Source: Lachnospiraceae bacterium
GTDB taxonomy: Bacteria; Bacillota; Clostridia; Lachnospirales; Lachnospiraceae
Assembly (NCBI GenBank): GCA_017621975.1
Contig: JAGARW010000043.1
Location: forward strand, 1-63,341
DNA length: 63,341 nt
Direction of reading: 5' to 3'
In this document: one piece after another, positions 1 to 63,341 of the stretch
Layout of the letters: each line of letters opens with the position of its first letter
Position numbering within the stretch: position 1 is the first letter of the stretch
Program-made: the position numbers and the translations under genes
Notes under the pieces: model-generated
Databases searched by the model: none
What the model saw: the letters and a program-made list of their open reading frames with translations, nothing else
Told to the model about the DNA's origin: nothing

Positions 1-17
1 ATTTCAACAGCAGAACG

Positions 18-431
18 TCACTCCGGCATTCTCCTCCGATCAGCATTTCCCCTGTTTCCTGAATTGCCTGCCCTATCACCTGTTGGTATGTCTGGCTTGC
101 TATATAAAAAATCATTTCTTCTCTCCTCTTCCATCTTAGGTATCAATATCTGCCGTGATATTTTTCTAACTGACAATTTTGTCCTTTCGGAAAACTCCTG
201 TAACTTTTCTTTCATATTTTCCGGAAGATATACCTGTATATAGGTTTCCAATTTTTCAGGTTCCGCAAATGGTACAAAAATTCCCTTTTCATTCATGCGC
301 TCAAATTCAGGAATCCCCTCTTCTAACAGCATTCTAATTACAGTTGCCTTTCCTATTCCCCTTTTTGACGCCAACTCATTTACTCTCAAAAATTCTTTCT
401 CTGTAAATGGTATATTAATAGCTTTCTTCAT
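18..431 (-). CDS. Ribbon-helix-helix-like DNA-binding protein of the transfer region
   Basis: 137 residues from ATG 431; an in-frame ATG at 443 is possible but less well placed. The first 45 residues (beta-like INIPF, then two predicted helices around KEFLRVNELASKRGI and KATVIRMLLEEGI) fit a ribbon-helix-helix fold, and a second similar pattern (YIQVYLPENMKEKLQEFSERT) follows near residue 65, so it may be a tandem RHH protein. Such proteins often act as relaxosome accessory factors or autorepressors. It overlaps the end of the 52-residue membrane protein gene upstream, so it is last in the visible transfer operon. Assignment is from pattern only; no family name is certain. Confidence 0.5.
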   Translation of the reverse strand: MKKAINIPFTEKEFLRVNELASKRGIGKATVIRMLLEEGIPEFERMNEKGIFVPFAEPEKLETYIQVYLPENMKEKLQEFSERTKLSVRKISRQILIPKMEEERRNDFLYSKPDIPTGDRAGNSGNRGNADRRRMPE

Positions 432-573
432 CCTCCGCTCCATTCTCCATATTCAAAAATTCCTCCAACGTAACTCCATCCTGCATACTGTAAATTTCAT
501 ATATAGCGCCTATAACTGCTAGGACAAGGCATATTGCTATCATTAAAATATTGTTCAATCTCCTGTCTTTCAT
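415..573 (-). CDS. Small single-span membrane protein (52 aa) of the transfer operon
   Basis: An overlooked short gene between the C39-like hydrolase and the RHH gene. ATG 573 is preceded by GGGAGAAAGAG, a good ribosome binding site, and lies 11 bases after the stop of the hydrolase gene. The product has a short basic start (MKDRRLNN), one hydrophobic span (about residues 9 to 25) and an acidic tail ending EDEESY. Its stop at 415 overlaps the start of the next gene, which argues for translational coupling and for the gene being real. Function unknown; small T4SS accessory or regulatory membrane peptides are plausible. Confidence 0.6.
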   Translation of the reverse strand: MKDRRLNNILMIAICLVLAVIGAIYEIYSMQDGVTLEEFLNMENGAEDEESY

Positions 574-584
574 CTCTTTCTCCC

Positions 585-1775
585 TTATCCGAAGCTCCAG
601 AAATTCTTTGCCTCGCTGAAAACAACGCTTGTTTTAAACTTATCCGTTCCATATTTCTTAAAATTTTTTTTATTAGGATCGTTGACAAGAAAATACCCGT
701 CCATCGTCACGCCGCGAAGTACAATGATATGACCGCCTTTTGTGAATGTCTTCGGTCCCATACTCGCTATGACCGGCTTGCCTGCCTGAAGGGCGGCAAT
801 TACATTTTTCTGACTTTTTCCAAGATTATTGCAGGAAACTCCCCAGTTCTTTGCGCATGCTGAGAAGATAGACCAACTACTTCCCTGTCCGGATACATAA
901 TATTTATTTCCCGTCCATTTCACGACGTCTTCCGGAGTCACTCTCTTCCCGGTCAAGCCGCTGATTACCATAGCGATCGACGTCGGAGCGCAGCCGGAAG
1001 AAGAGATCGTCCCGTTTCCATAACGCACATGCTTATAGTCGTTCTGATAATACTGGGGCAGACTGACGCCGCCCTCACGCGTGATCTCCTCAACCTGTAG
1101 CTCGCCATCTATGTATTCCCATGATTCGTCCGTCACAATATCGTTAGTGTTTAAAAAACTAACATAAAGATCGAAGGATGCCAAATACATGCTATGCGTT
1201 TTGCTGTCATCCGCAAAATATAAATCCGCTGCTTCTTCCGCCGATAAATTTTCATTCCAGATGTAATATACGTCATCAATCCGGTCGGACACATGTATCT
1301 TACTGATGCTTCTCAGGAAATCATGAAGGGTGTCCTTATCAAACGCTGCGGTTTTCCATCGGTGTACTTCAGATTCTGTGTAATTGATATATGCCAGAGA
1401 ATACGACCAGTTGATATGATTAATTGTCGTTTTTACTTCTATATCGCACACTTCTCTCGCCGTTTCCCCAGAGCCGACCGTATGGGTATTTTCTTCGATC
1501 AGTTTTTCCTTGATCTCCTCTATCTCATCTTCAATCTCATCATAAACTTCTTCGTGTACTACACTCACGTTTTGAAATATATCTATTGCATATACGTCAA
1601 AATCATCATTGATAAGATTCCCCATAAAACAAGAAATCAGTTCCATCATAAGCGCTGACAAAAAGCAGATAACAATCAGGATACCGATTACAACCTTCAG
1701 TACTGCCTTGGTTGTCTTTTCCGGATGTCTGGCAGCATTCGCTGCTGTTTTAAGCAGCCATACCGGGACTGCCAT
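585..1775 (-). CDS. Membrane-anchored C39-like peptidase, conjugation wall hydrolase candidate
   Basis: 396 residues. A basic N-terminus is followed by one membrane span (about residues 24 to 47), a charged stalk, and a C-terminal Peptidase_C39_2-like domain: GCAPTS with Cys262, GGH with His349 and VNDPN with Asp366 give the papain-like Cys/His/Asp set. In Gram-positive conjugation systems a wall hydrolase (VirB1 role; usually CHAP, NlpC/P60 or lysozyme) sits next to VirB4, and this gene fills that place. Its ATG overlaps the VirB4 stop (TAATG), so translation is coupled. The C39 assignment is from motifs; whether it cuts peptidoglycan or a protein is inferred from context only. Confidence 0.7.
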   Translation of the reverse strand: MAVPVWLLKTAANAARHPEKTTKAVLKVVIGILIVICFLSALMMELISCFMGNLINDDFDVYAIDIFQNVSVVHEEVYDEIEDEIEEIKEKLIEENTHTVGSGETAREVCDIEVKTTINHINWSYSLAYINYTESEVHRWKTAAFDKDTLHDFLRSISKIHVSDRIDDVYYIWNENLSAEEAADLYFADDSKTHSMYLASFDLYVSFLNTNDIVTDESWEYIDGELQVEEITREGGVSLPQYYQNDYKHVRYGNGTISSSGCAPTSIAMVISGLTGKRVTPEDVVKWTGNKYYVSGQGSSWSIFSACAKNWGVSCNNLGKSQKNVIAALQAGKPVIASMGPKTFTKGGHIIVLRGVTMDGYFLVNDPNKKNFKKYGTDKFKTSVVFSEAKNFWSFG

Positions 1776-3649
1776 TATCTGCCACCCGCCTTTCCAAACA
1801 TCTGTAGAAACTTTTCACGCACAATAATATTTGCTTCCATCCGCACGCTTCCGGCAAAAAGGATTCCTCTTCCCCTTACCTTAGATGCGAGGATATTCTT
1901 TTCGCGCTCTGTCAGATGGAAAAGTTTTGCTGTTTCCTCAAGGTTCTTTCCGTCACACCCCATAATGAATTTGTAGCAGGCATTATCAATGATAGCCTGT
2001 CCCAAGCGCTTCACCTCCGGATCAAGGACGTCAACGACAGAATGCGTAATGAACATCAATCCTGATTCATACTTTCTCGTCCGTTTTGAAACGTTCCGCA
2101 TAAATTTCAGTACTTCAATATATTCCGGATCTACAACAAGATACCCTTCGTCCACGCCAAGCTGTATCCTCTCGCTCCTGTCTTTTGCAATACGCTGCCA
2201 GCTCCACATAATCAGGTTCATGTACTGCGCGCGTTTCACATTATCATCCAGATCAAGCAGTTTGGAAGTATTCAGCACGACAAAGCTTGATTTCGGGTTG
2301 ATCGTCGTAGGACCGTTCCAAATAAAACGGTCGGCTCCTCCGTGAATGGAATATAGGAGATCTAGCAGCTTATCATAAATATCCTTCCGGTAATTGCCGA
2401 TTCCCTTTTCCTTCGACTTTTCTTCCACTTTTTTATAAAGGTCACTTATAATCGGGAAATCCTCATTTGCAAGCTGTGAAATATCTGTGTCCCAATCAAT
2501 ATGGAAATCGTTATACAGCTCGACCAGACATTTTTCCAACGCCGTTTTAATGCCGGAGGTAAAGTCCTTTTCTCCAAAATATAACTTAAAGAAAATACGG
2601 AGGTTCTGAATATGAAGCGCCATATCGGATACTCCATTTTCTTCATCATATTGGAGATAGTCCTCCATGTTCTCATCCGGTTGCAGATCTTCTTTTGTAA
2701 TCCTTGGTGCAACCCTGATCTGCAAGGGATTGATTCGCCCCGTGCTTCCTCCCGCACAATCAATAATATCGCCCTGAATATCTTGATCTGATGCAAGATC
2801 AAGATATTCTTCCTCCGGATCCCATATAATAAATTTTGTGCCAAACGCAAGCTCCTTGATAAACATCGTTTTTAAAAAGGTAGATTTCCCGCTTCCCGGA
2901 AGACCGCTGATAAACCAGTTGCTGTTGACCCTGTCTGCATTACGCAGCCATTGGTTCAACATAATCAATTTCTCGTTCCTCGTCTTTGCAATAAAATAAC
3001 CGCCTTCATCATTGACTCCGGAAGCTGCCATCGGAAATCCGCCGAAAAAAGAAGACGCCGGCATATTTCTTTCTCCCATATTGGCAACCCGCCTATCCGG
3101 AACTCCGTAAGGGGCTATACTTCGCAGTGCCAGCCCTTGTTTGTACTTCAGAACGCGGATATTAAAGCCATCCGTCCCTAACACTCCGCTGACACGCTTA
3201 ATACGGTTCTCAAGTTCTTCTTTGTTGCTTGCCTGAATAAGCAGATTGATATTGATATAAGCAACGCTTTCACCTTGGTTCGTAAGGCGCTCGATCATAT
3301 CCTTTAAATCTTTAATTCCTTTGTCAAGCCGCCTTCTCTCAGACTCTTCTTTTGCAATATCCATATCCGATTTCATTTCCGAAATTCGTTTATCAAAATA
3401 AGCGATCAGGCTGCTTGCCTCTGCATATCTGTACTCTACGATCGAATGTGTTCCTTCCAAATTGCAGATCGTTGACAGCCATCCATAATCCGCCCCTTCC
3501 GACGGGTATCTCGATACCGCATAGATTTTCCCGACATTGTCACCTACGTTTGCATAGGTATCGCTGAAATCAATTCCAGACGGCGTTATGACATTCAATA
3601 TATGATGATTGATCTCATCCGGTTTTCTATCTCTTCTGTCCGTACGCAT
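1775..3649 (-). CDS. VirB4-like conjugation ATPase, main (ATPase) part
   Basis: 624 residues. Walker A is at residues 249 to 257 (GLPGSGKST), followed by FIIWDPEEEY and later a Walker B-like LGVDEGYLV and the motif FITHSVVDV typical of VirB4/TrsE ATPases. The product powers assembly and substrate transfer in type IV secretion at the membrane. It lacks the first about 200 residues of a usual VirB4 (about 800 to 850 aa); these are encoded by the separate gene just upstream. ATG 3649 has AGGAG at a proper distance, and the frame differs from that of the upstream gene, so this is a gene split and not a single stop mutation. Stop overlaps the C39-like gene start. Confidence 0.88.
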   Translation of the reverse strand: MRTDRRDRKPDEINHHILNVITPSGIDFSDTYANVGDNVGKIYAVSRYPSEGADYGWLSTICNLEGTHSIVEYRYAEASSLIAYFDKRISEMKSDMDIAKEESERRRLDKGIKDLKDMIERLTNQGESVAYININLLIQASNKEELENRIKRVSGVLGTDGFNIRVLKYKQGLALRSIAPYGVPDRRVANMGERNMPASSFFGGFPMAASGVNDEGGYFIAKTRNEKLIMLNQWLRNADRVNSNWFISGLPGSGKSTFLKTMFIKELAFGTKFIIWDPEEEYLDLASDQDIQGDIIDCAGGSTGRINPLQIRVAPRITKEDLQPDENMEDYLQYDEENGVSDMALHIQNLRIFFKLYFGEKDFTSGIKTALEKCLVELYNDFHIDWDTDISQLANEDFPIISDLYKKVEEKSKEKGIGNYRKDIYDKLLDLLYSIHGGADRFIWNGPTTINPKSSFVVLNTSKLLDLDDNVKRAQYMNLIMWSWQRIAKDRSERIQLGVDEGYLVVDPEYIEVLKFMRNVSKRTRKYESGLMFITHSVVDVLDPEVKRLGQAIIDNACYKFIMGCDGKNLEETAKLFHLTEREKNILASKVRGRGILFAGSVRMEANIIVREKFLQMFGKAGGR

Positions 3650-3660
3650 CGCTCTTACTC

Positions 3661-4287
3661 CTAATTCAAAATTTTCATAATATTTTCGTAAAGAAGATTA
3701 TCCCCTATTGTGTCAAACGGAGCCTGTACCGGATTCCCGTATAAATTACACATTTTCATAATCTCCGCATCATGAAGTATCCTGCAATTAACGCCTACTT
3801 CAAAAAAGCGCTGTTTAAATTCTTCAAGCCGCTGCCTCACCTCTTCCTCCGCTTCCTTTTTCTCTCCTTCAATTTTTTTCCAGATTTCAATATAGTGATA
3901 ATGGTCAAAGTTTTCGCCGTTAACAGAAAGTTCTGTTCCCTCTAACAGCATTTCTTCTAAAATATGCCGCTTGCCAATATCATCTGTCGCTCGATACTTC
4001 TGTTTTAGCATATTTTTATACCCGTCAAGATCAATCTCCCGAAACAGCGCCATATATACGAAGTCTTTCTTATCCGATTGAAAAGAAGCTGCTAAGCGGT
4101 TGGCTTTCGCCTTTCGCTCTTCTTGTGGAAGCAAGTCTAAATTTAATGGCGACACCTGTAGGTATCCGATCACATATCCATCGTTTGTATACAGAAAATA
4201 CCTTTTAATGTCCTTTACATTAGTAAATTCATCCGCCCGCATCTGACGCGCTGTCTTTGTGCTTGTGGATTTCTTTTTATACTTCAT
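3661..4287 (-). CDS. VirB4 N-terminal domain protein (separate gene)
   Basis: 208 residues from ATG 4287, chosen because AGGAAGG lies about nine bases before it; longer starts lack this. Basic start (KYKKKSTSTKTARQ), then an alpha/beta domain with YVIGYLQVSPLNLDLL and YMALFREIDLDGYKNML, which resembles the N-terminal domain of VirB4/TraE ATPases, and a charged coiled-coil stretch near EGEKKEAEEEVRQRLEEF. No nucleotide-binding motif. Together with the next gene (624 aa) it gives 832 residues, the size of a normal VirB4. Eleven bases separate the two genes. The most likely role is a subunit that pairs with the ATPase part. Confidence 0.65.
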   Translation of the reverse strand: MKYKKKSTSTKTARQMRADEFTNVKDIKRYFLYTNDGYVIGYLQVSPLNLDLLPQEERKAKANRLAASFQSDKKDFVYMALFREIDLDGYKNMLKQKYRATDDIGKRHILEEMLLEGTELSVNGENFDHYHYIEIWKKIEGEKKEAEEEVRQRLEEFKQRFFEVGVNCRILHDAEIMKMCNLYGNPVQAPFDTIGDNLLYENIMKILN

Positions 4288-4615
4288 CCGACGCATACCT
4301 TCCTTCGTAAATATTGTAATAATCATAAACAAACTTTTTTTGCGACTGGTAATGCTCTACGATATACCTCACCTTGTCAATTACGCTTTCATCAAATTTA
4401 TCCCTGCGTATCAGCATGATTGTAACCGCCAAAATCATAATACCGGTAAAAAGCGACAAAAAAACGTTGCCGGTTCCAAAATACAGGCAGATAATAACCG
4501 CGACAGATACACCGAAAGATATAATTGTAGTCAATAGTTCCTTCGGACCGAACCCTGTTATATAATCATTTCTGTCAATTACATTGACAGGGAAATATAA
4601 TTCCTTTTGTTCCAT
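4277..4615 (-). CDS. PrgI/VirB3-like conjugation membrane protein
   Basis: 112 residues with two close membrane spans (about residues 28 to 45 and 50 to 66) flanked by FPVNVIDRNDYITGFGPKEL at the start and a charged tail ending in YNIYEGRYASDEV. This is the layout of the PrgI family, the Gram-positive VirB3 counterpart, which is nearly always just upstream of VirB4. Its last codons overlap the start of the VirB4 N-terminal gene, consistent with coupled expression. Family call is firm from size, topology and context. Confidence 0.8.
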   Translation of the reverse strand: MEQKELYFPVNVIDRNDYITGFGPKELLTTIISFGVSVAVIICLYFGTGNVFLSLFTGIMILAVTIMLIRRDKFDESVIDKVRYIVEHYQSQKKFVYDYYNIYEGRYASDEV

Positions 4616-4670
4616 TCGTATGCTCCTCTCTTTGTCTGACTCTCTGAAGGGCTCCCGGCGCGCTTCAGCT

Positions 4671-5135
4671 TTAAAAATATCCGATTACAACCGAAATGAC
4701 GGCGGCCACGCATACAATAACAACTCCGATCACAAGCTGCTTTTTTGCCGCTTTTTCATGAACTGGCTTGTCGTTATCATCTCCGAATTGGTATAAGATC
4801 AGTTCCTTTACAAAATGCCAAGAAGTTAAGCCTTCGCCTACCATTGCTGCTGGAGCTATAGCGCTTTTTATAAATGCTATTACTACATTTCCAATATCAT
4901 TCATATTACCGGCGCCCTGAAGTGCGCTTAATTTTCCGGAAGCCCAATCAGAAAATGACATGATAGATATTGCAATAATACCCGCATACACCACCCGCTC
5001 CGCTTTTCGGCAGATCTCATTTAGACTTTTTTCTTCATTTCTGCCGTTTTGGAAGATCAATATGATCCGAAGCACCATACCGGCAGAAACCGCTCCCTGT
5101 ATGGCATGAAGCAGCAGCTGTAATTCTGTTCTCAT
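4671..5135 (-). CDS. Small multi-span T4SS membrane protein (VirB2-like tail)
   Basis: 154 residues with about four hydrophobic stretches. The last 40 residues (starting YQFGDDNDKPVHEKAAKKQL and ending in a hydrophobic helix VISVVIGYF) closely match the tail of the 123-residue protein encoded at 5985 to 6356, which starts YQFGEDDEKP. That shared two-helix-with-basic-loop unit resembles TrbC/VirB2 or Maff2-type pilin-like proteins. It follows the VirB6 gene with no gap. It may be a second pilin-like or channel subunit. No enzyme motif is seen. Confidence 0.6.
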   Translation of the reverse strand: MRTELQLLLHAIQGAVSAGMVLRIILIFQNGRNEEKSLNEICRKAERVVYAGIIAISIMSFSDWASGKLSALQGAGNMNDIGNVVIAFIKSAIAPAAMVGEGLTSWHFVKELILYQFGDDNDKPVHEKAAKKQLVIGVVIVCVAAVISVVIGYF

Positions 5136-5972
5136 CTATCCCCTCCTTATAAAAGATGCTGCAATGAATGCAGCGCTATGTGCTGACTGACCCGCTATAC
5201 GTCCAAGTCCACTGGAATAAACAAATCTTTCAAGCCATTTCGGCGTTATGATCGACAAATATAAAAAAGACAGCGCTACAAAGCAATGCATTAAGTCTCC
5301 CGCTATCAATATCTGTATGCTGAAGCGAAATAACAGTAATTGGAATGAATACCCGAATATTGTGACCAGATAAGCGGCAAAAAAAGCGTTCCACCGTTCT
5401 CTGCTTGGAGTAATAATGTCACCGGCGAATATAGGCGTCAGCAGCTTAAACAATACAAGCTCACCTCCACGTATTCCGGCTTTAAATATAAACACACAAA
5501 CTCCAATGACATAGATAAGAAGCGCTACCAACAGGGCAAATTGTCCGCCTCCGCTGATCAGTCCCAATATCCCTTCTATAGCATTTTTATATTCCACCTC
5601 CGCGCTTCCGGTCAGTTCAGCCGTGGCTTTCCAGCCCCAGCCGCATAAAATAGAAATCAGAGAACCTGACGCCCAGGATACCGCCATAGACATAGAAAAT
5701 TTAACAAGTATCTGCGTTGGATCCATATCAGGATCACCATCGGTTTCCGCTATGTAAGTAGTAAATATCTGTTTGCAAACCATACAGCCAAAAAATAAAG
5801 TGCTGATTCCCTGTATAAATAACAGACAGTTATTTACCCCTGCCAATTCGTTGCCAAGAGCCATTTCTTCTCCGATTTTATATATCTCTATAATCATCAT
5901 TGTCAGCGCATCTACAAAAGAACTGATCGCTTCGCTTAAAAAATCCGTAAAATTCTGAAATAAGAAATTCAT
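5136..5972 (-). CDS. VirB6/TrbL-like conjugation channel protein
   Basis: 278 residues, polytopic, with about six membrane spans separated by short loops; the central stretch GGGQFALLVALLIYVIGVC and the conserved-looking RGGELVLFKLLTPIFAGDI segment are typical of the VirB6/TrbL proteins of clostridial conjugative elements (CD1112-like). It forms the inner-membrane channel part of the type IV system. It lies 12 bases after the VirB2-like gene and directly abuts the next one, so the three are one transcript. Confidence 0.8.
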   Translation of the reverse strand: MNFLFQNFTDFLSEAISSFVDALTMMIIEIYKIGEEMALGNELAGVNNCLLFIQGISTLFFGCMVCKQIFTTYIAETDGDPDMDPTQILVKFSMSMAVSWASGSLISILCGWGWKATAELTGSAEVEYKNAIEGILGLISGGGQFALLVALLIYVIGVCVFIFKAGIRGGELVLFKLLTPIFAGDIITPSRERWNAFFAAYLVTIFGYSFQLLLFRFSIQILIAGDLMHCFVALSFLYLSIITPKWLERFVYSSGLGRIAGQSAHSAAFIAASFIRRG

Positions 5973-5984
5973 CGTTTTCCTCTT

Positions 5985-6356
5985 CTATGCTTGAAAATAG
6001 CTCAAAATTACAGTAATCAGTCCGCTGCTTGCCATAATAAGAGCTCCTACCGCCAAATTCCGCTTTGCAGCCTTTACATGCTTTGGTTTTTCGTCGTCTT
6101 CCCCAAATTGATATTTGAGTCCTTCCATTACCTCCAACACTCCAAGCACGACCGCTTCTATTACAAGCGACACTTTACCCGCATCCGTGGCAAGATTTAA
6201 AATTCCCTGTACAAGACTTGTACTCTCCAGACTTCCGCCTGACGAAGAACCGGATGTCGCCGCATAAACGCACATCCTGTATGACAGACATTGTGCAGCT
6301 GCCATTATCTTTAAGCCTTTTACCAATAACTTTCTTAATTTTTCTGAATCATTCAT
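5985..6356 (-). CDS. VirB2/TrbC-like small membrane protein
   Basis: 123 residues from ATG 6356, set by GGAGAGAGTGACA just before it. N-terminal region has a hydrophobic helix ending in CVYAATSGSSSGG, which could be a cleaved signal, then two hydrophobic helices separated by the basic loop KYQFGEDDEKPKHVKAAKRN. This is the layout of pilin-like VirB2/TrbC proteins. The C-terminal 40 residues are duplicated in the protein at 4671 to 5135. A 19-bp palindrome (6390 to 6408) lies 34 bases upstream of the start codon. Confidence 0.6.
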   Translation of the reverse strand: MNDSEKLRKLLVKGLKIMAAAQCLSYRMCVYAATSGSSSGGSLESTSLVQGILNLATDAGKVSLVIEAVVLGVLEVMEGLKYQFGEDDEKPKHVKAAKRNLAVGALIMASSGLITVILSYFQA

Positions 6357-6389
6357 TGTCACTCTCTCCTTAATTTTATTATTATGATG

Positions 6390-6408
6390 AACTGCACCCG
6401 GTGCACTT
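6390..6408. promoter_or_regulatory. 19-bp palindromic operator, site 1
   Basis: AACTGCACCCGGTGCACTT. Arms are nearly perfect around a central C. It lies in the 52-base gap between the BECR-domain gene (stop at 6409) and the VirB2-like gene (start 6356). One of nine copies in the element. Confidence 0.8.
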
Positions 6409-7257
6409 TTACGGTTCCGGCGGCGGTATTTGCAGCCGTTCCATCTCCTGTGCCCTGCACTCGTCTGCAATCCGTTCCACCAGCTCTTTTGTCTCTGGAT
6501 CGTACAGCGCGTCCATTCTCTGATAAAGCCCATGAATATCTTTCAGGCTGCGGCATCCTTCCGATCTGACATACAGCTTTCTCATATTCTCAATCAGGCT
6601 TTTGGTCGGCTGAAATCCATGCGCGCGCAGATCTCTTGCAATATCGCTTTTCTTAAACGCAGCTTCCGATTTTTTCGCCTGTTTTTGTTTTTCAGGCTTG
6701 ACATGGGCGGTTTCTTTATGTATAGTGGTCTTGTAGTCAAGAGTTGTTAACGCCTTGGGCAATTGGAGCCCTATGACACGGAACAGTTCCTTGGCTATTT
6801 TATTGTCTATAATTTTTAATTCATTTCTAATTTCCGGTTTCAACAAGTATTCTTTTAAGTGTTCTTTTCCGTAAATGCTCTTTATTTCATTCACTAATTT
6901 CCCATTTACAATTTGTTCTCTCTGAACAGCAATCAATGTATAAAATCCATTCTTATCTTTATAATCACTTATTAAAACAATAGAATTTCTATTTTCATCC
7001 TTTGTAAGCAGTACGGGATTTTCTATTTGCGCCGGAAGATTCTCAATAAATTCCCTATCTATCTGATGCGCGCTTCTGCTTCCTCTCGGCTCACGGATGC
7101 ACTTACGGAGATTACTTTGTTTCATCACCAACGGTAGTTTTTTTGCGCCAATGTTTACAATAATATCCGGCGTATTCCCAAGCTCTATTATCTGGAAACT
7201 TTTTAATTTTCCTTTATAAAATTTATCTATCTGCTCCAAATATTTCTGTTTTTCCAT
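6409..7257 (-). CDS. MuF-C/PBECR-like (BECR-fold nuclease) domain protein
   Basis: 282 residues. Residues about 15 to 145 have the run seen in phage MuF C-terminal and PBECR domains: IVNIGAKKLPLVMKQSNLRK, a later LPAQIENPVLLTKDENRNSI, VLISDYKDKNGFYTLIAV, and VNEIKSIYGK. These domains belong to the Barnase-EndoU-ColicinE5/RelE (BECR) nuclease fold, so the protein may be a nuclease or a catalytically idle relative. The rest is basic (KPEKQKQAKKSEAAFKKSD) with a helical C-terminus. It lies inside the transfer operon and has operator palindromes on both sides. Its role could be a transferred effector, a processing nuclease or a regulator. The family call is from pattern recall and is moderate. 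Confidence 0.5.
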   Translation of the reverse strand: MEKQKYLEQIDKFYKGKLKSFQIIELGNTPDIIVNIGAKKLPLVMKQSNLRKCIREPRGSRSAHQIDREFIENLPAQIENPVLLTKDENRNSIVLISDYKDKNGFYTLIAVQREQIVNGKLVNEIKSIYGKEHLKEYLLKPEIRNELKIIDNKIAKELFRVIGLQLPKALTTLDYKTTIHKETAHVKPEKQKQAKKSEAAFKKSDIARDLRAHGFQPTKSLIENMRKLYVRSEGCRSLKDIHGLYQRMDALYDPETKELVERIADECRAQEMERLQIPPPEP

Positions 7258-7269
7258 TTGTATTTTCCA

Positions 7270-7288
7270 AAATGCACCCGGTGCACTT
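7270..7288. promoter_or_regulatory. 19-bp palindromic operator, site 2
   Basis: AAATGCACCCGGTGCACTT, with a central C and near-perfect arms. It begins 12 bases before the start codon of the BECR-domain gene, so a bound protein would cover the ribosome-binding and leader region of that gene. Confidence 0.85.
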
Positions 7289-7338
7289 TTACATAAAAAA
7301 AGAACATACCTTTGTGATATGATCTGTCATTTCCATTA

Positions 7339-7367
7339 TTGTATTTATCAAAAAAACATGTTATAGT
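7339..7367 (+). promoter_or_regulatory. Promoter for the candidate antitoxin RNA
   Basis: TTGTAT, 17-base spacer, TATAGT on the plus strand, pointing toward the 3' end of the minus-strand toxin gene. The predicted start is near 7374. Confidence 0.6.
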
Positions 7368-7373
7368 TGTTTT

Positions 7374-7460
7374 GTAAGTGGTACTAAGTTGTACCCCTTG
7401 CTGATAGTTGGTTTTAAAATAATCCGTCCAAGTTCTCAGGCTAGGGGCGGATTATTTTTT
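7374..7460 (+). ncRNA. Candidate antisense antitoxin RNA of a type I toxin-antitoxin
   Basis: About 87 bases from the predicted start after the 7339 to 7367 promoter to the terminator ending near 7460. It holds a small hairpin (GGTAC/GTACC, near 7380 to 7395) and the terminator stem, and its 3' end overlaps the 3' end of the toxin message. This tail-to-tail layout is that of txpA/RatA and bsrE/SR5 in Bacillus. No transcript data are available; this is inferred from promoter, terminator and gene layout. Confidence 0.5.
7416..7460. terminator. Bidirectional terminator shared by toxin and antitoxin
   Basis: A 14-base stem with one mismatch, AAAATAATCCGTCC (7416 to 7429) against GGGCGGATTATTTT (7445 to 7458), followed by T6 on the plus strand and T-rich sequence on the minus strand. 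Confidence 0.75.
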
Positions 7461-7550
7461 GTCATTATGACATATCTTGTAAACAAGACCTATAAGTGTA
7501 ATTACAAATAATCCAATCTGGATCAGACTATCATATGTAACATACTGCAT
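7452..7550 (-). CDS. Holin-like small hydrophobic toxin peptide (32 aa), type I TA candidate
   Basis: 32 residues: MQYVTYDSLIQIGLFVITLI, then GLVYKICHNDKK. A short polar start, one hydrophobic span and a charged tail match the putative holin-like/TxpA-BsrE family of type I toxins, which insert into the cell membrane. ATG 7550 follows a strong site (GGGGGAG), but that site is the 3' arm of a hairpin CCCCTT-GAGA-AAGGGG, so translation should be restrained, as is usual for these toxins. A promoter (7595 to 7623) lies upstream. An opposing promoter at 7339 produces a candidate antisense RNA. Confidence 0.7.
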   Translation of the reverse strand: MQYVTYDSLIQIGLFVITLIGLVYKICHNDKK

Positions 7551-7594
7551 AGGCATCTCCCCCTTTCTCAAGGGGCAACCGTTCCCACCTTCTC

Positions 7595-7623
7595 AATATA
7601 ACAGCTTTTTATGCTATATACAA
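7595..7623 (-). promoter_or_regulatory. Promoter of the hydrophobic toxin gene
   Basis: On the minus strand: TTGTAT (7623 to 7618), 17-base spacer, TATATT (7600 to 7595). The leader that follows contains the CCCCTT-GAGA-AAGGGG hairpin masking the ribosome binding site. Operator site 3 is 33 bases further upstream. Confidence 0.65.
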
Positions 7624-7655
7624 TGGCAAAACATATCTCTATATGTAATTTTCCA

Positions 7656-7674
7656 AAGTGCATCCGGTGCAGCT
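7656..7674. promoter_or_regulatory. 19-bp palindromic operator, site 3 (degenerate)
   Basis: AAGTGCATCCGGTGCAGCT. The core matches the consensus, but the arms carry several changes. It lies between the 54-aa gene and the toxin promoter, so it could influence toxin expression. Confidence 0.6.
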
Positions 7675-7707
7675 CACTCACATTTCAGTTCCGTCCGATA
7701 TTCCTCG

Positions 7708-7872
7708 CTACCAGCACATATAAAGCGCGTCCAGTTCATCCCGGAGTCTTTTCAGTTCCGATTTTGTAACATCTTCCTGTCTGCCATGCTCTAAGTAACA
7801 GTCGATCATTGCCTGAATATCGTCAATTTCATAACGGCTCTCGATTATAATTTTGTCCCCGGTAAGTTTCAT
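7708..7872 (-). CDS. Small acidic hypothetical protein (54 aa)
   Basis: ATG 7872 follows AGGAAGGAAT. The product MKLTGDKIIIESRYEIDDIQ... has a beta-like start and an acidic helical end with KSELKRLRDELDALYMCW. It sits 58 bases after the VirD4 gene in the same direction. No known family recognised. It could be a small partner of the coupling protein, but that rests on position only. Confidence 0.5.
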   Translation of the reverse strand: MKLTGDKIIIESRYEIDDIQAMIDCYLEHGRQEDVTKSELKRLRDELDALYMCW

Positions 7873-7929
7873 ATTCCTTCCTCTCCGTTCCGTAAAATTT
7901 ACAGCCATCCGATCTGTCAGTCAGATATT

Positions 7930-9891
7930 TTATTTTAAAAAGCTAAGCCTTTCTCCCGCCGCTTTCTGCGTTCCCGTATTATCTTCGGGCTCCTCCTGCA
8001 TCTGATAATACTTCCATATCCCCCAAAGCGTCGGCTCCGGTATCGCATGCTCTTTTCGTTCCGCTTCCCGCTCTATCATCAGTCTTGTGTTATACTCCTG
8101 ATCCCCCATGCCATAAATTTCATTCAGTCGCCACTGTGAAATATCCGGGAGCATATGAATGCCTGCATATTCTCCCGTTACCATGCAGATAGAATACGGC
8201 GGTTTGATCCGTTTCACCTCTGCAGGCGTGAGCAGATCGCACGCCGCAAGATTCGCAGATGAAGAATAATTCGTATGATCTTTGCTGCCGTTTCCATCAG
8301 AGACGCTTGTCGACGCGCTGCTGACTTCTACCGTATATTTTCCGAGTGATTCCGATATATTTTTCAGCGTATCCAGCTCATCAGATTTCAGGTATATCTT
8401 TACCTGACAGTTTGCCCGGATATTTTTAAAGTCGTCCTTATACTTCTTTTCAATCTGCTGATAATCCTGTATGATTCCATTCAGCCTGATGCCCCGGCTC
8501 CGCCCTGCGCTGACGATCTCCGGCAGCACCGGGATTTTGGGGAAATTTCCAAGCTCGTCTATGTCATAATCTGTCGGAATAGGCACTTTCAGACCATTTT
8601 CATTCGCAAGCTCCACCTGCAGCATATAAAGCTGCGTAATCAGAATAGATACCAGCGGATAATTTGTTTTCTTTTCATCCGGGATAATCATATAAAAAAT
8701 GGTTTTCCTTCTTCCAATATCTTTCAAGTCAAAATCAGATTTTGACGTTATCTCCGCAATATTCGGGTTCGTAAACAGCCGCAATGTGCCGAGCGCCGAC
8801 GTATAAAAAGAAGAGCGCGTTTTAAATGGAGCGATCTTTGCCTGCTGAAATACGCCCCTCGCCGGATGGTTGTCGGGAAGCTGCTTCAAATAAGCGTTAA
8901 GCGGTATTTCTCCATACAGATCCGGCTCGCACATGTAAGCAAGGAAATAATATACATTCGTAAGGTTCTTACAGCCCTCCGGCGCATCCAGCGCCACGAT
9001 CAGGATCGCCGCCGCGATAGACGCGCATTCGCCGTTATACCAGATCGGCTCCCCTTTCTGCTCTCCTACCAGTACAGAAACCAGATCCCATGTATAATCA
9101 ACAGCCTTTGCCATATCCTTTTGACCGACAGCCTTCAGAATCGGCTGAAGAAAATTGTAATGCATTGATTTCTTTGGATTTCGTAAATCAAAAACAATTC
9201 TGAAATACCCGAGAGATTTTGCGAACAAATTAGTAAAGTAATAAATTTCTGCTTTTACGTCGCTTACAACAACGGACAGCCCGCTGAGAAGCTGAAGCCA
9301 TATTGTGGTAAGAAGAATTCTTCTTGTCTTTCCGGAACCGCTGGCTCCGATAATAAGAGAGTGCAGATCGTCTTTCACGTACAGAATGATTTCTTTCCCC
9401 TTCTTTTTTGTCATCTGTACGACCAGACCGCCTTTGTGTGTCAGCGTTTCCTCTCCTGAAAATACAAAGACACCGAATAAGTTCTCCTTTTCTTCCTCTG
9501 TCAGAAAACGCTCGCTGCCATACTGACCGTTGCCCGCAGGAACCGGCTTCTCTATATCCGGCGTGATCATCCTTGTATCGACCCTGCCGATCTTCGCACT
9601 CTGCGACAGGGTCAGATAGATCAGTGCTATGAGCCAAAATACCTGCAGTAGCCCCCACAAGCCGCCTACCCGCGGATTATTCCAGATAAGGTGCAAAGCA
9701 TAGACATAGTTCAGATTCGGTTCCATTTCCCGTATTGAATTATGAAATAAATGCAGTAATATCTGATGTAGGATCGAGGCAATCCAAACGCTGAGCAGCA
9801 ATTCCACCGCTGAGAAAAACAGTATGATCCTTGCTTTTTTTGTTTTTCTCTTTTTCAAAATATTTTCGTTTAAAGTTGCTATGCTTTCCAC
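7930..9891 (-). CDS. VirD4/TraG-type coupling protein
   Basis: 653 residues. Two N-terminal membrane spans (about residues 22 to 48 and 76 to 95) precede the cytosolic ATPase domain. Walker A is at residues 182 to 189 (GASGSGKT), a DVKAEIYYF segment corresponds to the DPKGE motif of TraG proteins, and a Walker B region reads YDIDELGNF. The protein links the relaxase-DNA complex to the type IV channel. It is the first gene of the minus-strand transfer block; the recombinase gene diverges from it across a gap of under 100 bases. Confidence 0.92.
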   Translation of the reverse strand: MESIATLNENILKKRKTKKARIILFFSAVELLLSVWIASILHQILLHLFHNSIREMEPNLNYVYALHLIWNNPRVGGLWGLLQVFWLIALIYLTLSQSAKIGRVDTRMITPDIEKPVPAGNGQYGSERFLTEEEKENLFGVFVFSGEETLTHKGGLVVQMTKKKGKEIILYVKDDLHSLIIGASGSGKTRRILLTTIWLQLLSGLSVVVSDVKAEIYYFTNLFAKSLGYFRIVFDLRNPKKSMHYNFLQPILKAVGQKDMAKAVDYTWDLVSVLVGEQKGEPIWYNGECASIAAAILIVALDAPEGCKNLTNVYYFLAYMCEPDLYGEIPLNAYLKQLPDNHPARGVFQQAKIAPFKTRSSFYTSALGTLRLFTNPNIAEITSKSDFDLKDIGRRKTIFYMIIPDEKKTNYPLVSILITQLYMLQVELANENGLKVPIPTDYDIDELGNFPKIPVLPEIVSAGRSRGIRLNGIIQDYQQIEKKYKDDFKNIRANCQVKIYLKSDELDTLKNISESLGKYTVEVSSASTSVSDGNGSKDHTNYSSSANLAACDLLTPAEVKRIKPPYSICMVTGEYAGIHMLPDISQWRLNEIYGMGDQEYNTRLMIEREAERKEHAIPEPTLWGIWKYYQMQEEPEDNTGTQKAAGERLSFLK

Positions 9892-9916
9892 TCTCCTTGT
9901 TGTAAAATAAAGATAA

Positions 9917-9944
9917 ATAGGGCAAAGTAAACATTCTGCCCTAT
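9917..9944. promoter_or_regulatory. Inverted repeat between divergent transfer and recombinase genes
   Basis: Perfect 8-base arms ATAGGGCA/TGCCCTAT separated by 12 bases, in the 86-base divergent gap between the VirD4 and recombinase genes. A candidate operator acting on both directions; no protein can be named. Confidence 0.45.
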
Positions 9945-9977
9945 CTATACCAAAGATAAAAGGGAACGGTGTTTATT

Positions 9978-10601
9978 ATGGCGAAAATTAAATATTTGCT
10001 GCCGTGGGAAAAACAGGAACTATTTGATGTGATCAAACATGATACCTCCAGTTATGCCGTACGTAATCTTGCAATGTTTTACATAGCGGAATACTGCGCG
10101 CTGAGAGCGAGCGAGGTTGGAAATATAAAACTGGAACACATTCAGAACCGCAACGGATTCCTTCAGATTTATTGCGAACGCTTAAAAGGAAGCAGGAATA
10201 ACACGCTCAGAATTATTGAACCGGAAGTCTCCGCAGCTCTGGTCGAATACTTGAAAATCCGTTCGTCGATCGTCTGCTATTCGCCTTACTTATTTCTCAG
10301 TCAACGAAAAACTCCCATTTCCCGCAAGACGCTGGACGGCATCATGAAAGAATACTGTTCGAGAACTCATATTCCTTCAGATAAACATCATTTTCATGTA
10401 TTGAAGCATACAAGAGCCGTTGAACTCGGCGATAAAGGTCTGGCAATACAGGACATCCAGTGGTGGCTTGGGCATGTAAATATTAATAATACGATCATCT
10501 ACAGTCAATTTACGACTGCACAGCAGGAACATATGTATATAAAATTACTGGAAAGGATGCAGGAAAATGTCCGCGAATCCAAGGATCAATGTTACCTTTG
10601 A
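9978..10601 (+). CDS. Short tyrosine recombinase (catalytic domain only)
   Basis: 207 residues from ATG 9978; a GTG at 9969 is too close to AAAGGGAA. Catalytic features: Arg43 in ALRASEVG, a Lys-bearing hairpin region (CERLKGSRNN), HVLKHTRA carrying the His-x-x-Arg-type box, LGHVN and the nucleophile Tyr in NTIIYSQF. There is no N-terminal SAM-like domain, so it resembles FimB/FimE or plasmid resolvase-type enzymes more than a large integrase. It may resolve multimers or invert DNA, and it could also integrate the element. Its end overlaps the next gene by 35 bases, so it is co-transcribed with mobilisation genes. Confidence 0.8.
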   Translation: MAKIKYLLPWEKQELFDVIKHDTSSYAVRNLAMFYIAEYCALRASEVGNIKLEHIQNRNGFLQIYCERLKGSRNNTLRIIEPEVSAALVEYLKIRSSIVCYSPYLFLSQRKTPISRKTLDGIMKEYCSRTHIPSDKHHFHVLKHTRAVELGDKGLAIQDIQWWLGHVNINNTIIYSQFTTAQQEHMYIKLLERMQENVRESKDQCYL

Positions 10602-10962
10602 CGACGAAGCATTCAATCAGATTAAATTAATTGCTTACAAAGAAGGAAAATCTATGTCCGAAGTAATCCGGGAATGGACTTATGAAAGACTGGACGGAGA
10701 ACTCAGTAAAAACAATATTGACTTTGTCTGCCGCCTGATCCGGGAACAGTTAAGAGATGTCCTACAGCCGCATGTGGATCGTCTGGCCGCCATCAGCGCA
10801 AAAGGCGGCGTTCAGTCTGCTACCGCCGCTTATCTCACTGCAGAAACGATCGCGCGTTTCGTACCTCCCGATCTGCAGGAGGACGTTCAGGAAGTCTATC
10901 TGCAGGCGCGTAAAAAAGCCGTCAGATATATGCAGCAAAAAAACAGTTCTTTAGAAGATTGA
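10567..10962 (+). CDS. Ribbon-helix-helix relaxosome accessory protein (MobC-like role)
   Basis: 131 residues. Residues 5 to 45 (PRINVTFDDEAFNQIKLIAY, then KEGKSMSEVIREWTYERL) form a clear ribbon-helix-helix domain. A helical C-terminal part follows. It starts within the end of the recombinase gene and ends 24 bases before the relaxase gene, the usual place of a MobC-type protein that binds oriT and helps the relaxase. Whether it is MobC by homology cannot be decided from the sequence. Confidence 0.65.
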   Translation: MSANPRINVTFDDEAFNQIKLIAYKEGKSMSEVIREWTYERLDGELSKNNIDFVCRLIREQLRDVLQPHVDRLAAISAKGGVQSATAAYLTAETIARFVPPDLQEDVQEVYLQARKKAVRYMQQKNSSLED

Positions 10963-10986
10963 ATTCCCAATTAATAAGAGGCCGCT

Positions 10987-12267
10987 ATGCCATTTTCACC
11001 GCTCATTTCTAAAATCCGCTGCCCAAATCCAAACAAAAAAGGCAGCGCCGTCCGCAACCGTAATTACCTGACTTACATAGGTACACGGGAAGGCGTCGAT
11101 CTTTCCGATCCGGATTTTGAAAAACACACCTACGAACAATTAATCAACAGCGAACTTATCAATGAAATTAACGATGATTTTATGGAGCAGTATTCTCCAA
11201 CCGACGTCTATCTCAAATATATTTCCGAGCGCCCGAAAAGTCATGGACTTTTCGGAAACATCGATGTCTCTGACATCTCTTCCCTCGGCAGCCGGATGCT
11301 CTCCATGACGGACGAAAAGAAAAATATTTACCGCGGCATCGTTTCCCTTTCAGAAAAAGACGCTCTGCAGCTTGGCTATGACAAAAAAGAAAACTGGATA
11401 GATTTTATGAAAAGTACCATGCCGGATATTGCCAGGCAATTTAGCATCCGCATTGAAGATCTCCAATGGGTTGCCGCCGTACATATGGAAAAGGGACACC
11501 CTCACTGTCACTACATGTTCTGGGATACAAGCGGCAAGCTCCGATCGCCGTATATCCATGTCTCTACACAAAACAAATGCCGGCAATTATTATCGAAGGA
11601 AATGTTCCATGTCGAACGGGAACAGGAAATTCTCAAAAAAACAACCGAACGCGATTTTATTCTGGAATTTGGGAAACAGGAATTTAACGATCTGAAAATA
11701 ATGCTGAAATCTGATTACAAGATGAAGCTTCCCGGTCGGATCGGACAGCAGCGCTTTGCAGACCTCTATGTAAAATTCAGGCAGCTTGTATACGATCTGC
11801 CCGCTTCCAGCCGCATTACCTATAAACTCATTCCCGCAGACCTGAAAAAAGAAGTAGACGCCATCACCGAACTGATCCTCTCGCATCCCGACGTACAAAA
11901 GGAGGCGGAACAATATTATAACAGCGCAAAAAATATTGCGGCCACCCTATCCAGTTCAAAAAAGCAGACCGAATGGTCGCTCACTAAGGCAAAGTCGGAC
12001 TTGGAAAAAAGAATCGGTAATATTATTCTGTCCGCTGCAAAACAAACCCGGAAAGAATTTCTTAAAATCGACGCCGCTCAGGACGCTTTGATAAAACATG
12101 CCTGCCACAGTACGTTTCTCATGGCTTTTTCCGCAATCCTTCGCAGAAACCGACAAATCTCATCTATGAATCAAGATAAACAATATCAGGCACAATCAAA
12201 AGAAAACAGGATCGCGCGATCCCGGCAGCAAAAAAATCCTCATGAACGCGACGGACAGGAACCGTAA
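10987..12267 (+). CDS. MobP3/MobL-family relaxase
   Basis: 426 residues. The start contains RNRNYLTYIGTREGVDLS, the N-terminal signature of the MobL/MobP3 group, and the metal site reads VHMEKGHPHCHYMFWD, a His-rich HUH motif near residue 165. The C-terminal half is basic and helical. The enzyme nicks oriT and pilots single-stranded DNA through the VirD4/VirB system encoded on the other strand. It is last in the plus-strand block, with a terminator 24 bases after its stop. Confidence 0.85.
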   Translation: MPFSPLISKIRCPNPNKKGSAVRNRNYLTYIGTREGVDLSDPDFEKHTYEQLINSELINEINDDFMEQYSPTDVYLKYISERPKSHGLFGNIDVSDISSLGSRMLSMTDEKKNIYRGIVSLSEKDALQLGYDKKENWIDFMKSTMPDIARQFSIRIEDLQWVAAVHMEKGHPHCHYMFWDTSGKLRSPYIHVSTQNKCRQLLSKEMFHVEREQEILKKTTERDFILEFGKQEFNDLKIMLKSDYKMKLPGRIGQQRFADLYVKFRQLVYDLPASSRITYKLIPADLKKEVDAITELILSHPDVQKEAEQYYNSAKNIAATLSSSKKQTEWSLTKAKSDLEKRIGNIILSAAKQTRKEFLKIDAAQDALIKHACHSTFLMAFSAILRRNRQISSMNQDKQYQAQSKENRIARSRQQKNPHERDGQEP

Positions 12268-12290
12268 TATTTTTCTATAGTTATATAATA

Positions 12291-12344
12291 AAAAATGAGT
12301 AAAGTCATTCTGTTTTAAACAGATAAACAACTTTACTTATTTTC
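12291..12344. terminator. Terminator between relaxase and membrane-protein genes
   Basis: Stem AAAATGAGTAAAGT/ACTTTACTTATTTT with one wobble position. The loop contains a second small inverted repeat, CTGTTTTAAACAG. Two convergent genes end on its sides, so it probably works both ways. Confidence 0.65.
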
Positions 12345-12352
12345 TTATTATA

Positions 12353-12859
12353 TCAAATCCAATTTTTCTTTCTTCCTAAATTGTCAAGCGCTATATCAAC
12401 ATATTCCTTCCATATTATTACATTATGATACTTTACATAATTTTTAATAACCGGCATTATAGTTATTATCACAAGGAAACAAAAGGCTATCATAACTATT
12501 ATCATAAGTAAGCTAATTGATTTGTTATGGATATCAATTAATTCTGCCACATCTGCATTCTTATTCATTGCTAACATTCCTATAAAATATTCAATACTGG
12601 ACTCACTAAAATTTATGATTGTTAACGCGACTGCCATATTTGAAAAAGTTAGTGAAAATGAATTGTAATTTATATCATATACGTTTGATCTTCCATTATC
12701 TATAGCTTTCCTTCCTGCTAATATTTCACAGTAAATATCTTTATTATTCCCAATTATATTCTTCAGTTCTCTATATGCTGACCTGTAAGGAGTACTATAA
12801 TTACTAGGATCAGATGCTAATTTATTACATATCATTAAAAATTTATTATTTACTCGCAT
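12353..12859 (-). CDS. AT-rich two-span membrane protein, unknown cargo
   Basis: 168 residues from ATG 12859, which follows AGGAGATATGTT. The C-terminal third has two hydrophobic parts (around IIVMIAFCFLVIITIMPVI) followed by a basic tail KNYVKYHNVIIWKEY. The N-terminal half is polar and Asn/Tyr-rich. Base composition is clearly more AT-rich than the surrounding genes, suggesting a separate origin. It stands alone, opposite in direction to the relaxase block. No family recognised; single-gene membrane cargo of this type is sometimes a defence or immunity protein, but nothing here shows that. Confidence 0.55.
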   Translation of the reverse strand: MRVNNKFLMICNKLASDPSNYSTPYRSAYRELKNIIGNNKDIYCEILAGRKAIDNGRSNVYDINYNSFSLTFSNMAVALTIINFSESSIEYFIGMLAMNKNADVAELIDIHNKSISLLMIIVMIAFCFLVIITIMPVIKNYVKYHNVIIWKEYVDIALDNLGRKKNWI

Positions 12860-13385
12860 AACATATCTCCTTGATGAATGTGTAACGCCCCAAAAATAGA
12901 ATTTTCCCATCTAAAGAAACCATTTTACTAAAATTTGTAACACTATAATTTTATTATATCACTATTTGTAACACCTCTCAAATCCTTATTGTTGCAGGCT
13001 TTGCCTGCAATCTGTGTCTCGGCGTGTAACGCCCTATTCCTGCATTTATTTTCGCAGAAAATGAATGACTGCTACGCAGTAAAAATACCTCTGCAGCAAG
13101 CGGCAAAATCCGGATCCGAAAAATCCAGACAAAAGTTACGGCTCTGACATTTCTCGGAAAATACCGGCAACGAACGCTAGCCCCGCCGCCCGCCGCCCCA
13201 TGGGTTCCCGCGGCCGGGGCCTTAACGCTGAATATTCAAAAAAACACAAACAAGGAAATGGGATAATCGGCAATTATTTGCCTTTCTGACGCGCCAGAAG
13301 GCGCAAAGAAACGTTTTAGATTATATAAATATCACCATTATAAAACTATAAAAAATTTAAAGCAGATATTGTACGAGCTTCTAAA
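12860..13385. other. Gene-poor gap carrying the first GC-rich inverted-repeat copy
   Basis: No convincing gene. It holds a small hairpin TGCAGGC-TTT-GCCTGCA near 12994 to 13012, several further short repeats, and copy A of the 70-bp GC-rich repeat. The GC-rich block stands out sharply from AT-rich flanks. Confidence 0.6.
13166..13235 (+). repeat. 70-bp GC-rich repeat, copy A (inverted partner at 20069 to 20138)
   Basis: Begins GGCAACGAACGCT and ends CTTAACGCTGAATAT, with a core that includes CCATGGG and CCGCGG. The reverse complement of 20069 to 20138 matches it at 65 of 70 positions. One strand carries the run GGGGCGGCGGGCGGCGGGG, which could form a G-quadruplex, and the ends GCCCCG/CGGGGC can pair. 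Confidence 0.85.
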
Positions 13386-13490
13386 GCGATACTCGCCTAT
13401 CCTATACCGCCATTGTCCGCCCCTGTTCGCCGTCAATTCTCTTACATGCTGACGGGGATTTTCTGTTTCAACAAGATTTTTATCAATCCA
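13386..13490 (-). pseudogene. RelE-type toxin remnant
   Basis: The frame reads WIDKNLVETENPRQH, then VRELTANRGGQWRYRIGEYR, which is the middle part of RelE/ParE-type toxins (normally about 85 to 90 residues). The first about 28 residues and the C-terminal part are missing, there is no start codon with a ribosome binding site, and the frame runs into unrelated residues after GEYR. It begins within the end of the intact antitoxin gene, where the toxin start should lie. A deletion has removed toxin function and left the antitoxin. Confidence 0.7.
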
Positions 13491-13701
13491 ACTCCTCCCA
13501 CAGTCGGAAGATAGGTCTGCTCTTACAACCGTCTTTAACATACTCATCATAGGCGTCCTTTGCAAATGTAATATCATATTCGTCCTCTATCCGGTCAAAG
13601 AGCGCCTTCTTAAATGCTTCCTCCAACGACATAGAATGCATCTTTGCATAACTCTCCGCAAAGGACTTTTCTTCTGCAGTCAGTCTGATTGAAAAACTCA
13701 T
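13483..13701 (-). CDS. RelB-type antitoxin (RHH), now without its toxin
   Basis: 72 residues from ATG 13701 (GAGGATGAATAT before it). MSFSIRLTAEEKSFAESYAK, then MHSMSLEEAFKKALFDRIEDEYD is the ribbon-helix-helix start of RelB/DUF6290 antitoxins. The C-terminal part (KDAYDEYVKDGCKSRPIF, then RLWEELD) is the toxin-wrapping tail. Intact length for the family. It would normally repress its own promoter and neutralise RelE, but only a RelE fragment follows. The gene may persist as a regulator or protect against related toxins. Confidence 0.75.
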   Translation of the reverse strand: MSFSIRLTAEEKSFAESYAKMHSMSLEEAFKKALFDRIEDEYDITFAKDAYDEYVKDGCKSRPIFRLWEELD

Positions 13702-13827
13702 ATATTCATCCTCTTTTATGTAGTACAATGTACTATGTTCTTTGATCGATGTCAACTTCTAAATCTTTTTTGTAATTAAAACTGCAAATAATAGGAACAG
13801 CTTCTATTTTCTTCGGAATCGACGCCG

Positions 13828-13854
13828 GTGCCGATCACGCTGATCGATCGGCAC
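13828..13854. repeat. Perfect 9-bp inverted repeat
   Basis: GTGCCGATC (13828 to 13836) and GATCGGCAC (13846 to 13854) around a 9-base loop, between the antitoxin gene and the 62-aa gene. It could be a weak terminator for the upstream minus-strand gene or an operator. Confidence 0.5.
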
Positions 13855-13883
13855 GTAGCGCGTTGTTTATTCTTTCCAATATT

Positions 13884-14072
13884 TTATAAAACGCATTCCC
13901 TGATGCATAGCGGAAACGCTTCGAAATACCCGTCTTTTTCCAATGCCCGGAATACCTCTGTTCGGTTGACCGCCAGTCCTTCATAACTCCCCATCATCTG
14001 CAGGACAAGAACGGCGTCCTTCTTACATTCAAACTTTCCGCTGCCGTAGCTGCTGCGTACTTCATATACCAT
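13884..14072 (-). CDS. Small hypothetical protein (62 aa)
   Basis: ATG 14072 follows AAGGAGAAATTACGCA. The product starts MVYEVRSSYGSGKFECKKDA and includes LVLQMMGSYEGLAVNRTEVFRALEKDG, a mixed alpha/beta small domain with two Cys in the last residues. It is one of a set of small minus-strand genes (14.5 to 13.5 kb) upstream of the partition genes. No family recognised. Confidence 0.5.
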   Translation of the reverse strand: MVYEVRSSYGSGKFECKKDAVLVLQMMGSYEGLAVNRTEVFRALEKDGYFEAFPLCIRECVL

Positions 14073-14199
14073 TGCGTAATTTCTCCTTATATTTTATGCT
14101 GCAATCTTTTCATTTTTATTCATCATAATTTATTCATATTCTGCATCTTCCGGGTTTAAAGCCGGTTTCGGCTACATTACAGCGGCGGAACGCGTCCGC

Positions 14200-14523
14200 C
14201 TATGCATTTTTTAGCGCGCATCCTGTCCATGTCTGGCAGGTGGTGCCGTTGCATGTCCCATTACATCTTTTCCAGCAATCAAGACATATGGCGTTTAGAT
14301 CGCTATAATAAATTTTATACGCATCTTGTCTTTCTAGGTATCGCATATCTAAAACCCGCTCAAACGCTCTTTTAACTGTCGGAAGAACCCTTGCGCCGCT
14401 TTTGATTGCCTTTGCAAGTGCAGACATTTCATCCGGTGTCTTGTCGTAAATATGACTAATAATACTATCAAATTCTTCTGCGCTGATATTCAATTCTTTT
14501 AAATCCTGTTCCCATGTTTTCAT
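14200..14523 (-). CDS. Cys-rich small protein (107 aa), possible metal site
   Basis: ATG 14523 follows CGGAGGTAAAACAAA. The first 75 residues are helical; the end holds six cysteines in CLDCWKRCNGTCNGTTCQTW, TGC, a spacing that could bind zinc or an iron-sulphur cluster. A weak hairpin with AGCCG/CGGCT (near 14160) lies after the stop. The function is unknown. Another small Cys-rich protein is encoded at 17275, so two such proteins flank the par genes. Confidence 0.6.
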   Translation of the reverse strand: MKTWEQDLKELNISAEEFDSIISHIYDKTPDEMSALAKAIKSGARVLPTVKRAFERVLDMRYLERQDAYKIYYSDLNAICLDCWKRCNGTCNGTTCQTWTGCALKNA

Positions 14524-14950
14524 TTTGTTTTACCTCCGTTTGTTTGAATAAAAATATTTAAAATTTCCAAAACCTTTAAAATTTGCTTTGGTTGAGTTTG
14601 TGAAGCGGGCGCTTCGTATGTAGTTATTTTCTATGCTCCGTCCTTTCATCTCCTTTCTGCTTCTGTATGGATTGCTTCGTATATCGTTCGCTTGCGGTTT
14701 GCTTATCCGTAACTTATTGTGCTGATGAGAAAAATCAAGTATGAGCACATAGCGAAAGCAAAAATTTTTTAGCTTTATAAAAAATTTTTCGGTACTTGAT
14801 TTTTAACAACAGCTAAAATACAGTGCAGGATAACAAACCGTGAACGATATAGAACGCATCTGTCAGAAAGCATGAAGAAAATACAGTGCAGAGAAAAGAA
14901 CGGACGCCTTGGATAACCGACTGCTTTAACCGACTGTTCCAAATCAGATG
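14524..14950. other. AT-rich non-coding region before the par locus, with nested inverted repeats
   Basis: No convincing gene. Contains an outer perfect inverted repeat AAAAATCAAGTA (14730 to 14741)/TACTTGATTTTT (14793 to 14804) enclosing an inner perfect one, AAAAATTTTTTA (14760 to 14771)/TAAAAAATTTTT (14778 to 14789). Two direct copies of AAAATACAGTGCAG follow at 14815 and 14878. Candidate centromere, origin or transfer-origin region. Confidence 0.6.
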
Positions 14951-14969
14951 AAGTGCACCCGGTGCACTT
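14951..14969. promoter_or_regulatory. 19-bp palindromic operator, site 4
   Basis: AAGTGCACCCGGTGCACTT, the best match to the consensus: perfect 9-base arms around a central C. It lies about 70 bases upstream of the parA promoter. Confidence 0.9.
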
Positions 14970-15039
14970 TATCCACATTCAAAATATTTTGTGTTTCAAA
15001 CTAAATTTTCACAGCTGCTTATGAAATACAAACTGCTTC

Positions 15040-15068
15040 TTGTACTCCCCATCCAAACCATTTATAGT
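15040..15068 (+). promoter_or_regulatory. parA promoter
   Basis: TTGTAC, 17-base spacer, TATAGT, with a predicted start near 15075. A perfect 12-base palindrome TTTGACGTCAAA (15088 to 15099) follows, then operator sites 5 and 6. Same box types as the antitoxin promoter at 7339. Confidence 0.65.
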
Positions 15069-15118
15069 AAAACCAACAGGAAGCATATTTGACGTCAAAT
15101 TCCTTTCCATAACCCTTG

Positions 15119-15137
15119 AAGTGCACCGAGTGCACTC
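15119..15137. promoter_or_regulatory. 19-bp palindromic operator, site 5
   Basis: AAGTGCACCGAGTGCACTC in the parA leader, 24 bases before the start codon. Its centre is 168 bases from site 4 and 62 bases from site 6, close to whole helical turns. Confidence 0.85.
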
Positions 15138-15160
15138 CATCCACAAGAAAGGAGACAAGT

Positions 15161-16045
15161 ATGTCGTTATACAATTCTTCAAGTGTACCGAGTGCACTTA
15201 TCGTATCTATCGTTAATAATAAGGGCGGCGTCGGCAAAACAACTTCTACCGGTATTCTGGCTCAGCTGCTCGCTTATCTTGGAAAAAAGATACTTATCGT
15301 GGACATGGATCCACAATGCAATCTTTCCATGATGTTTGACTGCTTTGACAGAGAATCACCGGAAATCATCCGGGGATTATCCGCCCCAAATACTCTCAAT
15401 ATTGCCGATCTGTTTAAATACAGATACCGTACCGCAGAGGAAATGCATGCCGTCATTCGTCATACCAAAATTCATAATATTGATATAATCCCTGCAAGCA
15501 AAAGGCACGATAACACGGTTGTCGATATTCTGCTGCGGCAGACCGGCAATAACAATATTATCCTGAAAAGAGCGCTGTCCGTGATCAGAAGTGAATACGA
15601 CTACATTATCATCGACAACGCCCCGGCGAAGGACGTCCTTGCGGTAAACAGCCTCTTTGCTTCCGATCAGGTATATATTCCTGTCCGGCTTGAGAACTTT
15701 TCCTATGAAGGATTAAGGGAAACTTTGGACAGTATTATCTTCATTAAAGAAGAACACGACATTGACTCTCTGAACTTCGGAGGCGCTTTTATTACCCATT
15801 CGGAAACAAATACGATTTCCTACCGCAGCGCTGCGGAAAATTATGCTGAGACACTTGGAAATAAATTTTTCCGTACTTCGATCAGAAAAGATATTAAGAT
15901 CAGTGAAATAGAGAAATGCTTCCGTCCAATTTTGGAATATTGTCCCAATACTAACGCTGTGTTTGATTATTCCAATCTTCTTTTGGAAATGAAAATACTG
16001 GATGAGCACTCTGAATCGATACTCCGCAGATCTATTTCTGCCTGA
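15161..16045 (+). CDS. parA: ParA-type partition ATPase
   Basis: 294 residues from ATG 15161 (AAAGGAGACAAGT before it). Deviant Walker A KGGVGKTT near residue 25, then VDMDPQCNLSMMF (Walker A' region) and IIIDNAPAK (Walker B); the usual fold and length of type Ia ParA proteins without a large N-terminal DNA-binding domain. ParA moves or tethers plasmid copies on the nucleoid together with ParB, encoded next. Codons 7 to 13 (SSVPSAL) contain operator site 6, so binding there would block early transcription: a likely autoregulation point. The stop codon touches operator site 7. Confidence 0.92.
   Translation: MSLYNSSSVPSALIVSIVNNKGGVGKTTSTGILAQLLAYLGKKILIVDMDPQCNLSMMFDCFDRESPEIIRGLSAPNTLNIADLFKYRYRTAEEMHAVIRHTKIHNIDIIPASKRHDNTVVDILLRQTGNNNIILKRALSVIRSEYDYIIIDNAPAKDVLAVNSLFASDQVYIPVRLENFSYEGLRETLDSIIFIKEEHDIDSLNFGGAFITHSETNTISYRSAAENYAETLGNKFFRTSIRKDIKISEIEKCFRPILEYCPNTNAVFDYSNLLLEMKILDEHSESILRRSISA
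15181..15199. promoter_or_regulatory. 19-bp palindromic operator, site 6, inside the parA coding start
   Basis: AAGTGTACCGAGTGCACTT. It is kept as a near palindrome although it lies in coding sequence (codons 7 to 13 of parA), which suggests selection on the DNA site itself. Confidence 0.8.
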
Positions 16046-16063
16046 AATGCACCGGGTGCACTT
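16045..16063. promoter_or_regulatory. 19-bp palindromic operator, site 7
   Basis: AAATGCACCGGGTGCACTT between parA and parB, starting at the last base of the parA stop codon. Central base G here, so the central S of the consensus varies between copies. Confidence 0.85.
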
Positions 16064-16089
16064 CAGCAATGATGAAAGGAAATAAAGCT

Positions 16090-17226
16090 ATGGCAAAACA
16101 AAAATTTAATATACTGAATCATCTTGGCAACGGAGATAATACCTCTGTCCCGCCTGCTGCAAAGGAGGAAGAAACGTCTTCCCTTGTTTCCTCCATGCTT
16201 GAGAAACTGGAAACACCGAAAGTCTCAAGCCCTCTGGATTGTTATAAAATCATTCCGCGAAACAAAGTTCGCGGCAACAAGAAAAATGATTATCCGATCA
16301 TAGAAATAGAATCATTAAAAGAAAGCATCCTGCAATTCGGATTAATACAGGATATTGTCGTCTCTTATATAACTGATGAAGATATGTATGTAATAGAAGC
16401 CGGTCACCGGCGCCGTATCGCGATCGATGAGTTAATAAAAGAATTTACGTCTGACAACGCAGCTGATCCTGCGCGTTATGCTTTATACAAAAAGAATATC
16501 GAAAAATACGAACGCGGCTATGTATGCAAAATATCCGATACAATATCTGAAAACGACAGATATGACGCCGACAATGAAGAGGATTTATCCTCGCTTCCTG
16601 AATCCGCCATTGACAGTGAAATCCGTCTTATTCTCGCAAATAATGAAGTACGCAGCGAAGACGTCCGGGTAAAAGCAAAAAATGTACAGCGGCTTGCGAA
16701 ATTATATGCGCGTAAAAATCTGGAACTGCCAAAAGACCGGAAAATCAATATCAATCAACAGATCGGAAAAGACGTAAACCTCAAAGAAAGGCAAGTCGCT
16801 TATTACAAAAACATAGACGGATTGATCCCGGAGTTGCAGGAAGAATTTTACCAAAAACATATATCGTTAAAAGAAGGCTCCTGCATTGCAAAACTATCGG
16901 CAGAGGATCAGGAAGAGATTCTTGCTTTGATAAAGGAAAATGCTTCTAAAGAGAAACTGAATCAAACCATTACCGCATTGAAGAAAAAGCTCAGCGATCT
17001 GGAGCAGCCGGATATAGGCTCTTCTGCTTCCGCTAAACTATTAAAAGCGGACATGAAACTGAAATCGTCTTTAGAACAGACGTCACAAAGTATCCATATT
17101 CTTCTGAAAACGATAGCCGCTTACCGGAAATTAAACGCAACAGACGACGATATTGCAAATCTAAAAATCAGCTCGGAAGCCGACATCCAGAAAAGCAAAC
17201 AAATACTGATCGAGCTGCTGTCATAA
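16090..17226 (+). CDS. parB: ParB-type partition/regulatory protein
   Basis: 378 residues from ATG 16090 (AAAGGAAATAAAGCT before it). Residues about 50 to 130 are a ParB/sulfiredoxin-like domain with DYPIIEIESLKESILQFGLI and the GHRRRIAIDEL box (ParB box II, the CTP-binding motif GERRxRA region). A helix-turn-helix region follows (INQQIGKDVNLKERQVAYYK) and a helical C-terminus for dimerisation. The protein should bind a parS-like site; the 19-bp palindromes before, inside and after this operon are the obvious candidates. KorB of plasmid RK2 is the precedent for a ParB that also represses transfer genes. Confidence 0.88.
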   Translation: MAKQKFNILNHLGNGDNTSVPPAAKEEETSSLVSSMLEKLETPKVSSPLDCYKIIPRNKVRGNKKNDYPIIEIESLKESILQFGLIQDIVVSYITDEDMYVIEAGHRRRIAIDELIKEFTSDNAADPARYALYKKNIEKYERGYVCKISDTISENDRYDADNEEDLSSLPESAIDSEIRLILANNEVRSEDVRVKAKNVQRLAKLYARKNLELPKDRKININQQIGKDVNLKERQVAYYKNIDGLIPELQEEFYQKHISLKEGSCIAKLSAEDQEEILALIKENASKEKLNQTITALKKKLSDLEQPDIGSSASAKLLKADMKLKSSLEQTSQSIHILLKTIAAYRKLNATDDDIANLKISSEADIQKSKQILIELLS

Positions 17227-17228
17227 TG

Positions 17229-17247
17229 AAGTGCACCCGGTGCACTT
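17229..17247. promoter_or_regulatory. 19-bp palindromic operator, site 8
   Basis: AAGTGCACCCGGTGCACTT, identical to site 4. It starts 3 bases after the parB stop codon and precedes the small Cys-rich gene. Confidence 0.9.
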
Positions 17248-17274
17248 CACCTGATGAAAAGGAGACAAATAAAA

Positions 17275-17430
17275 ATGAATGAGATTAAAATCACATGTAC
17301 CACTGAACAGGCTTTCAATATTTACGAAAAGAAATGCCTGAATGGAAACGAATGCGGAGGCAAAACAGATTGCGAGCATTGCGAATATTGTCCTGAAAAC
17401 ATAGAATTTGAGATGACAGACGGGAATTAA
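17275..17430 (+). CDS. Cys-rich mini-protein (51 aa)
   Basis: Short gene with AAGGAGACAAATAAA before ATG 17275. The product has six Cys, with CLNGNECGGKTDCEHCEYC in the centre (C-x5-C-x6-C-x2-C-x2-C spacing), and ends EFEMTDGN. It looks like a small zinc or iron-sulphur protein. It is third in the parA-parB transcript, preceded by operator site 8. Function unknown; it might be a small regulator or a redox/metal knuckle. Confidence 0.6.
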   Translation: MNEIKITCTTEQAFNIYEKKCLNGNECGGKTDCEHCEYCPENIEFEMTDGN

Positions 17431-17520
17431 TTTTCTTTGCCGGAATGTACCAATCTTTTACAAACTTTGATATAATGATTGTAAATTACAATATTTTTCA
17501 AATGAAAGGGAATGAAACTT

Positions 17521-18099
17521 ATGAAAAAATATTTAGTAGCAATATTATTAATTGCTCTTTTTGCAACAGGCTGCGGCAAAAAAGAAACAGAAGAAACCTC
17601 TGCTGAAACAGTCCCCGTCGAAACAGAAACGGAAGCAGCGGAAGAAACGATACCCGAGGAAGTCAGCGAAACAGAGCCCGAATGGAAAAAGCCTGCTTTC
17701 ACACAGGAAGAGTTAGACGAATGGGATGAAGAAGATTTTGAAGATGAACCCGAACCGGAGACGGCAGAGCAGGCGGAAGGAGCCGCTTTAAAAGCGGAAC
17801 TGGAAGAAAAATACGGTTTCGAAGTCAGAAATTTGGAACAGGTTACGTTTTTGACATATCTGGATTATGAAGAGCTGTTCAAAAGTCTTAAAGGGACTCT
17901 CTATCAATTTGGATGCCCAAATGCAACATATATTGAATTTGTAATAAATTCAACACAATTAACAGATGATGGCGGAAGATGCGCAATTTTGATTGATGGT
18001 TATGAATTAGAAAATAATGAAACTGTTTATTTATCATACCGCAACGGGAACTGGAATACATACAGCGAATCTACCACTACAATAAATCCCATTAGCTGA
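17521..18099 (+). CDS. Acidic lipoprotein of unknown function
   Basis: 192 residues from ATG 17521 (AAAGGGAATGAAACTT before it). Signal MKKYLVAILLIALFATGC gives a lipobox with Cys18. A long Glu/Thr-rich linker (to about residue 95) is followed by a small globular part (KYGFEVRNLEQVTFLTYL onwards). It would sit on the outer face of the membrane. In conjugative elements such lipoproteins can act in surface exclusion or as mating aids, but no family is recognised. Its stop overlaps operator site 9. Confidence 0.65.
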   Translation: MKKYLVAILLIALFATGCGKKETEETSAETVPVETETEAAEETIPEEVSETEPEWKKPAFTQEELDEWDEEDFEDEPEPETAEQAEGAALKAELEEKYGFEVRNLEQVTFLTYLDYEELFKSLKGTLYQFGCPNATYIEFVINSTQLTDDGGRCAILIDGYELENNETVYLSYRNGNWNTYSESTTTINPIS

Positions 18100-18117
18100 A
18101 GTGCACCGAGTGCACTT
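18099..18117. promoter_or_regulatory. 19-bp palindromic operator, site 9
   Basis: AAGTGCACCGAGTGCACTT, starting at the last base of the lipoprotein stop codon, 46 bases before the DUF2726 gene. It is the last copy found on the right. Confidence 0.85.
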
Positions 18118-18162
18118 CAGTTGTTATCTATATAAATTTGCTTAGGATTAGGGGAAATTTCT

Positions 18163-18870
18163 ATGTTAAATACTATGCTTTATATTTCAATCCTTTTTTT
18201 GTGCTTTATATTGATCTGTTTTTTGTCAATTATTCTTATCTATAAGGAAATTAAGTCAAAGGAATTTAAAAAGCAACAAGCTGAATATAAAAAACACGAT
18301 GTCTACATTCAGAACCACATCCTTGAAAATCCTACACAATATTATTCGTTAAAAATATCTGAAGGTAAAGAATCCTGCATGAATGAAAATGAATCACGAA
18401 TATTTTATTATATTAATTGTGCTTTGGATGAATTTTTTCCGGATAAAAAATCCCGGGATAATTATATTTGTTTTCCCCAGGTTAGTTTACATGCTCTCTT
18501 TCGTATCAATAAGGGAAACGATGCATCTTCATATAATATTGCCAGAAAAAATTTAATTGCAAAAAATATCGATTTTATCATTTGTAATAAATATTATAGA
18601 GACGGCTACTATTACTATAAACCGATCATATTGATTGAGATAGATGGACCTTCTCATTATTTTCCTATCTATGGAGAAAAAGCACTTAATGAACAATTGG
18701 AAAGTGACCGTTTTAAAAATCGTCTTGCACAGTCTTTTCAGATTCCTATGATACGTTACTCTATTTGCCGTAAGAGACAAGATGGCAAACCAATAGCAAA
18801 AGTAACGATAGAGGATCGTCTCGGAATCAAGCAAATGCTTACAAAATACTTGGCGCCTGAATATCTTTAA
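18163..18870 (+). CDS. DUF2726 domain protein with N-terminal membrane anchor
   Basis: 235 residues. One N-terminal membrane span (residues 5 to 27), then residues about 70 to 215 with the DUF2726 pattern: FPQVSLHALFRI, the NIARKNLIAKNIDFIICNK box, IILIEIDGPSHY and a final IPMIRYSI. DUF2726 is thought to have a restriction-endonuclease-like (PD-(D/E)xK) core; DFIIC and IEIDGPSH would supply the acidic residues. It may act on DNA during entry or maintenance at the membrane. It closes the plus-strand run and is followed by a terminator. Confidence 0.7.
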   Translation: MLNTMLYISILFLCFILICFLSIILIYKEIKSKEFKKQQAEYKKHDVYIQNHILENPTQYYSLKISEGKESCMNENESRIFYYINCALDEFFPDKKSRDNYICFPQVSLHALFRINKGNDASSYNIARKNLIAKNIDFIICNKYYRDGYYYYKPIILIEIDGPSHYFPIYGEKALNEQLESDRFKNRLAQSFQIPMIRYSICRKRQDGKPIAKVTIEDRLGIKQMLTKYLAPEYL

Positions 18871-18915
18871 GCAAATTTCTTATTGTAAATTATAAAATAA
18901 TGTTGTAAGATGAAA

Positions 18916-18949
18916 AAGATAAGACAGAATGTTTATTCTGCCTTATCTT
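18916..18949. terminator. Bidirectional terminator between DUF2726 and Fic genes
   Basis: Stem AAGATAAGACAGAAT/ATTCTGCCTTATCTT (15 bases, one A-C mismatch on plus, a G-U pair on minus) with loop GTTT, followed by T runs on both strands. The genes on either side converge on it. Confidence 0.85.
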
Positions 18950-18971
18950 TTTTGGTGCTTAATTTACAATA

Positions 18972-19745
18972 TCATATTTCCAGAAAATTGTCCAACTCTA
19001 TTTGAGGTGCTCTCTTAATCTGCCATGTCTCTTCCATAGCACTCTTCATGTACTCCGTAAATTCTTCAATACTTCCCGTACTGTCATAAATGCCAAGTGC
19101 TTTATAATACTGATCCTTCGTTTCCTGATACACAGTAACAGGCGGATAGTCATGCGTCATCAGAAAATAATTCATAAGAGTACGTCCTACTCTGCCGTTC
19201 CCATCTGCAAATGCATGAATATTTTCAAACTTGCAGTGGAGATATGCCGCAGCCTTCAGAATATTATCACCTTTGTCTGGAATATCCTGCATTTCCTCGC
19301 AAAGCTCCCGGATTTCTCCTGCCACTTCTTCAGGCAACGCTCCCTGATCGTTTCCTACTACATAATCATGTTTTTTATATTCTCCCGGTCGTTCTCCCCG
19401 GCTCCATCTCCGCTCGTCATAAGTACCGCTCATAAGCTGCTTATGAATCGATCTGATCAATTCCTCTGTAATCGGCTCTTTATTCACTATTTTTCTCTTC
19501 AGATATTCATAGCAGTCCTTTTGATTTTTAATTTCAAAAACCGTTCGCAAATCTCCGGTGAAATTAACCAATTTCCCATTTTCAAACACTTCCCTTGTAG
19601 TATGGTAAGTGATCTCCGGATTTTCGATTGCCCCGGAATGATATGCAAATACAATCCTGAAATTTTCCAGCGCGGCATCCAGTTCTTCCACTGTATTGAT
19701 TGTTTTTGACTGCCACTTTTTTATAATATCCCGATAATGATCCAT
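18972..19745 (-). CDS. Fic-domain protein (AMPylase type) with built-in inhibitory motif
   Basis: 257 residues from ATG 19745 (GGAGAATTT before it). Fic core HAFADGNGRVGR at residues 177 to 188 has the catalytic His and the anion-binding loop. The N-terminal helix carries SGAIEN (residues 37 to 42), which fits the [ST]xxxE[GN] self-inhibition motif of class II Fic enzymes. It probably transfers AMP to a protein target, with activity held in check. It is a lone gene in the cargo part of the element. Stand-alone Fic proteins of this type may be toxins or regulators; the target is unknown. Confidence 0.85.
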   Translation of the reverse strand: MDHYRDIIKKWQSKTINTVEELDAALENFRIVFAYHSGAIENPEITYHTTREVFENGKLVNFTGDLRTVFEIKNQKDCYEYLKRKIVNKEPITEELIRSIHKQLMSGTYDERRWSRGERPGEYKKHDYVVGNDQGALPEEVAGEIRELCEEMQDIPDKGDNILKAAAYLHCKFENIHAFADGNGRVGRTLMNYFLMTHDYPPVTVYQETKDQYYKALGIYDSTGSIEEFTEYMKSAMEETWQIKRAPQIELDNFLEI

Positions 19746-19859
19746 AAATTCTCCATGACCGCTTTTCAATGGTTACATATTCTGATCTGATTCAGTTTTG
19801 TATACTGATTGTTGCCCTTGTCAGTCTTTGCTATAAGATTTTCAAGGATAAACGAAAAT

Positions 19860-19890
19860 AGCCGCCAACTACTCGCAATAGTTGACGGCT
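19860..19890 (-). terminator. Hairpin upstream of the Fic gene, terminator-like
   Basis: AGCCGCCAACTA/TAGTTGACGGCT with a 7-base loop; on the minus strand it is followed by ATTTTCG. May insulate the Fic gene from transcription coming from the rep side. Confidence 0.5.
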
Positions 19891-20068
19891 GTTGCTTTGT
19901 AACACGCTAATGTTATTGTAGGGTAGCCGCTTCTATGGTTTTCCCTCTTTCTATCCTAAATATAGCACATCCCATCTGTCATTTCAAGCGTTTTCCACGC
20001 CTTTCTGCGCCCTTTCATACTACGCCGATTTACCACAATCATCCCTTTTTCTTGTCTATGCTTTTCTC

Positions 20069-20138
20069 ATATCCAGCGTTAAGGCCCCGACCGCGGGAAC
20101 CCATGGGGCGGCGGGCGGCGGGGCCAGCGTCCGCTGCC
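20069..20138 (-). repeat. 70-bp GC-rich repeat, copy B (inverted partner of 13166 to 13235)
   Basis: Reverse complement reads GGCAGCGGACGCTGG... and ends CTTAACGCTGGATAT, differing from copy A at five positions. The two copies face each other across 6.9 kb holding relB, the par operon, DUF2726 and fic. Confidence 0.85.
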
Positions 20139-20386
20139 ATAATCTAAAAGAAATAAGAATGCTTGTCTTTATAACGAGTGAAACTTGCTTTATGCTGCGC
20201 CGCGCGCAGATGTAATATATTACTTTGTAATATGCATGCATGAAAGCGATATAAAGAGAAGAAAAAATATATTCCAGCTCATTTTACCTGAAAGTGCCCG
20301 TATTTCCTACGTTTCCGAACTTGTCCGCGCGCGCATTTTTGGAACGGATTCCTTCGTTTTTAACGCTGTTTTTGGAATATCTTTAT

Positions 20387-20484
20387 TTTTTATGCCGCAT
20401 AAATGGAATGCACTGGATTTTTATGCCACAAAATTAGAATACTCTTTCTCGCCCGGAATCCGTTTTATGCCGCAAAATTAGAAT
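20387..20484 (+). repeat. Three direct repeats of about 22 to 23 bp
   Basis: Copies end at 20409, 20440 and 20484. The core is TTTTATGCCGCAAAATTAGA followed by AT; copy 2 has CCACA and copy 1 has CATAAATGG in the middle. Spacings are 31 and 44 bases. They lie downstream of rep and could be iterons, a centromere-like array or binding sites of a regulator. Confidence 0.65.
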
Positions 20485-20612
20485 GGATTCCCCATCCCGC
20501 GGCAAAAAAATAGATCCAGCGCTATGCCGGACCTTACGAATCATCCTGTTTCCCTTAAAAATATCGTTTTTCCATATCCTAATTTCTATTTTCCCCAAAT
20601 TCTCCGTACGCC

Positions 20613-20634
20613 AAAAAGCCCTATTGTAAGGGCT
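20613..20634 (-). terminator. rep terminator
   Basis: On the minus strand AGCCCT-TACAAT-AGGGCT followed by TTTTTGG, 13 bases after the rep stop codon. Confidence 0.7.
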
Positions 20635-20646
20635 GTATTGTAAACA

Positions 20647-21531
20647 TTATACTAATGCTCCGGCCGGGAGCCGTTCCAGAAACAGCTTATGTAACAGCTT
20701 TTGGTTGATCTTCCGCTTCTTCCATTTGCGCGGATCGGCGTCGCCATTCGCCAAAAGTAAATGCGCTTTAATTGCTTCGGTAAAGTATATCTCTATGTCG
20801 TCTTTTATTGTGTAGTAGTATTGCTTAACGAGCTCTGCGACCGCTTTATATGCTTTCTGAGGCTCCTGCAGGCGGAACCGGCGGCAGAGTGATCCTGCCG
20901 TCTGTTTTACGTACTCTGAACGATCTGTAACGGCGTCATTCTGGCGGTATACCTTTTTATGCAGCGGATTGATCCAATACTCGCGCTTTTTGATCCCGAT
21001 CGAGAAGAACTTTTTGATTCCGGTCAGATAATTCTGCAGCGCGCGCTTTTTTACCCCGAAGAGCTTTGTATATTTTTCGAAAAATTTCTCTGTGCCGATA
21101 TGGTAATTCGGGCTGCCGGCGCCGGCGATCTTAATATAAAGCATCGCCATGAGCTTCTCGTTCGCTTTCATGGCAAAGAATTCCTGGCTGTAAAATATCT
21201 GGAAGCCTGTATTCAGATAATTGTCCGCAGCGTGCCCCTGCCGCAGCTCCTGATTGGAAAAATCGTTATTTAAAATCCTGATGTCCCAGTCCCCGCGGTA
21301 CAGCTCATCCTTTGTAACGGATATGATCCCCTTGCGTTCCAGGCCACGCATCGCATTGTAAAATGTCTGGAATGATATGTGCAGACCTTCCGCCGCGTCC
21401 TTATAATAAACTCCCCGTACGTACCCTGCGTCGTTCTGACGATGGGAAAGCCAGATCAGGAAATCGACTTCCGCGCCGGTAGCGCGCATCTCTATTAACT
21501 TATCGATGATCTTTGCTTTCAGCTTTCTCAT
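20647..21531 (-). CDS. Rep-like winged-helix replication protein (putative)
   Basis: 294 residues. Residues 10 to 85 look like a winged helix: EVDFLIWLSHRQNDAGYVRG, GLHISFQTFYNAMRGLERKG, IISVTKDELYRGDWDIRI. A second alpha-rich part follows (FFAMKANEKLMAMLYIKIAG, then the basic run FGVKKRALQNYLTGIKKFF). This two-domain, basic architecture fits plasmid initiators. Upstream lies a 12-bp iteron-like array (21635 to 21708), and a terminator follows. A hairpin TTCCTC-T7-GAGGAA near 21549 to 21567 lies in its leader. A transcriptional regulator is the alternative; the array and the par genes favour a replication role. Confidence 0.6.
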   Translation of the reverse strand: MRKLKAKIIDKLIEMRATGAEVDFLIWLSHRQNDAGYVRGVYYKDAAEGLHISFQTFYNAMRGLERKGIISVTKDELYRGDWDIRILNNDFSNQELRQGHAADNYLNTGFQIFYSQEFFAMKANEKLMAMLYIKIAGAGSPNYHIGTEKFFEKYTKLFGVKKRALQNYLTGIKKFFSIGIKKREYWINPLHKKVYRQNDAVTDRSEYVKQTAGSLCRRFRLQEPQKAYKAVAELVKQYYYTIKDDIEIYFTEAIKAHLLLANGDADPRKWKKRKINQKLLHKLFLERLPAGALV

Positions 21532-21601
21532 AATTTATCCGTGTTTTTCCTCAAAAAAAGAGGAACCTTTCATGAAATTTCAAAAGAATCCTCTAAACAT
21601 A

Positions 21602-21630
21602 TTGACATTTTATTTTGTTCAAAATAAAAT
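21602..21630 (+). promoter_or_regulatory. Strong plus-strand promoter with overlapping operator
   Basis: TTGACA, 17-base spacer, TAAAAT. A perfect inverted repeat ATTTTATTTTG-TT-CAAAATAAAAT (21607 to 21630) covers the spacer and -10 box, a clear repressor-site layout. It fires away from rep, across the iterons. Confidence 0.7.
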
Positions 21631-21634
21631 ATAA

Positions 21635-21708
21635 ATACGTTTAGATATACGTTTAAATATACACTTAGATGTACGCTTAAATGTAGATAGGTGTAGATAC
21701 GTTTAGAG
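21635..21708. repeat. Iteron-like array of 12-bp units
   Basis: Four tandem units at 21635, 21647, 21659 and 21671 (ATACGTTTAGAT, ATACGTTTAAAT, ATACACTTAGAT, GTACGCTTAAAT), a 14-base gap, then ATACGTTTAGAG at 21697. They lie about 100 bases upstream of the rep start. Candidate initiator-binding iterons of a theta-type origin. Confidence 0.7.
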
Positions 21709-21786
21709 AGTCTAACGTCGTTCATCAAGACTCTGCCAAAGTTTGATGAACAAGAATTTTAGCTTCGCATATGCGGGGCTTTTTTC
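21637..21786 (+). ncRNA. Candidate 150-base RNA from the rep upstream region
   Basis: Bounded by the 21602 to 21630 promoter and the terminator at 21761 to 21786. It crosses the iterons and includes a long hairpin GTTCATCAA (21720 to 21728)/TTGATGAAC (21743 to 21751). No reading frame with a good ribosome site fits inside. It may control copy number or be a by-product of an activating transcript at the origin. Inferred from signals only. Confidence 0.45.
21761..21786 (+). terminator. Terminator after the rep-upstream transcript
   Basis: AGCTTCGCATATGCGGGGCT hairpin (CGC/GCG and AGC/GCT pairs with G-U closing) followed by TTTTTTC. A short gap without genes continues to 21975. Confidence 0.65.
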
Positions 21787-21975
21787 TTTTTTTCTTATGA
21801 TTCTGATTCTTGCGCCCGCTCTTAAACAGGCGTATAATATCCGTAGCGTCAGTTCCGGGAGGAGTGCGGTTTGCCCGTATCGTCAGTGTCTAGGTTCAAA
21901 CATCAGATTATCCCGTAGAACACTTGGCGGCTGACGCTTTTTACTGACAAACGCTTCCCGCATATCATTTCCCGT

Positions 21976-22515
21976 TCACAGCGCTATTTCACCCTGCATA
22001 ACCATTTCCTGATACTGAAATTCCGTAACAATATCATTCACCATCTTTTGTTCTTCTGGAAAATACTCATATTCCTGCTCCTGAAAAATCCTGTAAATAT
22101 CTCCTATTTCATGCCTTATTTTAAATACCTGATCCAACCGGAATATCTTTTCGACCACTTCCTGATTCGCTGCATAACCCTCATGACGGATCATATCCGC
22201 GATCCTTTCGTATTCGCTATGAGGAATGACACTTGAAAACATCTCCCGGAAACTTTGCAGCGATCTCAATGCATCGTCCATCAATACTTTTCCCTGCTCC
22301 AACTGCTTCAGCTCATCCCATCTTGCAGCGATCTGCTTGTCCAATTCCTGAATCGTCCTTTTTTTCTGATTTTCATACTCCATAAAATACAGAACCATAT
22401 TTTCAAATTTCTGATTAAAGCCCTCTCCCTCAAAGGCTTGTACATATTCATATACTTTGTCCGTCATCCGGACAGACTTTAAATTGCATTTCAAATCTCC
22501 GGTGTAGCTTCCCAT
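21976..22515 (-). CDS. Hypothetical helical protein with RHH-like start (179 aa)
   Basis: ATG 22515 follows ACAAGGAGACAGAG. Residues 5 to 45 (LKCNLKSVRMTDKVYEYVQA, then FEGEGFNQKFENMVLYFME) could be a ribbon-helix-helix unit, followed by a coiled coil (KKRTIQELDKQIAARWDELK, then QLEQGKVLMDDAL) and an acidic helical tail. It is the last gene of the element before the chromosome junction. Such proteins in mobile elements may bind oriT or a centromere; no family is known to me. A terminator-type hairpin lies immediately upstream of its ribosome site. Confidence 0.5.
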   Translation of the reverse strand: MGSYTGDLKCNLKSVRMTDKVYEYVQAFEGEGFNQKFENMVLYFMEYENQKKRTIQELDKQIAARWDELKQLEQGKVLMDDALRSLQSFREMFSSVIPHSEYERIADMIRHEGYAANQEVVEKIFRLDQVFKIRHEIGDIYRIFQEQEYEYFPEEQKMVNDIVTEFQYQEMVMQGEIAL

Positions 22516-22532
22516 CTCTGTCTCCTTGTACC

Positions 22533-22558
22533 AAAAAAGACGCCTGCAAAGACGTCTT
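22533..22558 (-). terminator. Terminator or attenuator before the 21976 to 22515 gene
   Basis: On the minus strand AAGACG-10-base loop-CGTCTT followed by TTTTTT, only about 18 bases before the start codon. It would block transcription entering from the chromosome side or act as an attenuator. Confidence 0.6.
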
Positions 22559-22604
22559 CAGAAGAATATGAATATAGTTTGTTTCTGTACTTTTTATTGT
22601 GTTA

Positions 22605-23413
22605 ATGAAAGTACCTCATTCGGCGCCGACAAAACAATGACCGCCGTCCTCTCCGGCGAAGCGGACATCGGCTTTATGGGCTCCGAGGCTTCTATCTACA
22701 CATATCTGGGCGGCACCGACGACCCCGTCGTCAATTTCGCCCAACTAACGCAGCGCGCGGGCAACTTCCTCGTATCGCGCGAACCTGTCGACGACTTTTC
22801 ATGGGAAATGCTGAAAGGAAAAGATGTTCTCGGCGGACGCGCAGGCGGTATGCCGGAAATGGTATTTGAATATATTCTGAAAAAACATAACGTCGACCCG
22901 AAAGCCGACGTTTCGATCGATCAGAGCATTGATTTCGGTTCTACAGCCGCCGCATTTTCCGGCGGACAGGGAGATTTCACCGTAGAATTCGAACCGCATG
23001 CGACCGCTCTGGAAGCGAAAGGCGACGGCTATGTTGTCGCTTCCCTCGGAACAGATTCCGGTTATGTTCCCTATACCGCCTTTTCCGCCAAGAGCAGCTA
23101 TATCAAAGAAAATCCTGAAGTGCTGCAGGCGTTTACAAATGCGCTTCAAAAAGGCATGGATTATGTAAACAGCCACAGTCCGGAAGAAATTGCGAAAGTG
23201 ATACAGCCGCAGTTTGAAGAAACCGACCTTCAGACGATCACTACGATCGTTACGCGTTACGCGGAGCAGGACACATGGGCGGACGACCTCGTTTTCCATG
23301 AGGACGCCTTTACGCTGCTGCAAAACATCCTGGAGGAAGCAGGCGAACTCGAAAGCCGCGTTCCTTATGAAGACCTTGTTACGACACAATTTGCAGAAAA
23401 CGCCGCAAAATAA
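22605..23413 (+). pseudogene. 3' fragment of an NMT1/SsuA-type ABC substrate-binding protein
   Basis: From about FGADKTMTAVLSGEADIGF to the stop, this is the body of a substrate-binding protein of the NMT1/THI5/SsuA group (motifs GFMGSEASIY, GKDVLGGRAGGMPEMVFEYI, PYTAFSAKSSYIKENPEVLQ, AFTNALQKGMDYV). About 85 to 95 N-terminal residues, including the lipoprotein signal, are missing; the frame upstream of about 22605 reads into unrelated element DNA. It therefore cannot be exported. The gene was probably cut by integration of the element. Codon use matches the chromosomal side. Confidence 0.85.
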
Positions 23414-23414
23414 A

Positions 23415-23538
23415 TTATGTAAACCGCAAGGGTTTTTAAGACTTTTTAAGGCTTTTAGCACATTTCACCGGTCCGTTTCAAAGTTATGTAAACCACAAGT
23501 CAAGCAATCGACAGACAAACAATTATGTAAACTGCATG
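23415..23538 (-). repeat. Three 16-bp direct repeats, possible IS21-type terminal remnant
   Basis: TTATGTAAACCGCAAG (23415), TTATGTAAACCACAAG (23484) and TTATGTAAACTGCATG (23523). On the minus strand each reads C-TGYRGTTTACATAA-like. Variable spacing (69 and 39) of such repeats resembles the multiple terminal repeats of IS21-family ends. No transposase gene is present. Confidence 0.5.
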
Positions 23539-23559
23539 CCGTAACAAAACATCTGCAAA

Positions 23560-23596
23560 AAAAGGAATCCCGAAGTTTTTCTCCGGGATTCCTTTT
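23560..23596. terminator. Bidirectional terminator
   Basis: AAAAGGAATCCCG/CGGGATTCCTTTT, a perfect 13-base stem with an 11-base loop, between the truncated binding-protein gene and the convergent ferritin-like gene. Confidence 0.85.
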
Positions 23597-23616
23597 CGTT
23601 GATTTAGATTAGAGCG

Positions 23617-24960
23617 TCAATACGTGACCTGACCGCTTTCCGTACTCATCACGCAGCGGCAGTCGCCTCTGCTCGTTCCGCATACCTGCGTCGACGGAGG
23701 CGTCGCTCGTACCTCCCGCCCGATCTGCGTGTTATCCGATTTGCGGTCGCGCAGCTCCCTGAGCGGATTCGGCGCGACCTCATAACGGTAGTCGCAGCCC
23801 CTCGCCGAGATTCTTTTGCAGATCACATTATGGCTTGCAACGCTGCCGACGTCGCCGTTCATAAAATTCTGATACCAGTAGAACTTATCGTCCGGCTGCA
23901 GCTGCATCAGCGGCACGACGTATTCCTTTTTCTGCGTATTGCCCGTCGTCGTGCGGATGATCTCGCGTACATATTCAATGTTCGGACGCAGCGACAAAAG
24001 CTGCGGGAAATCGCCGCACGGAATCACCTGACGCCAGTCTTTGCGCTCGTATTCCCAAAGCATATCCTTCGCCATATGCAGATGCGCGATTTCCTGCGCA
24101 AGGCACTGCTCCCAGATACCGCAGACATACGGATCGACCTCCGTCATCATTGCGGAATAATACAGATAACACTCCGTATATTCGTGCATCAGCAGATCCT
24201 CAAGCCACGTCGCGTCCGTGTCCTTCAGGCTTTCATACTGACTGACATGCTCTTCCTCGATCATGCCGATCTCCTGATACAGCCGCCTTCCCAGGTCAGA
24301 TCTGTCATACAGAGCCGCCACATTCATATAGTAATTCATCGTCTGCTGCTCCGCCGCCGTAATAATGCCGACGTTCAGCTTTGTCTGAACGGTCGCCTCG
24401 CGGTTTTCAATATGATGAAAAATACTGTCCGTCGGATAGCGGTGCTCGGATATCGTCGGACGGGCGGGCGTGATCTCCGTATAACCGCCGACAAGCTTTT
24501 CCGGGCAGACGCCGTATTCATAATCGAGCAGATTTGAATACCGGTACAAATGGTCAAAATCCTCGAGCAGCGCAAAATTCAGCGCGTTTTTGACGTTACA
24601 GTCGGATTCCTGCTTTGCCAGCGCCGCCGTCAGATCGACCGCAAGCTGCTCGTATGTGATCGTATGCTCCAGTATCGTTTCATTTTTCGGCTTCAGGCAG
24701 CTGATCCGCTTCTGCTGCTGTTGCTCCACCCTGCGCATAAGCGCCAGCTTTCTCCTGATCTCATTGTTGCCGCAATGCCTTGAATAATTTCTCGAAAACC
24801 ACTGCGCTTCAAACTCCGTACCGTTCATCAGGACGATACGGCATTTCGTATACGGATTTACCGTTTCTTTGTTGTACGGACACGGATACATCGTATCCCA
24901 GTCCATAAACCATTTCTCGACCGGGATCGGTTTTTCTTCAAATGGGTTAAAGGTCTGCAT
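23617..24960 (-). CDS. Ferritin-like domain protein (large, Cys-rich tail)
   Basis: 447 residues. The middle (about residues 125 to 300) is a four-helix set with metal-type residues: LLEDFDHLYRYSN, IGMIEEEHVSQYES, LMHEYTECYLYY and CLAQEIAHLHMAKD, giving E-x-x-H pairs of a diiron ferritin/rubrerythrin-like core. An N-terminal part (FMDWDTMYPCPYNKETVNPY) and a C-terminal tail with C-x7-C-x-C flank it. It may be an oxygen- or peroxide-scavenging or oxidase-type protein. GGAGG precedes ATG 24960. It stands alone. Confidence 0.65.
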   Translation of the reverse strand: MQTFNPFEEKPIPVEKWFMDWDTMYPCPYNKETVNPYTKCRIVLMNGTEFEAQWFSRNYSRHCGNNEIRRKLALMRRVEQQQQKRISCLKPKNETILEHTITYEQLAVDLTAALAKQESDCNVKNALNFALLEDFDHLYRYSNLLDYEYGVCPEKLVGGYTEITPARPTISEHRYPTDSIFHHIENREATVQTKLNVGIITAAEQQTMNYYMNVAALYDRSDLGRRLYQEIGMIEEEHVSQYESLKDTDATWLEDLLMHEYTECYLYYSAMMTEVDPYVCGIWEQCLAQEIAHLHMAKDMLWEYERKDWRQVIPCGDFPQLLSLRPNIEYVREIIRTTTGNTQKKEYVVPLMQLQPDDKFYWYQNFMNGDVGSVASHNVICKRISARGCDYRYEVAPNPLRELRDRKSDNTQIGREVRATPPSTQVCGTSRGDCRCVMSTESGQVTY

Positions 24961-25014
24961 AGAACCTCCGGTTTTTTCTGTTACTTTAGTCTATGCAGAA
25001 TTCCCCGAATATTG

Positions 25015-25992
25015 TCATCCCAAACGACCTTTGATATATTCTTCGACCTCGCTTTTTTCCGGCATGACCTTCAGGGCGCCTCGTCTTGTCGTGATCAGAC
25101 TGGACGCGCCGTTTGCAAACGTCAGCATTTCAAGAAGATTTTCTTCCGTCAGACCGTCCAGACCGTGCTCCAGCACATAATTCAGAATGCAGGCGCAGAA
25201 CGTATCGCCCGCTCCCGTCGTTTCGATCGTATTCGGATTCAGGAATGGCTGAGCCGTTACCTTTTTGTCCCCATAATACGCGATGCTGCCTTCCTTGCCG
25301 AGCGTAGCAAGCAGAAGCCGGATATTGCCGTAGCGGGTCCTGATCCATTCCACCCCGTCCTCGATCGTCTCAGTGCCGGAAACAAACAGAATCTCGTCGT
25401 CCGAAATCTTGAGCACGTCGCACTGACCAAGCCCGTATAAGATCTGCTCCTTCGCGTCGTCGAGGCTCTTCCAGAGCGGCGGGCGCAGGTTCGGATCAAA
25501 CGAGATCAGGATGCCCGCCTCCTTTGCGGCTGCGAGTCCTTTTTTGGTCGCTTCTCTGACGCCTTCATGCGTCATGGACAGCGTCCCGAAATGAAACAGC
25601 TTCGAATCCCGGATCATCTCTTCCTTTACCTCGTCGGCGCGCAGCATCATATCCGCGCCCGGGTTACGGTAAAAAGCAAAATCGCGGTCGCCGTCCTGCG
25701 CCGTATGTACGAAAGCGAGCGTCGTATGCACCTCGTCGTCCATATACAGCCCCTTCGTATCGATCCCAAGCCCATCCAGCGTTTTTTTCAGCATCCCGCC
25801 GAACTGATCCCGTCCGACCTTTCCGAGAAACGCCGTCTTCTTGCCGAGCTTGTTCAGCATCGCAAGCACGTTGCACGGCGCGCCTCCCGGGTTTGCCTCG
25901 AACATCGGATTGCCCTGACTGCTGACCGTATTCTCTGTAAAATCGATCAGCAGCTCTCCCAAAGCAAGTACATCATACATTTTTTCTGCCAT
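25015..25992 (-). CDS. scrK: Fructokinase (PfkB family)
   Basis: 325 residues. Opens with VLALGELLIDFTEN, has NPGGAPCNVLAMLNKLGKK (PfkB signature 1 region) and ETTGAGDTFCACILNYVL (signature 2, with Glu in place of the usual first Asp). Normal length for bacterial fructokinase. It phosphorylates fructose to fructose 6-phosphate. AGGAGGAAGATAAAG precedes ATG 25992. It is the last gene of the module 1 transcript that includes a lyxose/mannose-type isomerase, so the sugar may be isomerised to a ketose and then phosphorylated here. Sugar specificity within PfkB is inferred. Confidence 0.82.
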   Translation of the reverse strand: MAEKMYDVLALGELLIDFTENTVSSQGNPMFEANPGGAPCNVLAMLNKLGKKTAFLGKVGRDQFGGMLKKTLDGLGIDTKGLYMDDEVHTTLAFVHTAQDGDRDFAFYRNPGADMMLRADEVKEEMIRDSKLFHFGTLSMTHEGVREATKKGLAAAKEAGILISFDPNLRPPLWKSLDDAKEQILYGLGQCDVLKISDDEILFVSGTETIEDGVEWIRTRYGNIRLLLATLGKEGSIAYYGDKKVTAQPFLNPNTIETTGAGDTFCACILNYVLEHGLDGLTEENLLEMLTFANGASSLITTRRGALKVMPEKSEVEEYIKGRLG

Positions 25993-26079
25993 CTTTATCT
26001 TCCTCCTATTTTTATCGGTACTCTTGATACCGCTGTTTCCTTATCTAATCCGCAAAAGCAGACTGCCGCCCTTTCTCTG

Positions 26080-27576
26080 CTACGGATCCTTCCCGTCTTG
26101 TCTGTCGCAATACAGATGCCGCCACGGCGTTGCTGACGAAAGCATGGAAAATTCTTCCTTTGATATTTCGATCAGCGTACCGGTCCCGTCGATACGCAGC
26201 AGCCTCTCCGCAAGCGTCATCGAATCCGCCAGATTGATCGCCAGAATCACAACGGCGATCTCTTTTTCCAGAAACGCTTCGATCAGCTTCCATATCTGGA
26301 TTCTGTGCGGAAGATCCGCTCCCTTAAAAGGCTGAATGCAGAATACGATCTTAGGTCTCTGCAGCAAAATTCTTGTATACACAAGCTGATACTTCTGCAT
26401 CTCTGTCAGATCCTCCATCTGCATCGAAAATACTTCTTCCCCAAGCGCCTGCCCGTATTCTCTCCGCACGCTTTCTTTGATTCTGCCCTCTCCCCATCTC
26501 TTCGGGATTCTCCGAAACAATCCGAAACAAAGATTATCCATGTAGCTCATGGACGGAAAGATCATGCTTCTCGTCGGCTGTTCCGAAATAATGGCGACCT
26601 CTCTGCTGTCCTTCAGCGTAATCTGCCTGCCTTCCAGAAAAACCGCCCCGTCATCGGGCGTAACGTCTCCCGTCAATATGCCCGTCAGCTTTTGGAATAC
26701 AACATAGTCCATACTTTGAATGACAATGCATTCTCCTTTATCAATCCTGATATTTAAGCGTTTCAGGGAACCGCTGCAAATATTGCGCAGCTCCATAGCG
26801 GCGTCCTTCTCCTGCCGTCTGTCCTGACGGCTGTTCATATGCCCGCGCACAAGCCGGTTATAATTTTCAGGATAATCCAATGCGTCCGGCGTCATTTCCG
26901 ATTCCTGAAAGACCTTCTGAATGCGCCCGTAGGAAAGCATTGCCGCCCTGTCGCAAATCTGGAGTATCTCTTCAAAATGCAGGCTGATGTAAAGGAAGGA
27001 AATGCCCTGCGCCGCGTACTTTCTGATAATTTCATAGAGCTTGCGCAGCTCCGGCTCGCTGACCAGCGTACTGATCTCGTTCAAAACGATCAACCGGTGT
27101 CCCATCACGACGGCGCGCAATATCTCCACGACGACACGTTCAAACGAAGAAAGCTTTTCCACATAGGAATCCGCAGAAATACCGATGCCGATATCGCGCA
27201 GAAACGGCTCAAGCTGCCTGCGCAGAAGCCCCGTTCTTATGATCTCCTGATGGAATCCCTGACGGATTACAAAAATATTGTCCGCCACCGTCATCCGTTC
27301 CACAAGACAGCTCTGATTCTGAATAATGCTGATCCGGTTGTGTCCCCGTTTCGCTTCCTTCCATGAATTGATCCTCTCGCCGCCGTAATAGACAAAGCCG
27401 TCTTCGAGCGGCAGATTCCATTGCAAAAGCCTCAGAAACGCTGCAAGACCATGTCCGTTGACAGGAATAACGCCCATAACTTCCCCGCGGTAGATCTGTA
27501 GATTAAAATCTTCAAGCTGCGTCATTCCCTTTTCCACATAGGTAACCCGCTCCATGCGGAATATTTCCTGTCTCAT
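26080..27576 (-). CDS. RbsA-like twin ABC protein with lost ATP-binding motifs
   Basis: 498 residues, the length and two-domain layout of RbsA/MglA. Both nucleotide sites are degenerate: Walker A at residues 35 to 47 reads GVIPVNGHGLAAF with no Lys-Ser/Thr; the signature reads LSSFE (142 to 146) instead of LSGGQ; Walker B is RLIVLNE (Asn for Asp). In the second half CIVIQSMDYVVFQKL replaces the P-loop, and PKIVFCIQPFKG the Walker B. It should not hydrolyse ATP. It starts by ATGA overlap with the histidine kinase gene and so probably works with the two-component system, perhaps as a regulatory stand-in that contacts the permease. A true RbsA is encoded at 34001. Confidence 0.8.
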   Translation of the reverse strand: MRQEIFRMERVTYVEKGMTQLEDFNLQIYRGEVMGVIPVNGHGLAAFLRLLQWNLPLEDGFVYYGGERINSWKEAKRGHNRISIIQNQSCLVERMTVADNIFVIRQGFHQEIIRTGLLRRQLEPFLRDIGIGISADSYVEKLSSFERVVVEILRAVVMGHRLIVLNEISTLVSEPELRKLYEIIRKYAAQGISFLYISLHFEEILQICDRAAMLSYGRIQKVFQESEMTPDALDYPENYNRLVRGHMNSRQDRRQEKDAAMELRNICSGSLKRLNIRIDKGECIVIQSMDYVVFQKLTGILTGDVTPDDGAVFLEGRQITLKDSREVAIISEQPTRSMIFPSMSYMDNLCFGLFRRIPKRWGEGRIKESVRREYGQALGEEVFSMQMEDLTEMQKYQLVYTRILLQRPKIVFCIQPFKGADLPHRIQIWKLIEAFLEKEIAVVILAINLADSMTLAERLLRIDGTGTLIEISKEEFSMLSSATPWRHLYCDRQDGKDP

Positions 27577-28619
27577 GATAGCATCCCTTTATTTTCCGGC
27601 TCATTCGGGGTAAACGGAATCGTAATTTCCACGTCGGTTCCTTTATGAAGAATCGAATAAACATGCATTCCGTATTCCTCCCCAAAGATCAAGTGGATTC
27701 TGTTATTAACATTCGCAAGCGCAATGCCGCCCTTTTTTTCTTCCTCATGGTCTACGATATTATTCCCGTTGCGTCTTAGTCTTCCGTTCAGCTTTGCAAG
27801 CGTCTCTTCGTCCATACCGACCCCGTCGTCCGAAATACGGATAATGAGCCTGCTGCCTGTCGCCTCGAACGAAATACGCAGGTTGCTCGTTCCGATCTTC
27901 TGCTCTGTTCCGTGAATGATACTGTTTTCCAAGATCGGCTGCAACGTCAGCTTCGGAATTCTGCAGTTCATGATCTCCTCGCGGTCCTCCGGCGGGCATT
28001 CGATATGGAGCCTTAACCTGTCGCCGAAACGATACTGCTGAATGCTGAAATAAGTCGCGCAGTTGTCCAGCTCTTCTTCAACCGACACAAGATTTTCGAC
28101 CTTCGTGATCGTATAACGGAAAAACTTCGCAAGAGCCTCCGTCATATCCGCGATGCTGTCCAGTCCGGCGATCAGCGCTTCTCCGCGTATGCTTTCCAAC
28201 GTATTATAAAGGAAATGCGGATTGATCTGATTCTGCAGCGCCAGGTACTGCGCCTGTCTTTTATTTAAATCCATCATTTGCGGAGACTTGAATATCTGAT
28301 CCATCGTCTCGATCTGCTGCCTCGTCGAAGGAACCAGCAGCGGCAGGCTGAATATTTCCTCATCTAATATAATATAACCTTCCAGAAAGCGCTTCACGAA
28401 CCGTTCGCAGCGCCTGTACGGCGCAACGATCCAAAACCAGATAAGAGCCATGTATATGCCGGATGCCGCCAGATACGCAAGGGGCTTCCACAGATCTGCT
28501 TCGCCGTGCACAAACAGCGCAAACTTCCGCAGCGACTGAATCAGCAGAAACGCAAATACGACCGACGCAATGAACGCAACGCGGTTCGATATATAATGAA
28601 AAGGATTTGTTTTTTTCAA
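27573..28619 (-). CDS. YesM/LytS-type sensor histidine kinase
   Basis: 348 residues. Two N-terminal membrane spans (about 12 to 32 and 45 to 68) with almost no external loop, then LQNQINPHFLYNTLESIRGE holding the phospho-acceptor His, and an ATPase domain with LQPILENSIIHG (N box), ISDDGVGMDEETL (G1) and GGIALANVNNRIHL (G2). With hardly any sensing domain outside the cell, it must get its signal from a partner, such as the degenerate ABC protein, the permease or the binding protein in the same operon. Nine bases after the response-regulator gene; overlaps the degenerate ABC gene. Confidence 0.85.
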   Translation of the reverse strand: MKKTNPFHYISNRVAFIASVVFAFLLIQSLRKFALFVHGEADLWKPLAYLAASGIYMALIWFWIVAPYRRCERFVKRFLEGYIILDEEIFSLPLLVPSTRQQIETMDQIFKSPQMMDLNKRQAQYLALQNQINPHFLYNTLESIRGEALIAGLDSIADMTEALAKFFRYTITKVENLVSVEEELDNCATYFSIQQYRFGDRLRLHIECPPEDREEIMNCRIPKLTLQPILENSIIHGTEQKIGTSNLRISFEATGSRLIIRISDDGVGMDEETLAKLNGRLRRNGNNIVDHEEEKKGGIALANVNNRIHLIFGEEYGMHVYSILHKGTDVEITIPFTPNEPENKGMLS

Positions 28620-28628
28620 TGTCCGCTC

Positions 28629-30218
28629 CTACCCGTACAGCTTCCGGTACGTCGCGGGCTTTACGCCCGTCGCTTTCTCAAACGTATGTGTAAAATGCTT
28701 CAGATCGTTGTAGCCGACCTTACGGCAGATCTCCGCCGCAGGGATATTGCTCTCCCGCAGCAGCCGTTTGGCTTCTTCCATCCGCAGATTGATCAGATAT
28801 CTGGCAAAGCCTTCTCCTTCCGACTTTTTGAAAAGGACGCTGAAATAAGCGCTGCTCAGTCCGACAACGCTGCTGACCTCTTCCATTGTGATCTGCTCGC
28901 TGAAATGGTTCTGAATATACTGCTTTGCCTGACGGATCGGCCTAATGGACGTCTCCTCGCGCTTTTTTTCCAACTCTTCCAAATGGCTTCGCTGCAATGC
29001 GCGGAGCGCTCCAAACAGCTCTTCCATGCTGCCGCACCGCTCACACCGCTCTTCGAATCTCTGAATTTCCTGCTCGCGCCCGGCAAGCTCTAACTGACTC
29101 AGAAACAAGTGTCCGCACGAACGCACAAGCTCTGACAGCTCGTAGCCGTAAACCGTTTTTGCTCCCTCTATACTGCTTTTGATCTGATCGATGACCGCAT
29201 CGGCTTCCTCGACGCTGATGACCTCGATGGCATGTGTCATCAGCCGCAGATATTTCTCCAGCAGATTCTGCTCATGCAGCCTGCCCTCCGCAGGCGCCCC
29301 ATCCAGTACGCGTCCTGTCCCCCGAAGCAGCCTTTCCTGAATAATAACCGCCGCTTCCCGGATCGAAAGCGGCAGATCCTCCGGTTTCCCCACGGCGCTG
29401 CCGACCGACGCGGAAAAGGTAATCGGACCGTACAGATTTTTCTGTGCCTCCAACTGGTTCAGGCAGTCCTTCAGGCTTCTTTTGATCTCCTGTCTCTTTG
29501 ATTCTTTGTAATTCATCATACCGATGCAGGCAGTGTTTTTCCAGTAAAATATCATTTCACAGCAGCGCGGATGCAGGTTCCGCTCAAGCATGTTCCGCAC
29601 CTTGTCCATCACGATCGTCATCCCGGATTCGCTCATTTCCTCGGTTTTTCCGTCGATCTGTATACGGAACGCCTGAAACAGCCCACACTCGACGCGCAGA
29701 TAATATTCGCTGCGCATTGTCTCAAGAGAAAGCGGTATCTCCCTGCCTTCCGCAAGCTGCCCCATCAGTCCCTCCTGCAGACGTCTGATGTCGTTTTCAC
29801 TTTTCTGCAATAGCTGCTGCATATCCGTAGCCGATTCCTTTCGTTCGGTCACACGCCCTTTCAGCTTTTGCAGCGTCGCATGCAGTTCTGATTTATTGAT
29901 CGGCTTTAACAGATAATCCCCGACCCCGAATTTGATCGCCCTCTGGGCATATTCAAAATGCGCGTATCCGCTGATGATAATAATTTCCAGCGTTTCATTG
30001 CTCTTTTTCACCGCTTCGATCAATTCAAGACCGCTGCAGCCCGGCATTTGAATATCCGTAATCAGGATTTCCGGGCGCAGACTTTTCGCCATTTCTATAG
30101 CCTCCAGCCCGTTATGCGCAATGCCGGCAACTTCCATCCCCATCGAGTCCCAGTCGACAAGCGCCTGAATCAGCTTGCAGATACGTTCCTCATCGTCTGC
30201 AATCATCACCTTCAGCAT
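28629..30218 (-). CDS. AraC-type response regulator
   Basis: 529 residues. Receiver domain at 1 to 120 with ILITDIQMPG carrying the phospho-Asp, a long helical middle part, and a C-terminal AraC DNA-binding domain (SAYFSVLFKKSEGEGFARYL, then KVGYNDLKHFTHTFEKATGV). GGAGGGGAAGAA precedes ATG 30218. It pairs with the kinase encoded next and most likely controls the sugar operon it belongs to. Confidence 0.9.
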   Translation of the reverse strand: MLKVMIADDEERICKLIQALVDWDSMGMEVAGIAHNGLEAIEMAKSLRPEILITDIQMPGCSGLELIEAVKKSNETLEIIIISGYAHFEYAQRAIKFGVGDYLLKPINKSELHATLQKLKGRVTERKESATDMQQLLQKSENDIRRLQEGLMGQLAEGREIPLSLETMRSEYYLRVECGLFQAFRIQIDGKTEEMSESGMTIVMDKVRNMLERNLHPRCCEMIFYWKNTACIGMMNYKESKRQEIKRSLKDCLNQLEAQKNLYGPITFSASVGSAVGKPEDLPLSIREAAVIIQERLLRGTGRVLDGAPAEGRLHEQNLLEKYLRLMTHAIEVISVEEADAVIDQIKSSIEGAKTVYGYELSELVRSCGHLFLSQLELAGREQEIQRFEERCERCGSMEELFGALRALQRSHLEELEKKREETSIRPIRQAKQYIQNHFSEQITMEEVSSVVGLSSAYFSVLFKKSEGEGFARYLINLRMEEAKRLLRESNIPAAEICRKVGYNDLKHFTHTFEKATGVKPATYRKLYG

Positions 30219-30299
30219 TTCTTCCCCTCCATCCTGACCGTACCTCCATTATTCTTTATTTTATCAGAAGTTTCACCGTTTGAAAACCTTATCCGTCAT

Positions 30300-30986
30300 T
30301 TATCTTGCCGCCGGATATTCCGTGCAGAGCAGCCGGTAAGGCGGCTCGTCCTCTTCGATCGTCGGGAAGCGTCCCATTTTTTCATAGAAACGGTTATCCG
30401 TGTTGTCGTCGTTGCACTGGCTCACCTCGCCGATCAGTACCGGTCCGCTTCCTTCCTCAACCTCAAAATCATGATACATATACGGATAGATGCTGATGCT
30501 CTCTCCCGGCGTCAGCTTCACCTGCGTTCCTGCCGGAACAACGACTTCCCGTCCGTCCAGATGCACATGCACGTCCCCCGCCTTATCCAGATCTTCCTCC
30601 GGCGTGGAGTTGTAAACGCGGATGAGCAGATTGCCGCCGCCGCGGTTAATGATGTCCTCCATCTTACTCCAATGGAAATGCATCGGGGAATACTGCCCTT
30701 CTTTGATGTAAAGCAGCTTCTCCGCATAGCTTTTCGTATATTTGTCTTTCATCTTCAGATTGCCGTTGCGGATCGTAATCAGGGAAAATCCGACCTTGTC
30801 AAAATCACCGAGTCCGTAATCCGTAATGTCCCATCCAAGCATATTGTCCCTTACCTCGTCGTAATCGTGTCCTTTTTCCTGCCACTCCTGCGGTGTGAAA
30901 TGGCAAAACGGCGGCAGGGAAACCCTGTAATCCTGAATCATCGTTTCCATTTCCTTTAACGCTGCATTGATTTCACTTCGTTTCAT
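30300..30986 (-). CDS. D-lyxose ketol-isomerase family sugar isomerase (cupin)
   Basis: 228 residues from ATG 30986 (AAGGAGAGCTT before it). Cupin metal site: MHFHWSKMEDIINRGGG (His, His, Glu) and SIYPYMYHDFEVEEGSG (His). The family converts D-lyxose to D-xylulose and also acts on D-mannose to D-fructose. It is placed between the binding protein and the regulator of module 1; the fructokinase at the operon end would take a ketohexose product onward. Which sugar is used is not shown by the sequence. Confidence 0.8.
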   Translation of the reverse strand: MKRSEINAALKEMETMIQDYRVSLPPFCHFTPQEWQEKGHDYDEVRDNMLGWDITDYGLGDFDKVGFSLITIRNGNLKMKDKYTKSYAEKLLYIKEGQYSPMHFHWSKMEDIINRGGGNLLIRVYNSTPEEDLDKAGDVHVHLDGREVVVPAGTQVKLTPGESISIYPYMYHDFEVEEGSGPVLIGEVSQCNDDNTDNRFYEKMGRFPTIEEDEPPYRLLCTEYPAAR

Positions 30987-31038
30987 AAGCTCTCCTTCCG
31001 GCATATCGCCTTTCTATTTTTTGTTTTCTTCTATTACA

Positions 31039-31068
31039 AGAAAACCGCCGGTAGGGCCGACGGTTCTC
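31039..31068 (-). terminator. Hairpin between binding-protein and isomerase genes
   Basis: On the minus strand AGAACCGTCGG-CCCTA-CCGGCGGTTTTCT with a short T run. It probably lowers expression of the downstream isomerase and regulator genes relative to the binding protein. Confidence 0.6.
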
Positions 31069-31096
31069 TTATTTACCTTTTCTAATGAAAGAAAAA

Positions 31097-32917
31097 TTAT
31101 TTTGTAATAACGGATACGCCCGTATCTGTCACTGCGCCGCCGAGCGATTCGCCCTCAAGCGCCTTTACGCATGCTTCTACGCCCATAGAACCCATTACAT
31201 CGGGATTCTGCGCCATTGTGCAGAGCAGATAGCCGTCGTCGATCAAATTCAGGATCGCATCGGATTTATCAAAGCCGACGCCGATGATTTCCGTATTGCC
31301 GGATGCCTTGATCGCATTGCCCGCGCCTGTCGTAGAGCCTTCGTTGCATCCGAAGATACCGACTACGCCCTGTGTAATATAGTTTTCAGCGATGCTCTGG
31401 GATTTTGCCGCGTCGCCTTCGCCGTACTGTGTTTCCATGATTTCAAAGCCGCTGCCCTCAAATGCGCTGCGGAAGCCTTCTTCACGCATTACGCAGGAGT
31501 CTGTCGCCGCATTAACGTTGATGACGCCGATCTTACCGGAAGATACGCCTGCCGCTTCGAGCGCTGCGATCATCTGCTCGCCAGCCGTCTTGCCCGCCGC
31601 CTTATTATCTGTTGAGAATGTCGCTTCCGCTTCTACGTTTGCGGGAGAGTCTACATAAACGATCTTTACGCCCGCTGCGGATGCTTCCTGTAATGCGGAA
31701 GAAATCGCATCCGGCCCGTTTGCCGCTACCATAATTGCATTTGCTCCGCCTGCTACCGCATTGTTGACGCATTCGATCTGCTGTGCGTCGTCCTTTGTAT
31801 TCGGCGCCATGAAAGTAACTTCTACGCCAAGTTCCTGCGCTTTTGCCTGTGCGCCTTCATTCAGGGTCACCCAATGCTGATCGATAGAATCCATTGTAAT
31901 CAGAGAGATTTTCCATGCCTGGCTTGCCGTCACATCAGAGCCTGCCGCTGCCGGAGAAGCCCCGCCTGCTGCCGCCGCGTCGATTACGGAAACGCCCGTA
32001 TCCGTTACCGCGCCGCCGAGAGATTCGCCGCCGATTGCCGCCACGGCTGCCTTTACGCCTTCATAACCCATCACGTCAGGATTCTGCGCCATTGTGCAGA
32101 GCAGATACCCGTCTGTGATCAGATTCAGAATCGCGTCGGATTTATCAAAGCCAACGCCGATAATATCCGCTTTGCCGGATGCCTTGATCGCATTGCCTGC
32201 GCCTGTCGTAGAACCTTCGTTGCATCCGAAAATACCGACTACGCCCTGTGTAATATAGTTTTCAGCGATGCTCTGGGATTTTGCCGCGTCGCCTTCGCCG
32301 TACTGTGTTTCCAGAATATTGTATGCGGAACCTTCAAATGCGCTGCGGAAGCCTTCTTCACGCATTACGCAGGAATCTGTCGCCGCATTGACATTGATTA
32401 CGCCGATGTCGCCGGAAGATACGCCTGCCGCTTCGAGCGCTGCGATCATCTGTTCGCCCGCCGTCTTGCCCGCCGCCTTATTATCTGTTGAGAACGTTGC
32501 TTCCGCTTCTACGTTTGCGGGAGAGTCTACATAAACGATCTTCACGCCTGCCGAAGCCGCTTCCTTAAGTGCGGATGAAATCGCATCCGGTCCGTTTGCC
32601 GCTACCAGAATCGCCTGATAACCGCCTGCTACCGCGTTGTTGACACATTCAATCTGCTGCGCGTCGTCCTTTGTGTTCGGCGCCATAAAGGTAACTTCCA
32701 CGCCAAGCTCCTGCGCCGCTTTCTGCGCGCCTTCATTCAGGCTGATCCAGTGCTGGTCGATGGAATCCATCGTAATCAGGGCAATTTTTGCGCCTGCTCC
32801 CGCGCCGCTGCCTGCGTCTGCCGCCGTTTCCGTAGAAGCGTTCTTACTTCCACAGCCTGTCAGCGCCGCTGCGAGCATCGTAATGCAACAGAGCGCAGCT
32901 AACATTTTCTTCTTCAT
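31097..32917 (-). CDS. Sugar-binding lipoprotein with two tandem, near-identical ligand domains
   Basis: 606 residues, twice the usual length. Signal ending LAAALTGC gives a lipoprotein. Domain 1 begins KIALITMDSIDQHW (residue 44) and domain 2 KISLITMDSIDQHW (residue 336), an offset of 292 residues or 876 bases. Each is a full Peripla_BP_4 (RbsB-like) domain; they are almost identical over their length (for example GSTTGAGNAIKASG and DSPANVEAEATFSTDNKAAG in both). An Ala/Gly linker (VIDAAAAGGASPAAAGSDVT) joins them. DNA identity is also high, so the duplication is recent or kept even. Next to its permease and ATPase. Confidence 0.92.
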   Translation of the reverse strand: MKKKMLAALCCITMLAAALTGCGSKNASTETAADAGSGAGAGAKIALITMDSIDQHWISLNEGAQKAAQELGVEVTFMAPNTKDDAQQIECVNNAVAGGYQAILVAANGPDAISSALKEAASAGVKIVYVDSPANVEAEATFSTDNKAAGKTAGEQMIAALEAAGVSSGDIGVINVNAATDSCVMREEGFRSAFEGSAYNILETQYGEGDAAKSQSIAENYITQGVVGIFGCNEGSTTGAGNAIKASGKADIIGVGFDKSDAILNLITDGYLLCTMAQNPDVMGYEGVKAAVAAIGGESLGGAVTDTGVSVIDAAAAGGASPAAAGSDVTASQAWKISLITMDSIDQHWVTLNEGAQAKAQELGVEVTFMAPNTKDDAQQIECVNNAVAGGANAIMVAANGPDAISSALQEASAAGVKIVYVDSPANVEAEATFSTDNKAAGKTAGEQMIAALEAAGVSSGKIGVINVNAATDSCVMREEGFRSAFEGSGFEIMETQYGEGDAAKSQSIAENYITQGVVGIFGCNEGSTTGAGNAIKASGNTEIIGVGFDKSDAILNLIDDGYLLCTMAQNPDVMGSMGVEACVKALEGESLGGAVTDTGVSVITK

Positions 32918-32966
32918 ACTCTTTTCCTCCTTTTTATGAACATCCGCTTATGCGGTCTGTTTTCCG

Positions 32967-33986
32967 TTATTTTTTCTTTCTCTTTTTTGCAAATTCTCCG
33001 TTGCGGACAACCACGTCGAGAAGCACTGCCGCTACAACGATGATACCGATTACAAGCCGCTGGATTCCAACCTGCGCGCCGATCATGTTAAGTCCGTTTT
33101 CAAGCGTCTGCCATACGGCTGCGCCCGCCAGTGTACCGAGCAGGATTCCGGTTCCGCCAAGCGGGGAAACGCCGCCGATTACGCCTGCCGCTACACCGTA
33201 CATTTCGTACATATTTCCGGCTTCCATATTACCCATGCTCGCCTGTGCGCAGAGGATCAGACCTACCATACAGGAGCAGATCGAGCTTACCAGATATGCC
33301 TTTGTTGTCGTCGCTACCACATTGACGCCGGACAGCTTCGCCGCATCGATATTGGAACCGATCGCATAAATATGTCTGCCCGTCCTTGTCTTAGACAACA
33401 GGAAGAAGAAAATAACAAACATAATGATCGCGATCCAAAATGTGTTGTAAATGCCAAGCGTCGTACCATAGTAGAAGAAATTCTGGAACGCATCGCCCGC
33501 CTCCTTGCCGATTCCGGTAGCGATCGCATCCGTATTTCTATTGTTGTTTACAATGTAAGCGATACCTCTCGTTACAAACATCGTGCCAAGCGTCGCAATA
33601 AACGGAGGCAGCTTGAACTTACCTACGAGATAGCCGTTGATCACGCCTACGACAAGGCAGCTTATCAGCGCTACGAGAATCGCTATGACCGGACTAACTC
33701 CGTGCGTCATCAGGGTTGCCGCGATCATTGCGCTCATGCCGACCATAGAACCGATCGACAAGTCGATGTTTCCTGTAATCAGCACATAGCTCTGCGCAAT
33801 CCCGATCAGCAGATACTTCGACATGGAACGGAGCAGATTCAAAATATTCTGTCCTGAAAAAACTGCCGGATTGATGAGACCAAAAGCCGCATAAATCAAT
33901 ATCAGTCCGACAAAGGCCGTCAGCGCCGCTCCCATACCTCTGATTCCCAAAAGTCTCTTGAGCGGACTTTGTTTCTTACTGTTCAT
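32967..33986 (-). CDS. RbsC-like sugar ABC permease
   Basis: 339 residues with about ten membrane spans. Carries the CUT2 permease features YVLITGNIDLSIGSMVGMSA and YGVAAGVIGGVSPLGGTGIL. It forms the channel together with the ATPase at 34001 and receives sugar from the tandem binding protein. It lies 14 bases after the ATPase gene and 49 bases before the binding-protein gene, so ATPase, permease, binding protein is the order, which differs from the usual binding-protein-first order of modules 2 and 3. Confidence 0.88.
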   Translation of the reverse strand: MNSKKQSPLKRLLGIRGMGAALTAFVGLILIYAAFGLINPAVFSGQNILNLLRSMSKYLLIGIAQSYVLITGNIDLSIGSMVGMSAMIAATLMTHGVSPVIAILVALISCLVVGVINGYLVGKFKLPPFIATLGTMFVTRGIAYIVNNNRNTDAIATGIGKEAGDAFQNFFYYGTTLGIYNTFWIAIIMFVIFFFLLSKTRTGRHIYAIGSNIDAAKLSGVNVVATTTKAYLVSSICSCMVGLILCAQASMGNMEAGNMYEMYGVAAGVIGGVSPLGGTGILLGTLAGAAVWQTLENGLNMIGAQVGIQRLVIGIIVVAAVLLDVVVRNGEFAKKRKKK

Positions 33987-34000
33987 GTGATTTCCTCCCT

Positions 34001-35515
34001 CTATTTGCTGCTGCCGATCTTTTTATCTTCAAACGAAGTCGCCAGCTTCAATATTTCATTCTGTGTCGCCGACTCTGACATAAGCTCTCCGGTGATCCGT
34101 CCGTCGCACATAACGATGATCCTGTCGGCGACGCCCATGACCTCCGGCATTTCCGAAGATACAAACATAACGGCAATTCCCTGTTTTTTCAATTCGTTCA
34201 TTAAGTTATAAATTTCAACCTTTGCCCCGACGTCAATTCCTCTCGTCGGCTCGTCAAAAATAACGACTCTTGAATTTCTTGCCAGCCATTTCCCGACTAC
34301 GACCTTCTGTTGATTGCCGCCGGAAAGATTACCGGAATCGATTTCCACATTCGGCGTCTTGATCTTTAAATCTTTGACGGCTTTATCGCAAAGCTCCCGT
34401 TCCTTGCGGCTGTCCACTACGCCGAGCTTACTGCATATCAGATCCAGATTCGGAAGCGTCAGATTGTGACGGATGCTCAGTTTCGTACACAGGCCGTCTT
34501 TCTTACGGTCTTCCGGTGCAAGTACGACGCCGTTTTTGATCGCATCCATCGGGCAATGAATCGAGACTTCCGTTCCGTCCACATAAATTTCGCCGCTTTC
34601 TTTCGGATCGGCTCCGAAGATCGCCCTCGTCGTCTCGGTTCTGCCTGCGCCCATCAGTCCGGCGAAGCCGACGATCTCTCCCGCATAGACCGAGAAATTA
34701 ATATCGCGTACCATGCGTCCGGCGTTTAAATGTCTGACTTCAAATATTTTTTCGCCCTTCTCACACACGACCTTCGGAAATTTTTCTTTGATCTCGCGTC
34801 CGACCATATGGGCGATGATCTCATCCATTGTCGCGTCTTTGAAATTCATGCTCGTAATATATTGTCCGTCGCGCATGATCGTTACCCGGTCTACGATGTG
34901 CTGCAGCTCTTCCAGTCTGTGCGATATGTAAACAATGCCGCGTCCTTCCGACTTCAGCTTGTGGATGATACGGAACAGATCGTCGATCTCCTTCGCTGTC
35001 AGCGCCGAGGTCGGCTCGTCCATAATCAGTATTTTCGCATTGATTGAAAGCGCTTTTGCGATCTCGACCATCTGCTGCTTGGATACCGGAAGTTCTCCGA
35101 CCGTCTGGCGCGGATCGATATCGATTTTCAGATCCTCCAGAATCGCTCTTGCTTCTTCTTCCATCTGCGCATTGTTCAGTGCAAACCGTCCGCGCTTCTC
35201 ACGTCCGAGAAACATGTTCTCAGCAACCGACAAATGCCTGCACATATTCAGTTCCTGATGAATGATCGCTACGCCGATCTGCTGCGCCTGCTTCGGCGTC
35301 AGGTCGCCGTATTCTTTTCCGAAGATCTCAAGGCTGCCTTCATTTCTTGTATATACGCCGCTTAAAATTTTCATCAATGTTGATTTTCCGGCTCCGTTTT
35401 CGCCGAGAAGCGCCATAACCTCACCGGAACGCAGTTCGAAGTTTACATTGTCCAATGCTTTGACACCCGGGAAAGATTTACAGATGTTCTTCATGGAAAC
35501 AATTACTTCATTCAT
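34001..35515 (-). CDS. RbsA-like sugar ABC ATPase, intact
   Basis: 504 residues from ATG 35515 (GGGGTGATGGG before it); longer frame starts lack a ribosome site. Two ABC domains: GENGAGKST in the first, with DEPTSAL as Walker B; the second has GLMGAGRTE in place of a full P-loop, as is normal in this family, then LSGGNQQK and [13 protein letters not shown]. First gene of module 1. It contrasts with the degenerate homologue at 26080 in the same operon. Confidence 0.9.
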   Translation of the reverse strand: MNEVIVSMKNICKSFPGVKALDNVNFELRSGEVMALLGENGAGKSTLMKILSGVYTRNEGSLEIFGKEYGDLTPKQAQQIGVAIIHQELNMCRHLSVAENMFLGREKRGRFALNNAQMEEEARAILEDLKIDIDPRQTVGELPVSKQQMVEIAKALSINAKILIMDEPTSALTAKEIDDLFRIIHKLKSEGRGIVYISHRLEELQHIVDRVTIMRDGQYITSMNFKDATMDEIIAHMVGREIKEKFPKVVCEKGEKIFEVRHLNAGRMVRDINFSVYAGEIVGFAGLMGAGRTETTRAIFGADPKESGEIYVDGTEVSIHCPMDAIKNGVVLAPEDRKKDGLCTKLSIRHNLTLPNLDLICSKLGVVDSRKERELCDKAVKDLKIKTPNVEIDSGNLSGGNQQKVVVGKWLARNSRVVIFDEPTRGIDVGAKVEIYNLMNELKKQGIAVMFVSSEMPEVMGVADRIIVMCDGRITGELMSESATQNEILKLATSFEDKKIGSSK

Positions 35516-35674
35516 CCCATCACCCCTTCTTTTGCTGTTATTTCCTTTTCTATAATCAGTATAGCGGACGAAGGATTTTTCCAAAAGGGGGAGGAATTTT
35601 TGTTTTCAGGGGGATTTTTTAATATATTTGCCGCCGTCTTTTGTTTTTTCTTTTCTCCGCCAAAGAGACGACGT

Positions 35675-35724
35675 AAAAGAGCGGGAAATCTTATTCTTCA
35701 TAAAATTTTCCGCTCTTTATTAAC
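35675..35724. terminator. Terminator between modules 2 and 1
   Basis: AAAGAGCGGGAAA/TTTTCCGCTCTTT stem with a long loop, T runs on both sides. It ends the module 2 sensor operon; a small hairpin GACAGACGC/GCGTCTGTC lies just after the stop of the gene at 35801. The rest of the 285-base gap should hold the module 1 promoter, which I could not place with confidence. Confidence 0.65.
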
Positions 35725-35800
35725 GCATTATTTTTCAATCATATCCGAAAAATCCCCGGTCATACAACCCATCTTTCAGACAGACGCCGCCGCGTCTGTC

Positions 35801-37114
35801 CTACCTCCTCAGATACTGGTTGATCTGCCGCTGCAGAATCCGCATGGAATTTTCAATATTGTCGTCGTTTTCAATGATACGGTTGATCTCGCTGTCCGCC
35901 ATCGTGATAACCTCCGAATATTTCTGGAATTTCGGCGTGACTACGCCGTTTTCAATGACGTCGCTCACAAGCCTGTTGTCGATGAACTTCTCGTTCTTTT
36001 CCATATCCTCCTGCAGGATCGCCTCCGCCTCTTTTGACTGCGTTACCTCCTTTAATACGGAAACGCCCTGAGAATAGCGGAATAAGTCCATCTGGATTTC
36101 CTCGTCGTACGTCAGCAGCTTCAAAAACTCCCACGCCAGCCGCTCCTGATTCGTATTGCTGCTGATCCCCATTAGTAGCGTGTCGATCACCGACGTATTG
36201 CCTCCGGATTTTCCCGCCGGAAGCGTAATGCAGTCCCATTGGAATTTCGTATATTTTTTGATTTTATACGGATAAGTCTTATACGTCCTGTATTCCGTAA
36301 ACGGCAGCGGCATAAACGCCACGTTGCCGGCGTCGAAATCGTCCTTCGTTACCTTGCGCATCTGACTGAGGTCGGAAATCTGCTTGGCGAACCGCACCGC
36401 CTCCGTCACCTTATCGTCATTAAAATAACTCTCTCTGCCGTTTTCATCAAATAATTCCGCGCCGTTGGAATATGCGGCTTCCATCCAGCCGTAATTATAC
36501 ATGCCGAACTGGTCGAGCAGACCGTCGCCGTCCCGGTCTTTTGTGATCCGTTCCGAGATCTGGTACAGATCGTCCCACGTCCAGTCGTTGTCCGGCACGG
36601 ACAGCCCCTCTTTGTTCAAAAGCGATTTATTGACAAACATCAGCATTGGAACGGTCTCGTACGGAAGCGCATACTGTCTGCCGTCATACTGTCCCGACCG
36701 CAGCGTCGTCGCATAATATGCGTTTTTGTCAAACTCGGGATCAGCGCCCATCAACGGCTCAAGGTCTTTCATAATGCCGATCTCGGCAAACTGGTTGAAA
36801 TCCTCCCCAAGCACCATAAAGACGTCCGGCTCCTTTCCGCGCAGAAGCTGTCTGGAAAACCACTCGGAATAGTCTTCTTTGCGGATGCCGCTGTAATAAT
36901 GTACCTTCACGTTTTTATGGGTCGCCTCGAATTTTTCCACCGCTTTATCAATAATAACATAGCTGTTGGCATTGGCAACGTCCCAGTTGCTTCCGGCAAA
37001 AATGCCGACCTCAAGCACCGTCGTCTTTTTGCTCTGGTAGATGCACGCGCCGGCTAACAATGCCGCCGCGCAGACTGCCAAACCCCCTATGCTGATCTTT
37101 TTTCTCCTGTTCAT
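35801..37114 (-). CDS. Family 1 extracellular solute-binding protein
   Basis: 437 residues. N-terminal hydrophobic segment LAVCAAALLAGACIYQSKK could be a lipoprotein signal (Cys after LLAGA). The rest is a MalE-type (SBP_bac_1) domain: PDVFMVLGEDFNQFAEIGIM, YALPYETVPMLMFVNKSLL, DDLYQISERITKDRDGDGLL, AWEFLKLLTYDEEIQ. It overlaps the response regulator gene (ATGA), and no permease or ATPase of the MalFGK type is beside it, so it may serve sensing and not import. It is the last gene of the sensor operon of module 2. Confidence 0.78.
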   Translation of the reverse strand: MNRRKKISIGGLAVCAAALLAGACIYQSKKTTVLEVGIFAGSNWDVANANSYVIIDKAVEKFEATHKNVKVHYYSGIRKEDYSEWFSRQLLRGKEPDVFMVLGEDFNQFAEIGIMKDLEPLMGADPEFDKNAYYATTLRSGQYDGRQYALPYETVPMLMFVNKSLLNKEGLSVPDNDWTWDDLYQISERITKDRDGDGLLDQFGMYNYGWMEAAYSNGAELFDENGRESYFNDDKVTEAVRFAKQISDLSQMRKVTKDDFDAGNVAFMPLPFTEYRTYKTYPYKIKKYTKFQWDCITLPAGKSGGNTSVIDTLLMGISSNTNQERLAWEFLKLLTYDEEIQMDLFRYSQGVSVLKEVTQSKEAEAILQEDMEKNEKFIDNRLVSDVIENGVVTPKFQKYSEVITMADSEINRIIENDDNIENSMRILQRQINQYLRR

Positions 37115-37785
37115 ACGTTATCCGGCTTTCTTTTGCTGACCCCCGTCTGCACCGCCCAGATCGCAAGCTGGGTACGGTCCCGCAGACCGAGCTTGTTTAA
37201 GATCGTGCTCAGATAATTGCGCACGGTTCCTTCCGACAAATTTAAGTTTTTCGCTACCTCCTTGTTGGAAGCGCCGAATTCGATCTGCTCGATGATCTTC
37301 CATTCCGTCTTCGTCAGCTCCTTTTCATAGCCTTCTTCGATCTGAATGGAATAATCCGCTTTCGCCATCTGGGAAAACAGCTTGACAACCTTTGTCGCGA
37401 TATCGGGATTGATCATCGCGCTCCCGCTGTGTACCTTATGGATCGCGTCGATCAGCTCGTCCATCGAAACGCCTTTTAACAGATAACCGCTCGCGCCGAA
37501 TTTCAGGGCGTTGTATACAAACTCATCGTCGTCAAACGTCGTCAGAATGATGATCTTGATCTGCGGATAGTTTTCTTTAATGATCTTTGTACACTGCACG
37601 CCGTCCATCTTCGGCATACGGATGTCCATCAAAATCACATCCGGCGCTTCCTTACGGATGCTCTGAATAACCTCCTGCCCGTTTGACACCGTTCCGGTTA
37701 CATGAAGGTCTTCCTTTGTATTCAATACGATCTGAAGGCTCTGTCTGATCAGCTCCTGATCGTCTGCAATCAATACTTTAATCAT
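37111..37785 (-). CDS. NarL-type response regulator
   Basis: 224 residues. Receiver domain with DDQELIRQ and VILMDIRMPKMDG (phospho-Asp), then a LuxR/NarL helix-turn-helix (LTKTEWKIIEQIEFGASNKE, then VAKNLNLSEGTVRNYLSTIL). Overlaps the kinase gene by 8 bases and the binding-protein gene by 4. It probably regulates the adjacent transporter operon, whose leader has two GACAAATGTC-type sites (44135 and 44167). Confidence 0.9.
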   Translation of the reverse strand: MIKVLIADDQELIRQSLQIVLNTKEDLHVTGTVSNGQEVIQSIRKEAPDVILMDIRMPKMDGVQCTKIIKENYPQIKIIILTTFDDDEFVYNALKFGASGYLLKGVSMDELIDAIHKVHSGSAMINPDIATKVVKLFSQMAKADYSIQIEEGYEKELTKTEWKIIEQIEFGASNKEVAKNLNLSEGTVRNYLSTILNKLGLRDRTQLAIWAVQTGVSKRKPDNV

Positions 37786-39100
37786 ATTCCTCTCCCCACC
37801 TGATCGGGATTCTCGCGATCACGCTGAAACCGTTTTCGCTCCGAAACTCCACCGTTCCGTTCAGCATACCGATCCGTTCCATAATATGCTTTGTTCCAAA
37901 GCCGCTCTTGATCTCGGCGCAGCCGATGCCGTTATCCTTGATCGTCAGCAGCACCATATTCTCTTCTTTTTCCATCGTAATGCGGACAAGACTCGCCTTT
38001 CCGTGGCGCAGGGCGTTCGTGACGCTCTCCTGAATCACGCGGTAAATGGCGCTCTCTTCATCCTCGTCAAATTTAAGCTTCCTGATCTTACAGTCAAAAT
38101 AAATTTCCATATCCGTAACGGATTTCATATCTGTTATCATTTTCAGGATCGCCGTCTCCAGATTCAGACGTTCCAGAGAATCCGGCTTCAGTTCGTTCAC
38201 CGAACGGCGGATATCAAGCAGACCGTTCCTTGCCACCTCCGAGATACGCTCCAGATGAGCCTTTGCCTCCTTCGGAGATACCTCGACCGTCGCAATGCAG
38301 GCGTCGATGCCGACCGAAATACCGGTCAGCGTATGTCCGAGCGTATCGTGAATCTCCCGCGCAAGCCTGTTGCGCTCCTTTGTTTCGCCCATATGCTCCG
38401 TGATCTTCGCATATTCCGCAAGCTGGCCGTTCGCGTTCTGGAGATCCGCGTTCGTCCTGCGCAGTTCCTCGTAAAGCATATTGACTTCCTCGATCGTCCC
38501 GCGCTGCTGCTGGATCATCAGACTACAGTAAATAATAAACAAAATAATGTTCAGAGAACCAAGCAGATTGTACGCACCGATCAGATACTGCTGTACCGAC
38601 GCGTCGTAATAATTGAAATAATCGTTAATGGAATACAGATTGTAGCTGATCGAAAGGAGCTTCTGGTCCGTAAGGAGAAAACTGATCAGCGCCAGACAAA
38701 TCATCAGATACTTTCCCTTATTCCCTTTCACATAATAAATAACCTCCGTAAACACAAGGAAAAATATCCCGTTATAGTTAAAATTCATAACGCCGACGAT
38801 CGCCGCGCTGATCGCAAAATCAAGGATAAGCGTCACATAGATCTTAGACGGCTGATTGGCGTAAAGCCTTTCCCTTACGACAAAAGCGGCGATCAAAAGC
38901 GCGTACAGCAAAACGACAATATATACGTTCGTCATAGGATGCTTCGGAAGCGCATGGATCGTATCGAGAAATTCCCTCGCCTCATAATTCGAACAGATCC
39001 GCTCCGTCGTCCATGCGATCGAAACGACGACAAAAAATACCGCTATGAAATTGACGAACATGATAACAAGCCTGATGTCATGCAATTTCAATTTCTGCAT
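37778..39100 (-). CDS. Sensor histidine kinase, NarX/DesK type (HisKA_3)
   Basis: 440 residues. About six membrane spans in the first 200 residues, with a short external loop (NYEAREFLDTIHALPKHPMT) early on, then a coiled coil (LYEELRRTNADLQNANGQLA), the phospho-acceptor box RLAREIHDTLGHTLTGISVG and an ATPase domain with DNGIGCAEIKSGFGTKHIME. Preceded by GGAGTTGGTACA. A membrane-embedded sensor with little external mass fits a system that senses through a binding protein, here the one encoded just upstream at 39113. Confidence 0.88.
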   Translation of the reverse strand: MQKLKLHDIRLVIMFVNFIAVFFVVVSIAWTTERICSNYEAREFLDTIHALPKHPMTNVYIVVLLYALLIAAFVVRERLYANQPSKIYVTLILDFAISAAIVGVMNFNYNGIFFLVFTEVIYYVKGNKGKYLMICLALISFLLTDQKLLSISYNLYSINDYFNYYDASVQQYLIGAYNLLGSLNIILFIIYCSLMIQQQRGTIEEVNMLYEELRRTNADLQNANGQLAEYAKITEHMGETKERNRLAREIHDTLGHTLTGISVGIDACIATVEVSPKEAKAHLERISEVARNGLLDIRRSVNELKPDSLERLNLETAILKMITDMKSVTDMEIYFDCKIRKLKFDEDEESAIYRVIQESVTNALRHGKASLVRITMEKEENMVLLTIKDNGIGCAEIKSGFGTKHIMERIGMLNGTVEFRSENGFSVIARIPIRWGEEYD

Positions 39101-39112
39101 TGTACCAACTCC

Positions 39113-40099
39113 TTACTGCCACCCGGCGAGATCAAACTGGTCGATATTATCGCGCGTGATCATCGTGACCGGAACGATCACAAGCTTTTCCACTTCTTTT
39201 CCGTCCAGATAATCATACGCCATTTCAAGCGCCTGATTGGCGATACTGATCGGACGCTGCGCGCTGCTGCCCTCCATATAGCCTTCTTTGATCATGACCT
39301 TGCCGTCCGGCGAGCCGTCGATTCCATAGATCAGAATACCGTCCTGTTTCTGATTCATCTGCAGCGCCGCAAGCGCGCCGAGCGCAGTCGGGTCGTTTCC
39401 TCCCAGCACGACGTCAAACGAAATGCCGGACTGTATGATCTCTTCCGTTACGTCCATAGAAACCTCCAGTTCGCCCTTCCCGTGCTTTACATCGACGATA
39501 CTGTATTCCTTGTGTCCTTCGATCGTATCCATAAACCCCTGCACCCTGTCGTCGATCGATTTGGTTCCCGGGCTGTCGATCACGACGATCCTTGCAGAGT
39601 CCTTCTTTTTCATCATATCCTCCGCGCACTGCACGCCTGCGTCATAATTGTCCGAAAGAATGGAAAACGCCACGTATTCGTCGTCATATACGAGCGTATC
39701 GATCACAAATACCGGGACGCCCGCTTCCTTGCAGGCGATCAGAGCCGGGCGCACAGTTTCCCAATTCACCGGGTTTAAGAAGATCGCCGTAATATCTTCC
39801 TCCAGCATGTCCATGATCTGCTCGTTCTGCTTTTCCTGATCCTGCGCCGGATCGCGGTAAATCAGAATATCCCCGTTCGCTTCCACGATCTCCTCAATCT
39901 GGGCATTCATATCCTGAAAATAAGGATTGTTCATCGTCATATAAGTCGCGCCGAATTTACGGGGTTCTTTCGGCGAACTGTCCCCGCGCCCCTCCGCTTC
40001 CCTTCCGTTTCCGCAGCCATAAAAAAGAACGACTGTAAACAAAAAAAGAACAAAAACGCAGCTATATAAAATTTTATGTTTCCCGACTTTTTCCTGCAT
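39113..40099 (-). CDS. Sensor-type sugar-binding lipoprotein, paralogue of the transporter's binding protein
   Basis: About 328 residues from the ATG pair at 40099/40102, which follow GGAGGA. Lipobox VLFYGC. Peripla_BP_4 domain with MTMNNPYFQDMNAQIEEIVE, IFLNPVNWETVRPALIAC, LGGNDPTALGALAALQ, IYGIDGSPDGKVMIKEG. It matches the transporter binding protein at 42991 along its length (for example GGNDPTALGALAA and an end in GWQ in both). It starts the sensor operon, 12 bases before the kinase. It probably presents the same sugar to the kinase. Confidence 0.85.
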   Translation of the reverse strand: MQEKVGKHKILYSCVFVLFLFTVVLFYGCGNGREAEGRGDSSPKEPRKFGATYMTMNNPYFQDMNAQIEEIVEANGDILIYRDPAQDQEKQNEQIMDMLEEDITAIFLNPVNWETVRPALIACKEAGVPVFVIDTLVYDDEYVAFSILSDNYDAGVQCAEDMMKKKDSARIVVIDSPGTKSIDDRVQGFMDTIEGHKEYSIVDVKHGKGELEVSMDVTEEIIQSGISFDVVLGGNDPTALGALAALQMNQKQDGILIYGIDGSPDGKVMIKEGYMEGSSAQRPISIANQALEMAYDYLDGKEVEKLVIVPVTMITRDNIDQFDLAGWQ

Positions 40100-40137
40100 C
40101 ATTCCTCCACCGCGCCGCACGGTTTTCGTAGAAACAG

Positions 40138-40183
40138 CAAAAATGCATCTGCTTACATGAACCCATGCCGCATCTGCATTTTT
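40138..40183 (-). terminator. Terminator of the module 2 transporter operon
   Basis: On the minus strand AAAAATGCA...TGCATTTTTGC with an internal partly paired stem. It separates the transporter operon (44040 to 40225) from the sensor operon (40099 to 35801). Confidence 0.6.
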
Positions 40184-40224
40184 ACCTTTTCTTATAAAAA
40201 TATTATACCATAAAACTCCCCATC

Positions 40225-41232
40225 TTACAGTTTGGACTTTTTATTCCTTACATAATCCACATAAACAGCCAGAAGAATAACGCAGCCCTTTACAACATAC
40301 TGCCAGAAAGAGTTGACGTTCATCAGATTCAGACCGTTGTTGAGAACGCCGATGATCAGACCGCCGATAATCGTTCCGCCGATCTTACCGGAACCTCCCG
40401 CCATACTCGTACCGCCTACGACTACCGCCGCGATCGCATCCATTTCCGCGCCGTCGCCCGCCGTCGGCTGACCGGAATACATACGAGACGCCAGAACGAT
40501 ACCCGCAAGACCTGCCATAATGCCGGAATAAGTATGTACAAGGAATTTGACCTTCGCTACGCTGATACCGGAGAATTCCGCTGCCTGCGCATTGCCGCCG
40601 ACCGCGTACATATGGCGTCCGAGTTTTGTCTTATTCATAATGATTGCCGTTACGATCAGTACGATCACAAGGATTACAACCGGCGTCGGAACCGGACCGA
40701 TATAACCCGCGCCGACGAACTGCCATTCCTTTGTGACAACGCGCACCGGAGAACCGCCCGTATAAACATAAGCGAGACCCTTTGCAATATTCATTGTCGC
40801 CAATGTTACGATAAACGGCGGAATCGTTGTTTTTGCGATTACCCAGCCGTTGAACATGCCGACGATCAGACCGATCAGCACGCCGCAGATCAGCGCGACG
40901 CCGAGCGGCAGATTGTATCTGGATACGCAGCCCGCAGCCACGCAGCCGGAAAGGGCGATGATAGAACCGACCGAAAGGTCGATACCGCCCAGAATAATAA
41001 CCATCGTCATACCGCATGCCAGATACAGGTTCGTTGAAATCTGACGAAGTACGTTAAATACATTTTTCTGTGTCAGGAAAGATGTATTTGTCAGCGGATT
41101 AACCGCCAAAAAGACGCACAATACAAGAAGTGCCAGAATAATACCTAAATTTTCCTTGAAATATAGTTTTGCTGCTTTCGTATATCTCGAGCCCGCAGCG
41201 CTTTTCTTTTCTACTGCTTTTTCCTGAGCCAT
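40225..41232 (-). CDS. RbsC/MglC-like sugar ABC permease
   Basis: 335 residues from ATG 41232 (GGAGGAGATCATCT before it). About ten membrane spans, CUT2 features MVIILGGIDLSVGSIIALSG, PPFIVTLATMNIAKGLAYVY and DAIAAVVVGGTSMAGGSGKI. Forms the transport channel with the ATPase at 41257 and takes sugar from the binding protein at 42991. Last gene of this transporter operon. Confidence 0.9.
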   Translation of the reverse strand: MAQEKAVEKKSAAGSRYTKAAKLYFKENLGIILALLVLCVFLAVNPLTNTSFLTQKNVFNVLRQISTNLYLACGMTMVIILGGIDLSVGSIIALSGCVAAGCVSRYNLPLGVALICGVLIGLIVGMFNGWVIAKTTIPPFIVTLATMNIAKGLAYVYTGGSPVRVVTKEWQFVGAGYIGPVPTPVVILVIVLIVTAIIMNKTKLGRHMYAVGGNAQAAEFSGISVAKVKFLVHTYSGIMAGLAGIVLASRMYSGQPTAGDGAEMDAIAAVVVGGTSMAGGSGKIGGTIIGGLIIGVLNNGLNLMNVNSFWQYVVKGCVILLAVYVDYVRNKKSKL

Positions 41233-41256
41233 AGATGATCTCCTCCTTATCATTTC

Positions 41257-42741
41257 CTAATTTGCCGCAAGCTGCATGATCGCTTCCTGTGATACTTCCG
41301 TCCTGTCAAGACAGCCGGTGATATTGCCTTCGTTCATGACATAGACGCGGTCGCTCATATTGATGATCTCCGGCAGTTCCGAAGAGATCATAATGATCGA
41401 CATGCCCTTTTTCACAAGCTCGTTCATAATCGCATAAATTTCGGATTTTGCGCCTACGTCCACACCTCTTGTCGGTTCATCCAGAATGAGTATTTTCGGA
41501 TTTGTCGCAAGCCATCTGCCGATAATAACCTTCTGCTGGTTCCCGCCGGAAAGATTTCCGATGAGCTGTTCCTGCGTAGGCGTTTTCGTTGACAGCATAT
41601 CAATATATTTTTGTGTAATTGCTTCTTCCTTTGCGGAATCTACAAAGATGCCTTTGATAAATTCGCCGAGCACCTCGATCGTGGAATTGTATTTCACGCT
41701 CTGCACCTTATACAGACCTTCCGCCTTTCTGTTTTCCGGTACAAGCGCAATGCCGTATTTCATGGCTTCGATCGGATTATGCACATGGACTTTCTTTCCC
41801 TCGATCTCGATCTCACCCGTATAATTTTTCGTCAGGCCAAAGATGCATTTCATCACCTCGCTGCGCCCTGCGCCGACAAGTCCGGCGAAACCTACGATCT
41901 CGCCCTTTCTGATCTCAAAGCTTGCATCCTTCGCCATCTTTCCGTCCGAGATATGCCCGCACCGAAGCACGACCTCTCCCGGCGTCTGGAAATCTCTTGT
42001 ATAATAATTTGTAAGTTCGCGCCCAACCATCATGGCGATCAGCTCGTCCTTATTCGTTTCGCTGACTACCTTTGTTCCTACGTATTCCCCGTCACGCATA
42101 ACCGTAACTCTGTCGCAGATCTGCTCCAGTTCGCTCATCTTATGAGAAATATAGATGATGCCTACTCCCTTTGCAGTCAGTCCGCGCATCGTTTTGAACA
42201 GGAACTCTACTTCCTTATCCGAAATAGAAGATGTTGGCTCATCCATTACAAGAATCTTCGAATTAAATGAAATCGCTTTTACGATTTCAACCATCTGCTG
42301 CTGCGCGATCGTCAGGCTTCCGACAAGCGCGTCCGCCTGAATATTCATACCGTTCGCGTCAAGAAGCGCCTGCGCCTCCTGCGTCATCTGTCTGATATTG
42401 ACAAACCCGCCGTTCATCGGCTCCCGACCCAGGAAAATATTTTCCGCTACCGTCATATACGGTACGAGTACCAGCTCCTGATGGATAATTGCAATACCGT
42501 TTGCCTGCGCCGCTTTGACGCCGTCTATCGTTACTTTTTTCCCCTCGATGAAAATCTCGCCCTCTTCCGCGATATAAATACCGCCGAGCACCTTGATCAG
42601 GGTCGATTTCCCGGCTCCGTTCTCCCCCAAAAGCGCATGCACTTCACCCGCTTTTACGGTGAGACTTACATTATTTAAGGCAAGCACGCCTGGGAAGCGT
42701 TTCGAAATCCCCTTCATTTCCAATAAGCATTCTCCAGCCAA
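41257..42741 (-). CDS. RbsA/MglA-like sugar ABC ATPase (TTG start)
   Basis: 494 residues. The frame opens with TTG at 42741, preceded by GGAAGGTGATAGGGA; no ATG is available before conserved residues. Two ABC domains: [20 protein letters not shown], then GLVGAGRSE (normal variant), [14 protein letters not shown] and DEPTRGVDVGAKSE. The weak start codon and the hairpin upstream (42838) both reduce ATPase yield against the binding protein. Confidence 0.88.
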   Translation of the reverse strand: MAGECLLEMKGISKRFPGVLALNNVSLTVKAGEVHALLGENGAGKSTLIKVLGGIYIAEEGEIFIEGKKVTIDGVKAAQANGIAIIHQELVLVPYMTVAENIFLGREPMNGGFVNIRQMTQEAQALLDANGMNIQADALVGSLTIAQQQMVEIVKAISFNSKILVMDEPTSSISDKEVEFLFKTMRGLTAKGVGIIYISHKMSELEQICDRVTVMRDGEYVGTKVVSETNKDELIAMMVGRELTNYYTRDFQTPGEVVLRCGHISDGKMAKDASFEIRKGEIVGFAGLVGAGRSEVMKCIFGLTKNYTGEIEIEGKKVHVHNPIEAMKYGIALVPENRKAEGLYKVQSVKYNSTIEVLGEFIKGIFVDSAKEEAITQKYIDMLSTKTPTQEQLIGNLSGGNQQKVIIGRWLATNPKILILDEPTRGVDVGAKSEIYAIMNELVKKGMSIIMISSELPEIINMSDRVYVMNEGNITGCLDRTEVSQEAIMQLAAN

Positions 42742-42837
42742 TCCCTATCACCTTCCTTTATCCAAACTTCCTTACCCAAACTTTCTTATCTAAACTTCCT
42801 TTGCCGCAATCTTTTGATCTTCCGCGATATGATGTAG

Positions 42838-42866
42838 AAAAAGGGGCCTACCTCCAGCCCCTTTTT
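42838..42866 (-). terminator. Attenuating hairpin between binding protein and ATPase
   Basis: AAAAAGGGGC-9 bases-GCCCCTTTTT, a perfect 10-base stem with a T run on the minus strand, in the middle of the operon. Partial termination would give more binding protein than transporter. Confidence 0.8.
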
Positions 42867-42873
42867 CGTTTTA

Positions 42874-42987
42874 ACATTGCTCGCAATACATATTGCTCGC
42901 CATCCGGCGCTCGTACGGGAAACCCGCACTACGCTTCGCTCCGTGTGGGTAGCGCAACATTGCTCGCCATCCGGCGCTCGCAATGTT
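42874..42987. repeat. REP-like palindromic cluster after the binding-protein gene
   Basis: A 22-base unit is repeated at 42892 and 42959 (core TTGCTCGCCATCCGGCGCTC). The second copy lies in a hairpin with outer arms AACATTGC/GCAATGTT (42956 to 42987) and inner CGCC/GGCG; between the copies is CCCGCAC/GTGTGGG. In the mRNA it follows the binding-protein stop codon and may protect that 3' end. Confidence 0.65.
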
Positions 42988-42990
42988 GCT

Positions 42991-44040
42991 TTACTGCCAT
43001 CCGTCTGTTCCGTAATCCGCTACATTATCAGCTGTGATCAGGAATGTGTCAACCGGGTATCTGTCTTCCACTTCTTCGCCCGCCAGATATTTGTACATGA
43101 TCTCTACGGATTTCTTAGCGATGCTGATCGGAGACTGCGCGCCTGTTCCTTCGATTAAGGATTCGCCTGTTGCAAGTTCTGCCTTAATGTCGGGAGAACC
43201 GTCAACGCCGTAAATCTTGCAATCTGTCAGACCTGCCGCGTTCGCTGCTGCCAGAGCGCCGAGCGCTGTCGGATCGTTTCCGCCGAAGATCGCTACAACG
43301 TCTCCGTGCGCCTGTAATAAGTCTTCTGCAATGCCCATAGATACTTCCAGGTTACCCTTTGCATCCTGCTGCGCTACGATGTCAAAGCCTTTGCCTTCGA
43401 TCGCGTCAAGGAAGCCGTTTGTTCTGTCAACAACGGAGTTCATTGTCGGAGAATCAAGTACGATGATCGGACCGCCGTCCGGACATTTTGCAACGAGGTC
43501 TTCGCCGCATACATAACCTGCATTATAGTTGTCGGAACCTGCATAAGATACAAGGTAGCTCATATCGGCAACCTCTGTATCGAAACCGATGATCGGAATG
43601 CCCGCTTCTTTCAGAGCGTCCAGAGCCGGCAGGATACCTTCTGCTTCCGCAGGGTTCATGAACATAGCGTCGATTCCCTGTGCGATCAGATCTTCTACGC
43701 CGCTGATCTGACGCGTTACGTCGTTCGCCGGGTCAAAGGAAACAAGCGTATCGCCGTTTGCTTCTACTTCCTCGCGGATCGTCTGCTCTAAAACGACAAA
43801 GAACGGATTGGAGCCGTCCATGCATGTGTAACCGAATTTGTATCCGCCTTCCGGTCTCTCGCCTACGGTTGCTTCCGCTTCTGCAACCGCTTCTGTCGCC
43901 GCTTCCTGTGCAGCCTCTTCTGTTGCCGGTGCAGCTTCCTGTGCCGGTGCTGCCGCTTCTTCTTCCTTAGCGCCGCATCCGACTAACATCGTAGCTACCA
44001 TAGCGGTGCAAAGAAGTGCGCTTAAAACTTTTCTTCTCAT
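42991..44040 (-). CDS. RbsB/MglB-like sugar-binding lipoprotein
   Basis: 349 residues from ATG 44040 (GGGAGGAAGGAAAA before it). Signal MRRKVLSALLCTAMVATMLV, then GC lipobox, nearly the same signal as the ChvE-like protein at 47188. An Ala/Glu-rich linker precedes the Peripla_BP_4 domain (GYTCMDGSNPFFVVLEQTIR, FGGNDPTALGALAAANAAG, IYGVDGSPDIKAELATG). First gene of the module 2 transporter operon; its paralogue at 39113 is next to the kinase. Confidence 0.9.
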   Translation of the reverse strand: MRRKVLSALLCTAMVATMLVGCGAKEEEAAAPAQEAAPATEEAAQEAATEAVAEAEATVGERPEGGYKFGYTCMDGSNPFFVVLEQTIREEVEANGDTLVSFDPANDVTRQISGVEDLIAQGIDAMFMNPAEAEGILPALDALKEAGIPIIGFDTEVADMSYLVSYAGSDNYNAGYVCGEDLVAKCPDGGPIIVLDSPTMNSVVDRTNGFLDAIEGKGFDIVAQQDAKGNLEVSMGIAEDLLQAHGDVVAIFGGNDPTALGALAAANAAGLTDCKIYGVDGSPDIKAELATGESLIEGTGAQSPISIAKKSVEIMYKYLAGEEVEDRYPVDTFLITADNVADYGTDGWQ

Positions 44041-44134
44041 TTTTCCTTCCTCCCAAAAAGTTTTTTTATTTGGTACATCGTTATCATAGCGGACTTTTTT
44101 TCCAAAAACACCTAATTTTTGTAACAAGTTTCAA

Positions 44135-44178
44135 ATGACATTTGTCATATTTTTTCTCCCAAAATGTGACAAATGTCC
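44135..44178. promoter_or_regulatory. Two GACAAATGTC-type inverted repeats upstream of the module 2 transporter
   Basis: Site 1 ATGACATTTGTCAT (44135 to 44148) and site 2 TGACAAATGTCC (44167 to 44178), centres about 31 bases apart (near three helical turns), 95 to 140 bases before the start of the binding-protein gene. A -10-like TATGAT lies between them and the gene. Likely activator sites, most simply for the NarL-type regulator at 37111. Confidence 0.6.
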
Positions 44179-44226
44179 GTATAAAAAAGCTTTTTCGGGC
44201 ATGCTTGCGCACCGTGGGCGGCACGC

Positions 44227-44268
44227 AAAAAAAGCCCCGGCGCACTTACGTGCGCCGAGGCCTTTTTT
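44227..44268 (-). terminator. Terminator of the ChvE/MmsAB operon
   Basis: Long GC-rich stem CGGCGCAC-TTA-GTGCGCCG region extended by GCC/GGC and flanked by A7 and T6; 55 bases after the mmsB-like stop codon. Confidence 0.85.
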
Positions 44269-44322
44269 GATTAGATATTGGGGAAGTTCCCCGTAATCCT
44301 CTTATTTTGTCCTTTTACCGGA

Positions 44323-45501
44323 TTAGTTCTTTCCGCCCTTCTTGGAAACGACGTCGAAGATAACGGCTGCCAGAAGTACGAGACCTTTTACGACCTTCTG
44401 ATAGTTTGCGTCAACGCCCATGATACTCATACCAAGGTTGATAACGCCCATCAGAACCGCGCCTACGATAACGCCCGGTACGGTACCGACTCCGCCGTAT
44501 GCGGAAGCGCCGCCGATGAAGCAGGAACCGATTGCGTCCATTTCATAGTTCTGACCATATGTCGGCTGTGCGCTCGTCATACGGGCAATCGTCAGCATAC
44601 CTGCCAGAGCCGCTAAGAAGCCCATGTTCGTATAAGCGATAAAGTAAACTCTTTCCGTATTGATACCGGAAAGCTTCGTCGCCTTCTCGTTGCCGCCGAC
44701 CGCGTAGAAGTAACGACCGACCGTCGTCTTGGACGTAATATAACCATATACAAAAACAACTACCATAACCCAGATCAGCGCCGTCGGAATTCCTTTGTAC
44801 TGCGCCAGTTTGTATGTAAACGCAAGGATAACAAGGCAGATAACTACCATCTTTGTCATTGCCGGAGCAAGCGCTTCCATTTCATAGCCCTTCTTTGCTC
44901 TCGCCATACGGCCTCTTAAAATAACGATGACATAAACCGCGCATGCGATCACGCCTACGATCATACAGGTCAGGTTCAGACCTTCGCCGCCTCCAAGGAA
45001 ATCAGGAACGTAGCAGTCCGCGCCGCCTCCGAACAGCTTTACAAAGAATTCGTTTGTAATAGAAACTGTCAGACCCTGTAATACAACGTTGGAAAGTCCG
45101 CGGAATACAAGCATACCGGAAAGCGTTGTAATAAACGGAGGTACGTGCACATAAGCGATCCAGAAAGCCTGCCATGCGCCGATCGCCGTACCGACAAGGA
45201 TCATAACAAGGATGGATACCCATACGTTCACGCCTTTGTTTTCCATCAGCGTAGCGCCTACAGCGCCTACAAAGCAGACAACGGAACCAACCGAAAGGTC
45301 GATGTTACCGCCGGTAAGGATACACAGCAGCATACCTGTCGCAAGTACGAATACGTATGCGTTCTGTGCAACAAGGTTACTGATATTCTGCGGAAGCAGG
45401 ATTTTTCCGCCGGTCTTCCATGTGAAGAACAAAGTAACCAGAATGAGTGCAATAATCATTGTATATTTTTTGACTCCTGCCATAACTTTTGCTTTATTCA
45501 T
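44323..45501 (-). CDS. mmsB: MmsB/GguB-like multiple-monosaccharide ABC permease
   Basis: 392 residues, longer than RbsC, with about ten to twelve spans, which is typical of the XylH/GguB subgroup. Motifs LLCILTGGNIDLSVGSVVCF, HVPPFITTLSGMLVFRGLSN and GSCFIGGASAYGGVGTVPGV. GGAGCGTAAACG precedes ATG 45501. Pairs with the MmsA-like ATPase 3 bases upstream and the ChvE-like binding protein. Likely sugars are xylose, arabinose, glucose or galactose, as in ChvE systems. Confidence 0.88.
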   Translation of the reverse strand: MNKAKVMAGVKKYTMIIALILVTLFFTWKTGGKILLPQNISNLVAQNAYVFVLATGMLLCILTGGNIDLSVGSVVCFVGAVGATLMENKGVNVWVSILVMILVGTAIGAWQAFWIAYVHVPPFITTLSGMLVFRGLSNVVLQGLTVSITNEFFVKLFGGGADCYVPDFLGGGEGLNLTCMIVGVIACAVYVIVILRGRMARAKKGYEMEALAPAMTKMVVICLVILAFTYKLAQYKGIPTALIWVMVVVFVYGYITSKTTVGRYFYAVGGNEKATKLSGINTERVYFIAYTNMGFLAALAGMLTIARMTSAQPTYGQNYEMDAIGSCFIGGASAYGGVGTVPGVIVGAVLMGVINLGMSIMGVDANYQKVVKGLVLLAAVIFDVVSKKGGKN

Positions 45502-45504
45502 CGT

Positions 45505-47046
45505 TTACGCTCCTTTATTACTTGACTTTAAGATGTGTGACATAATAACTTCCTGAGACGCTTCTTCTCTATCCAGCTCTCCGACCATCCGTCCTTCGTT
45601 CATGACATAAATACGGTCGCACATGCCGAGTACTTCAGGAAGCTCGGAAGAGATCATAATAACGGATTTTCCTTCCGCTACAAGCTGATTGATAATGCAG
45701 TAGATCTCATATTTTGCGCCTACGTCGATACCTCTGGTCGGCTCGTCAAGAATCAATACGTCAGGATCAGCAAACATCCATTTTGCAAGCAGTACCTTCT
45801 GCTGGTTTCCGCCGGAAAGATTGCCGACATTCTGCTCGACCGTCGGACATTTCGTTTTCAGTTTTTCCTTGTATTCTACGGCTACGGCGTATTCCTTATC
45901 CTTATCGATCACCGTATGGCTGCTGACCGCCGCAAGGTTAGCCATCGTCGTATTGATCTTGATCGGGTTGCTGAGGATCAGACCGTTGCCTTTTCTGTCT
46001 TCTGTTACATAAGCGAGCTTATTGTCGATCGCTTCCTTGACATTATGTAAATGCACTTCTTTTCCGTTAATAAAAAGCTGTCCGCTGATGTTCGTACCAT
46101 AGCTCTTTCCGAAAATACTCATGGCAAGCTCGGTTCTTCCTGCGCCCATCAATCCGGAAATGCCGACTACCTCGCCGCGCCTTACGTTCATGCTGACATT
46201 GTCGACAACCTTACGTTCCGTATAAAGCGGATGATATACATTCCAGTCTTTTACTTCCATCAGAACGTCGCCGATCTTTACATCCTTGCGTTTCGGGAAA
46301 CGGTCTGTCAGATCGCGTCCTACCATACCTTTGATGATACGGTCTTCTGTAATTTCATCCGTCTTTTTATCCATCGTTTCAATCGTGGAACCGTCGCGGA
46401 TAACGGTAATTTTATCTGCTACATAAGAAACCTCATTCAATTTATGAGATATAATAATCGAAGTCATCCCTTCTTTTTTGAACTGAAGCATCAGGTCCAG
46501 AAGCGCCTGAGAATCTGTTTCGTTCAAGGAAGAAGTCGGCTCATCCAGAATCAGAAGTCTTACCTTCTTTGCCAGCGCTTTCGCGATTTCGACAAGCTGC
46601 TGTTTTCCGGTACCGATGTCTTTGATCAATGTTCTGGAAGATTCTTTCAGACCTACGGTACGAAGCAGTTCGTCTGCCTTGCCGTATGTCTCGTTCCAGT
46701 CAAGTGCGTATTTATGTCCTCTCTCATTTCCAAGGAACATATTCTCGCCGATCGTCATATATGGGATCAGAGCCAGTTCCTGATGGATAATAACGATCCC
46801 CTTTTCTTCACTGTCTTTGATCTTGTCAAATTTACATATTTCTCCGTCATAAATAATATCTCCCTCATAAGTGCCATAAGGATAGATACCGCTTAATACA
46901 TTCATCAGCGTGGATTTACCAGCGCCGTTCTCACCTACCAGAGCGTGAATTTCACCCTCCTCAACCTTTAAATTAACGTTATCAAGGGCTTTTACGCCAG
47001 GGAATGTTTTGGTGATATTTTTCATTTCAAGTAATACTTTCGCCAA
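45505..47046 (-). CDS. mmsA: MmsA/GguA-like multiple-monosaccharide ABC ATPase (TTG start)
   Basis: 513 residues. Start is TTG at 47046 with GGAGGGATACAG before it. First domain [20 protein letters not shown] and [13 protein letters not shown]; second domain [30 protein letters not shown] and [14 protein letters not shown]. The [16 protein letters not shown] segment is typical of the xylose/multiple-sugar subgroup. Downstream of the ChvE gene and a hairpin. Confidence 0.9.
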
Positions 47047-47121
47047 CTGTATCCCTCCAATATCTAATCAAATCCGGCTGCTGCCACCCGCAGCCTTATA
47101 AACCATTTTTTCTAGGAAATA

Positions 47122-47144
47122 GGGGGGACCTTTTTTGTCCCCCC
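47122..47144 (-). terminator. GC-rich hairpin between ChvE-like and MmsA-like genes
   Basis: GGGGGGAC-7 bases-GTCCCCCC. The T run is weak, so it may act as an mRNA 3' stabiliser for the binding-protein message more than as a full terminator. Confidence 0.65.
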
Positions 47145-47187
47145 TGTGTATCATGTCTTCCTTATCAATCTTTGTCAGCGCTTACGA

Positions 47188-48348
47188 TTACTGTAAGTCT
47201 GCTTCTGTATAGTATCCGGAGTCGATCAACAGCTCTTTGTAGTTGTTAACATCTGCGAATACAGGATCGCAAAGGTAAGAAGGAATGATGCCTGTTCCGT
47301 TATCATAGCTTTCTGTATCGTTTACAGGAGCCTCGCCGCCCTTCATGATAGCGTCAACCATCTTAACAACCTGTGTTGCAAGGTCACGTGTATCTTTGAA
47401 GATAGACATGGACTGTTTGCCGGCGATGATGTTCTTTACGGATGCGATGTCGCAGTCCTGACCTGTCAGAATCGGATACTCGCCTGTGTAGTTAGCTGCT
47501 AAAGAGTTTGCTACGCCAAGCGCTGTAGAGTCGTTGGATGCAAGTACAGCGTCAAGTGTTGTTCCGTCAGAGTAGTTAGAAGCGATGATAGCATCGAATC
47601 TGGACTGTGCTGCTTCTGTTGCCCAGTTAGCTGTAGCGCATTCCTCGAAGGAAACCTGACCGGATTTAACAACTAATTTGCCCTCGTCGATGTACGGCTG
47701 AAGAACATCCATAGCGCCGCCGAAGAAGAATCTTGCGTTGTTGTCGCCCGGGTCGCCTGTGATCAGTTCGATGTTGAAAGGACCGTCAGCGTTGTCAAGA
47801 TCAAGCTGATCTCTGATGTATTCGCCCTGAACAGTACCTACTTTGTAGTTATCGAATGTCGCATAGTAGGAAACAGCGTCGGAGTTCATGATCAGACGGT
47901 CATATGCGATAACAGGAATGCCTGCTTCTTTTGCCTGAGCTAAAACTGTTCCAAGAGAATCGCCGTCGATTGATGCGATAACGAGTAATTTGCATCCGTT
48001 GGAGATCATGTTTTCGATCTGGGAAACCTGTGTCTGGATATCGTTGGATGCATACTGTAAGTCAACCTCGTAGCCGGCTTCCTTTAACTGAGCTTCCATG
48101 TTAGAACCATCCTGATTCCATCTCTGCAGATCCTTTGTAGGCATTGCTACGCCGACAAGTCCGCCTTCTCCTGCAGGAGCCGCTGCTTCTTCTGTTGCCG
48201 CCGCGTCGTCAGCCGGCGCTGCTTCTTCAGCAGGTGCTTCTTCTGTTGCTGCCGGAGCTTCTGTTGTAGACGCGCTGTTTCCGCAGCCTACTAACATAGT
48301 AGCTACCATTGCCACGCTAAGAATAGCGCTTAAAACTTTTCTTTTCAT
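47188..48348 (-). CDS. chvE: ChvE-like multiple-monosaccharide binding lipoprotein
   Basis: 386 residues. Signal MKRKVLSAILSVAMVATMLV, then GC lipobox; Ala/Glu-rich linker to about residue 62; then a ChvE/XylF-type domain: VGVAMPTKDLQRWNQDGSNM, VIASIDGDSLGTVLAQAKEA, VIAYDRLIMNSDAV, LASNDSTALGVANSL, LTGQDCDIASVKNIIAGKQS. GGGAGGAAATACCAAA precedes ATG 48348. First gene of the module 3 transporter operon. A promoter-region palindrome is at 48374. Confidence 0.92.
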   Translation of the reverse strand: MKRKVLSAILSVAMVATMLVGCGNSASTTEAPAATEEAPAEEAAPADDAAATEEAAAPAGEGGLVGVAMPTKDLQRWNQDGSNMEAQLKEAGYEVDLQYASNDIQTQVSQIENMISNGCKLLVIASIDGDSLGTVLAQAKEAGIPVIAYDRLIMNSDAVSYYATFDNYKVGTVQGEYIRDQLDLDNADGPFNIELITGDPGDNNARFFFGGAMDVLQPYIDEGKLVVKSGQVSFEECATANWATEAAQSRFDAIIASNYSDGTTLDAVLASNDSTALGVANSLAANYTGEYPILTGQDCDIASVKNIIAGKQSMSIFKDTRDLATQVVKMVDAIMKGGEAPVNDTESYDNGTGIIPSYLCDPVFADVNNYKELLIDSGYYTEADLQ

Positions 48349-48373
48349 TTTGGTATTTCCTCCCTATTATTTT

Positions 48374-48395
48374 TTGTAGCATACCTTTGCTACAA
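48374..48395. promoter_or_regulatory. Inverted repeat in the chvE leader
   Basis: Perfect 7-base arms TTGTAGC/GCTACAA with an 8-base centre, 26 bases upstream of the start codon and downstream of a T-rich promoter-like region. A candidate operator or leader hairpin. Confidence 0.5.
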
Positions 48396-48469
48396 GTAAA
48401 ATATATCACAAAAAAAGCAGTAAAAGTTTGCGACTTTCTGTACATTTTTAATTCTGTTTTTTAGCACAA

Positions 48470-48514
48470 AAAGAGAGTGCTAGCATTTTTTTGCTTCAAA
48501 ACGCCGCACTCCGC
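48470..48514 (-). terminator. Terminator of the module 3 sensor operon
   Basis: On the minus strand GAGTGC...GCACTC followed by TCTTTTTG, about 40 bases after the stop of the gene at 48556. Confidence 0.65.
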
Positions 48515-48555
48515 AATTTTGTCCTGTTTCATTTGACTGCCGCTCCTGCAGACCG

Positions 48556-49611
48556 CTATTCCAACGCTCCCGGCACGTTGAGGTACACATCCTCCTTGAG
48601 ATGGAAACCGCTGTTGATGATGACTTCGTCCATATTGTCCCGGTAAACGCTGATCGGCGAAAGCGCCATATACGGCACTTCGTAGCTGCCGTCGTCGATC
48701 ATGTTCTCTGCGCCCGTTTCTTCTCCTTTGCCGAGCGCGACCGCACACTGCGCCGCTTTCTGCGCAAGCTTCTCGACCGGCTTATAAACAGTCATGATCT
48801 GCGTTCCCTGCACGATTCTCTGACACGCCGCAAGATCGGCGTCCTGTCCGACCACTCCTATCTTGCCTGCAAGCCGCCGCTCCGCAAGCGCCCGCACGAC
48901 GGCCGTCGCAATATCGTCGTTGCCGCACATGATCGTATCCGCCCGGTTTACCGCATCGGCATGCTCGTAGACATAAGCGGCGGCCAGCTCCGCTTTCCAG
49001 CCGTCTGCATACATCGTATCAATAATTTCGATCCCTTCCCTGCGCATCACTTCCCGGAATCCCTTTTCTACCATCGACACATTATTGTCCGCATGCGGTC
49101 CGCACAGCATCAGCACGGTTTCGACCCCTTCGCCCCCGCTGCTTTCATATCCCGCAATGCCTTCGCCCATCATTGTGCCGACCATTTCGTTATCAAAGGA
49201 AATGTACAGGTCAACGTCCGCGTTTTTAATCAGGCGGTCATAAGCAATGACCTTGATCCCCGCATTTTTTGCTTTCTGCACAACCGAGGAGAGGCTGTCG
49301 GAATCGATGCAGATAATGACGATCACGTCCATCTCTTTGTCGATAAAATATTCGATCTGGGCGATCTGCTCCTCAATATCGCCGTTCGCATTCTGCACAT
49401 TGACCTCCGCGCCAAGCTCCTTTGCCGTGGAAACAAAAACGTCCCGGTCTCTCTGCCAGCGTTCGATCACAAAAGAGTCAAAGCTCATGCCGATCTGCAT
49501 CTTATCCTCTGTTTCAACCGCTTCTTCCGCAACCTGTTCCTCGCCGGCGCCGCAGCCGGTAAGCAGCAACAGAAGCAGAAGAAAAATACTGAAAACCGCT
49601 TTTTTCATCAT
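48556..49611 (-). CDS. Sugar-binding lipoprotein, ChvE paralogue of the sensor operon
   Basis: 351 residues. Lipobox LLLTGC after a Leu-rich signal. Domain of the XylF/ChvE type: IGMSFDSFVIERWQRDRDVF, IDSDSLSSVVQKAKNAGIKV, IAYDRLIKNADVDLYISFDN, MCGNDDIATAVVRAL, VVGQDADLAACQRIVQGTQI. It parallels the transporter binding protein at 47188, and it lies 3 bases after the regulator gene. Probably a sensing paralogue that competes for or reports on the sugar. Confidence 0.85.
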   Translation of the reverse strand: MMKKAVFSIFLLLLLLLTGCGAGEEQVAEEAVETEDKMQIGMSFDSFVIERWQRDRDVFVSTAKELGAEVNVQNANGDIEEQIAQIEYFIDKEMDVIVIICIDSDSLSSVVQKAKNAGIKVIAYDRLIKNADVDLYISFDNEMVGTMMGEGIAGYESSGGEGVETVLMLCGPHADNNVSMVEKGFREVMRREGIEIIDTMYADGWKAELAAAYVYEHADAVNRADTIMCGNDDIATAVVRALAERRLAGKIGVVGQDADLAACQRIVQGTQIMTVYKPVEKLAQKAAQCAVALGKGEETGAENMIDDGSYEVPYMALSPISVYRDNMDEVIINSGFHLKEDVYLNVPGALE

Positions 49612-49614
49612 CCG

Positions 49615-51207
49615 TTACGCCCTTTCCTTATATTCCGTCGGCGTGACGCCGGTATTTTTCTTAAAGGTCCTGCTGAAATAATTCGGGTCCGCGTAACCGA
49701 TCTCACCGCAGATCTCCTTCATTGACATATCTGTTTTCAAAAGCAGCTCCTTGGCGCGGTTCATACGGATCTCCGTCACATATTCCACAAAGTTCCGCCC
49801 TGTCTCCTCCTTGAATATCTTACTGAAATAGTAGGGGCTGATCTCTACCTCCCGCGACACGTCGTCGAGCGAAATATCTTTGTTGTAATGACTGTCAATA
49901 TACTTCCGGGCGCGCTCTACGACGCTGACGGACTGCTCTTCCCTCTTCCCCGCCACATTCCGGCCGGCATTCGCCATTTTCTCAACAAACCATACCCTCA
50001 CCTCATCCAGACTCTCTGTCTCCAACAGACTCGGCAGATAATCCCGGCGGCTCCTGAAATGATAGACTCCGCCTCCCGTTTCATAGGCGATATGCTCCGC
50101 CCAGAGAACAAACTCAAGCGATTTGAGCTTAATATCCGTCATATACTCCGCATGGTTTTCCTCCATCCAGTCAAAAAAGCGGTTCGATTCCGCAACAACA
50201 CCGTTTACATCGCCCTTCTCCATCAATTCAAACAGCATTTTCTCCGTGTCAGCCGGATAATTTTCTTCATACATGACGCCAACCGGCGCATCGTCGACAT
50301 GCGCCACCCGGTTCGTTGTCTGTATGAGCGCGTTCAGCGCTTCATTATAGGATTCCGCCGCCTCGTGGATGCGCTTCACCGAGCCGATGCCGACGCGGAA
50401 TGCAACGTCTGTCCGCGCTTTCAGCTTTCGCGCCAGCTCGCGCGACTTCTCGATCAGCAGAATTCTTTCATTATATTCAAGTTTAGATTCCTTGCACGGA
50501 ACAAGAACCGGTATCTTATTTGCCATGACCTGTCCCATAATGCCCGGCAGATAATCGTCCGTTACTTCCCGTATTTCTTTATACGCGTTTTGGACGCGGA
50601 TGCTCGCGCCGACCGCGTTCGTCATATGATTGCCTTCCTGCTCTTCCCCGCAGACGAGCGCCGCCATATAAGCGTAATCCTCCGAAATGCCGAGCAGATT
50701 TTTGAAATTTTCAATATCCTCGTCAAAATATTCATGATATAAAAGGCTTTGAATCAGACCGTTTTCGATGATCGGGATGACCGTTTCCATTTTTTCCCGG
50801 ATCATCAGGTCCTGGCTGCGCTTTTCCCGTTCTTTGCCGATAATGCGCATCGCGCGCCGCAGCACCGCGACGATCTTTTCCCGTTCCACCGGCTTGTTCA
50901 AATACTCCAGCACGCCGATGCTCAACGCCTCCTTGGCATAATCAAATTTGTCGTACGCGGACATAATGATAAAGACGGTGTGCGTATTCGCCTCCCGTAT
51001 TTCCTTCATGGCGTCGATGCCGTTGATGCCGGGCATCTGAATATCCATCACGGCAATATCCGGCCGGAAACGTTCTGCCAGTTCAATCACGCTTCTTCCC
51101 GTCTTTGCCGATTCGATCACACATTCGCCCGCAAATTCTTTTTCAATGATGAATTTCAGAGAATCGATTACGATTCCCTCGTCGTCCGCAAGCATAATCT
51201 TATACAT
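49615..51207 (-). CDS. AraC-type response regulator
   Basis: 530 residues. Receiver with DIAVMDIQMPGINGIDAM (phospho-Asp), a long linker, and a C-terminal AraC domain with SPYYFSKIFKEETGRNFVEY, then MSMKEICGEIGYADPNYFSR. Overlaps the kinase gene by 8 bases. It most likely activates the ChvE/MmsAB operon next to it. Confidence 0.9.
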   Translation of the reverse strand: MYKIMLADDEGIVIDSLKFIIEKEFAGECVIESAKTGRSVIELAERFRPDIAVMDIQMPGINGIDAMKEIREANTHTVFIIMSAYDKFDYAKEALSIGVLEYLNKPVEREKIVAVLRRAMRIIGKEREKRSQDLMIREKMETVIPIIENGLIQSLLYHEYFDEDIENFKNLLGISEDYAYMAALVCGEEQEGNHMTNAVGASIRVQNAYKEIREVTDDYLPGIMGQVMANKIPVLVPCKESKLEYNERILLIEKSRELARKLKARTDVAFRVGIGSVKRIHEAAESYNEALNALIQTTNRVAHVDDAPVGVMYEENYPADTEKMLFELMEKGDVNGVVAESNRFFDWMEENHAEYMTDIKLKSLEFVLWAEHIAYETGGGVYHFRSRRDYLPSLLETESLDEVRVWFVEKMANAGRNVAGKREEQSVSVVERARKYIDSHYNKDISLDDVSREVEISPYYFSKIFKEETGRNFVEYVTEIRMNRAKELLLKTDMSMKEICGEIGYADPNYFSRTFKKNTGVTPTEYKERA

Positions 51208-52690
51208 CTTCGTATTCCCCTTCCCTGACAGGAATATAGATCAGTACCTCTGTTCCTTTATTTTCTCCTTCGCTGATAATTGAAATAACGTCTTCTTCAT
51301 TCAAAAACAACCGCAGTCTGCCGATAACGTTATCCAGACCGATGCCGTTGGAATCCTTTGACAGATCCGCCGCTTTAAGCTGACTTGACATAATTTTGTC
51401 GATCGTCTCCTGCGCAATTCCGATGCCATTGTCTTTCACGCTGATACAGATCGTATCGTTCATCCGGTAAACCGAAAGCAGTATCTCGCCTTCCCAGTCT
51501 ATGTTGCGGATTCCGTAATTGACGCAATTTTCTACGAGCGGCTGCAAGATCATGCTCGGAACCTGCACGCCGAGCAGTCTCTCGTCCACACGCTTGCGGA
51601 AATGAATATCTCCCGAAAACCGAACGTTTAAAATATAAATATAAGTGTCCACAAGCGCAATTTCTTCCGCCAGCGTCACCGTATCGTTATTTTTCTTAAC
51701 GTTATAACGGAAGAAATCAGCCACCTTCTGCACATAATGATAGGTGCGGTCGGCTCCCTCCATCATGGCGAGCTGCGCGCCGGCATTGAGCGTATTAAAC
51801 AGGAAATGCGGATTGATCTGCGCCTGAAGGTATTTGATCTGCGCATCCTTTAAATGTGTCTCCATCATCAGCTCCTTTTCCTTCATAGCGCGCTCGTTCT
51901 CCATACTCTGCTTCACCCGCTCGATATACTCGCGGATACTGACGATCATCTGATTAAACGCCTTGCTCACGCTGCCGACCTCATCCTGCGTAACGACCGG
52001 CAGAAGCTCTACGTCCAGATTGCCCTTCGCCACCTCGTCCGCCGTTTCCGCAAGCTCTTTCAACGGACTTGTGATCGTCCTTGTAAGCAGGACGATCAGA
52101 ATAATATTGCTGGCTCCGACAAGCAGCAGCGTAACGATATTGATCGTTTCCAGATACTGCATCGTAACGGACAGCGCCTGATATCTGCCGGCATTCGCAT
52201 GAAACTGTTCGTTATTCAGACTATTGATATACGTATTGATATAGTCATAAATCTTCGTCGCCTTTTCATAACGCGCCTTGACCTTCTCCACATTGCCGCC
52301 CCGCTTTGCATCGATCGTCTGATTCGTCAGCGACAAATACTCCTCCGACATGCTCCTGATGTTTTTTTCCATCAGCTTTAAGTCATTGCCGTAGATGCGA
52401 CCGTTCAGTTCCCCAATCAGCTTGGAATAATCCTGTTCGTTGCGGTAATAATCCTCCATTGCATCGCTCGTCCGCGTATTTAAATAATCCGTCATGCTCG
52501 TCTGCACGCCAGACAGCGTGTCCGCAAGTTTGTTCAGACTGATATTGCTCAAATAAACCTCATCAAGGCGGTTGATCATGTGATTGACATTCACATACAT
52601 GAAAAAATTGACGATCAGAATAATGAGCGTTGTCAGAATGAACACGCACAGCATTTTTGCACGGATCGTAAGCTTACGGAGTCTGTCCAT
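51200..52690 (-). CDS. YesM-type sensor kinase with HAMP domain
   Basis: 496 residues from ATG 52690, chosen because GGAGGTGATGAGA lies before it. Two membrane spans (about 10 to 32 and 180 to 203) bracket an external helical sensor domain; then HAMP (SPLKELAETADEVAKGNLDV), QAQINPHFLFNTLNAGAQLA with the phospho-His, and an ATPase domain with DNGIGIAQETIDK. Start overlaps the membrane-anchored binding-protein gene by 17 bases. Helical external domains of this kind often read the state of a sugar-binding protein. Confidence 0.88.
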   Translation of the reverse strand: MDRLRKLTIRAKMLCVFILTTLIILIVNFFMYVNVNHMINRLDEVYLSNISLNKLADTLSGVQTSMTDYLNTRTSDAMEDYYRNEQDYSKLIGELNGRIYGNDLKLMEKNIRSMSEEYLSLTNQTIDAKRGGNVEKVKARYEKATKIYDYINTYINSLNNEQFHANAGRYQALSVTMQYLETINIVTLLLVGASNIILIVLLTRTITSPLKELAETADEVAKGNLDVELLPVVTQDEVGSVSKAFNQMIVSIREYIERVKQSMENERAMKEKELMMETHLKDAQIKYLQAQINPHFLFNTLNAGAQLAMMEGADRTYHYVQKVADFFRYNVKKNNDTVTLAEEIALVDTYIYILNVRFSGDIHFRKRVDERLLGVQVPSMILQPLVENCVNYGIRNIDWEGEILLSVYRMNDTICISVKDNGIGIAQETIDKIMSSQLKAADLSKDSNGIGLDNVIGRLRLFLNEEDVISIISEGENKGTEVLIYIPVREGEYEDV

Positions 52691-53747
52691 TCTCATCACC
52701 TCCGAGATAATCTCTTACGTTCTGTATCGTAATCACATTGGTGCCGACGCTGAAATACTCGCTGACATATCCGTTCGTCCGGTATTCGTCCATTGCCTCC
52801 ACACAATATTTTCCCATTTCTTCCGTGTCGATCGATATGGTGGAACGCACAACGTTCCTCTCAACCGCGCGCAGGATCGTTTCAGAATCATAATTGCCGA
52901 TAATATCGATCTGTCCCACCATATTATAATCGACAACCGCCTGATACGTACAAGAGGTGGACAGCTCGTCAAGACAAATAATGACGTCCGGAAGCGGCGT
53001 TTCCATCAATATCTTACGAATGGATTCCTCCGCGTCAAACGCTCCCTGATTTTCTACGGCAACCGCCCGCACTTGTATTTCTCCCAGATTTTCCTTTTCC
53101 GTCTCTTCCGCAACCGCCTCCTGAATGCCGGAAAAAATAATATTCTGACTTGTGTCCGCCGTATCGGCGCTCATCAGCACAAGCACGTCCTTTACTTCTT
53201 TTTCCTTGATCGTCATAACCTGCCTGCCGTATTCTCTGCCGAGGTTGTAATTGCTCACGCCGACATAGCTCTTACGGATTCCCTGACTGTTGTCCCCGAG
53301 CACCGTGACGACGGGAATTCCCTTCTCCTGCGCCTCAAGCAGATAAGCCGTCATCGCAGGCGATTCGTCCGCTTCGAGAATAATGCCGTCCACGCCGGAC
53401 ATAATCGCGATCTGCAAAAGCTCCTCCCGGGAATAATCCACGCTTAGGTTGCTGCCAAGCATCTCCACATAGGCGCCGGTCTCCCTGCCCGCTTCCTTCG
53501 CGCTCTGGTAGACAGACTGCCAGAACGCCGAATCGTGGTCCGACGGAATCAAAACATAGTAAGCGTCGTAGCTCTCATAATCCACATCTTCCAGAAGCTC
53601 CGCGCTCCGCATCATATTTTCCCTGAAAAAGAACATACTGCCCACTGCAATGAGCAATATAAAAGCAACAGAGCAAATACAGCCAATAATAAGCGCCCTG
53701 TTGCCTCCGTTATAATTCTGTAAGCCGTCGTTTTCTTTTTTACGCAT
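52674..53747 (-). CDS. Membrane-anchored periplasmic-binding-type sensor protein
   Basis: 357 residues. One uncleaved-looking N-terminal span (ALIIGCICSVAFILLIAVGS, about residues 18 to 40), no lipobox, then a Peripla_BP_4 domain (YVLIPSDHDSAFWQSVYQSA, LEAQEKGIPVVTVLGDNSQG, YVGVSNYNLGREYGRQVM, PDVIICLDELSTSCTYQAVV). The anchoring and its overlap with the kinase gene point to a ligand sensor for the kinase more than to a transport role. AAAGAAAGAAA lies before ATG 53747, inside the end of the DUF1836 gene. Confidence 0.82.
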   Translation of the reverse strand: MRKKENDGLQNYNGGNRALIIGCICSVAFILLIAVGSMFFFRENMMRSAELLEDVDYESYDAYYVLIPSDHDSAFWQSVYQSAKEAGRETGAYVEMLGSNLSVDYSREELLQIAIMSGVDGIILEADESPAMTAYLLEAQEKGIPVVTVLGDNSQGIRKSYVGVSNYNLGREYGRQVMTIKEKEVKDVLVLMSADTADTSQNIIFSGIQEAVAEETEKENLGEIQVRAVAVENQGAFDAEESIRKILMETPLPDVIICLDELSTSCTYQAVVDYNMVGQIDIIGNYDSETILRAVERNVVRSTISIDTEEMGKYCVEAMDEYRTNGYVSEYFSVGTNVITIQNVRDYLGGDENGQTP

Positions 53748-54387
53748 TTTCTTTCTTTTTATCCCTATCCTTCGTCTTACCGTTTCCCTCTTCCTGCTCT
53801 TCGCGGAAGCTGTCGATGACCTTTTCGATCAGCATTTTTTTCATATAAACGTCAAAGCTCAGGCAGCATATAAACGCAAACTTATGCAGAAAATCCGCCT
53901 GCTCCGCCGGCGCGTCCGCAAACGCACGTTCCGCCGCTTCGTATTTGCCCATGACGTCCGCTTTCAGCCGCTCGATCTGATCGTCCTGCATGTGGAACAC
54001 TTCGTCGTAGACCGCTACGAGGTCAAGCCCGCCCTTCGTTCCAAAATACCGCTCCGTAATCGGTCCAAGCAGAGTCTGGATATCCGTAATCGACAAAATA
54101 TTTTTATAATAATAAATAAAGATCAAAAGCAGCACATGCTCCTTGGAATACTTCTTCTTAACCGGAGGCGGAAGCAGATCGTTTTTGGCATAATTATTAA
54201 TCATCGTCTTTGTCAGTATCTTATCGTTTTCTGGATTGCGCGCCGCCGTCTTAAGCTTTCTGTCCATAAACGTCAGCACCTGATCCATATACAGATCGAT
54301 GTTTGGAATCTCTTCCGATCTGATATAGTCGATCCGGTCAAAACTTGCCATGATGCTGTTCAATAAATCCGTCGTATCGATTTTCAT
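53740..54387 (-). CDS. DUF1836 protein leading the module 3 sensor operon
   Basis: 215 residues from ATG 54387 (GGAGCAAGGC before it). DUF1836 (YkrK-like) pattern: IPNIDLYMDQVLTFMDRKLK, LTKTMINNYAKNDLLPPPVK, KKYSKEHVLLLIFIYYYKNI and LSITDIQTLLGPI, which resembles a MerR-like DNA-binding start. The C-terminus is charged (EEQEEGNGKTKDRDKKKENA). Its end overlaps the sensor gene by 8 bases, so it belongs to this operon. It may be a repressor of the operon; nothing known ties the family to sugar sensing. Confidence 0.75.
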   Translation of the reverse strand: MKIDTTDLLNSIMASFDRIDYIRSEEIPNIDLYMDQVLTFMDRKLKTAARNPENDKILTKTMINNYAKNDLLPPPVKKKYSKEHVLLLIFIYYYKNILSITDIQTLLGPITERYFGTKGGLDLVAVYDEVFHMQDDQIERLKADVMGKYEAAERAFADAPAEQADFLHKFAFICCLSFDVYMKKMLIEKVIDSFREEQEEGNGKTKDRDKKKENA

Positions 54388-54572
54388 GCCTTGCTCCATT
54401 CTGAACGTTTCCGCCGTCGTTTTCCCTATTCTTATAGTATATAGTTTTTAGAACTACATGACAAGCATTTCTTTCCCGGCGCGTTTCCCTTTACTTTAAA
54501 ACTTTAATATGTTAAAATATAAAAAGTTTGAGCTTGACCGATTGATTTTATACTGCGAATAAGGAGGGCATT

Positions 54573-54869
54573 ATGAACAAAAAAATCAAAACCGATGCCG
54601 CAGACCATCTGTTTGATGCGATTCTAAGTTTGAATACAAAAGAAGAATGCTATAATTTTTTTGAAGATCTGTGTACCGTAAACGAGCTGCTTTCACTCTC
54701 GCAGCGTTTTGAAGTAGCCGCAATGCTGAGGCAGCGTTGCACGTATCTGGAGATCGCCGAAAAAACCGGCGCTTCTACCGCCACGATCAGCCGCGTCAAC
54801 CGTTCCCTGAACTATGGAACGGACGGTTACGAGCTTGTTTTTGACCGGCTCGCCAAGCAGGAAAAATAA
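54573..54869 (+). CDS. yerC: YerC/YecD family TrpR-related regulator
   Basis: 98 residues, the usual length. The TrpR-like helix-turn-helix is in LLSLSQRFEVAAMLRQRCTY, then LEIAEKTGASTATISRVNRS. AAGGAGGGCATT precedes ATG 54573. Single gene, diverging from the DUF1836 gene across 185 bases, and followed by a terminator. In other Firmicutes the family sits near purine, histidine or helicase genes; its target is not known here. Confidence 0.88.
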   Translation: MNKKIKTDAADHLFDAILSLNTKEECYNFFEDLCTVNELLSLSQRFEVAAMLRQRCTYLEIAEKTGASTATISRVNRSLNYGTDGYELVFDRLAKQEK

Positions 54870-54880
54870 AAGGAAAGAAA

Positions 54881-54928
54881 AAAGAGGACGTCTTCCGTCA
54901 TTATGCGGCCTGAGAGCGTCCTCTTTTT
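54881..54928. terminator. Bidirectional terminator between yerC and bactofilin
   Basis: AAAGAGGACG/CGTCCTCTTT stem with a 26-base loop and T run; converging genes on both sides. Confidence 0.75.
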
Positions 54929-54935
54929 ATACCGT

Positions 54936-55343
54936 CTATTCGTTTTGCGCTTCCGCGCTTTTTGCTGCCGCAGCGCTCTGCGGCGCCGCTTCGTCGTCCA
55001 TAAAGCACTGTCCGCGGAAAACGGCGTTTTCATCGACGATCAGCTTCTTTGTATGCAGATTGCCGTTGACCTTGCCGGTCGCTGAAATGACAATCTTTTC
55101 TTTTGCGATCAGATCGCCTTCCACCGATCCGCCGACCATGATCGTAGACGCGGTCACATTGCCGCTTATCCTGCCGCTCACACCGAGCACAAGCGCTCCT
55201 TCGATCTTCACGTCGCCTTTAATCAGCCCGTCTACCCGCGTCGTCTCTTTTGCGTACAGCGTCCCTTCAAACACGGCGTCCTGTCCGATAATGCTTTTGA
55301 TTTTTACATTCGGTGTTTCATTCGTATCTTTTCTTGATAACAT
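54936..55343 (-). CDS. Bactofilin
   Basis: 135 residues. The core (residues about 14 to 110) is a regular series of short beta-type repeats (SIIGQDAVFEGTLYAKETTR, VDGLIKGDVKIEGALVLGVS, GRISGNVTASTIMVGGSVEG), the beta-helix of polymer-forming bactofilins. The tail is Ala-rich. It assembles into filaments at the membrane. It is 8 bases after the M23-like gene, the common bactofilin/LytM pairing. Confidence 0.9.
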   Translation of the reverse strand: MLSRKDTNETPNVKIKSIIGQDAVFEGTLYAKETTRVDGLIKGDVKIEGALVLGVSGRISGNVTASTIMVGGSVEGDLIAKEKIVISATGKVNGNLHTKKLIVDENAVFRGQCFMDDEAAPQSAAAAKSAEAQNE

Positions 55344-55351
55344 ATTTCCTC

Positions 55352-56158
55352 CTAACCGTACACTTCCAACAGCTCCAGCGGATCGATCAGCGCTCCGTCC
55401 TTTGTAATCTGATAACCGAGCCTTTCCTCCGGAGACTGCATTTCATACAACGCGCCGCCGCGCTCCACCTCGTCGCCTTCCGATACCGCCGGTTCGGAAG
55501 CCGCTCTATAAATAGAAGTATATCCGTTTCCATGATCAAGCACAACGCGGTAACCATAAGCCGCATCCGGCTCTGCCGCCGCAACTGTGCCGCTTGCCGT
55601 CGCAATGACCTTTGTACCTGCCGATGCGGAAAATACGACGATCGGTTCCCCGTCCGTCAGATCCGTCTCCGCATCCGCCGTATTCTCTCCGGCGTCCTCA
55701 GCTTCGTTATCCGTCTCTCCGCCTTCCGCCTCTTCCGTCTGCATCTCGGAGCTTTCCAGTATTACCGCAGGTCCTGCCAACGGGAAACCGCTCGGGATTT
55801 TCCTTTCTTCTTCCTCCCGCTCCTGCTCCTTCTTTGTTTCTTCATTCTGTGTCACCGTATCGCTCAAAAGAGCGACTTTATCGGACAATTCCGAATTTTC
55901 CGCCGCAAGCGTCTGGTTTTCCGCCGTCAGCTCGTCCACCATGCTTTGTAAGTCCGTTTCCCGCTTCTGCATCTCGCCAAGCGCCGCCGAATGATGGATG
56001 GCAACGCCGGCAGATATAACGAGCGCCGCCGCGATCAGGGCAAGCAGTATTGTTACGAGCGTCTTGCCAAGATAAAACGGATGTATCCCGCCGTCAGGCG
56101 AATCGGAAACGATCATGACCGTATAATTGATTCGTTTTTTATGTTTTCCGGATTCCAC
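55352..56158 (-). CDS. Membrane-anchored M23/LytM-like protein with degenerate active site (GTG start)
   Basis: 268 residues from GTG 56158, which has GGAGGTGA five bases before it; an upstream ATG at 56284 lacks a ribosome site. One membrane span ([20 protein letters not shown]), a coiled coil ([20 protein letters not shown]), an acidic linker and a LytM-like domain: [33 protein letters not shown]. The HxH motif of active M23 enzymes and the YxHLS His are absent, so it is probably a non-enzymatic LytM regulator that acts with the bactofilin. Confidence 0.75.
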
Positions 56159-56362
56159 TTTGTTCACCTCCGTATTTTCGATTCTATCATAGTTTTTCTG
56201 CTTTGTAAAATTTTTCTTAATATTTTCGTAATATTTCAAGTTTTTTTCATGAAGTTTATACTTCTTTTCTTTACTTTTTTCCATATCTATGCTATTCTAA
56301 CTTTGTTGCAGCAAGACGCTGCAGCGGACAATTTTATTTTTATTTTTTTGGAGGTATCTGAA

Positions 56363-56563
56363 ATGAACAAAGGTACAGTAAAGTGGTTCAACAACCAGAA
56401 AGGTTACGGATTCATTTCTGACGAGCAGGGAAATGACGTATTCGTACACTACTCAGGATTAAACATGGAAGGTTTCAAGTCTCTTGAAGAAGGCGCTTCC
56501 GTTGAGTTCGAAGTAGTAAACGGCGAAAAAGGTCCTCAGGCAGTCAACGTAACTAAGTTATAA
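56363..56563 (+). CDS. cspA: Cold-shock protein (CspA family)
   Basis: 66 residues, with RNP1 KGYGFISD and RNP2 VFVHYSG motifs of the single-domain CSD fold; binds RNA and single-stranded DNA. TTTTTTGGAGGTATCTGAA precedes ATG 56363. The leader has a small hairpin GCAGC/GCTGC near 56310. A terminator lies at 56688. Diverges from the M23-like gene. Confidence 0.95.
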
Positions 56564-56687
56564 GATTTTCTTTCTTATAACGCTCTATAATCAGTTTTTC
56601 GATGTGCCTTTTCTTATATAAATTGACATGACATACACGACTCATTTTATTTTAGAAATACGCAATATTGTTTTAACGGATTATGAG

Positions 56688-56719
56688 AAGAACCAGTCTC
56701 ACAGACTGGTTCTTTTTTT
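56688..56719 (+). terminator. Terminator after cspA
   Basis: AAGAACCAGTCT-CAC-AGACTGGTTCTT followed by TTTTT; perfect 12-base stem. Confidence 0.9.
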
Positions 56720-56737
56720 CAGAGAGGAGAAATTATT

Positions 56738-57709
56738 ATGATGAAAAAACGAGCCTTACCATTTTTAACCGCTGCGATCACAGCCGCCGCTCTTTTAACA
56801 GCCTGCGGCGCGGAAAAACAGCTTCCTCAGCTCACCCCGACTGAAAATGAAGCGCAGACCGAAGATGCCGGGAATACGCCAAATGCGGGAATCGAAACGT
56901 CCTCGCAGGAGACGGAAAGCGCCGGTACGGATACGGCCGCAGAAACGGACGCTCCCCTGACTGCCGCCGAAGCTTCCGCGGCAGACGCCGATCTGACAAA
57001 CGACTCTCTCGGTCCGGTCAGCTTCACGCCAAACGAAAACGGCTATTCTATGGTATACGGAAGCAATGTGCTGCATGCTTATTTCAAACGTCAGAACGTC
57101 ATCGCAGGCAGCGGAAAAATGACAATCATAAATAGAGCGGATGATTCCGTCGTTGAAGAGATCGATCTGAAAGATACGGAAAAATGCATCGTCGGAGAAC
57201 AGGATTCCACCTTCTCCCTGCTCGGCTGGGACGGCGGCACACACCTGATCATCTGTCTGAAGGATACGCCTGCCAGCGGCGAATCATATTATGTAAACCT
57301 AGAAGAAGGCGCTTTCACATCCGCAGACGGCACGATCCGTTCCAAGGCGGTTACCGATTCCGAAACATGGCGTTACGGCGTCGCTCCTTACGGCATCATT
57401 CCAGCCCTGCCAAGCGGTTCCGCAGTCTATGTCGGGGATGTGCTTTCCGCAGATCTTCTCGTGCGGCAGCCTGCCGCTTATGCAAAAATTGAAAATTATG
57501 ATGAAAACAGAGTCCGGTTCAACGAAAAAGAATTCGAAAAGGATGGAAAACTGGAAATCAAGATCTACCAGATCGGCGACGATCCCTTTACCGTCACCTT
57601 CTATGACGGCGACGATAATCCGATCGGAAGCGTCACGCTTTCCTATACGGCGTCCATGCCCCCTGAGCCGGAAGAAGAAGCGCCCAGAAAATCTGTTACA
57701 AACTTATAG
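56738..57709 (+). CDS. Hypothetical lipoprotein (323 aa)
   Basis: Signal with lipobox LLTAC at the start (Cys near residue 22), a Glu/Thr/Ala-rich linker to about residue 95, then a beta-rich globular domain (MVYGSNVLHAYFKRQNVIAG, DSTFSLLGWDGGTHLIIC, AVYVGDVLSADLLVRQPAAY, GDDPFTVTFYDGDDNPIGSV). AGAGAGGAGAAATTATT precedes the start. Membrane-anchored outside the cell. No known family; Ig-like folds are possible. Confidence 0.75.
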   Translation: MMKKRALPFLTAAITAAALLTACGAEKQLPQLTPTENEAQTEDAGNTPNAGIETSSQETESAGTDTAAETDAPLTAAEASAADADLTNDSLGPVSFTPNENGYSMVYGSNVLHAYFKRQNVIAGSGKMTIINRADDSVVEEIDLKDTEKCIVGEQDSTFSLLGWDGGTHLIICLKDTPASGESYYVNLEEGAFTSADGTIRSKAVTDSETWRYGVAPYGIIPALPSGSAVYVGDVLSADLLVRQPAAYAKIENYDENRVRFNEKEFEKDGKLEIKIYQIGDDPFTVTFYDGDDNPIGSVTLSYTASMPPEPEEEAPRKSVTNL

Positions 57710-57818
57710 GGCGTAGACCGACCAAAACGACCGCCGCAGAAAGCGCATATTTCAGATCCTGACGGAGCCGCTGCGCGCAGAATGTCTTTCGAATCTTGGC
57801 ACATTCGCAAACGTCATT

Positions 57819-58592
57819 CTACCGCAGCAGCTCCATTATTTTTTCGATCTCCATTGTTCCTCCGAAAAGCGACAGCGCACTGCCGATCGTCACATGGACG
57901 CGCCCTTTCCCGACGCGTTTCAAAAGCCTTATATCCTCATAATCGTGCACGCCGCCCGCATAGGTCACAGGAATCTGTTCAAAACCGCCCAGCATTTCAA
58001 CAAGCGGTATCTCAATTCCGTTTGCCTTTCCTTCCACATCGACCGCATGGATCAAAAATTCACTGCAATATCCCGCAAAAAAGTCAAGCGCCTTTTCATC
58101 GAGTACAATATCCGTATATTTCTGCCATCTGTCGGTCACAATATAATACTGCCCGTTCTTTTTGCGGCAGCTTAAATCAAGCACAAGACGCTCTCTGCCG
58201 ACCTGAGCGCGCAGCTTTTCCAGATTGTCATAATCGATCTGTCCGTCGCGGAACACATACGACGTCACAATGACATGAGACGCGCCCGCATCCAGATACT
58301 GCGCGGCGTTTCTGTCATCGATTCCGCCGCCGACCTGCAGCCCCTGCGGATAGGCGGACAGCGCAAGAAGCGCCTGCGCCTTTGTCGCTTCAAAATAATC
58401 GCTGCCCTCTTTGTTGAGCAGGATCACATGTCCGCCGCGAATGCCAAGCTTTTGATAATAGCGTGCAAAATAATCGGCGTTTTCAACCGATGTAAAATTT
58501 TCCTTTGCAAAATCGCCTTCATCCTTAAGGCTGCCTCCTACGATCTGCTTCACCTTTCCGTTATGAATATCGATACATGGTCTGAACTGCAT
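57819..58592 (-). CDS. hisA: HisA, eukaryote-type (HIS6-like) ProFAR isomerase
   Basis: 257 residues from ATG 58592 (GGGAGAAGACGGT before it). Opens MQFRPCIDIHNGKVKQIVGG with catalytic Asp8; second catalytic Asp is in LVLDLSCRKKNG; phosphate loops GLQVGGGIDD and VTYAGGVHDYED. The sequence style (DRWQKYTDIVLDEKALDFFA) is of the HIS6/TIGR02129 group. It isomerises ProFAR to PRFAR in histidine synthesis. It stands alone, away from other his genes. Confidence 0.88.
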   Translation of the reverse strand: MQFRPCIDIHNGKVKQIVGGSLKDEGDFAKENFTSVENADYFARYYQKLGIRGGHVILLNKEGSDYFEATKAQALLALSAYPQGLQVGGGIDDRNAAQYLDAGASHVIVTSYVFRDGQIDYDNLEKLRAQVGRERLVLDLSCRKKNGQYYIVTDRWQKYTDIVLDEKALDFFAGYCSEFLIHAVDVEGKANGIEIPLVEMLGGFEQIPVTYAGGVHDYEDIRLLKRVGKGRVHVTIGSALSLFGGTMEIEKIMELLR

Positions 58593-58796
58593 ACCGTCTT
58601 CTCCCATCCGTCCGCTTTTCTTATTTTTATATTTTACAACTTTTTATATTTTACAACAGCCCGCGTCTTCATACAAATGATTTCTATCTGTTTTATGTAT
58701 AAAATCCGCTGCGCCGAACATACTACCAATGAAAGAATCGACAGGCAAAGCCTTTGATTCCCAATTTCACAGTGAAATCAGAAAAGGAGCGAATTT

Positions 58797-59237
58797 ATGA
58801 AAAAGTATGCAAGAACGCTGTCTCTTTCGCTTGTTCTCATTCTTCTCTGTGCAGCTCTGGCTGCCTGCGGCTCGAATGATAAAGACAAGACGAATAATCA
58901 GACCGGCAGCACAAACGAAACGACAGGAACGGCAGGCGATACCGCGGCCGACAATACGGCGGACAGCGGCGCAGAAAACAACACGGCCGACAATAACACA
59001 GGCGTGATGGACGACAATGCCGCCGCAGACGACACGCTCGGAAATGATACCGACAACGCAGCGGGCGAAAACGGCGACGCGGGAAACGGCGGAAACGAAA
59101 CCATGCTTGACGACGCAGGAAATGCAGTCGGCGATGTTGTAGACGATGCGGCCAACGGCGTATCCGATGCGGCACAGGGCGTTGCCGACGTTACGGACGA
59201 CGTTGTCGGCAGCAACAACAATAATAACAACCAGTAA
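58797..59237 (+). CDS. Low-complexity lipoprotein (146 aa)
   Basis: Signal MKKYARTLSLSLVLILLCAA, lipobox LAAC. The rest is Asn/Asp/Ala/Gly/Thr-rich with no hydrophobic core; near the end there is a repeated heptad-like GNAVGDVVDDAANGVSDAAQ pattern that might form an amphipathic helix. AAAAGGAGCGAATTT precedes ATG 58797. Probably a cell-surface tether or filler protein of unknown function. Confidence 0.7.
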   Translation: MKKYARTLSLSLVLILLCAALAACGSNDKDKTNNQTGSTNETTGTAGDTAADNTADSGAENNTADNNTGVMDDNAAADDTLGNDTDNAAGENGDAGNGGNETMLDDAGNAVGDVVDDAANGVSDAAQGVADVTDDVVGSNNNNNNQ

Positions 59238-59255
59238 TTTCCTTTCCTAGAAGCC

Positions 59256-59298
59256 AAAAGGCTGCTGGATTTTCACTCTGAGAATCCAACAGCCTTTT
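59256..59298. terminator. Bidirectional terminator
   Basis: AAAAGGCTGCTGGATT/AATCCAACAGCCTTTT, 16-base stem with one mismatch; between the lipoprotein gene and the convergent fbp gene. Confidence 0.85.
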
Positions 59299-59355
59299 CA
59301 TTTTCTGCATTTTTAAATTTTATGCCATGTTTCCGCCGGCTCATATTGCCGCACT

Positions 59356-61359
59356 CTATTTCAGCTTCTCTACGATACTGCCGTCCTGATATGCCTGCAA
59401 AAGCAGTTCCAAATGCCTGATACTCTCCTTAAGCTCCGTACCGATGTCGGTATCCGCTACGCGCAGCCTGTTTGCCGCCGTCTCAATCACGATCGAATCA
59501 GAAAAAATATCCGACTCATTCTGAACCGCCGCCTCTTTCGACTCAAAAGTCTCATGCGCTACAAGACGCATACCGTGGGAATTGGCAACAAGCGTATAGC
59601 CTGCAATTCCCGTCTTGCCCTGATAAGCCTTGGAAAAACCGCCGTCAATTATGAGCAGCTTGCCGCCGCATTTGATCGGCGTCTCGCCTTTTTTCAGTTC
59701 CACCGGAACATGTCCGTTGACAATGTGCGACTTCTTTTCATCCAATCCGAATTCCCGCAAAATTTTATTCAGTATTTCCTCGTTGTCGTTCAGTCGGTAA
59801 TAACTGTTTTTGATCTCCTTATGCGTCTCCTTGTCCGTCACAAAATACCGTTCAAAGGTCGCCATCTTGTCCTTTCCGAAAACAGGGGAGTTCGGTCCTG
59901 CCCAGATATACCAGATCATATCCTGGCCTTTTCTTTTTTCCGCCACATTATGCCGGTTATAAAAACCCTTTCTCGCATAATGCTCCAGCACATCGTACAG
60001 CTCCTTGCCGCTGTACTCTTTCCCGTCGATCTCCACCGATTTGAAATTTCCGTTTTCATCCATCGGTACGCAGCCATGATAAAGCAGATTTGAATTGTAT
60101 ACCTTATACAGACCGCCCTTGGAAAACAGAAACCGTATGTGCCGTTGCAGCTTCTCACAATGGACGAACGCCTGCCGCAGCCGTTCCATCAGTTCCGCTT
60201 CCTCGTGAGTCAGCTTATATGGATTCTCGGGATTGACCGTCGGGAAATCCACATCGTTCATCTCATACGCCTTGCCGCCGATCATCACCGTCTTATTCTC
60301 ATAATCGATCTTGTCGAGCAGCAGACGGTCATCCATATGAAACTCAGGATGACGCTTAATGATCTGCCCTTCCAGCTTAAACTGAATGATCGCCATCGCC
60401 TTATGCATTTTCATATCCATGCTGAGGTCTTTCGTATTATAATCCGTATTATATTTGATCGCAAACGTATCGCAGTTCGTGTCCGCATAGGTTTCCATCG
60501 CAAAGGTCACAAGCGGGATCAGATTGATGCCGTAGCCGTCCTCCAATGTGTCCAGATTGCCGTAACGCGCCGACATACGGATGACCGTAGCGATACATGC
60601 TAGATGTCCGCTGGCGGCTCCCATCCAGACAACGTCATGGTTGCCCCACTGAATATCAACGGAATGATATTCCTGCAGCGTATCCATAATGATATGCGGT
60701 CCCGGTCCTCTGTCATAAATATCCCCTACGATATGCAGATGATCGATTACAAGACGCTGAATCAAATTGCCGAGCGCAATGATAAAACCGGGAGCGCTTC
60801 CAATACGGATAATCGTATGAATGATCTCATTATAGTAGGCTTCCTTGTCCTGAACCTCCGCCTTCTCCGTAATCAGCTCTTCAATGATATACGCAAAGTC
60901 TTTCGGCAGCGCCTTACGCACCTTGGAACGCGTATATTTGGAAGAGACGCGCTTTGTAATCTGTACGAGCCTGTGCAGCGTAATCTTGTACCAATCCTCA
61001 ATATTGTCCTCCTGCTGCAGAACAAGCTCCAGCTTCTCCTGCGGATAATAAATGAGCGTTGCAAGGCTTTTCTTGTCTTTCATGCTCAGCGTATTGCCGA
61101 ACTCCTCGTCGATCTTGCTCCTGACAGAACCGGAACCGTTTTTCAACACATGATTGAACTGCTCATATTCTCCGTGAATATCCGTCAAAAAATGCTCCGT
61201 TCCCTTCGGCAGATTTAAAATCGCCTGCAGATTGATGATTTCCGTCGACGCTGCAGCGATCGTCGGATATTGAATCGCCAGCGTTTTCAGATACATCATT
61301 TCCAAATCTGTCAGATTTTCCCCAATTCTTTCATTTTCCATCGTCTTTTCCGTTTCCAC
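59356..61359 (-). CDS. fbp: Fructose-1,6-bisphosphatase class III
   Basis: 667 residues, the size of the Firmicutes-type enzyme. Metallophosphatase motifs: TDIHGEYEQFNHVLKNG, GDIYDRGPGPHIIMDTL, WGNHDVVWMGAASGH and NGHVPVELKKGETPIKC. Catalyses fructose 1,6-bisphosphate to fructose 6-phosphate in gluconeogenesis. Single gene, with its promoter in the gap before dapB. Confidence 0.95.
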   Translation of the reverse strand: METEKTMENERIGENLTDLEMMYLKTLAIQYPTIAAASTEIINLQAILNLPKGTEHFLTDIHGEYEQFNHVLKNGSGSVRSKIDEEFGNTLSMKDKKSLATLIYYPQEKLELVLQQEDNIEDWYKITLHRLVQITKRVSSKYTRSKVRKALPKDFAYIIEELITEKAEVQDKEAYYNEIIHTIIRIGSAPGFIIALGNLIQRLVIDHLHIVGDIYDRGPGPHIIMDTLQEYHSVDIQWGNHDVVWMGAASGHLACIATVIRMSARYGNLDTLEDGYGINLIPLVTFAMETYADTNCDTFAIKYNTDYNTKDLSMDMKMHKAMAIIQFKLEGQIIKRHPEFHMDDRLLLDKIDYENKTVMIGGKAYEMNDVDFPTVNPENPYKLTHEEAELMERLRQAFVHCEKLQRHIRFLFSKGGLYKVYNSNLLYHGCVPMDENGNFKSVEIDGKEYSGKELYDVLEHYARKGFYNRHNVAEKRKGQDMIWYIWAGPNSPVFGKDKMATFERYFVTDKETHKEIKNSYYRLNDNEEILNKILREFGLDEKKSHIVNGHVPVELKKGETPIKCGGKLLIIDGGFSKAYQGKTGIAGYTLVANSHGMRLVAHETFESKEAAVQNESDIFSDSIVIETAANRLRVADTDIGTELKESIRHLELLLQAYQDGSIVEKLK

Positions 61360-61461
61360 CCGTTTCCCCTTTCCTGTAAACCGCGCTTCTGCCTTCTCTC
61401 AGGGCGCGCCTTTTATTGTTCCCGCAAACGCTTCCTTTTATTGTTCTTTGGACCGCGTCCT

Positions 61462-62223
61462 TTATTTCCCTTCGATCACGTCGTTCATTCCGTAATAGCC
61501 CGCCGGTTTTCCCGCAAGGAATTTTGCCGCCGACGCCGCGCCCTTTGCGAATACCTCTCTCGAATAAGCGCGATGGGAAAACGTAATCACTTCATCCGTT
61601 CCGGCAAAGATCACGTCATGATCCCCTACGATCGTGCCGCCCCTGACCGCAGAAATACCGATCTCCTTCTGCGGGCGCGTCATCCGCCGTCCGCTCCTGT
61701 CATACACATATTCATATGCATGATCAAGCGCCTCATTTACGGAATCAGCAAGCGCAAGCGCTGTGCCGCTCGGCGCATCCAGTTTCTGGCTGTGATGCTT
61801 TTCAACGATCTCAATATCAAATCCGGCGTCCGCCAGAACGCCCGACGCTTCCTTCAGAAGCTTCAGCAGCAGATTGATGCCAAGCGACATATTAGCGGAT
61901 TTGAGGATTGCCACCTGCTTCGAAGCTTCCTCTACCTTCTGAATCTGTTCTTCACTAAGTCCCGTCGTGCAAAGTACGCACGGAATCTTTTTCTCTGTGC
62001 AGTATGCAAGCAGCCCGTCCACCGCCTTTGCAGACGCGAAATCAATGATAACATCCGCCTTGACGTCGCATTTAGCAATATCGTCAAACACCGGATAGGG
62101 ATTTTCAATATGATTTGAAATATCAACGCCCGCCACTACTTCTGTCTCAGAATCCGCAGCGGCAATTCTGCTGACAAACTGTCCCATACGTCCATTACAT
62201 CCATGTATTATGATTTTGACCAT
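61462..62223 (-). CDS. dapB: 4-hydroxy-tetrahydrodipicolinate reductase
   Basis: 253 residues. NAD(P)-binding IIHGCNGRMGQFVSRI at the start; active-site EIVEKHHSQKLDAPSGTAL with His-His and Lys; C-terminal DHDVIFAGTDEVITFSHRAY. Lysine/diaminopimelate pathway. Stands alone here (no dapA beside it). Confidence 0.95.
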   Translation of the reverse strand: MVKIIIHGCNGRMGQFVSRIAAADSETEVVAGVDISNHIENPYPVFDDIAKCDVKADVIIDFASAKAVDGLLAYCTEKKIPCVLCTTGLSEEQIQKVEEASKQVAILKSANMSLGINLLLKLLKEASGVLADAGFDIEIVEKHHSQKLDAPSGTALALADSVNEALDHAYEYVYDRSGRRMTRPQKEIGISAVRGGTIVGDHDVIFAGTDEVITFSHRAYSREVFAKGAASAAKFLAGKPAGYYGMNDVIEGK

Positions 62224-62299
62224 ATGACCGTCTCCTTTTCTTAGTAATGTCTTTGCGGAGCTTTGGTCGCAGCCCGCATATATAGCATTAGTTTACCAC

Positions 62300-62332
62300 A
62301 AAAAATGCCCCGGAACAATATCCGGGGCGTTT
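62300..62332 (-). terminator. Terminator after the two small membrane-protein genes
   Basis: GCCCCGGA-6 bases-TCCGGGGC with T5 on the minus strand. Confidence 0.85.
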
Positions 62333-62373
62333 TCTATTCGTAGCAGGTATTCGTTGTATTTTTATTATGCTTC

Positions 62374-62727
62374 CTATAAATAAGATGCAGCTGCAACATA
62401 AATAACGACCATAGCAGCGCTCAGCAGCAGTCCGAGCAGCGAGGTAATAATACCGGCAATCGCCATACCTTTCTGCGGATTCCTTTTTGCAAAGTTTACA
62501 ATTCCAAAAACCAATCCGACAATAGCAATAATAAGACTCGGTGCAACCGACCAGAAAGCTAAGATCGAAATAATGCCGCATACAAGACTGGTCACAGCGC
62601 ATGCGCCGCTTTTTTTCGGAATCGCATCGGCTACGACAACCGGTCCGTTATAATTATTCGGCGCATAGCTCTTATAGCCGTTATCGTTATTCTGGTACTG
62701 CTGTGTCATATTTTCATTTTCGTTCAT
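62374..62727 (-). CDS. DUF4190-like small membrane protein
   Basis: 117 residues. A polar Asn/Tyr-rich start (MTQQYQNNDNGYKSYAPNNY) leads to two or three hydrophobic spans with the pattern ACAVTSLVCGIISILAFW, IVNFAKRNPQKGMAIAGIIT typical of DUF4190. Function unknown. It follows the next gene by 23 bases and shares its transcript. Confidence 0.8.
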   Translation of the reverse strand: MNENENMTQQYQNNDNGYKSYAPNNYNGPVVVADAIPKKSGACAVTSLVCGIISILAFWSVAPSLIIAIVGLVFGIVNFAKRNPQKGMAIAGIITSLLGLLLSAAMVVIYVAAASYL

Positions 62728-62750
62728 AATTTACCTCTTATCCGCTCTGT

Positions 62751-63227
62751 CTATGCAAGACCTACAAGCACGATATTCAGCGCAAGGAAAATAAGCGCGA
62801 TTACGATAAAGCCGACAAATGCAAGAATTACTTTCTTTGTATTCTTCTCCAATGCTCCTGCAACATAAATGGTGCTGAGTGCGGCGCCGATCGCGCAGCA
62901 AAGGATACCGCCGAAGAACCAGCCGCCGATTACGCTGAGCGCTACAAGCACCCATACCCATGCCGGGATGCCTGATACAGGCTCATACGGCGTTCCGTCA
63001 TCCTGATATGTACCGTTGACAGCCAGTCTTGCCTTCTTGCCGATCATAACGATATGGCAGTTTGCTCCCGGAAAGTCAACCGTATAATCAATCAGATTAA
63101 CAAACCAGTTGCTTGATTTTACTCTGTACGTATTTGTGTCCACCGTGATCTGCGGACCGGAGAATGCCTTTACCTTGCATTCCAGATTATGCGTTGTCCC
63201 GTTGCTATCTGTGATAGTCCAATTCAT
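62751..63227 (-). CDS. Hypothetical protein with beta-rich start and membrane tail
   Basis: 158 residues from ATG 63227 (GGAGAGTATCAAG before it). The first 85 residues are beta-rich and hydrophilic (MNWTITDSNGTTHNLECKVK, VDTNTYRVKSSNWFVNLIDY), the rest three hydrophobic spans (VSGIPAWVWVLVALSVIGGW, GILCCAIGAALSTIYVAGAL and VILAFVGFIVIALIFLALNI). No family is recognised. Pairs with the DUF4190-like gene. Confidence 0.7.
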   Translation of the reverse strand: MNWTITDSNGTTHNLECKVKAFSGPQITVDTNTYRVKSSNWFVNLIDYTVDFPGANCHIVMIGKKARLAVNGTYQDDGTPYEPVSGIPAWVWVLVALSVIGGWFFGGILCCAIGAALSTIYVAGALEKNTKKVILAFVGFIVIALIFLALNIVLVGLA

Positions 63228-63341
63228 CTTGATACTCTCCTTTTCCCTCTTAAGATATAGTATACATTGTGAAACACCAAGGTTCTTTCTATAATTCACC
63301 TTCTGTTTTCGCAAAATTCGTAGAGTATTTTACTCTGCGAA

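Follow-up and report, generated by a model that had tools for sequence, protein, structure and literature searches.

Overlapping the gene of a histidine kinase with almost no external part is, in an operon of a Lachnospiraceae bacterium, the gene of an RbsA homologue in which both ATP sites are broken. We refer to this protein here as pseudo-RbsA, and to the whole stretch of DNA analysed, 63,341 nucleotides of contig JAGARW010000043.1, as the window. Judged from gene neighbourhoods, the linkage of pseudo-RbsA to short kinases of this type is near-obligate. The transport-dead cassette probably docks on the permease RbsC and relays the state of RbsC to the kinase. As a broken motor protein is kept beside a sensorless kinase, parts of a transporter probably serve as the sugar receptor for gene induction.

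Read along the minus strand, the operon comprises genes for intact RbsA, RbsC, the binding protein, an isomerase-family enzyme, the regulator, the kinase, pseudo-RbsA and a PfkB-family kinase (Table 1). The ORFs of pseudo-RbsA and the kinase overlap by 4 nt, and immediately 5′ of the kinase start codon is AGGAG. The initial annotation placed an intact RbsA in the same operon, and the ATP site of that protein is indeed complete. Scans for promoters and terminators across 25000–36200 gave a signal no better than that of shuffled sequence. From the isomerase-family enzyme and the sugar kinase, our guess is a sugar of the mannose, lyxose or fructose type.

Table 1 Genes of the operon in the window.
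Product	Position	Strand	Remarks
PfkB-family sugar (fructo)kinase	25015..25992	-	downstream; profile match
Pseudo-RbsA, 498 aa	26080..27576	-	twin ABC cassette, both ATP sites broken
Short histidine kinase, 348 aa	27573..28619	-	PF06580 His_kinase and HATPase_c; TTG start
Response regulator, AraC-type HTH	28629..30218	-	domain match
D-lyxose/D-mannose isomerase-family enzyme	30300..31004	-	below NCBIfam equivalog cut-off
Tandem substrate-binding protein, 606 aa	31097..32917	-	two very similar Peripla_BP_4 domains in one chain
RbsC-type permease	32967..33986	-	BPD_transp_2
Intact RbsA	34001..35515	-	start at the ATG of MNEV; ORF opens at 35584

The twin ABC layout ascribed earlier to pseudo-RbsA extends from end to end: NF010069, the profile of RbsA/XylG-type ATPases, matches residues 2–463 (E 8e-42; 143 bits against a cut-off of 699), and the family profile aligns by hhalign with the intact RbsA of the operon over 464 columns (E 6e-42). 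Pfam marks a single ABC_tran stretch in the window protein, which has two cassettes in one chain; four relatives, described below, have the N half only. Structure prediction from two rows (window and L031) reached a pLDDT of 36.8, and no fold searches were based on it. Among solved structures, phmmer with intact RbsA gave no match at E ≤ 1e-60, and 15 sequences, mostly LptB and branched-chain amino-acid ATPases, matched the pseudo-RbsA profile at E ≤ 1e-20. A plasmid search returned 647 records, of which the ten listed share 23–26% identity, the level of ordinary sugar ATPases.

In the N half of the window protein, Walker A has L-A where the intact protein has K-S, and Walker B has N-E in place of D-E, retaining the Glu. 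In the C half, T-E-M replaces S-G-G in the signature and I-Q replaces D-E in Walker B; the switch His is Leu. The initial annotation read Walker A, signature and Walker B Asp as lost from both halves, which stands for the Walker B Asp of each half, for Walker A in the N half and for the signature in the C half. The other two losses carry little information, because ordinary RbsAs share them: 74 of 76 have Arg for Lys in the C-half Walker A, and LSGGQ is likewise absent from their N-half signature. By comparison of motifs, the informative losses are, in the N half, Walker A and the Walker B Asp and, in the C half, LSGG, the Walker B Asp and the catalytic Glu; the loss of the switch His is informative too. 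A full ATP site is found in 122 of 122 intact RbsAs and in 0 of 119 pseudo-RbsAs in the alignment of fetched loci, making the loss of catalysis, as read from motifs, firm for these 119.

The kinase has two predicted transmembrane helices (residues 9–27 and 47–65) separated by a loop of about 19 residues, in keeping with the near absence of an external sensor noted at the outset. A large N-terminal sensor is usual in LytS/YesM-type (PF06580) kinases; it is absent here. The phosphoacceptor motif is QINPH, and His 135 does not vary among 28 rows. Eight kinases of the module (L136, L139, L140, L159, L163, L181, L186 and L271) have no membrane helix, defined as the lack of any 19-residue stretch with hydropathy above 0.8 before the phospho-His; their best value is at most 0.76, and that of the window kinase is 1.93. 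They are named by this test only, because a separate hydropathy cut-off for transmembrane helices misses some real ones, such as those of L058, where the best stretch reaches 1.57. The phospho-His lies at residues 52–79 in six of the eight (L136, L139, L140, L181, L186 and L271), against a median of 133, and the kinase–regulator gap is just 30–63 nt in L136, L139 and L140. At L069 the kinase is split over two ORFs.

Searches from family to phylum level for conserved pairs of such a kinase and a degenerate RbsA, as suggested initially for Clostridia, recover a module of regulator, short kinase and pseudo-RbsA in a minority of genomes, spread over 13 family groups within the phylum. With the short kinase clade delimited by an HK profile score of at least 240 bits and an ORF of at most 420 aa, limits chosen after the data had been seen, 127 of 130 kinases have a pseudo-RbsA on the same fetched stretch, 29 of the 130 loci having come from searches with pseudo-RbsA itself. 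It lies within 3 kb of 122 of 129 kinases, on the same strand in 121 of the 122, and farther along the stretch in four (L136, L159, L163 and L166); the 130th kinase, L271, also has one. Among the 100 loci found via the kinase alone, 93 have pseudo-RbsA within 3 kb and 4 more farther off. At L189 and L243 a partly degenerate RbsA stands in its place, and L230 has no neighbouring pseudo-RbsA, an orphan copy lying on another contig of that genome. Flanking this orphan, as read from sequence, are isoleucyl-tRNA synthetase-like and peptidase-like genes.

Lifting the bit limit adds three short kinases that have no pseudo-RbsA (L187, L188 and L227; 206–216 bits) and a fourth, L190 (159 aa), which is cut by the end of its stretch. 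A separate pseudo-RbsA accompanies none of the 33 kinases longer than 420 aa, one of which is a fusion; this zero does not count the partly degenerate RbsAs near L190, L239, L241 and L242.

These loci come from samples of genomes in which only the best few candidates per genome were scored. The family search covered 397 genomes, giving 27 with pseudo-RbsA as query (E ≤ 1e-42) and 87 with the kinase (E ≤ 1e-40). Fetched from the kinase list were 60 short-kinase loci, 15 more (13 short and two longer), 20 long-kinase controls, one of which proved to be the fusion, and L271; a further 38 loci came from searches of 295 genomes of the order, 341 of the class and 348 of the phylum, one of these lists being used only as matches listed, so that the carriers there are at least those counted. 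At E ≤ 1e-84, matches came from 20 of the 341 genomes at class level and from 4 of the 348 at phylum level, the window's own being counted in both, which makes carriers a minority. Besides L031, from the carrier Parablautia sp., the 126 carriers come from 87 genomes or records with 13 family codes. The most modules found in one genome is five, with five candidates scored there.

At L191 (genome G210) the two proteins are joined. A 616-aa ORF, lying near genes for intact RbsA, RbsC and a binding protein, comprises the kinase (residues 25–370), a linker and the N half of pseudo-RbsA (residues 400–613; iE 3e-30). N-half-only pseudo-RbsAs number four: this fusion, L136, L142 and L146. Owing to these copies, a twin-cassette fit on RbsC does not seem to be required everywhere, and two N halves brought together by a kinase dimer might mimic a twin cassette.

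On the transporter side, intact RbsA is present on the same stretch in 100 of the 127 pseudo-RbsA loci. Nine have RbsC and a binding protein, with no whole intact RbsA on the stretch fetched, to which this count is limited; four have RbsC only, with no binding protein seen (L186, L226, L238 and L271), and ten are cut by a contig end. The remaining four have no CUT2 permease within about 5 kb of the kinase (L116, L220, L130 and L131), although L130 and L131 have a binding-protein gene. An extra RbsC lies beside pseudo-RbsA, on top of the intact set, at L129, L143, L145, L148 and L225.

Among the nine loci, all five genes, namely kinase, pseudo-RbsA, binding protein, RbsC and regulator, stand in a row on one strand at L119, L147, L151, L159 and L163, and such a row with a half-size pseudo-RbsA is found at L136. 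At L166 the binding-protein gene is in two ORFs and other genes separate the kinase from pseudo-RbsA; at L171 an ORF for a pseudo-RbsA N half adjoins one for an RbsA C half; at L180 a piece of RbsA is cut by the end of the stretch. Neighbouring genes include those for TctA, TctB and TctC at L151, TctA, TctC and DctM at L166, hydrolase-like proteins at L136 and L159, and a CN_hydrolase-family protein at L147. In the five-gene rows of L136, L159 and L163, whose kinases have no membrane helix, RbsC is the sole evident membrane-spanning protein of the module as predicted, so that an external signal would there need a route through RbsC.

The permeases of L147, L151, L166, L136, L159 and L163 form one clade (support 100) in a tree built from 13 selected permeases and 46 of the other 135. 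The groupings (L147,(L151,L166)) and (L159,L163) appear in the permease and pseudo-RbsA trees alike. Five label changes are needed on the permease tree, indicating that dedicated permeases arose more than once. Permeases of this clade retain much of the cytoplasmic loop by which RbsC presumably contacts the ATPase. In pseudo-RbsA itself, the segments after the Q loops, which we take to face the permease in importers, keep 0.67–0.69 of the conservation of intact RbsA, a score matched by 12–14% of equal-length stretches; Walker A keeps 0.37–0.42, and the N terminus, the N-half helical region and the N-half signature region keep 0.70–0.78. Permease-facing segments are only moderately conserved, a point against docking on RbsC, and conservation along the protein is weaker evidence than co-variation.

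Co-variation ties pseudo-RbsA to both sides. Partial correlations of distances over the 91 loci with all five genes compared (pseudo-RbsA, kinase, regulator, RbsA and RbsC), which carry shared species history and have relative meaning only, are 0.55 for pseudo-RbsA and kinase given RbsA, 0.59 for pseudo-RbsA and RbsA given kinase, and 0.55 for pseudo-RbsA and RbsC given kinase. Given pseudo-RbsA, the values between signalling and transport genes are 0.13 for kinase and RbsA (bootstrap range −0.02 to 0.25), 0.08 for regulator and RbsA, and, small and not clearly zero, 0.12 for kinase and RbsC (0.00 to 0.24) and 0.14 for regulator and RbsC; those within each side are 0.71 for RbsA and RbsC and 0.51 for kinase and regulator. 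By these values pseudo-RbsA behaves as a link from signalling genes to transport genes. The value for pseudo-RbsA and kinase given regulator (0.29; 0.14 to 0.46) counts against a special tie to the kinase. Thinning the set from 91 to 79 loci altered the values little.

Docking on the same permease and reporting of its state to the kinase, proposed initially for the window protein, is the best-supported reading, by the near-obligate linkage, the fusion, the membrane-free kinases and the two-sided mirror-tree links. A sugar-loaded binding protein would dock on the RbsC dimer, whose cytoplasmic face would be occupied by pseudo-RbsA in place of active RbsA. Pseudo-RbsA would follow the conformation of RbsC without ATP hydrolysis and hand the change on to the bound LytS-type kinase, itself sensorless. 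Phosphorylation of the AraC-type regulator by the kinase would then induce the transporter and sugar genes. We infer four points here: the docking on RbsC, the competition with RbsA, the direction of signalling and the identity of the sugar. A stronger form, somewhat less likely than not, is that binding protein, permease and dead ATPase make up a transport-incompetent receptor driving a sensor-less and in places membrane-free kinase, and that in some genomes this is a self-standing five-gene module regulating a transporter of another class.

The linkage and the fusion are both to the kinase, which would also suit a pseudo-RbsA acting as a free cytoplasmic adaptor or ligand sensor on the kinase (for example for a sugar phosphate or nucleotide), leaving RbsC untouched and making the transporter a mere regulated target. 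The N-half-only forms, the four loci without a nearby CUT2 permease and the N-half Walker A and Walker B Asp kept in 14 of 119 pseudo-RbsAs fit such a role, and kinases without a membrane helix could read a cytoplasmic signal. We nevertheless regard it as unlikely, since 13 loci have RbsC in addition to the 100 with intact RbsA, permeases adjoin pseudo-RbsA, including one clade without a whole intact RbsA nearby, and pseudo-RbsA co-varies with RbsC and RbsA beyond the effect of the kinase.

The frequent presence of intact RbsA on the same stretch, together with the competition for RbsC that homology would imply, could instead point to an inhibitor that displaces active RbsA from RbsC and lowers transport under control of the kinase. 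As a general role, blocking of the active ATPase, the other function suggested in the initial annotation, is contradicted by the nine loci that have pseudo-RbsA, RbsC and a binding protein and no whole RbsA on the stretch; the fusion, moreover, ties the cassette to the kinase. An inhibitor is accordingly a poor prospect.

A pseudo-RbsA that binds ATP without hydrolysing it and reports energy charge to the kinase is very improbable. Such a role could draw on the N-half Walker A Lys-Ser/Thr, kept in 21 of 119 pseudo-RbsAs, of which 14 are those with the Walker B Asp too, and a degenerate site with bound ATP is proposed for the exporter BmrCD (PMC7828314). Against it, neither Walker A nor the Walker B Asp nor the switch His remains in the window protein, and the Walker A pair is missing in 98 of 119. 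Because the pair is kept in 21, loss of ATP binding is, by motif, not firm across the family. The initial annotation counted homologues with intact motifs in the same context against its reading; these motifs do survive in part, and partly degenerate RbsAs adjoin kinases at six loci (L189, L190, L239, L241, L242 and L243), the one at L189 having an N-half site complete by motif, yet no pseudo-RbsA has a complete site.

The window pseudo-RbsA is, by its pattern of substitution, under selection and a kept protein. Compared with its nearest relative (L058, 68% identity), mismatches at codon positions 1, 2 and 3 are 0.24, 0.15 and 0.53, a pattern resembling that of the kinase and regulator in the same comparison. 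Between window and L058 the kinase is 66% identical, the regulator 64%, RbsA 88% and RbsC 95%; pseudo-RbsA, being near the first two, diverges at the rate of the signalling genes. In a tree made by a quick method from 55 of 119 pseudo-RbsAs, 6 partly degenerate RbsAs and 43 of 122 intact RbsAs, a branch with support 99 sets off the pseudo-RbsAs and another with support 98 the intact RbsAs, the partly degenerate ones falling between. Nine pseudo-RbsAs are long branches and some joins are doubtful, making a single origin of pseudo-RbsA, on this tree, likely but unproven. That pseudo-RbsA is a functionless, decaying duplicate of RbsA, as the long branches, the broken ATP sites and the broken copies at L116 (151 aa only) and L171 (split) might suggest, is scarcely credible given that changes concentrate at the third codon position and that 13 family groups retain it next to this kinase. 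For the window protein, we take decay to be refuted by its conservation.

If docking and relay by pseudo-RbsA are correct, they explain how a set of LytS-type kinases without a sensor domain perceive sugars, a pseudo-ATPase linking an ABC importer to a two-component system, and systems with and without a nearby active ATPase would let sensing of occupancy be separated from sensing of flux. Some apparent sugar ABC ATPase genes would then probably be regulators. The initial annotation suggested that the arrangement would be new. Kinases that read a transporter are known from BceAB–BceS, leaving the dead-ATPase link as the apparently new part: no description of a dead RbsA paired with a kinase was found in the open-licence literature, which, with subscription papers mostly outside it, is weak evidence of novelty. 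We know of no dead ATPase serving as the link in BceAB–BceS, XylFII–LytS, PhoU–PhoR or UhpC–UhpB.

BceS is a two-TM kinase without an external sensor domain that is signalled by the active BceAB transporter in a complex (PMC10314905, PMC7828314). The window kinase is similarly a two-TM protein without such a domain. However, BceAB must work, as flux is sensed, whereas the cassette here is dead; BceB has a large external loop, whereas the permease here is the BPD_transp_2 protein of a CUT2 sugar importer; and the kinases here carry a PF06580 His_kinase domain.

The XylFII–LytS system has YesN as partner and kinship with CUT2 importers. In it, the xylose-binding protein informs a LytS-type kinase via the external LytS domain (PMC6321045). 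The kinases here differ in having no external domain, with either a loop about 19 residues long or no membrane helix at all. In PstSCAB–PhoU–PhoR a cytoplasmic adaptor joins an ABC importer to a kinase, but PhoU has no kinship with ABC ATPases and PstB is an active one, whereas the adaptor here would be the dead cassette. In UhpC–UhpB a transporter homologue is the receptor for a kinase, but UhpC is an MFS protein, whereas the candidate receptor here is an ABC importer with a dead motor. With the CUT2 ATPases RbsA, MglA and XylG, pseudo-RbsA shares the twin-cassette sequence from end to end and a location mostly near RbsC and a binding protein, but differs in the lack of a complete ATP site in every one of the 119 copies aligned. 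If confirmed, the five-gene receptor goes beyond a variant of these known systems.

Positioned in the tree between the pseudo-RbsAs, in which both ATP sites are broken, and the intact RbsA ATPases are the partly degenerate RbsAs of the relatives' loci listed below, which may represent intermediate stages. Some of the kinase–regulator pairs near them contain long kinases (>420 aa).

Partly degenerate RbsAs located near kinase–regulator pairs.
Locus	Coordinates
L189	7072–8523
L190	6661–8139
L239	2950–4443
L241	9684–11210
L242	3468–4964
L243	2800–4470

At another locus (L171, 6798–7927), an ORF for the N-terminal half of a pseudo-RbsA is followed immediately by an ORF for the C-terminal half of an RbsA that contains LSGG, an arrangement resembling a merger of two genes that later broke. 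Locus L230 carries an in-clade (short) kinase with intact RbsABC and without an adjoining pseudo-RbsA; elsewhere in the same genome (G996, contig C6, 18114–19562; L263) is an orphan pseudo-RbsA.

Encoded at window positions 31097–32917 is a binding protein, a single 606-aa chain composed of two highly alike sugar-binding domains, and chains of similar length (598–635 aa) are found in L058, L059, L067, L073, L076, L085, L221 and L233.

Between the window rbsA and the gene upstream of it lies an inverted repeat (35676–35718; 19 nt, 89% complementary, arms separated by 5 nt), perhaps a terminator. A second, unrelated regulator set (35801–42741), comprising a LuxR-type regulator, a HisKA_3 kinase and solute-binding proteins, is adjoined by another CUT2 permease and ATPase.
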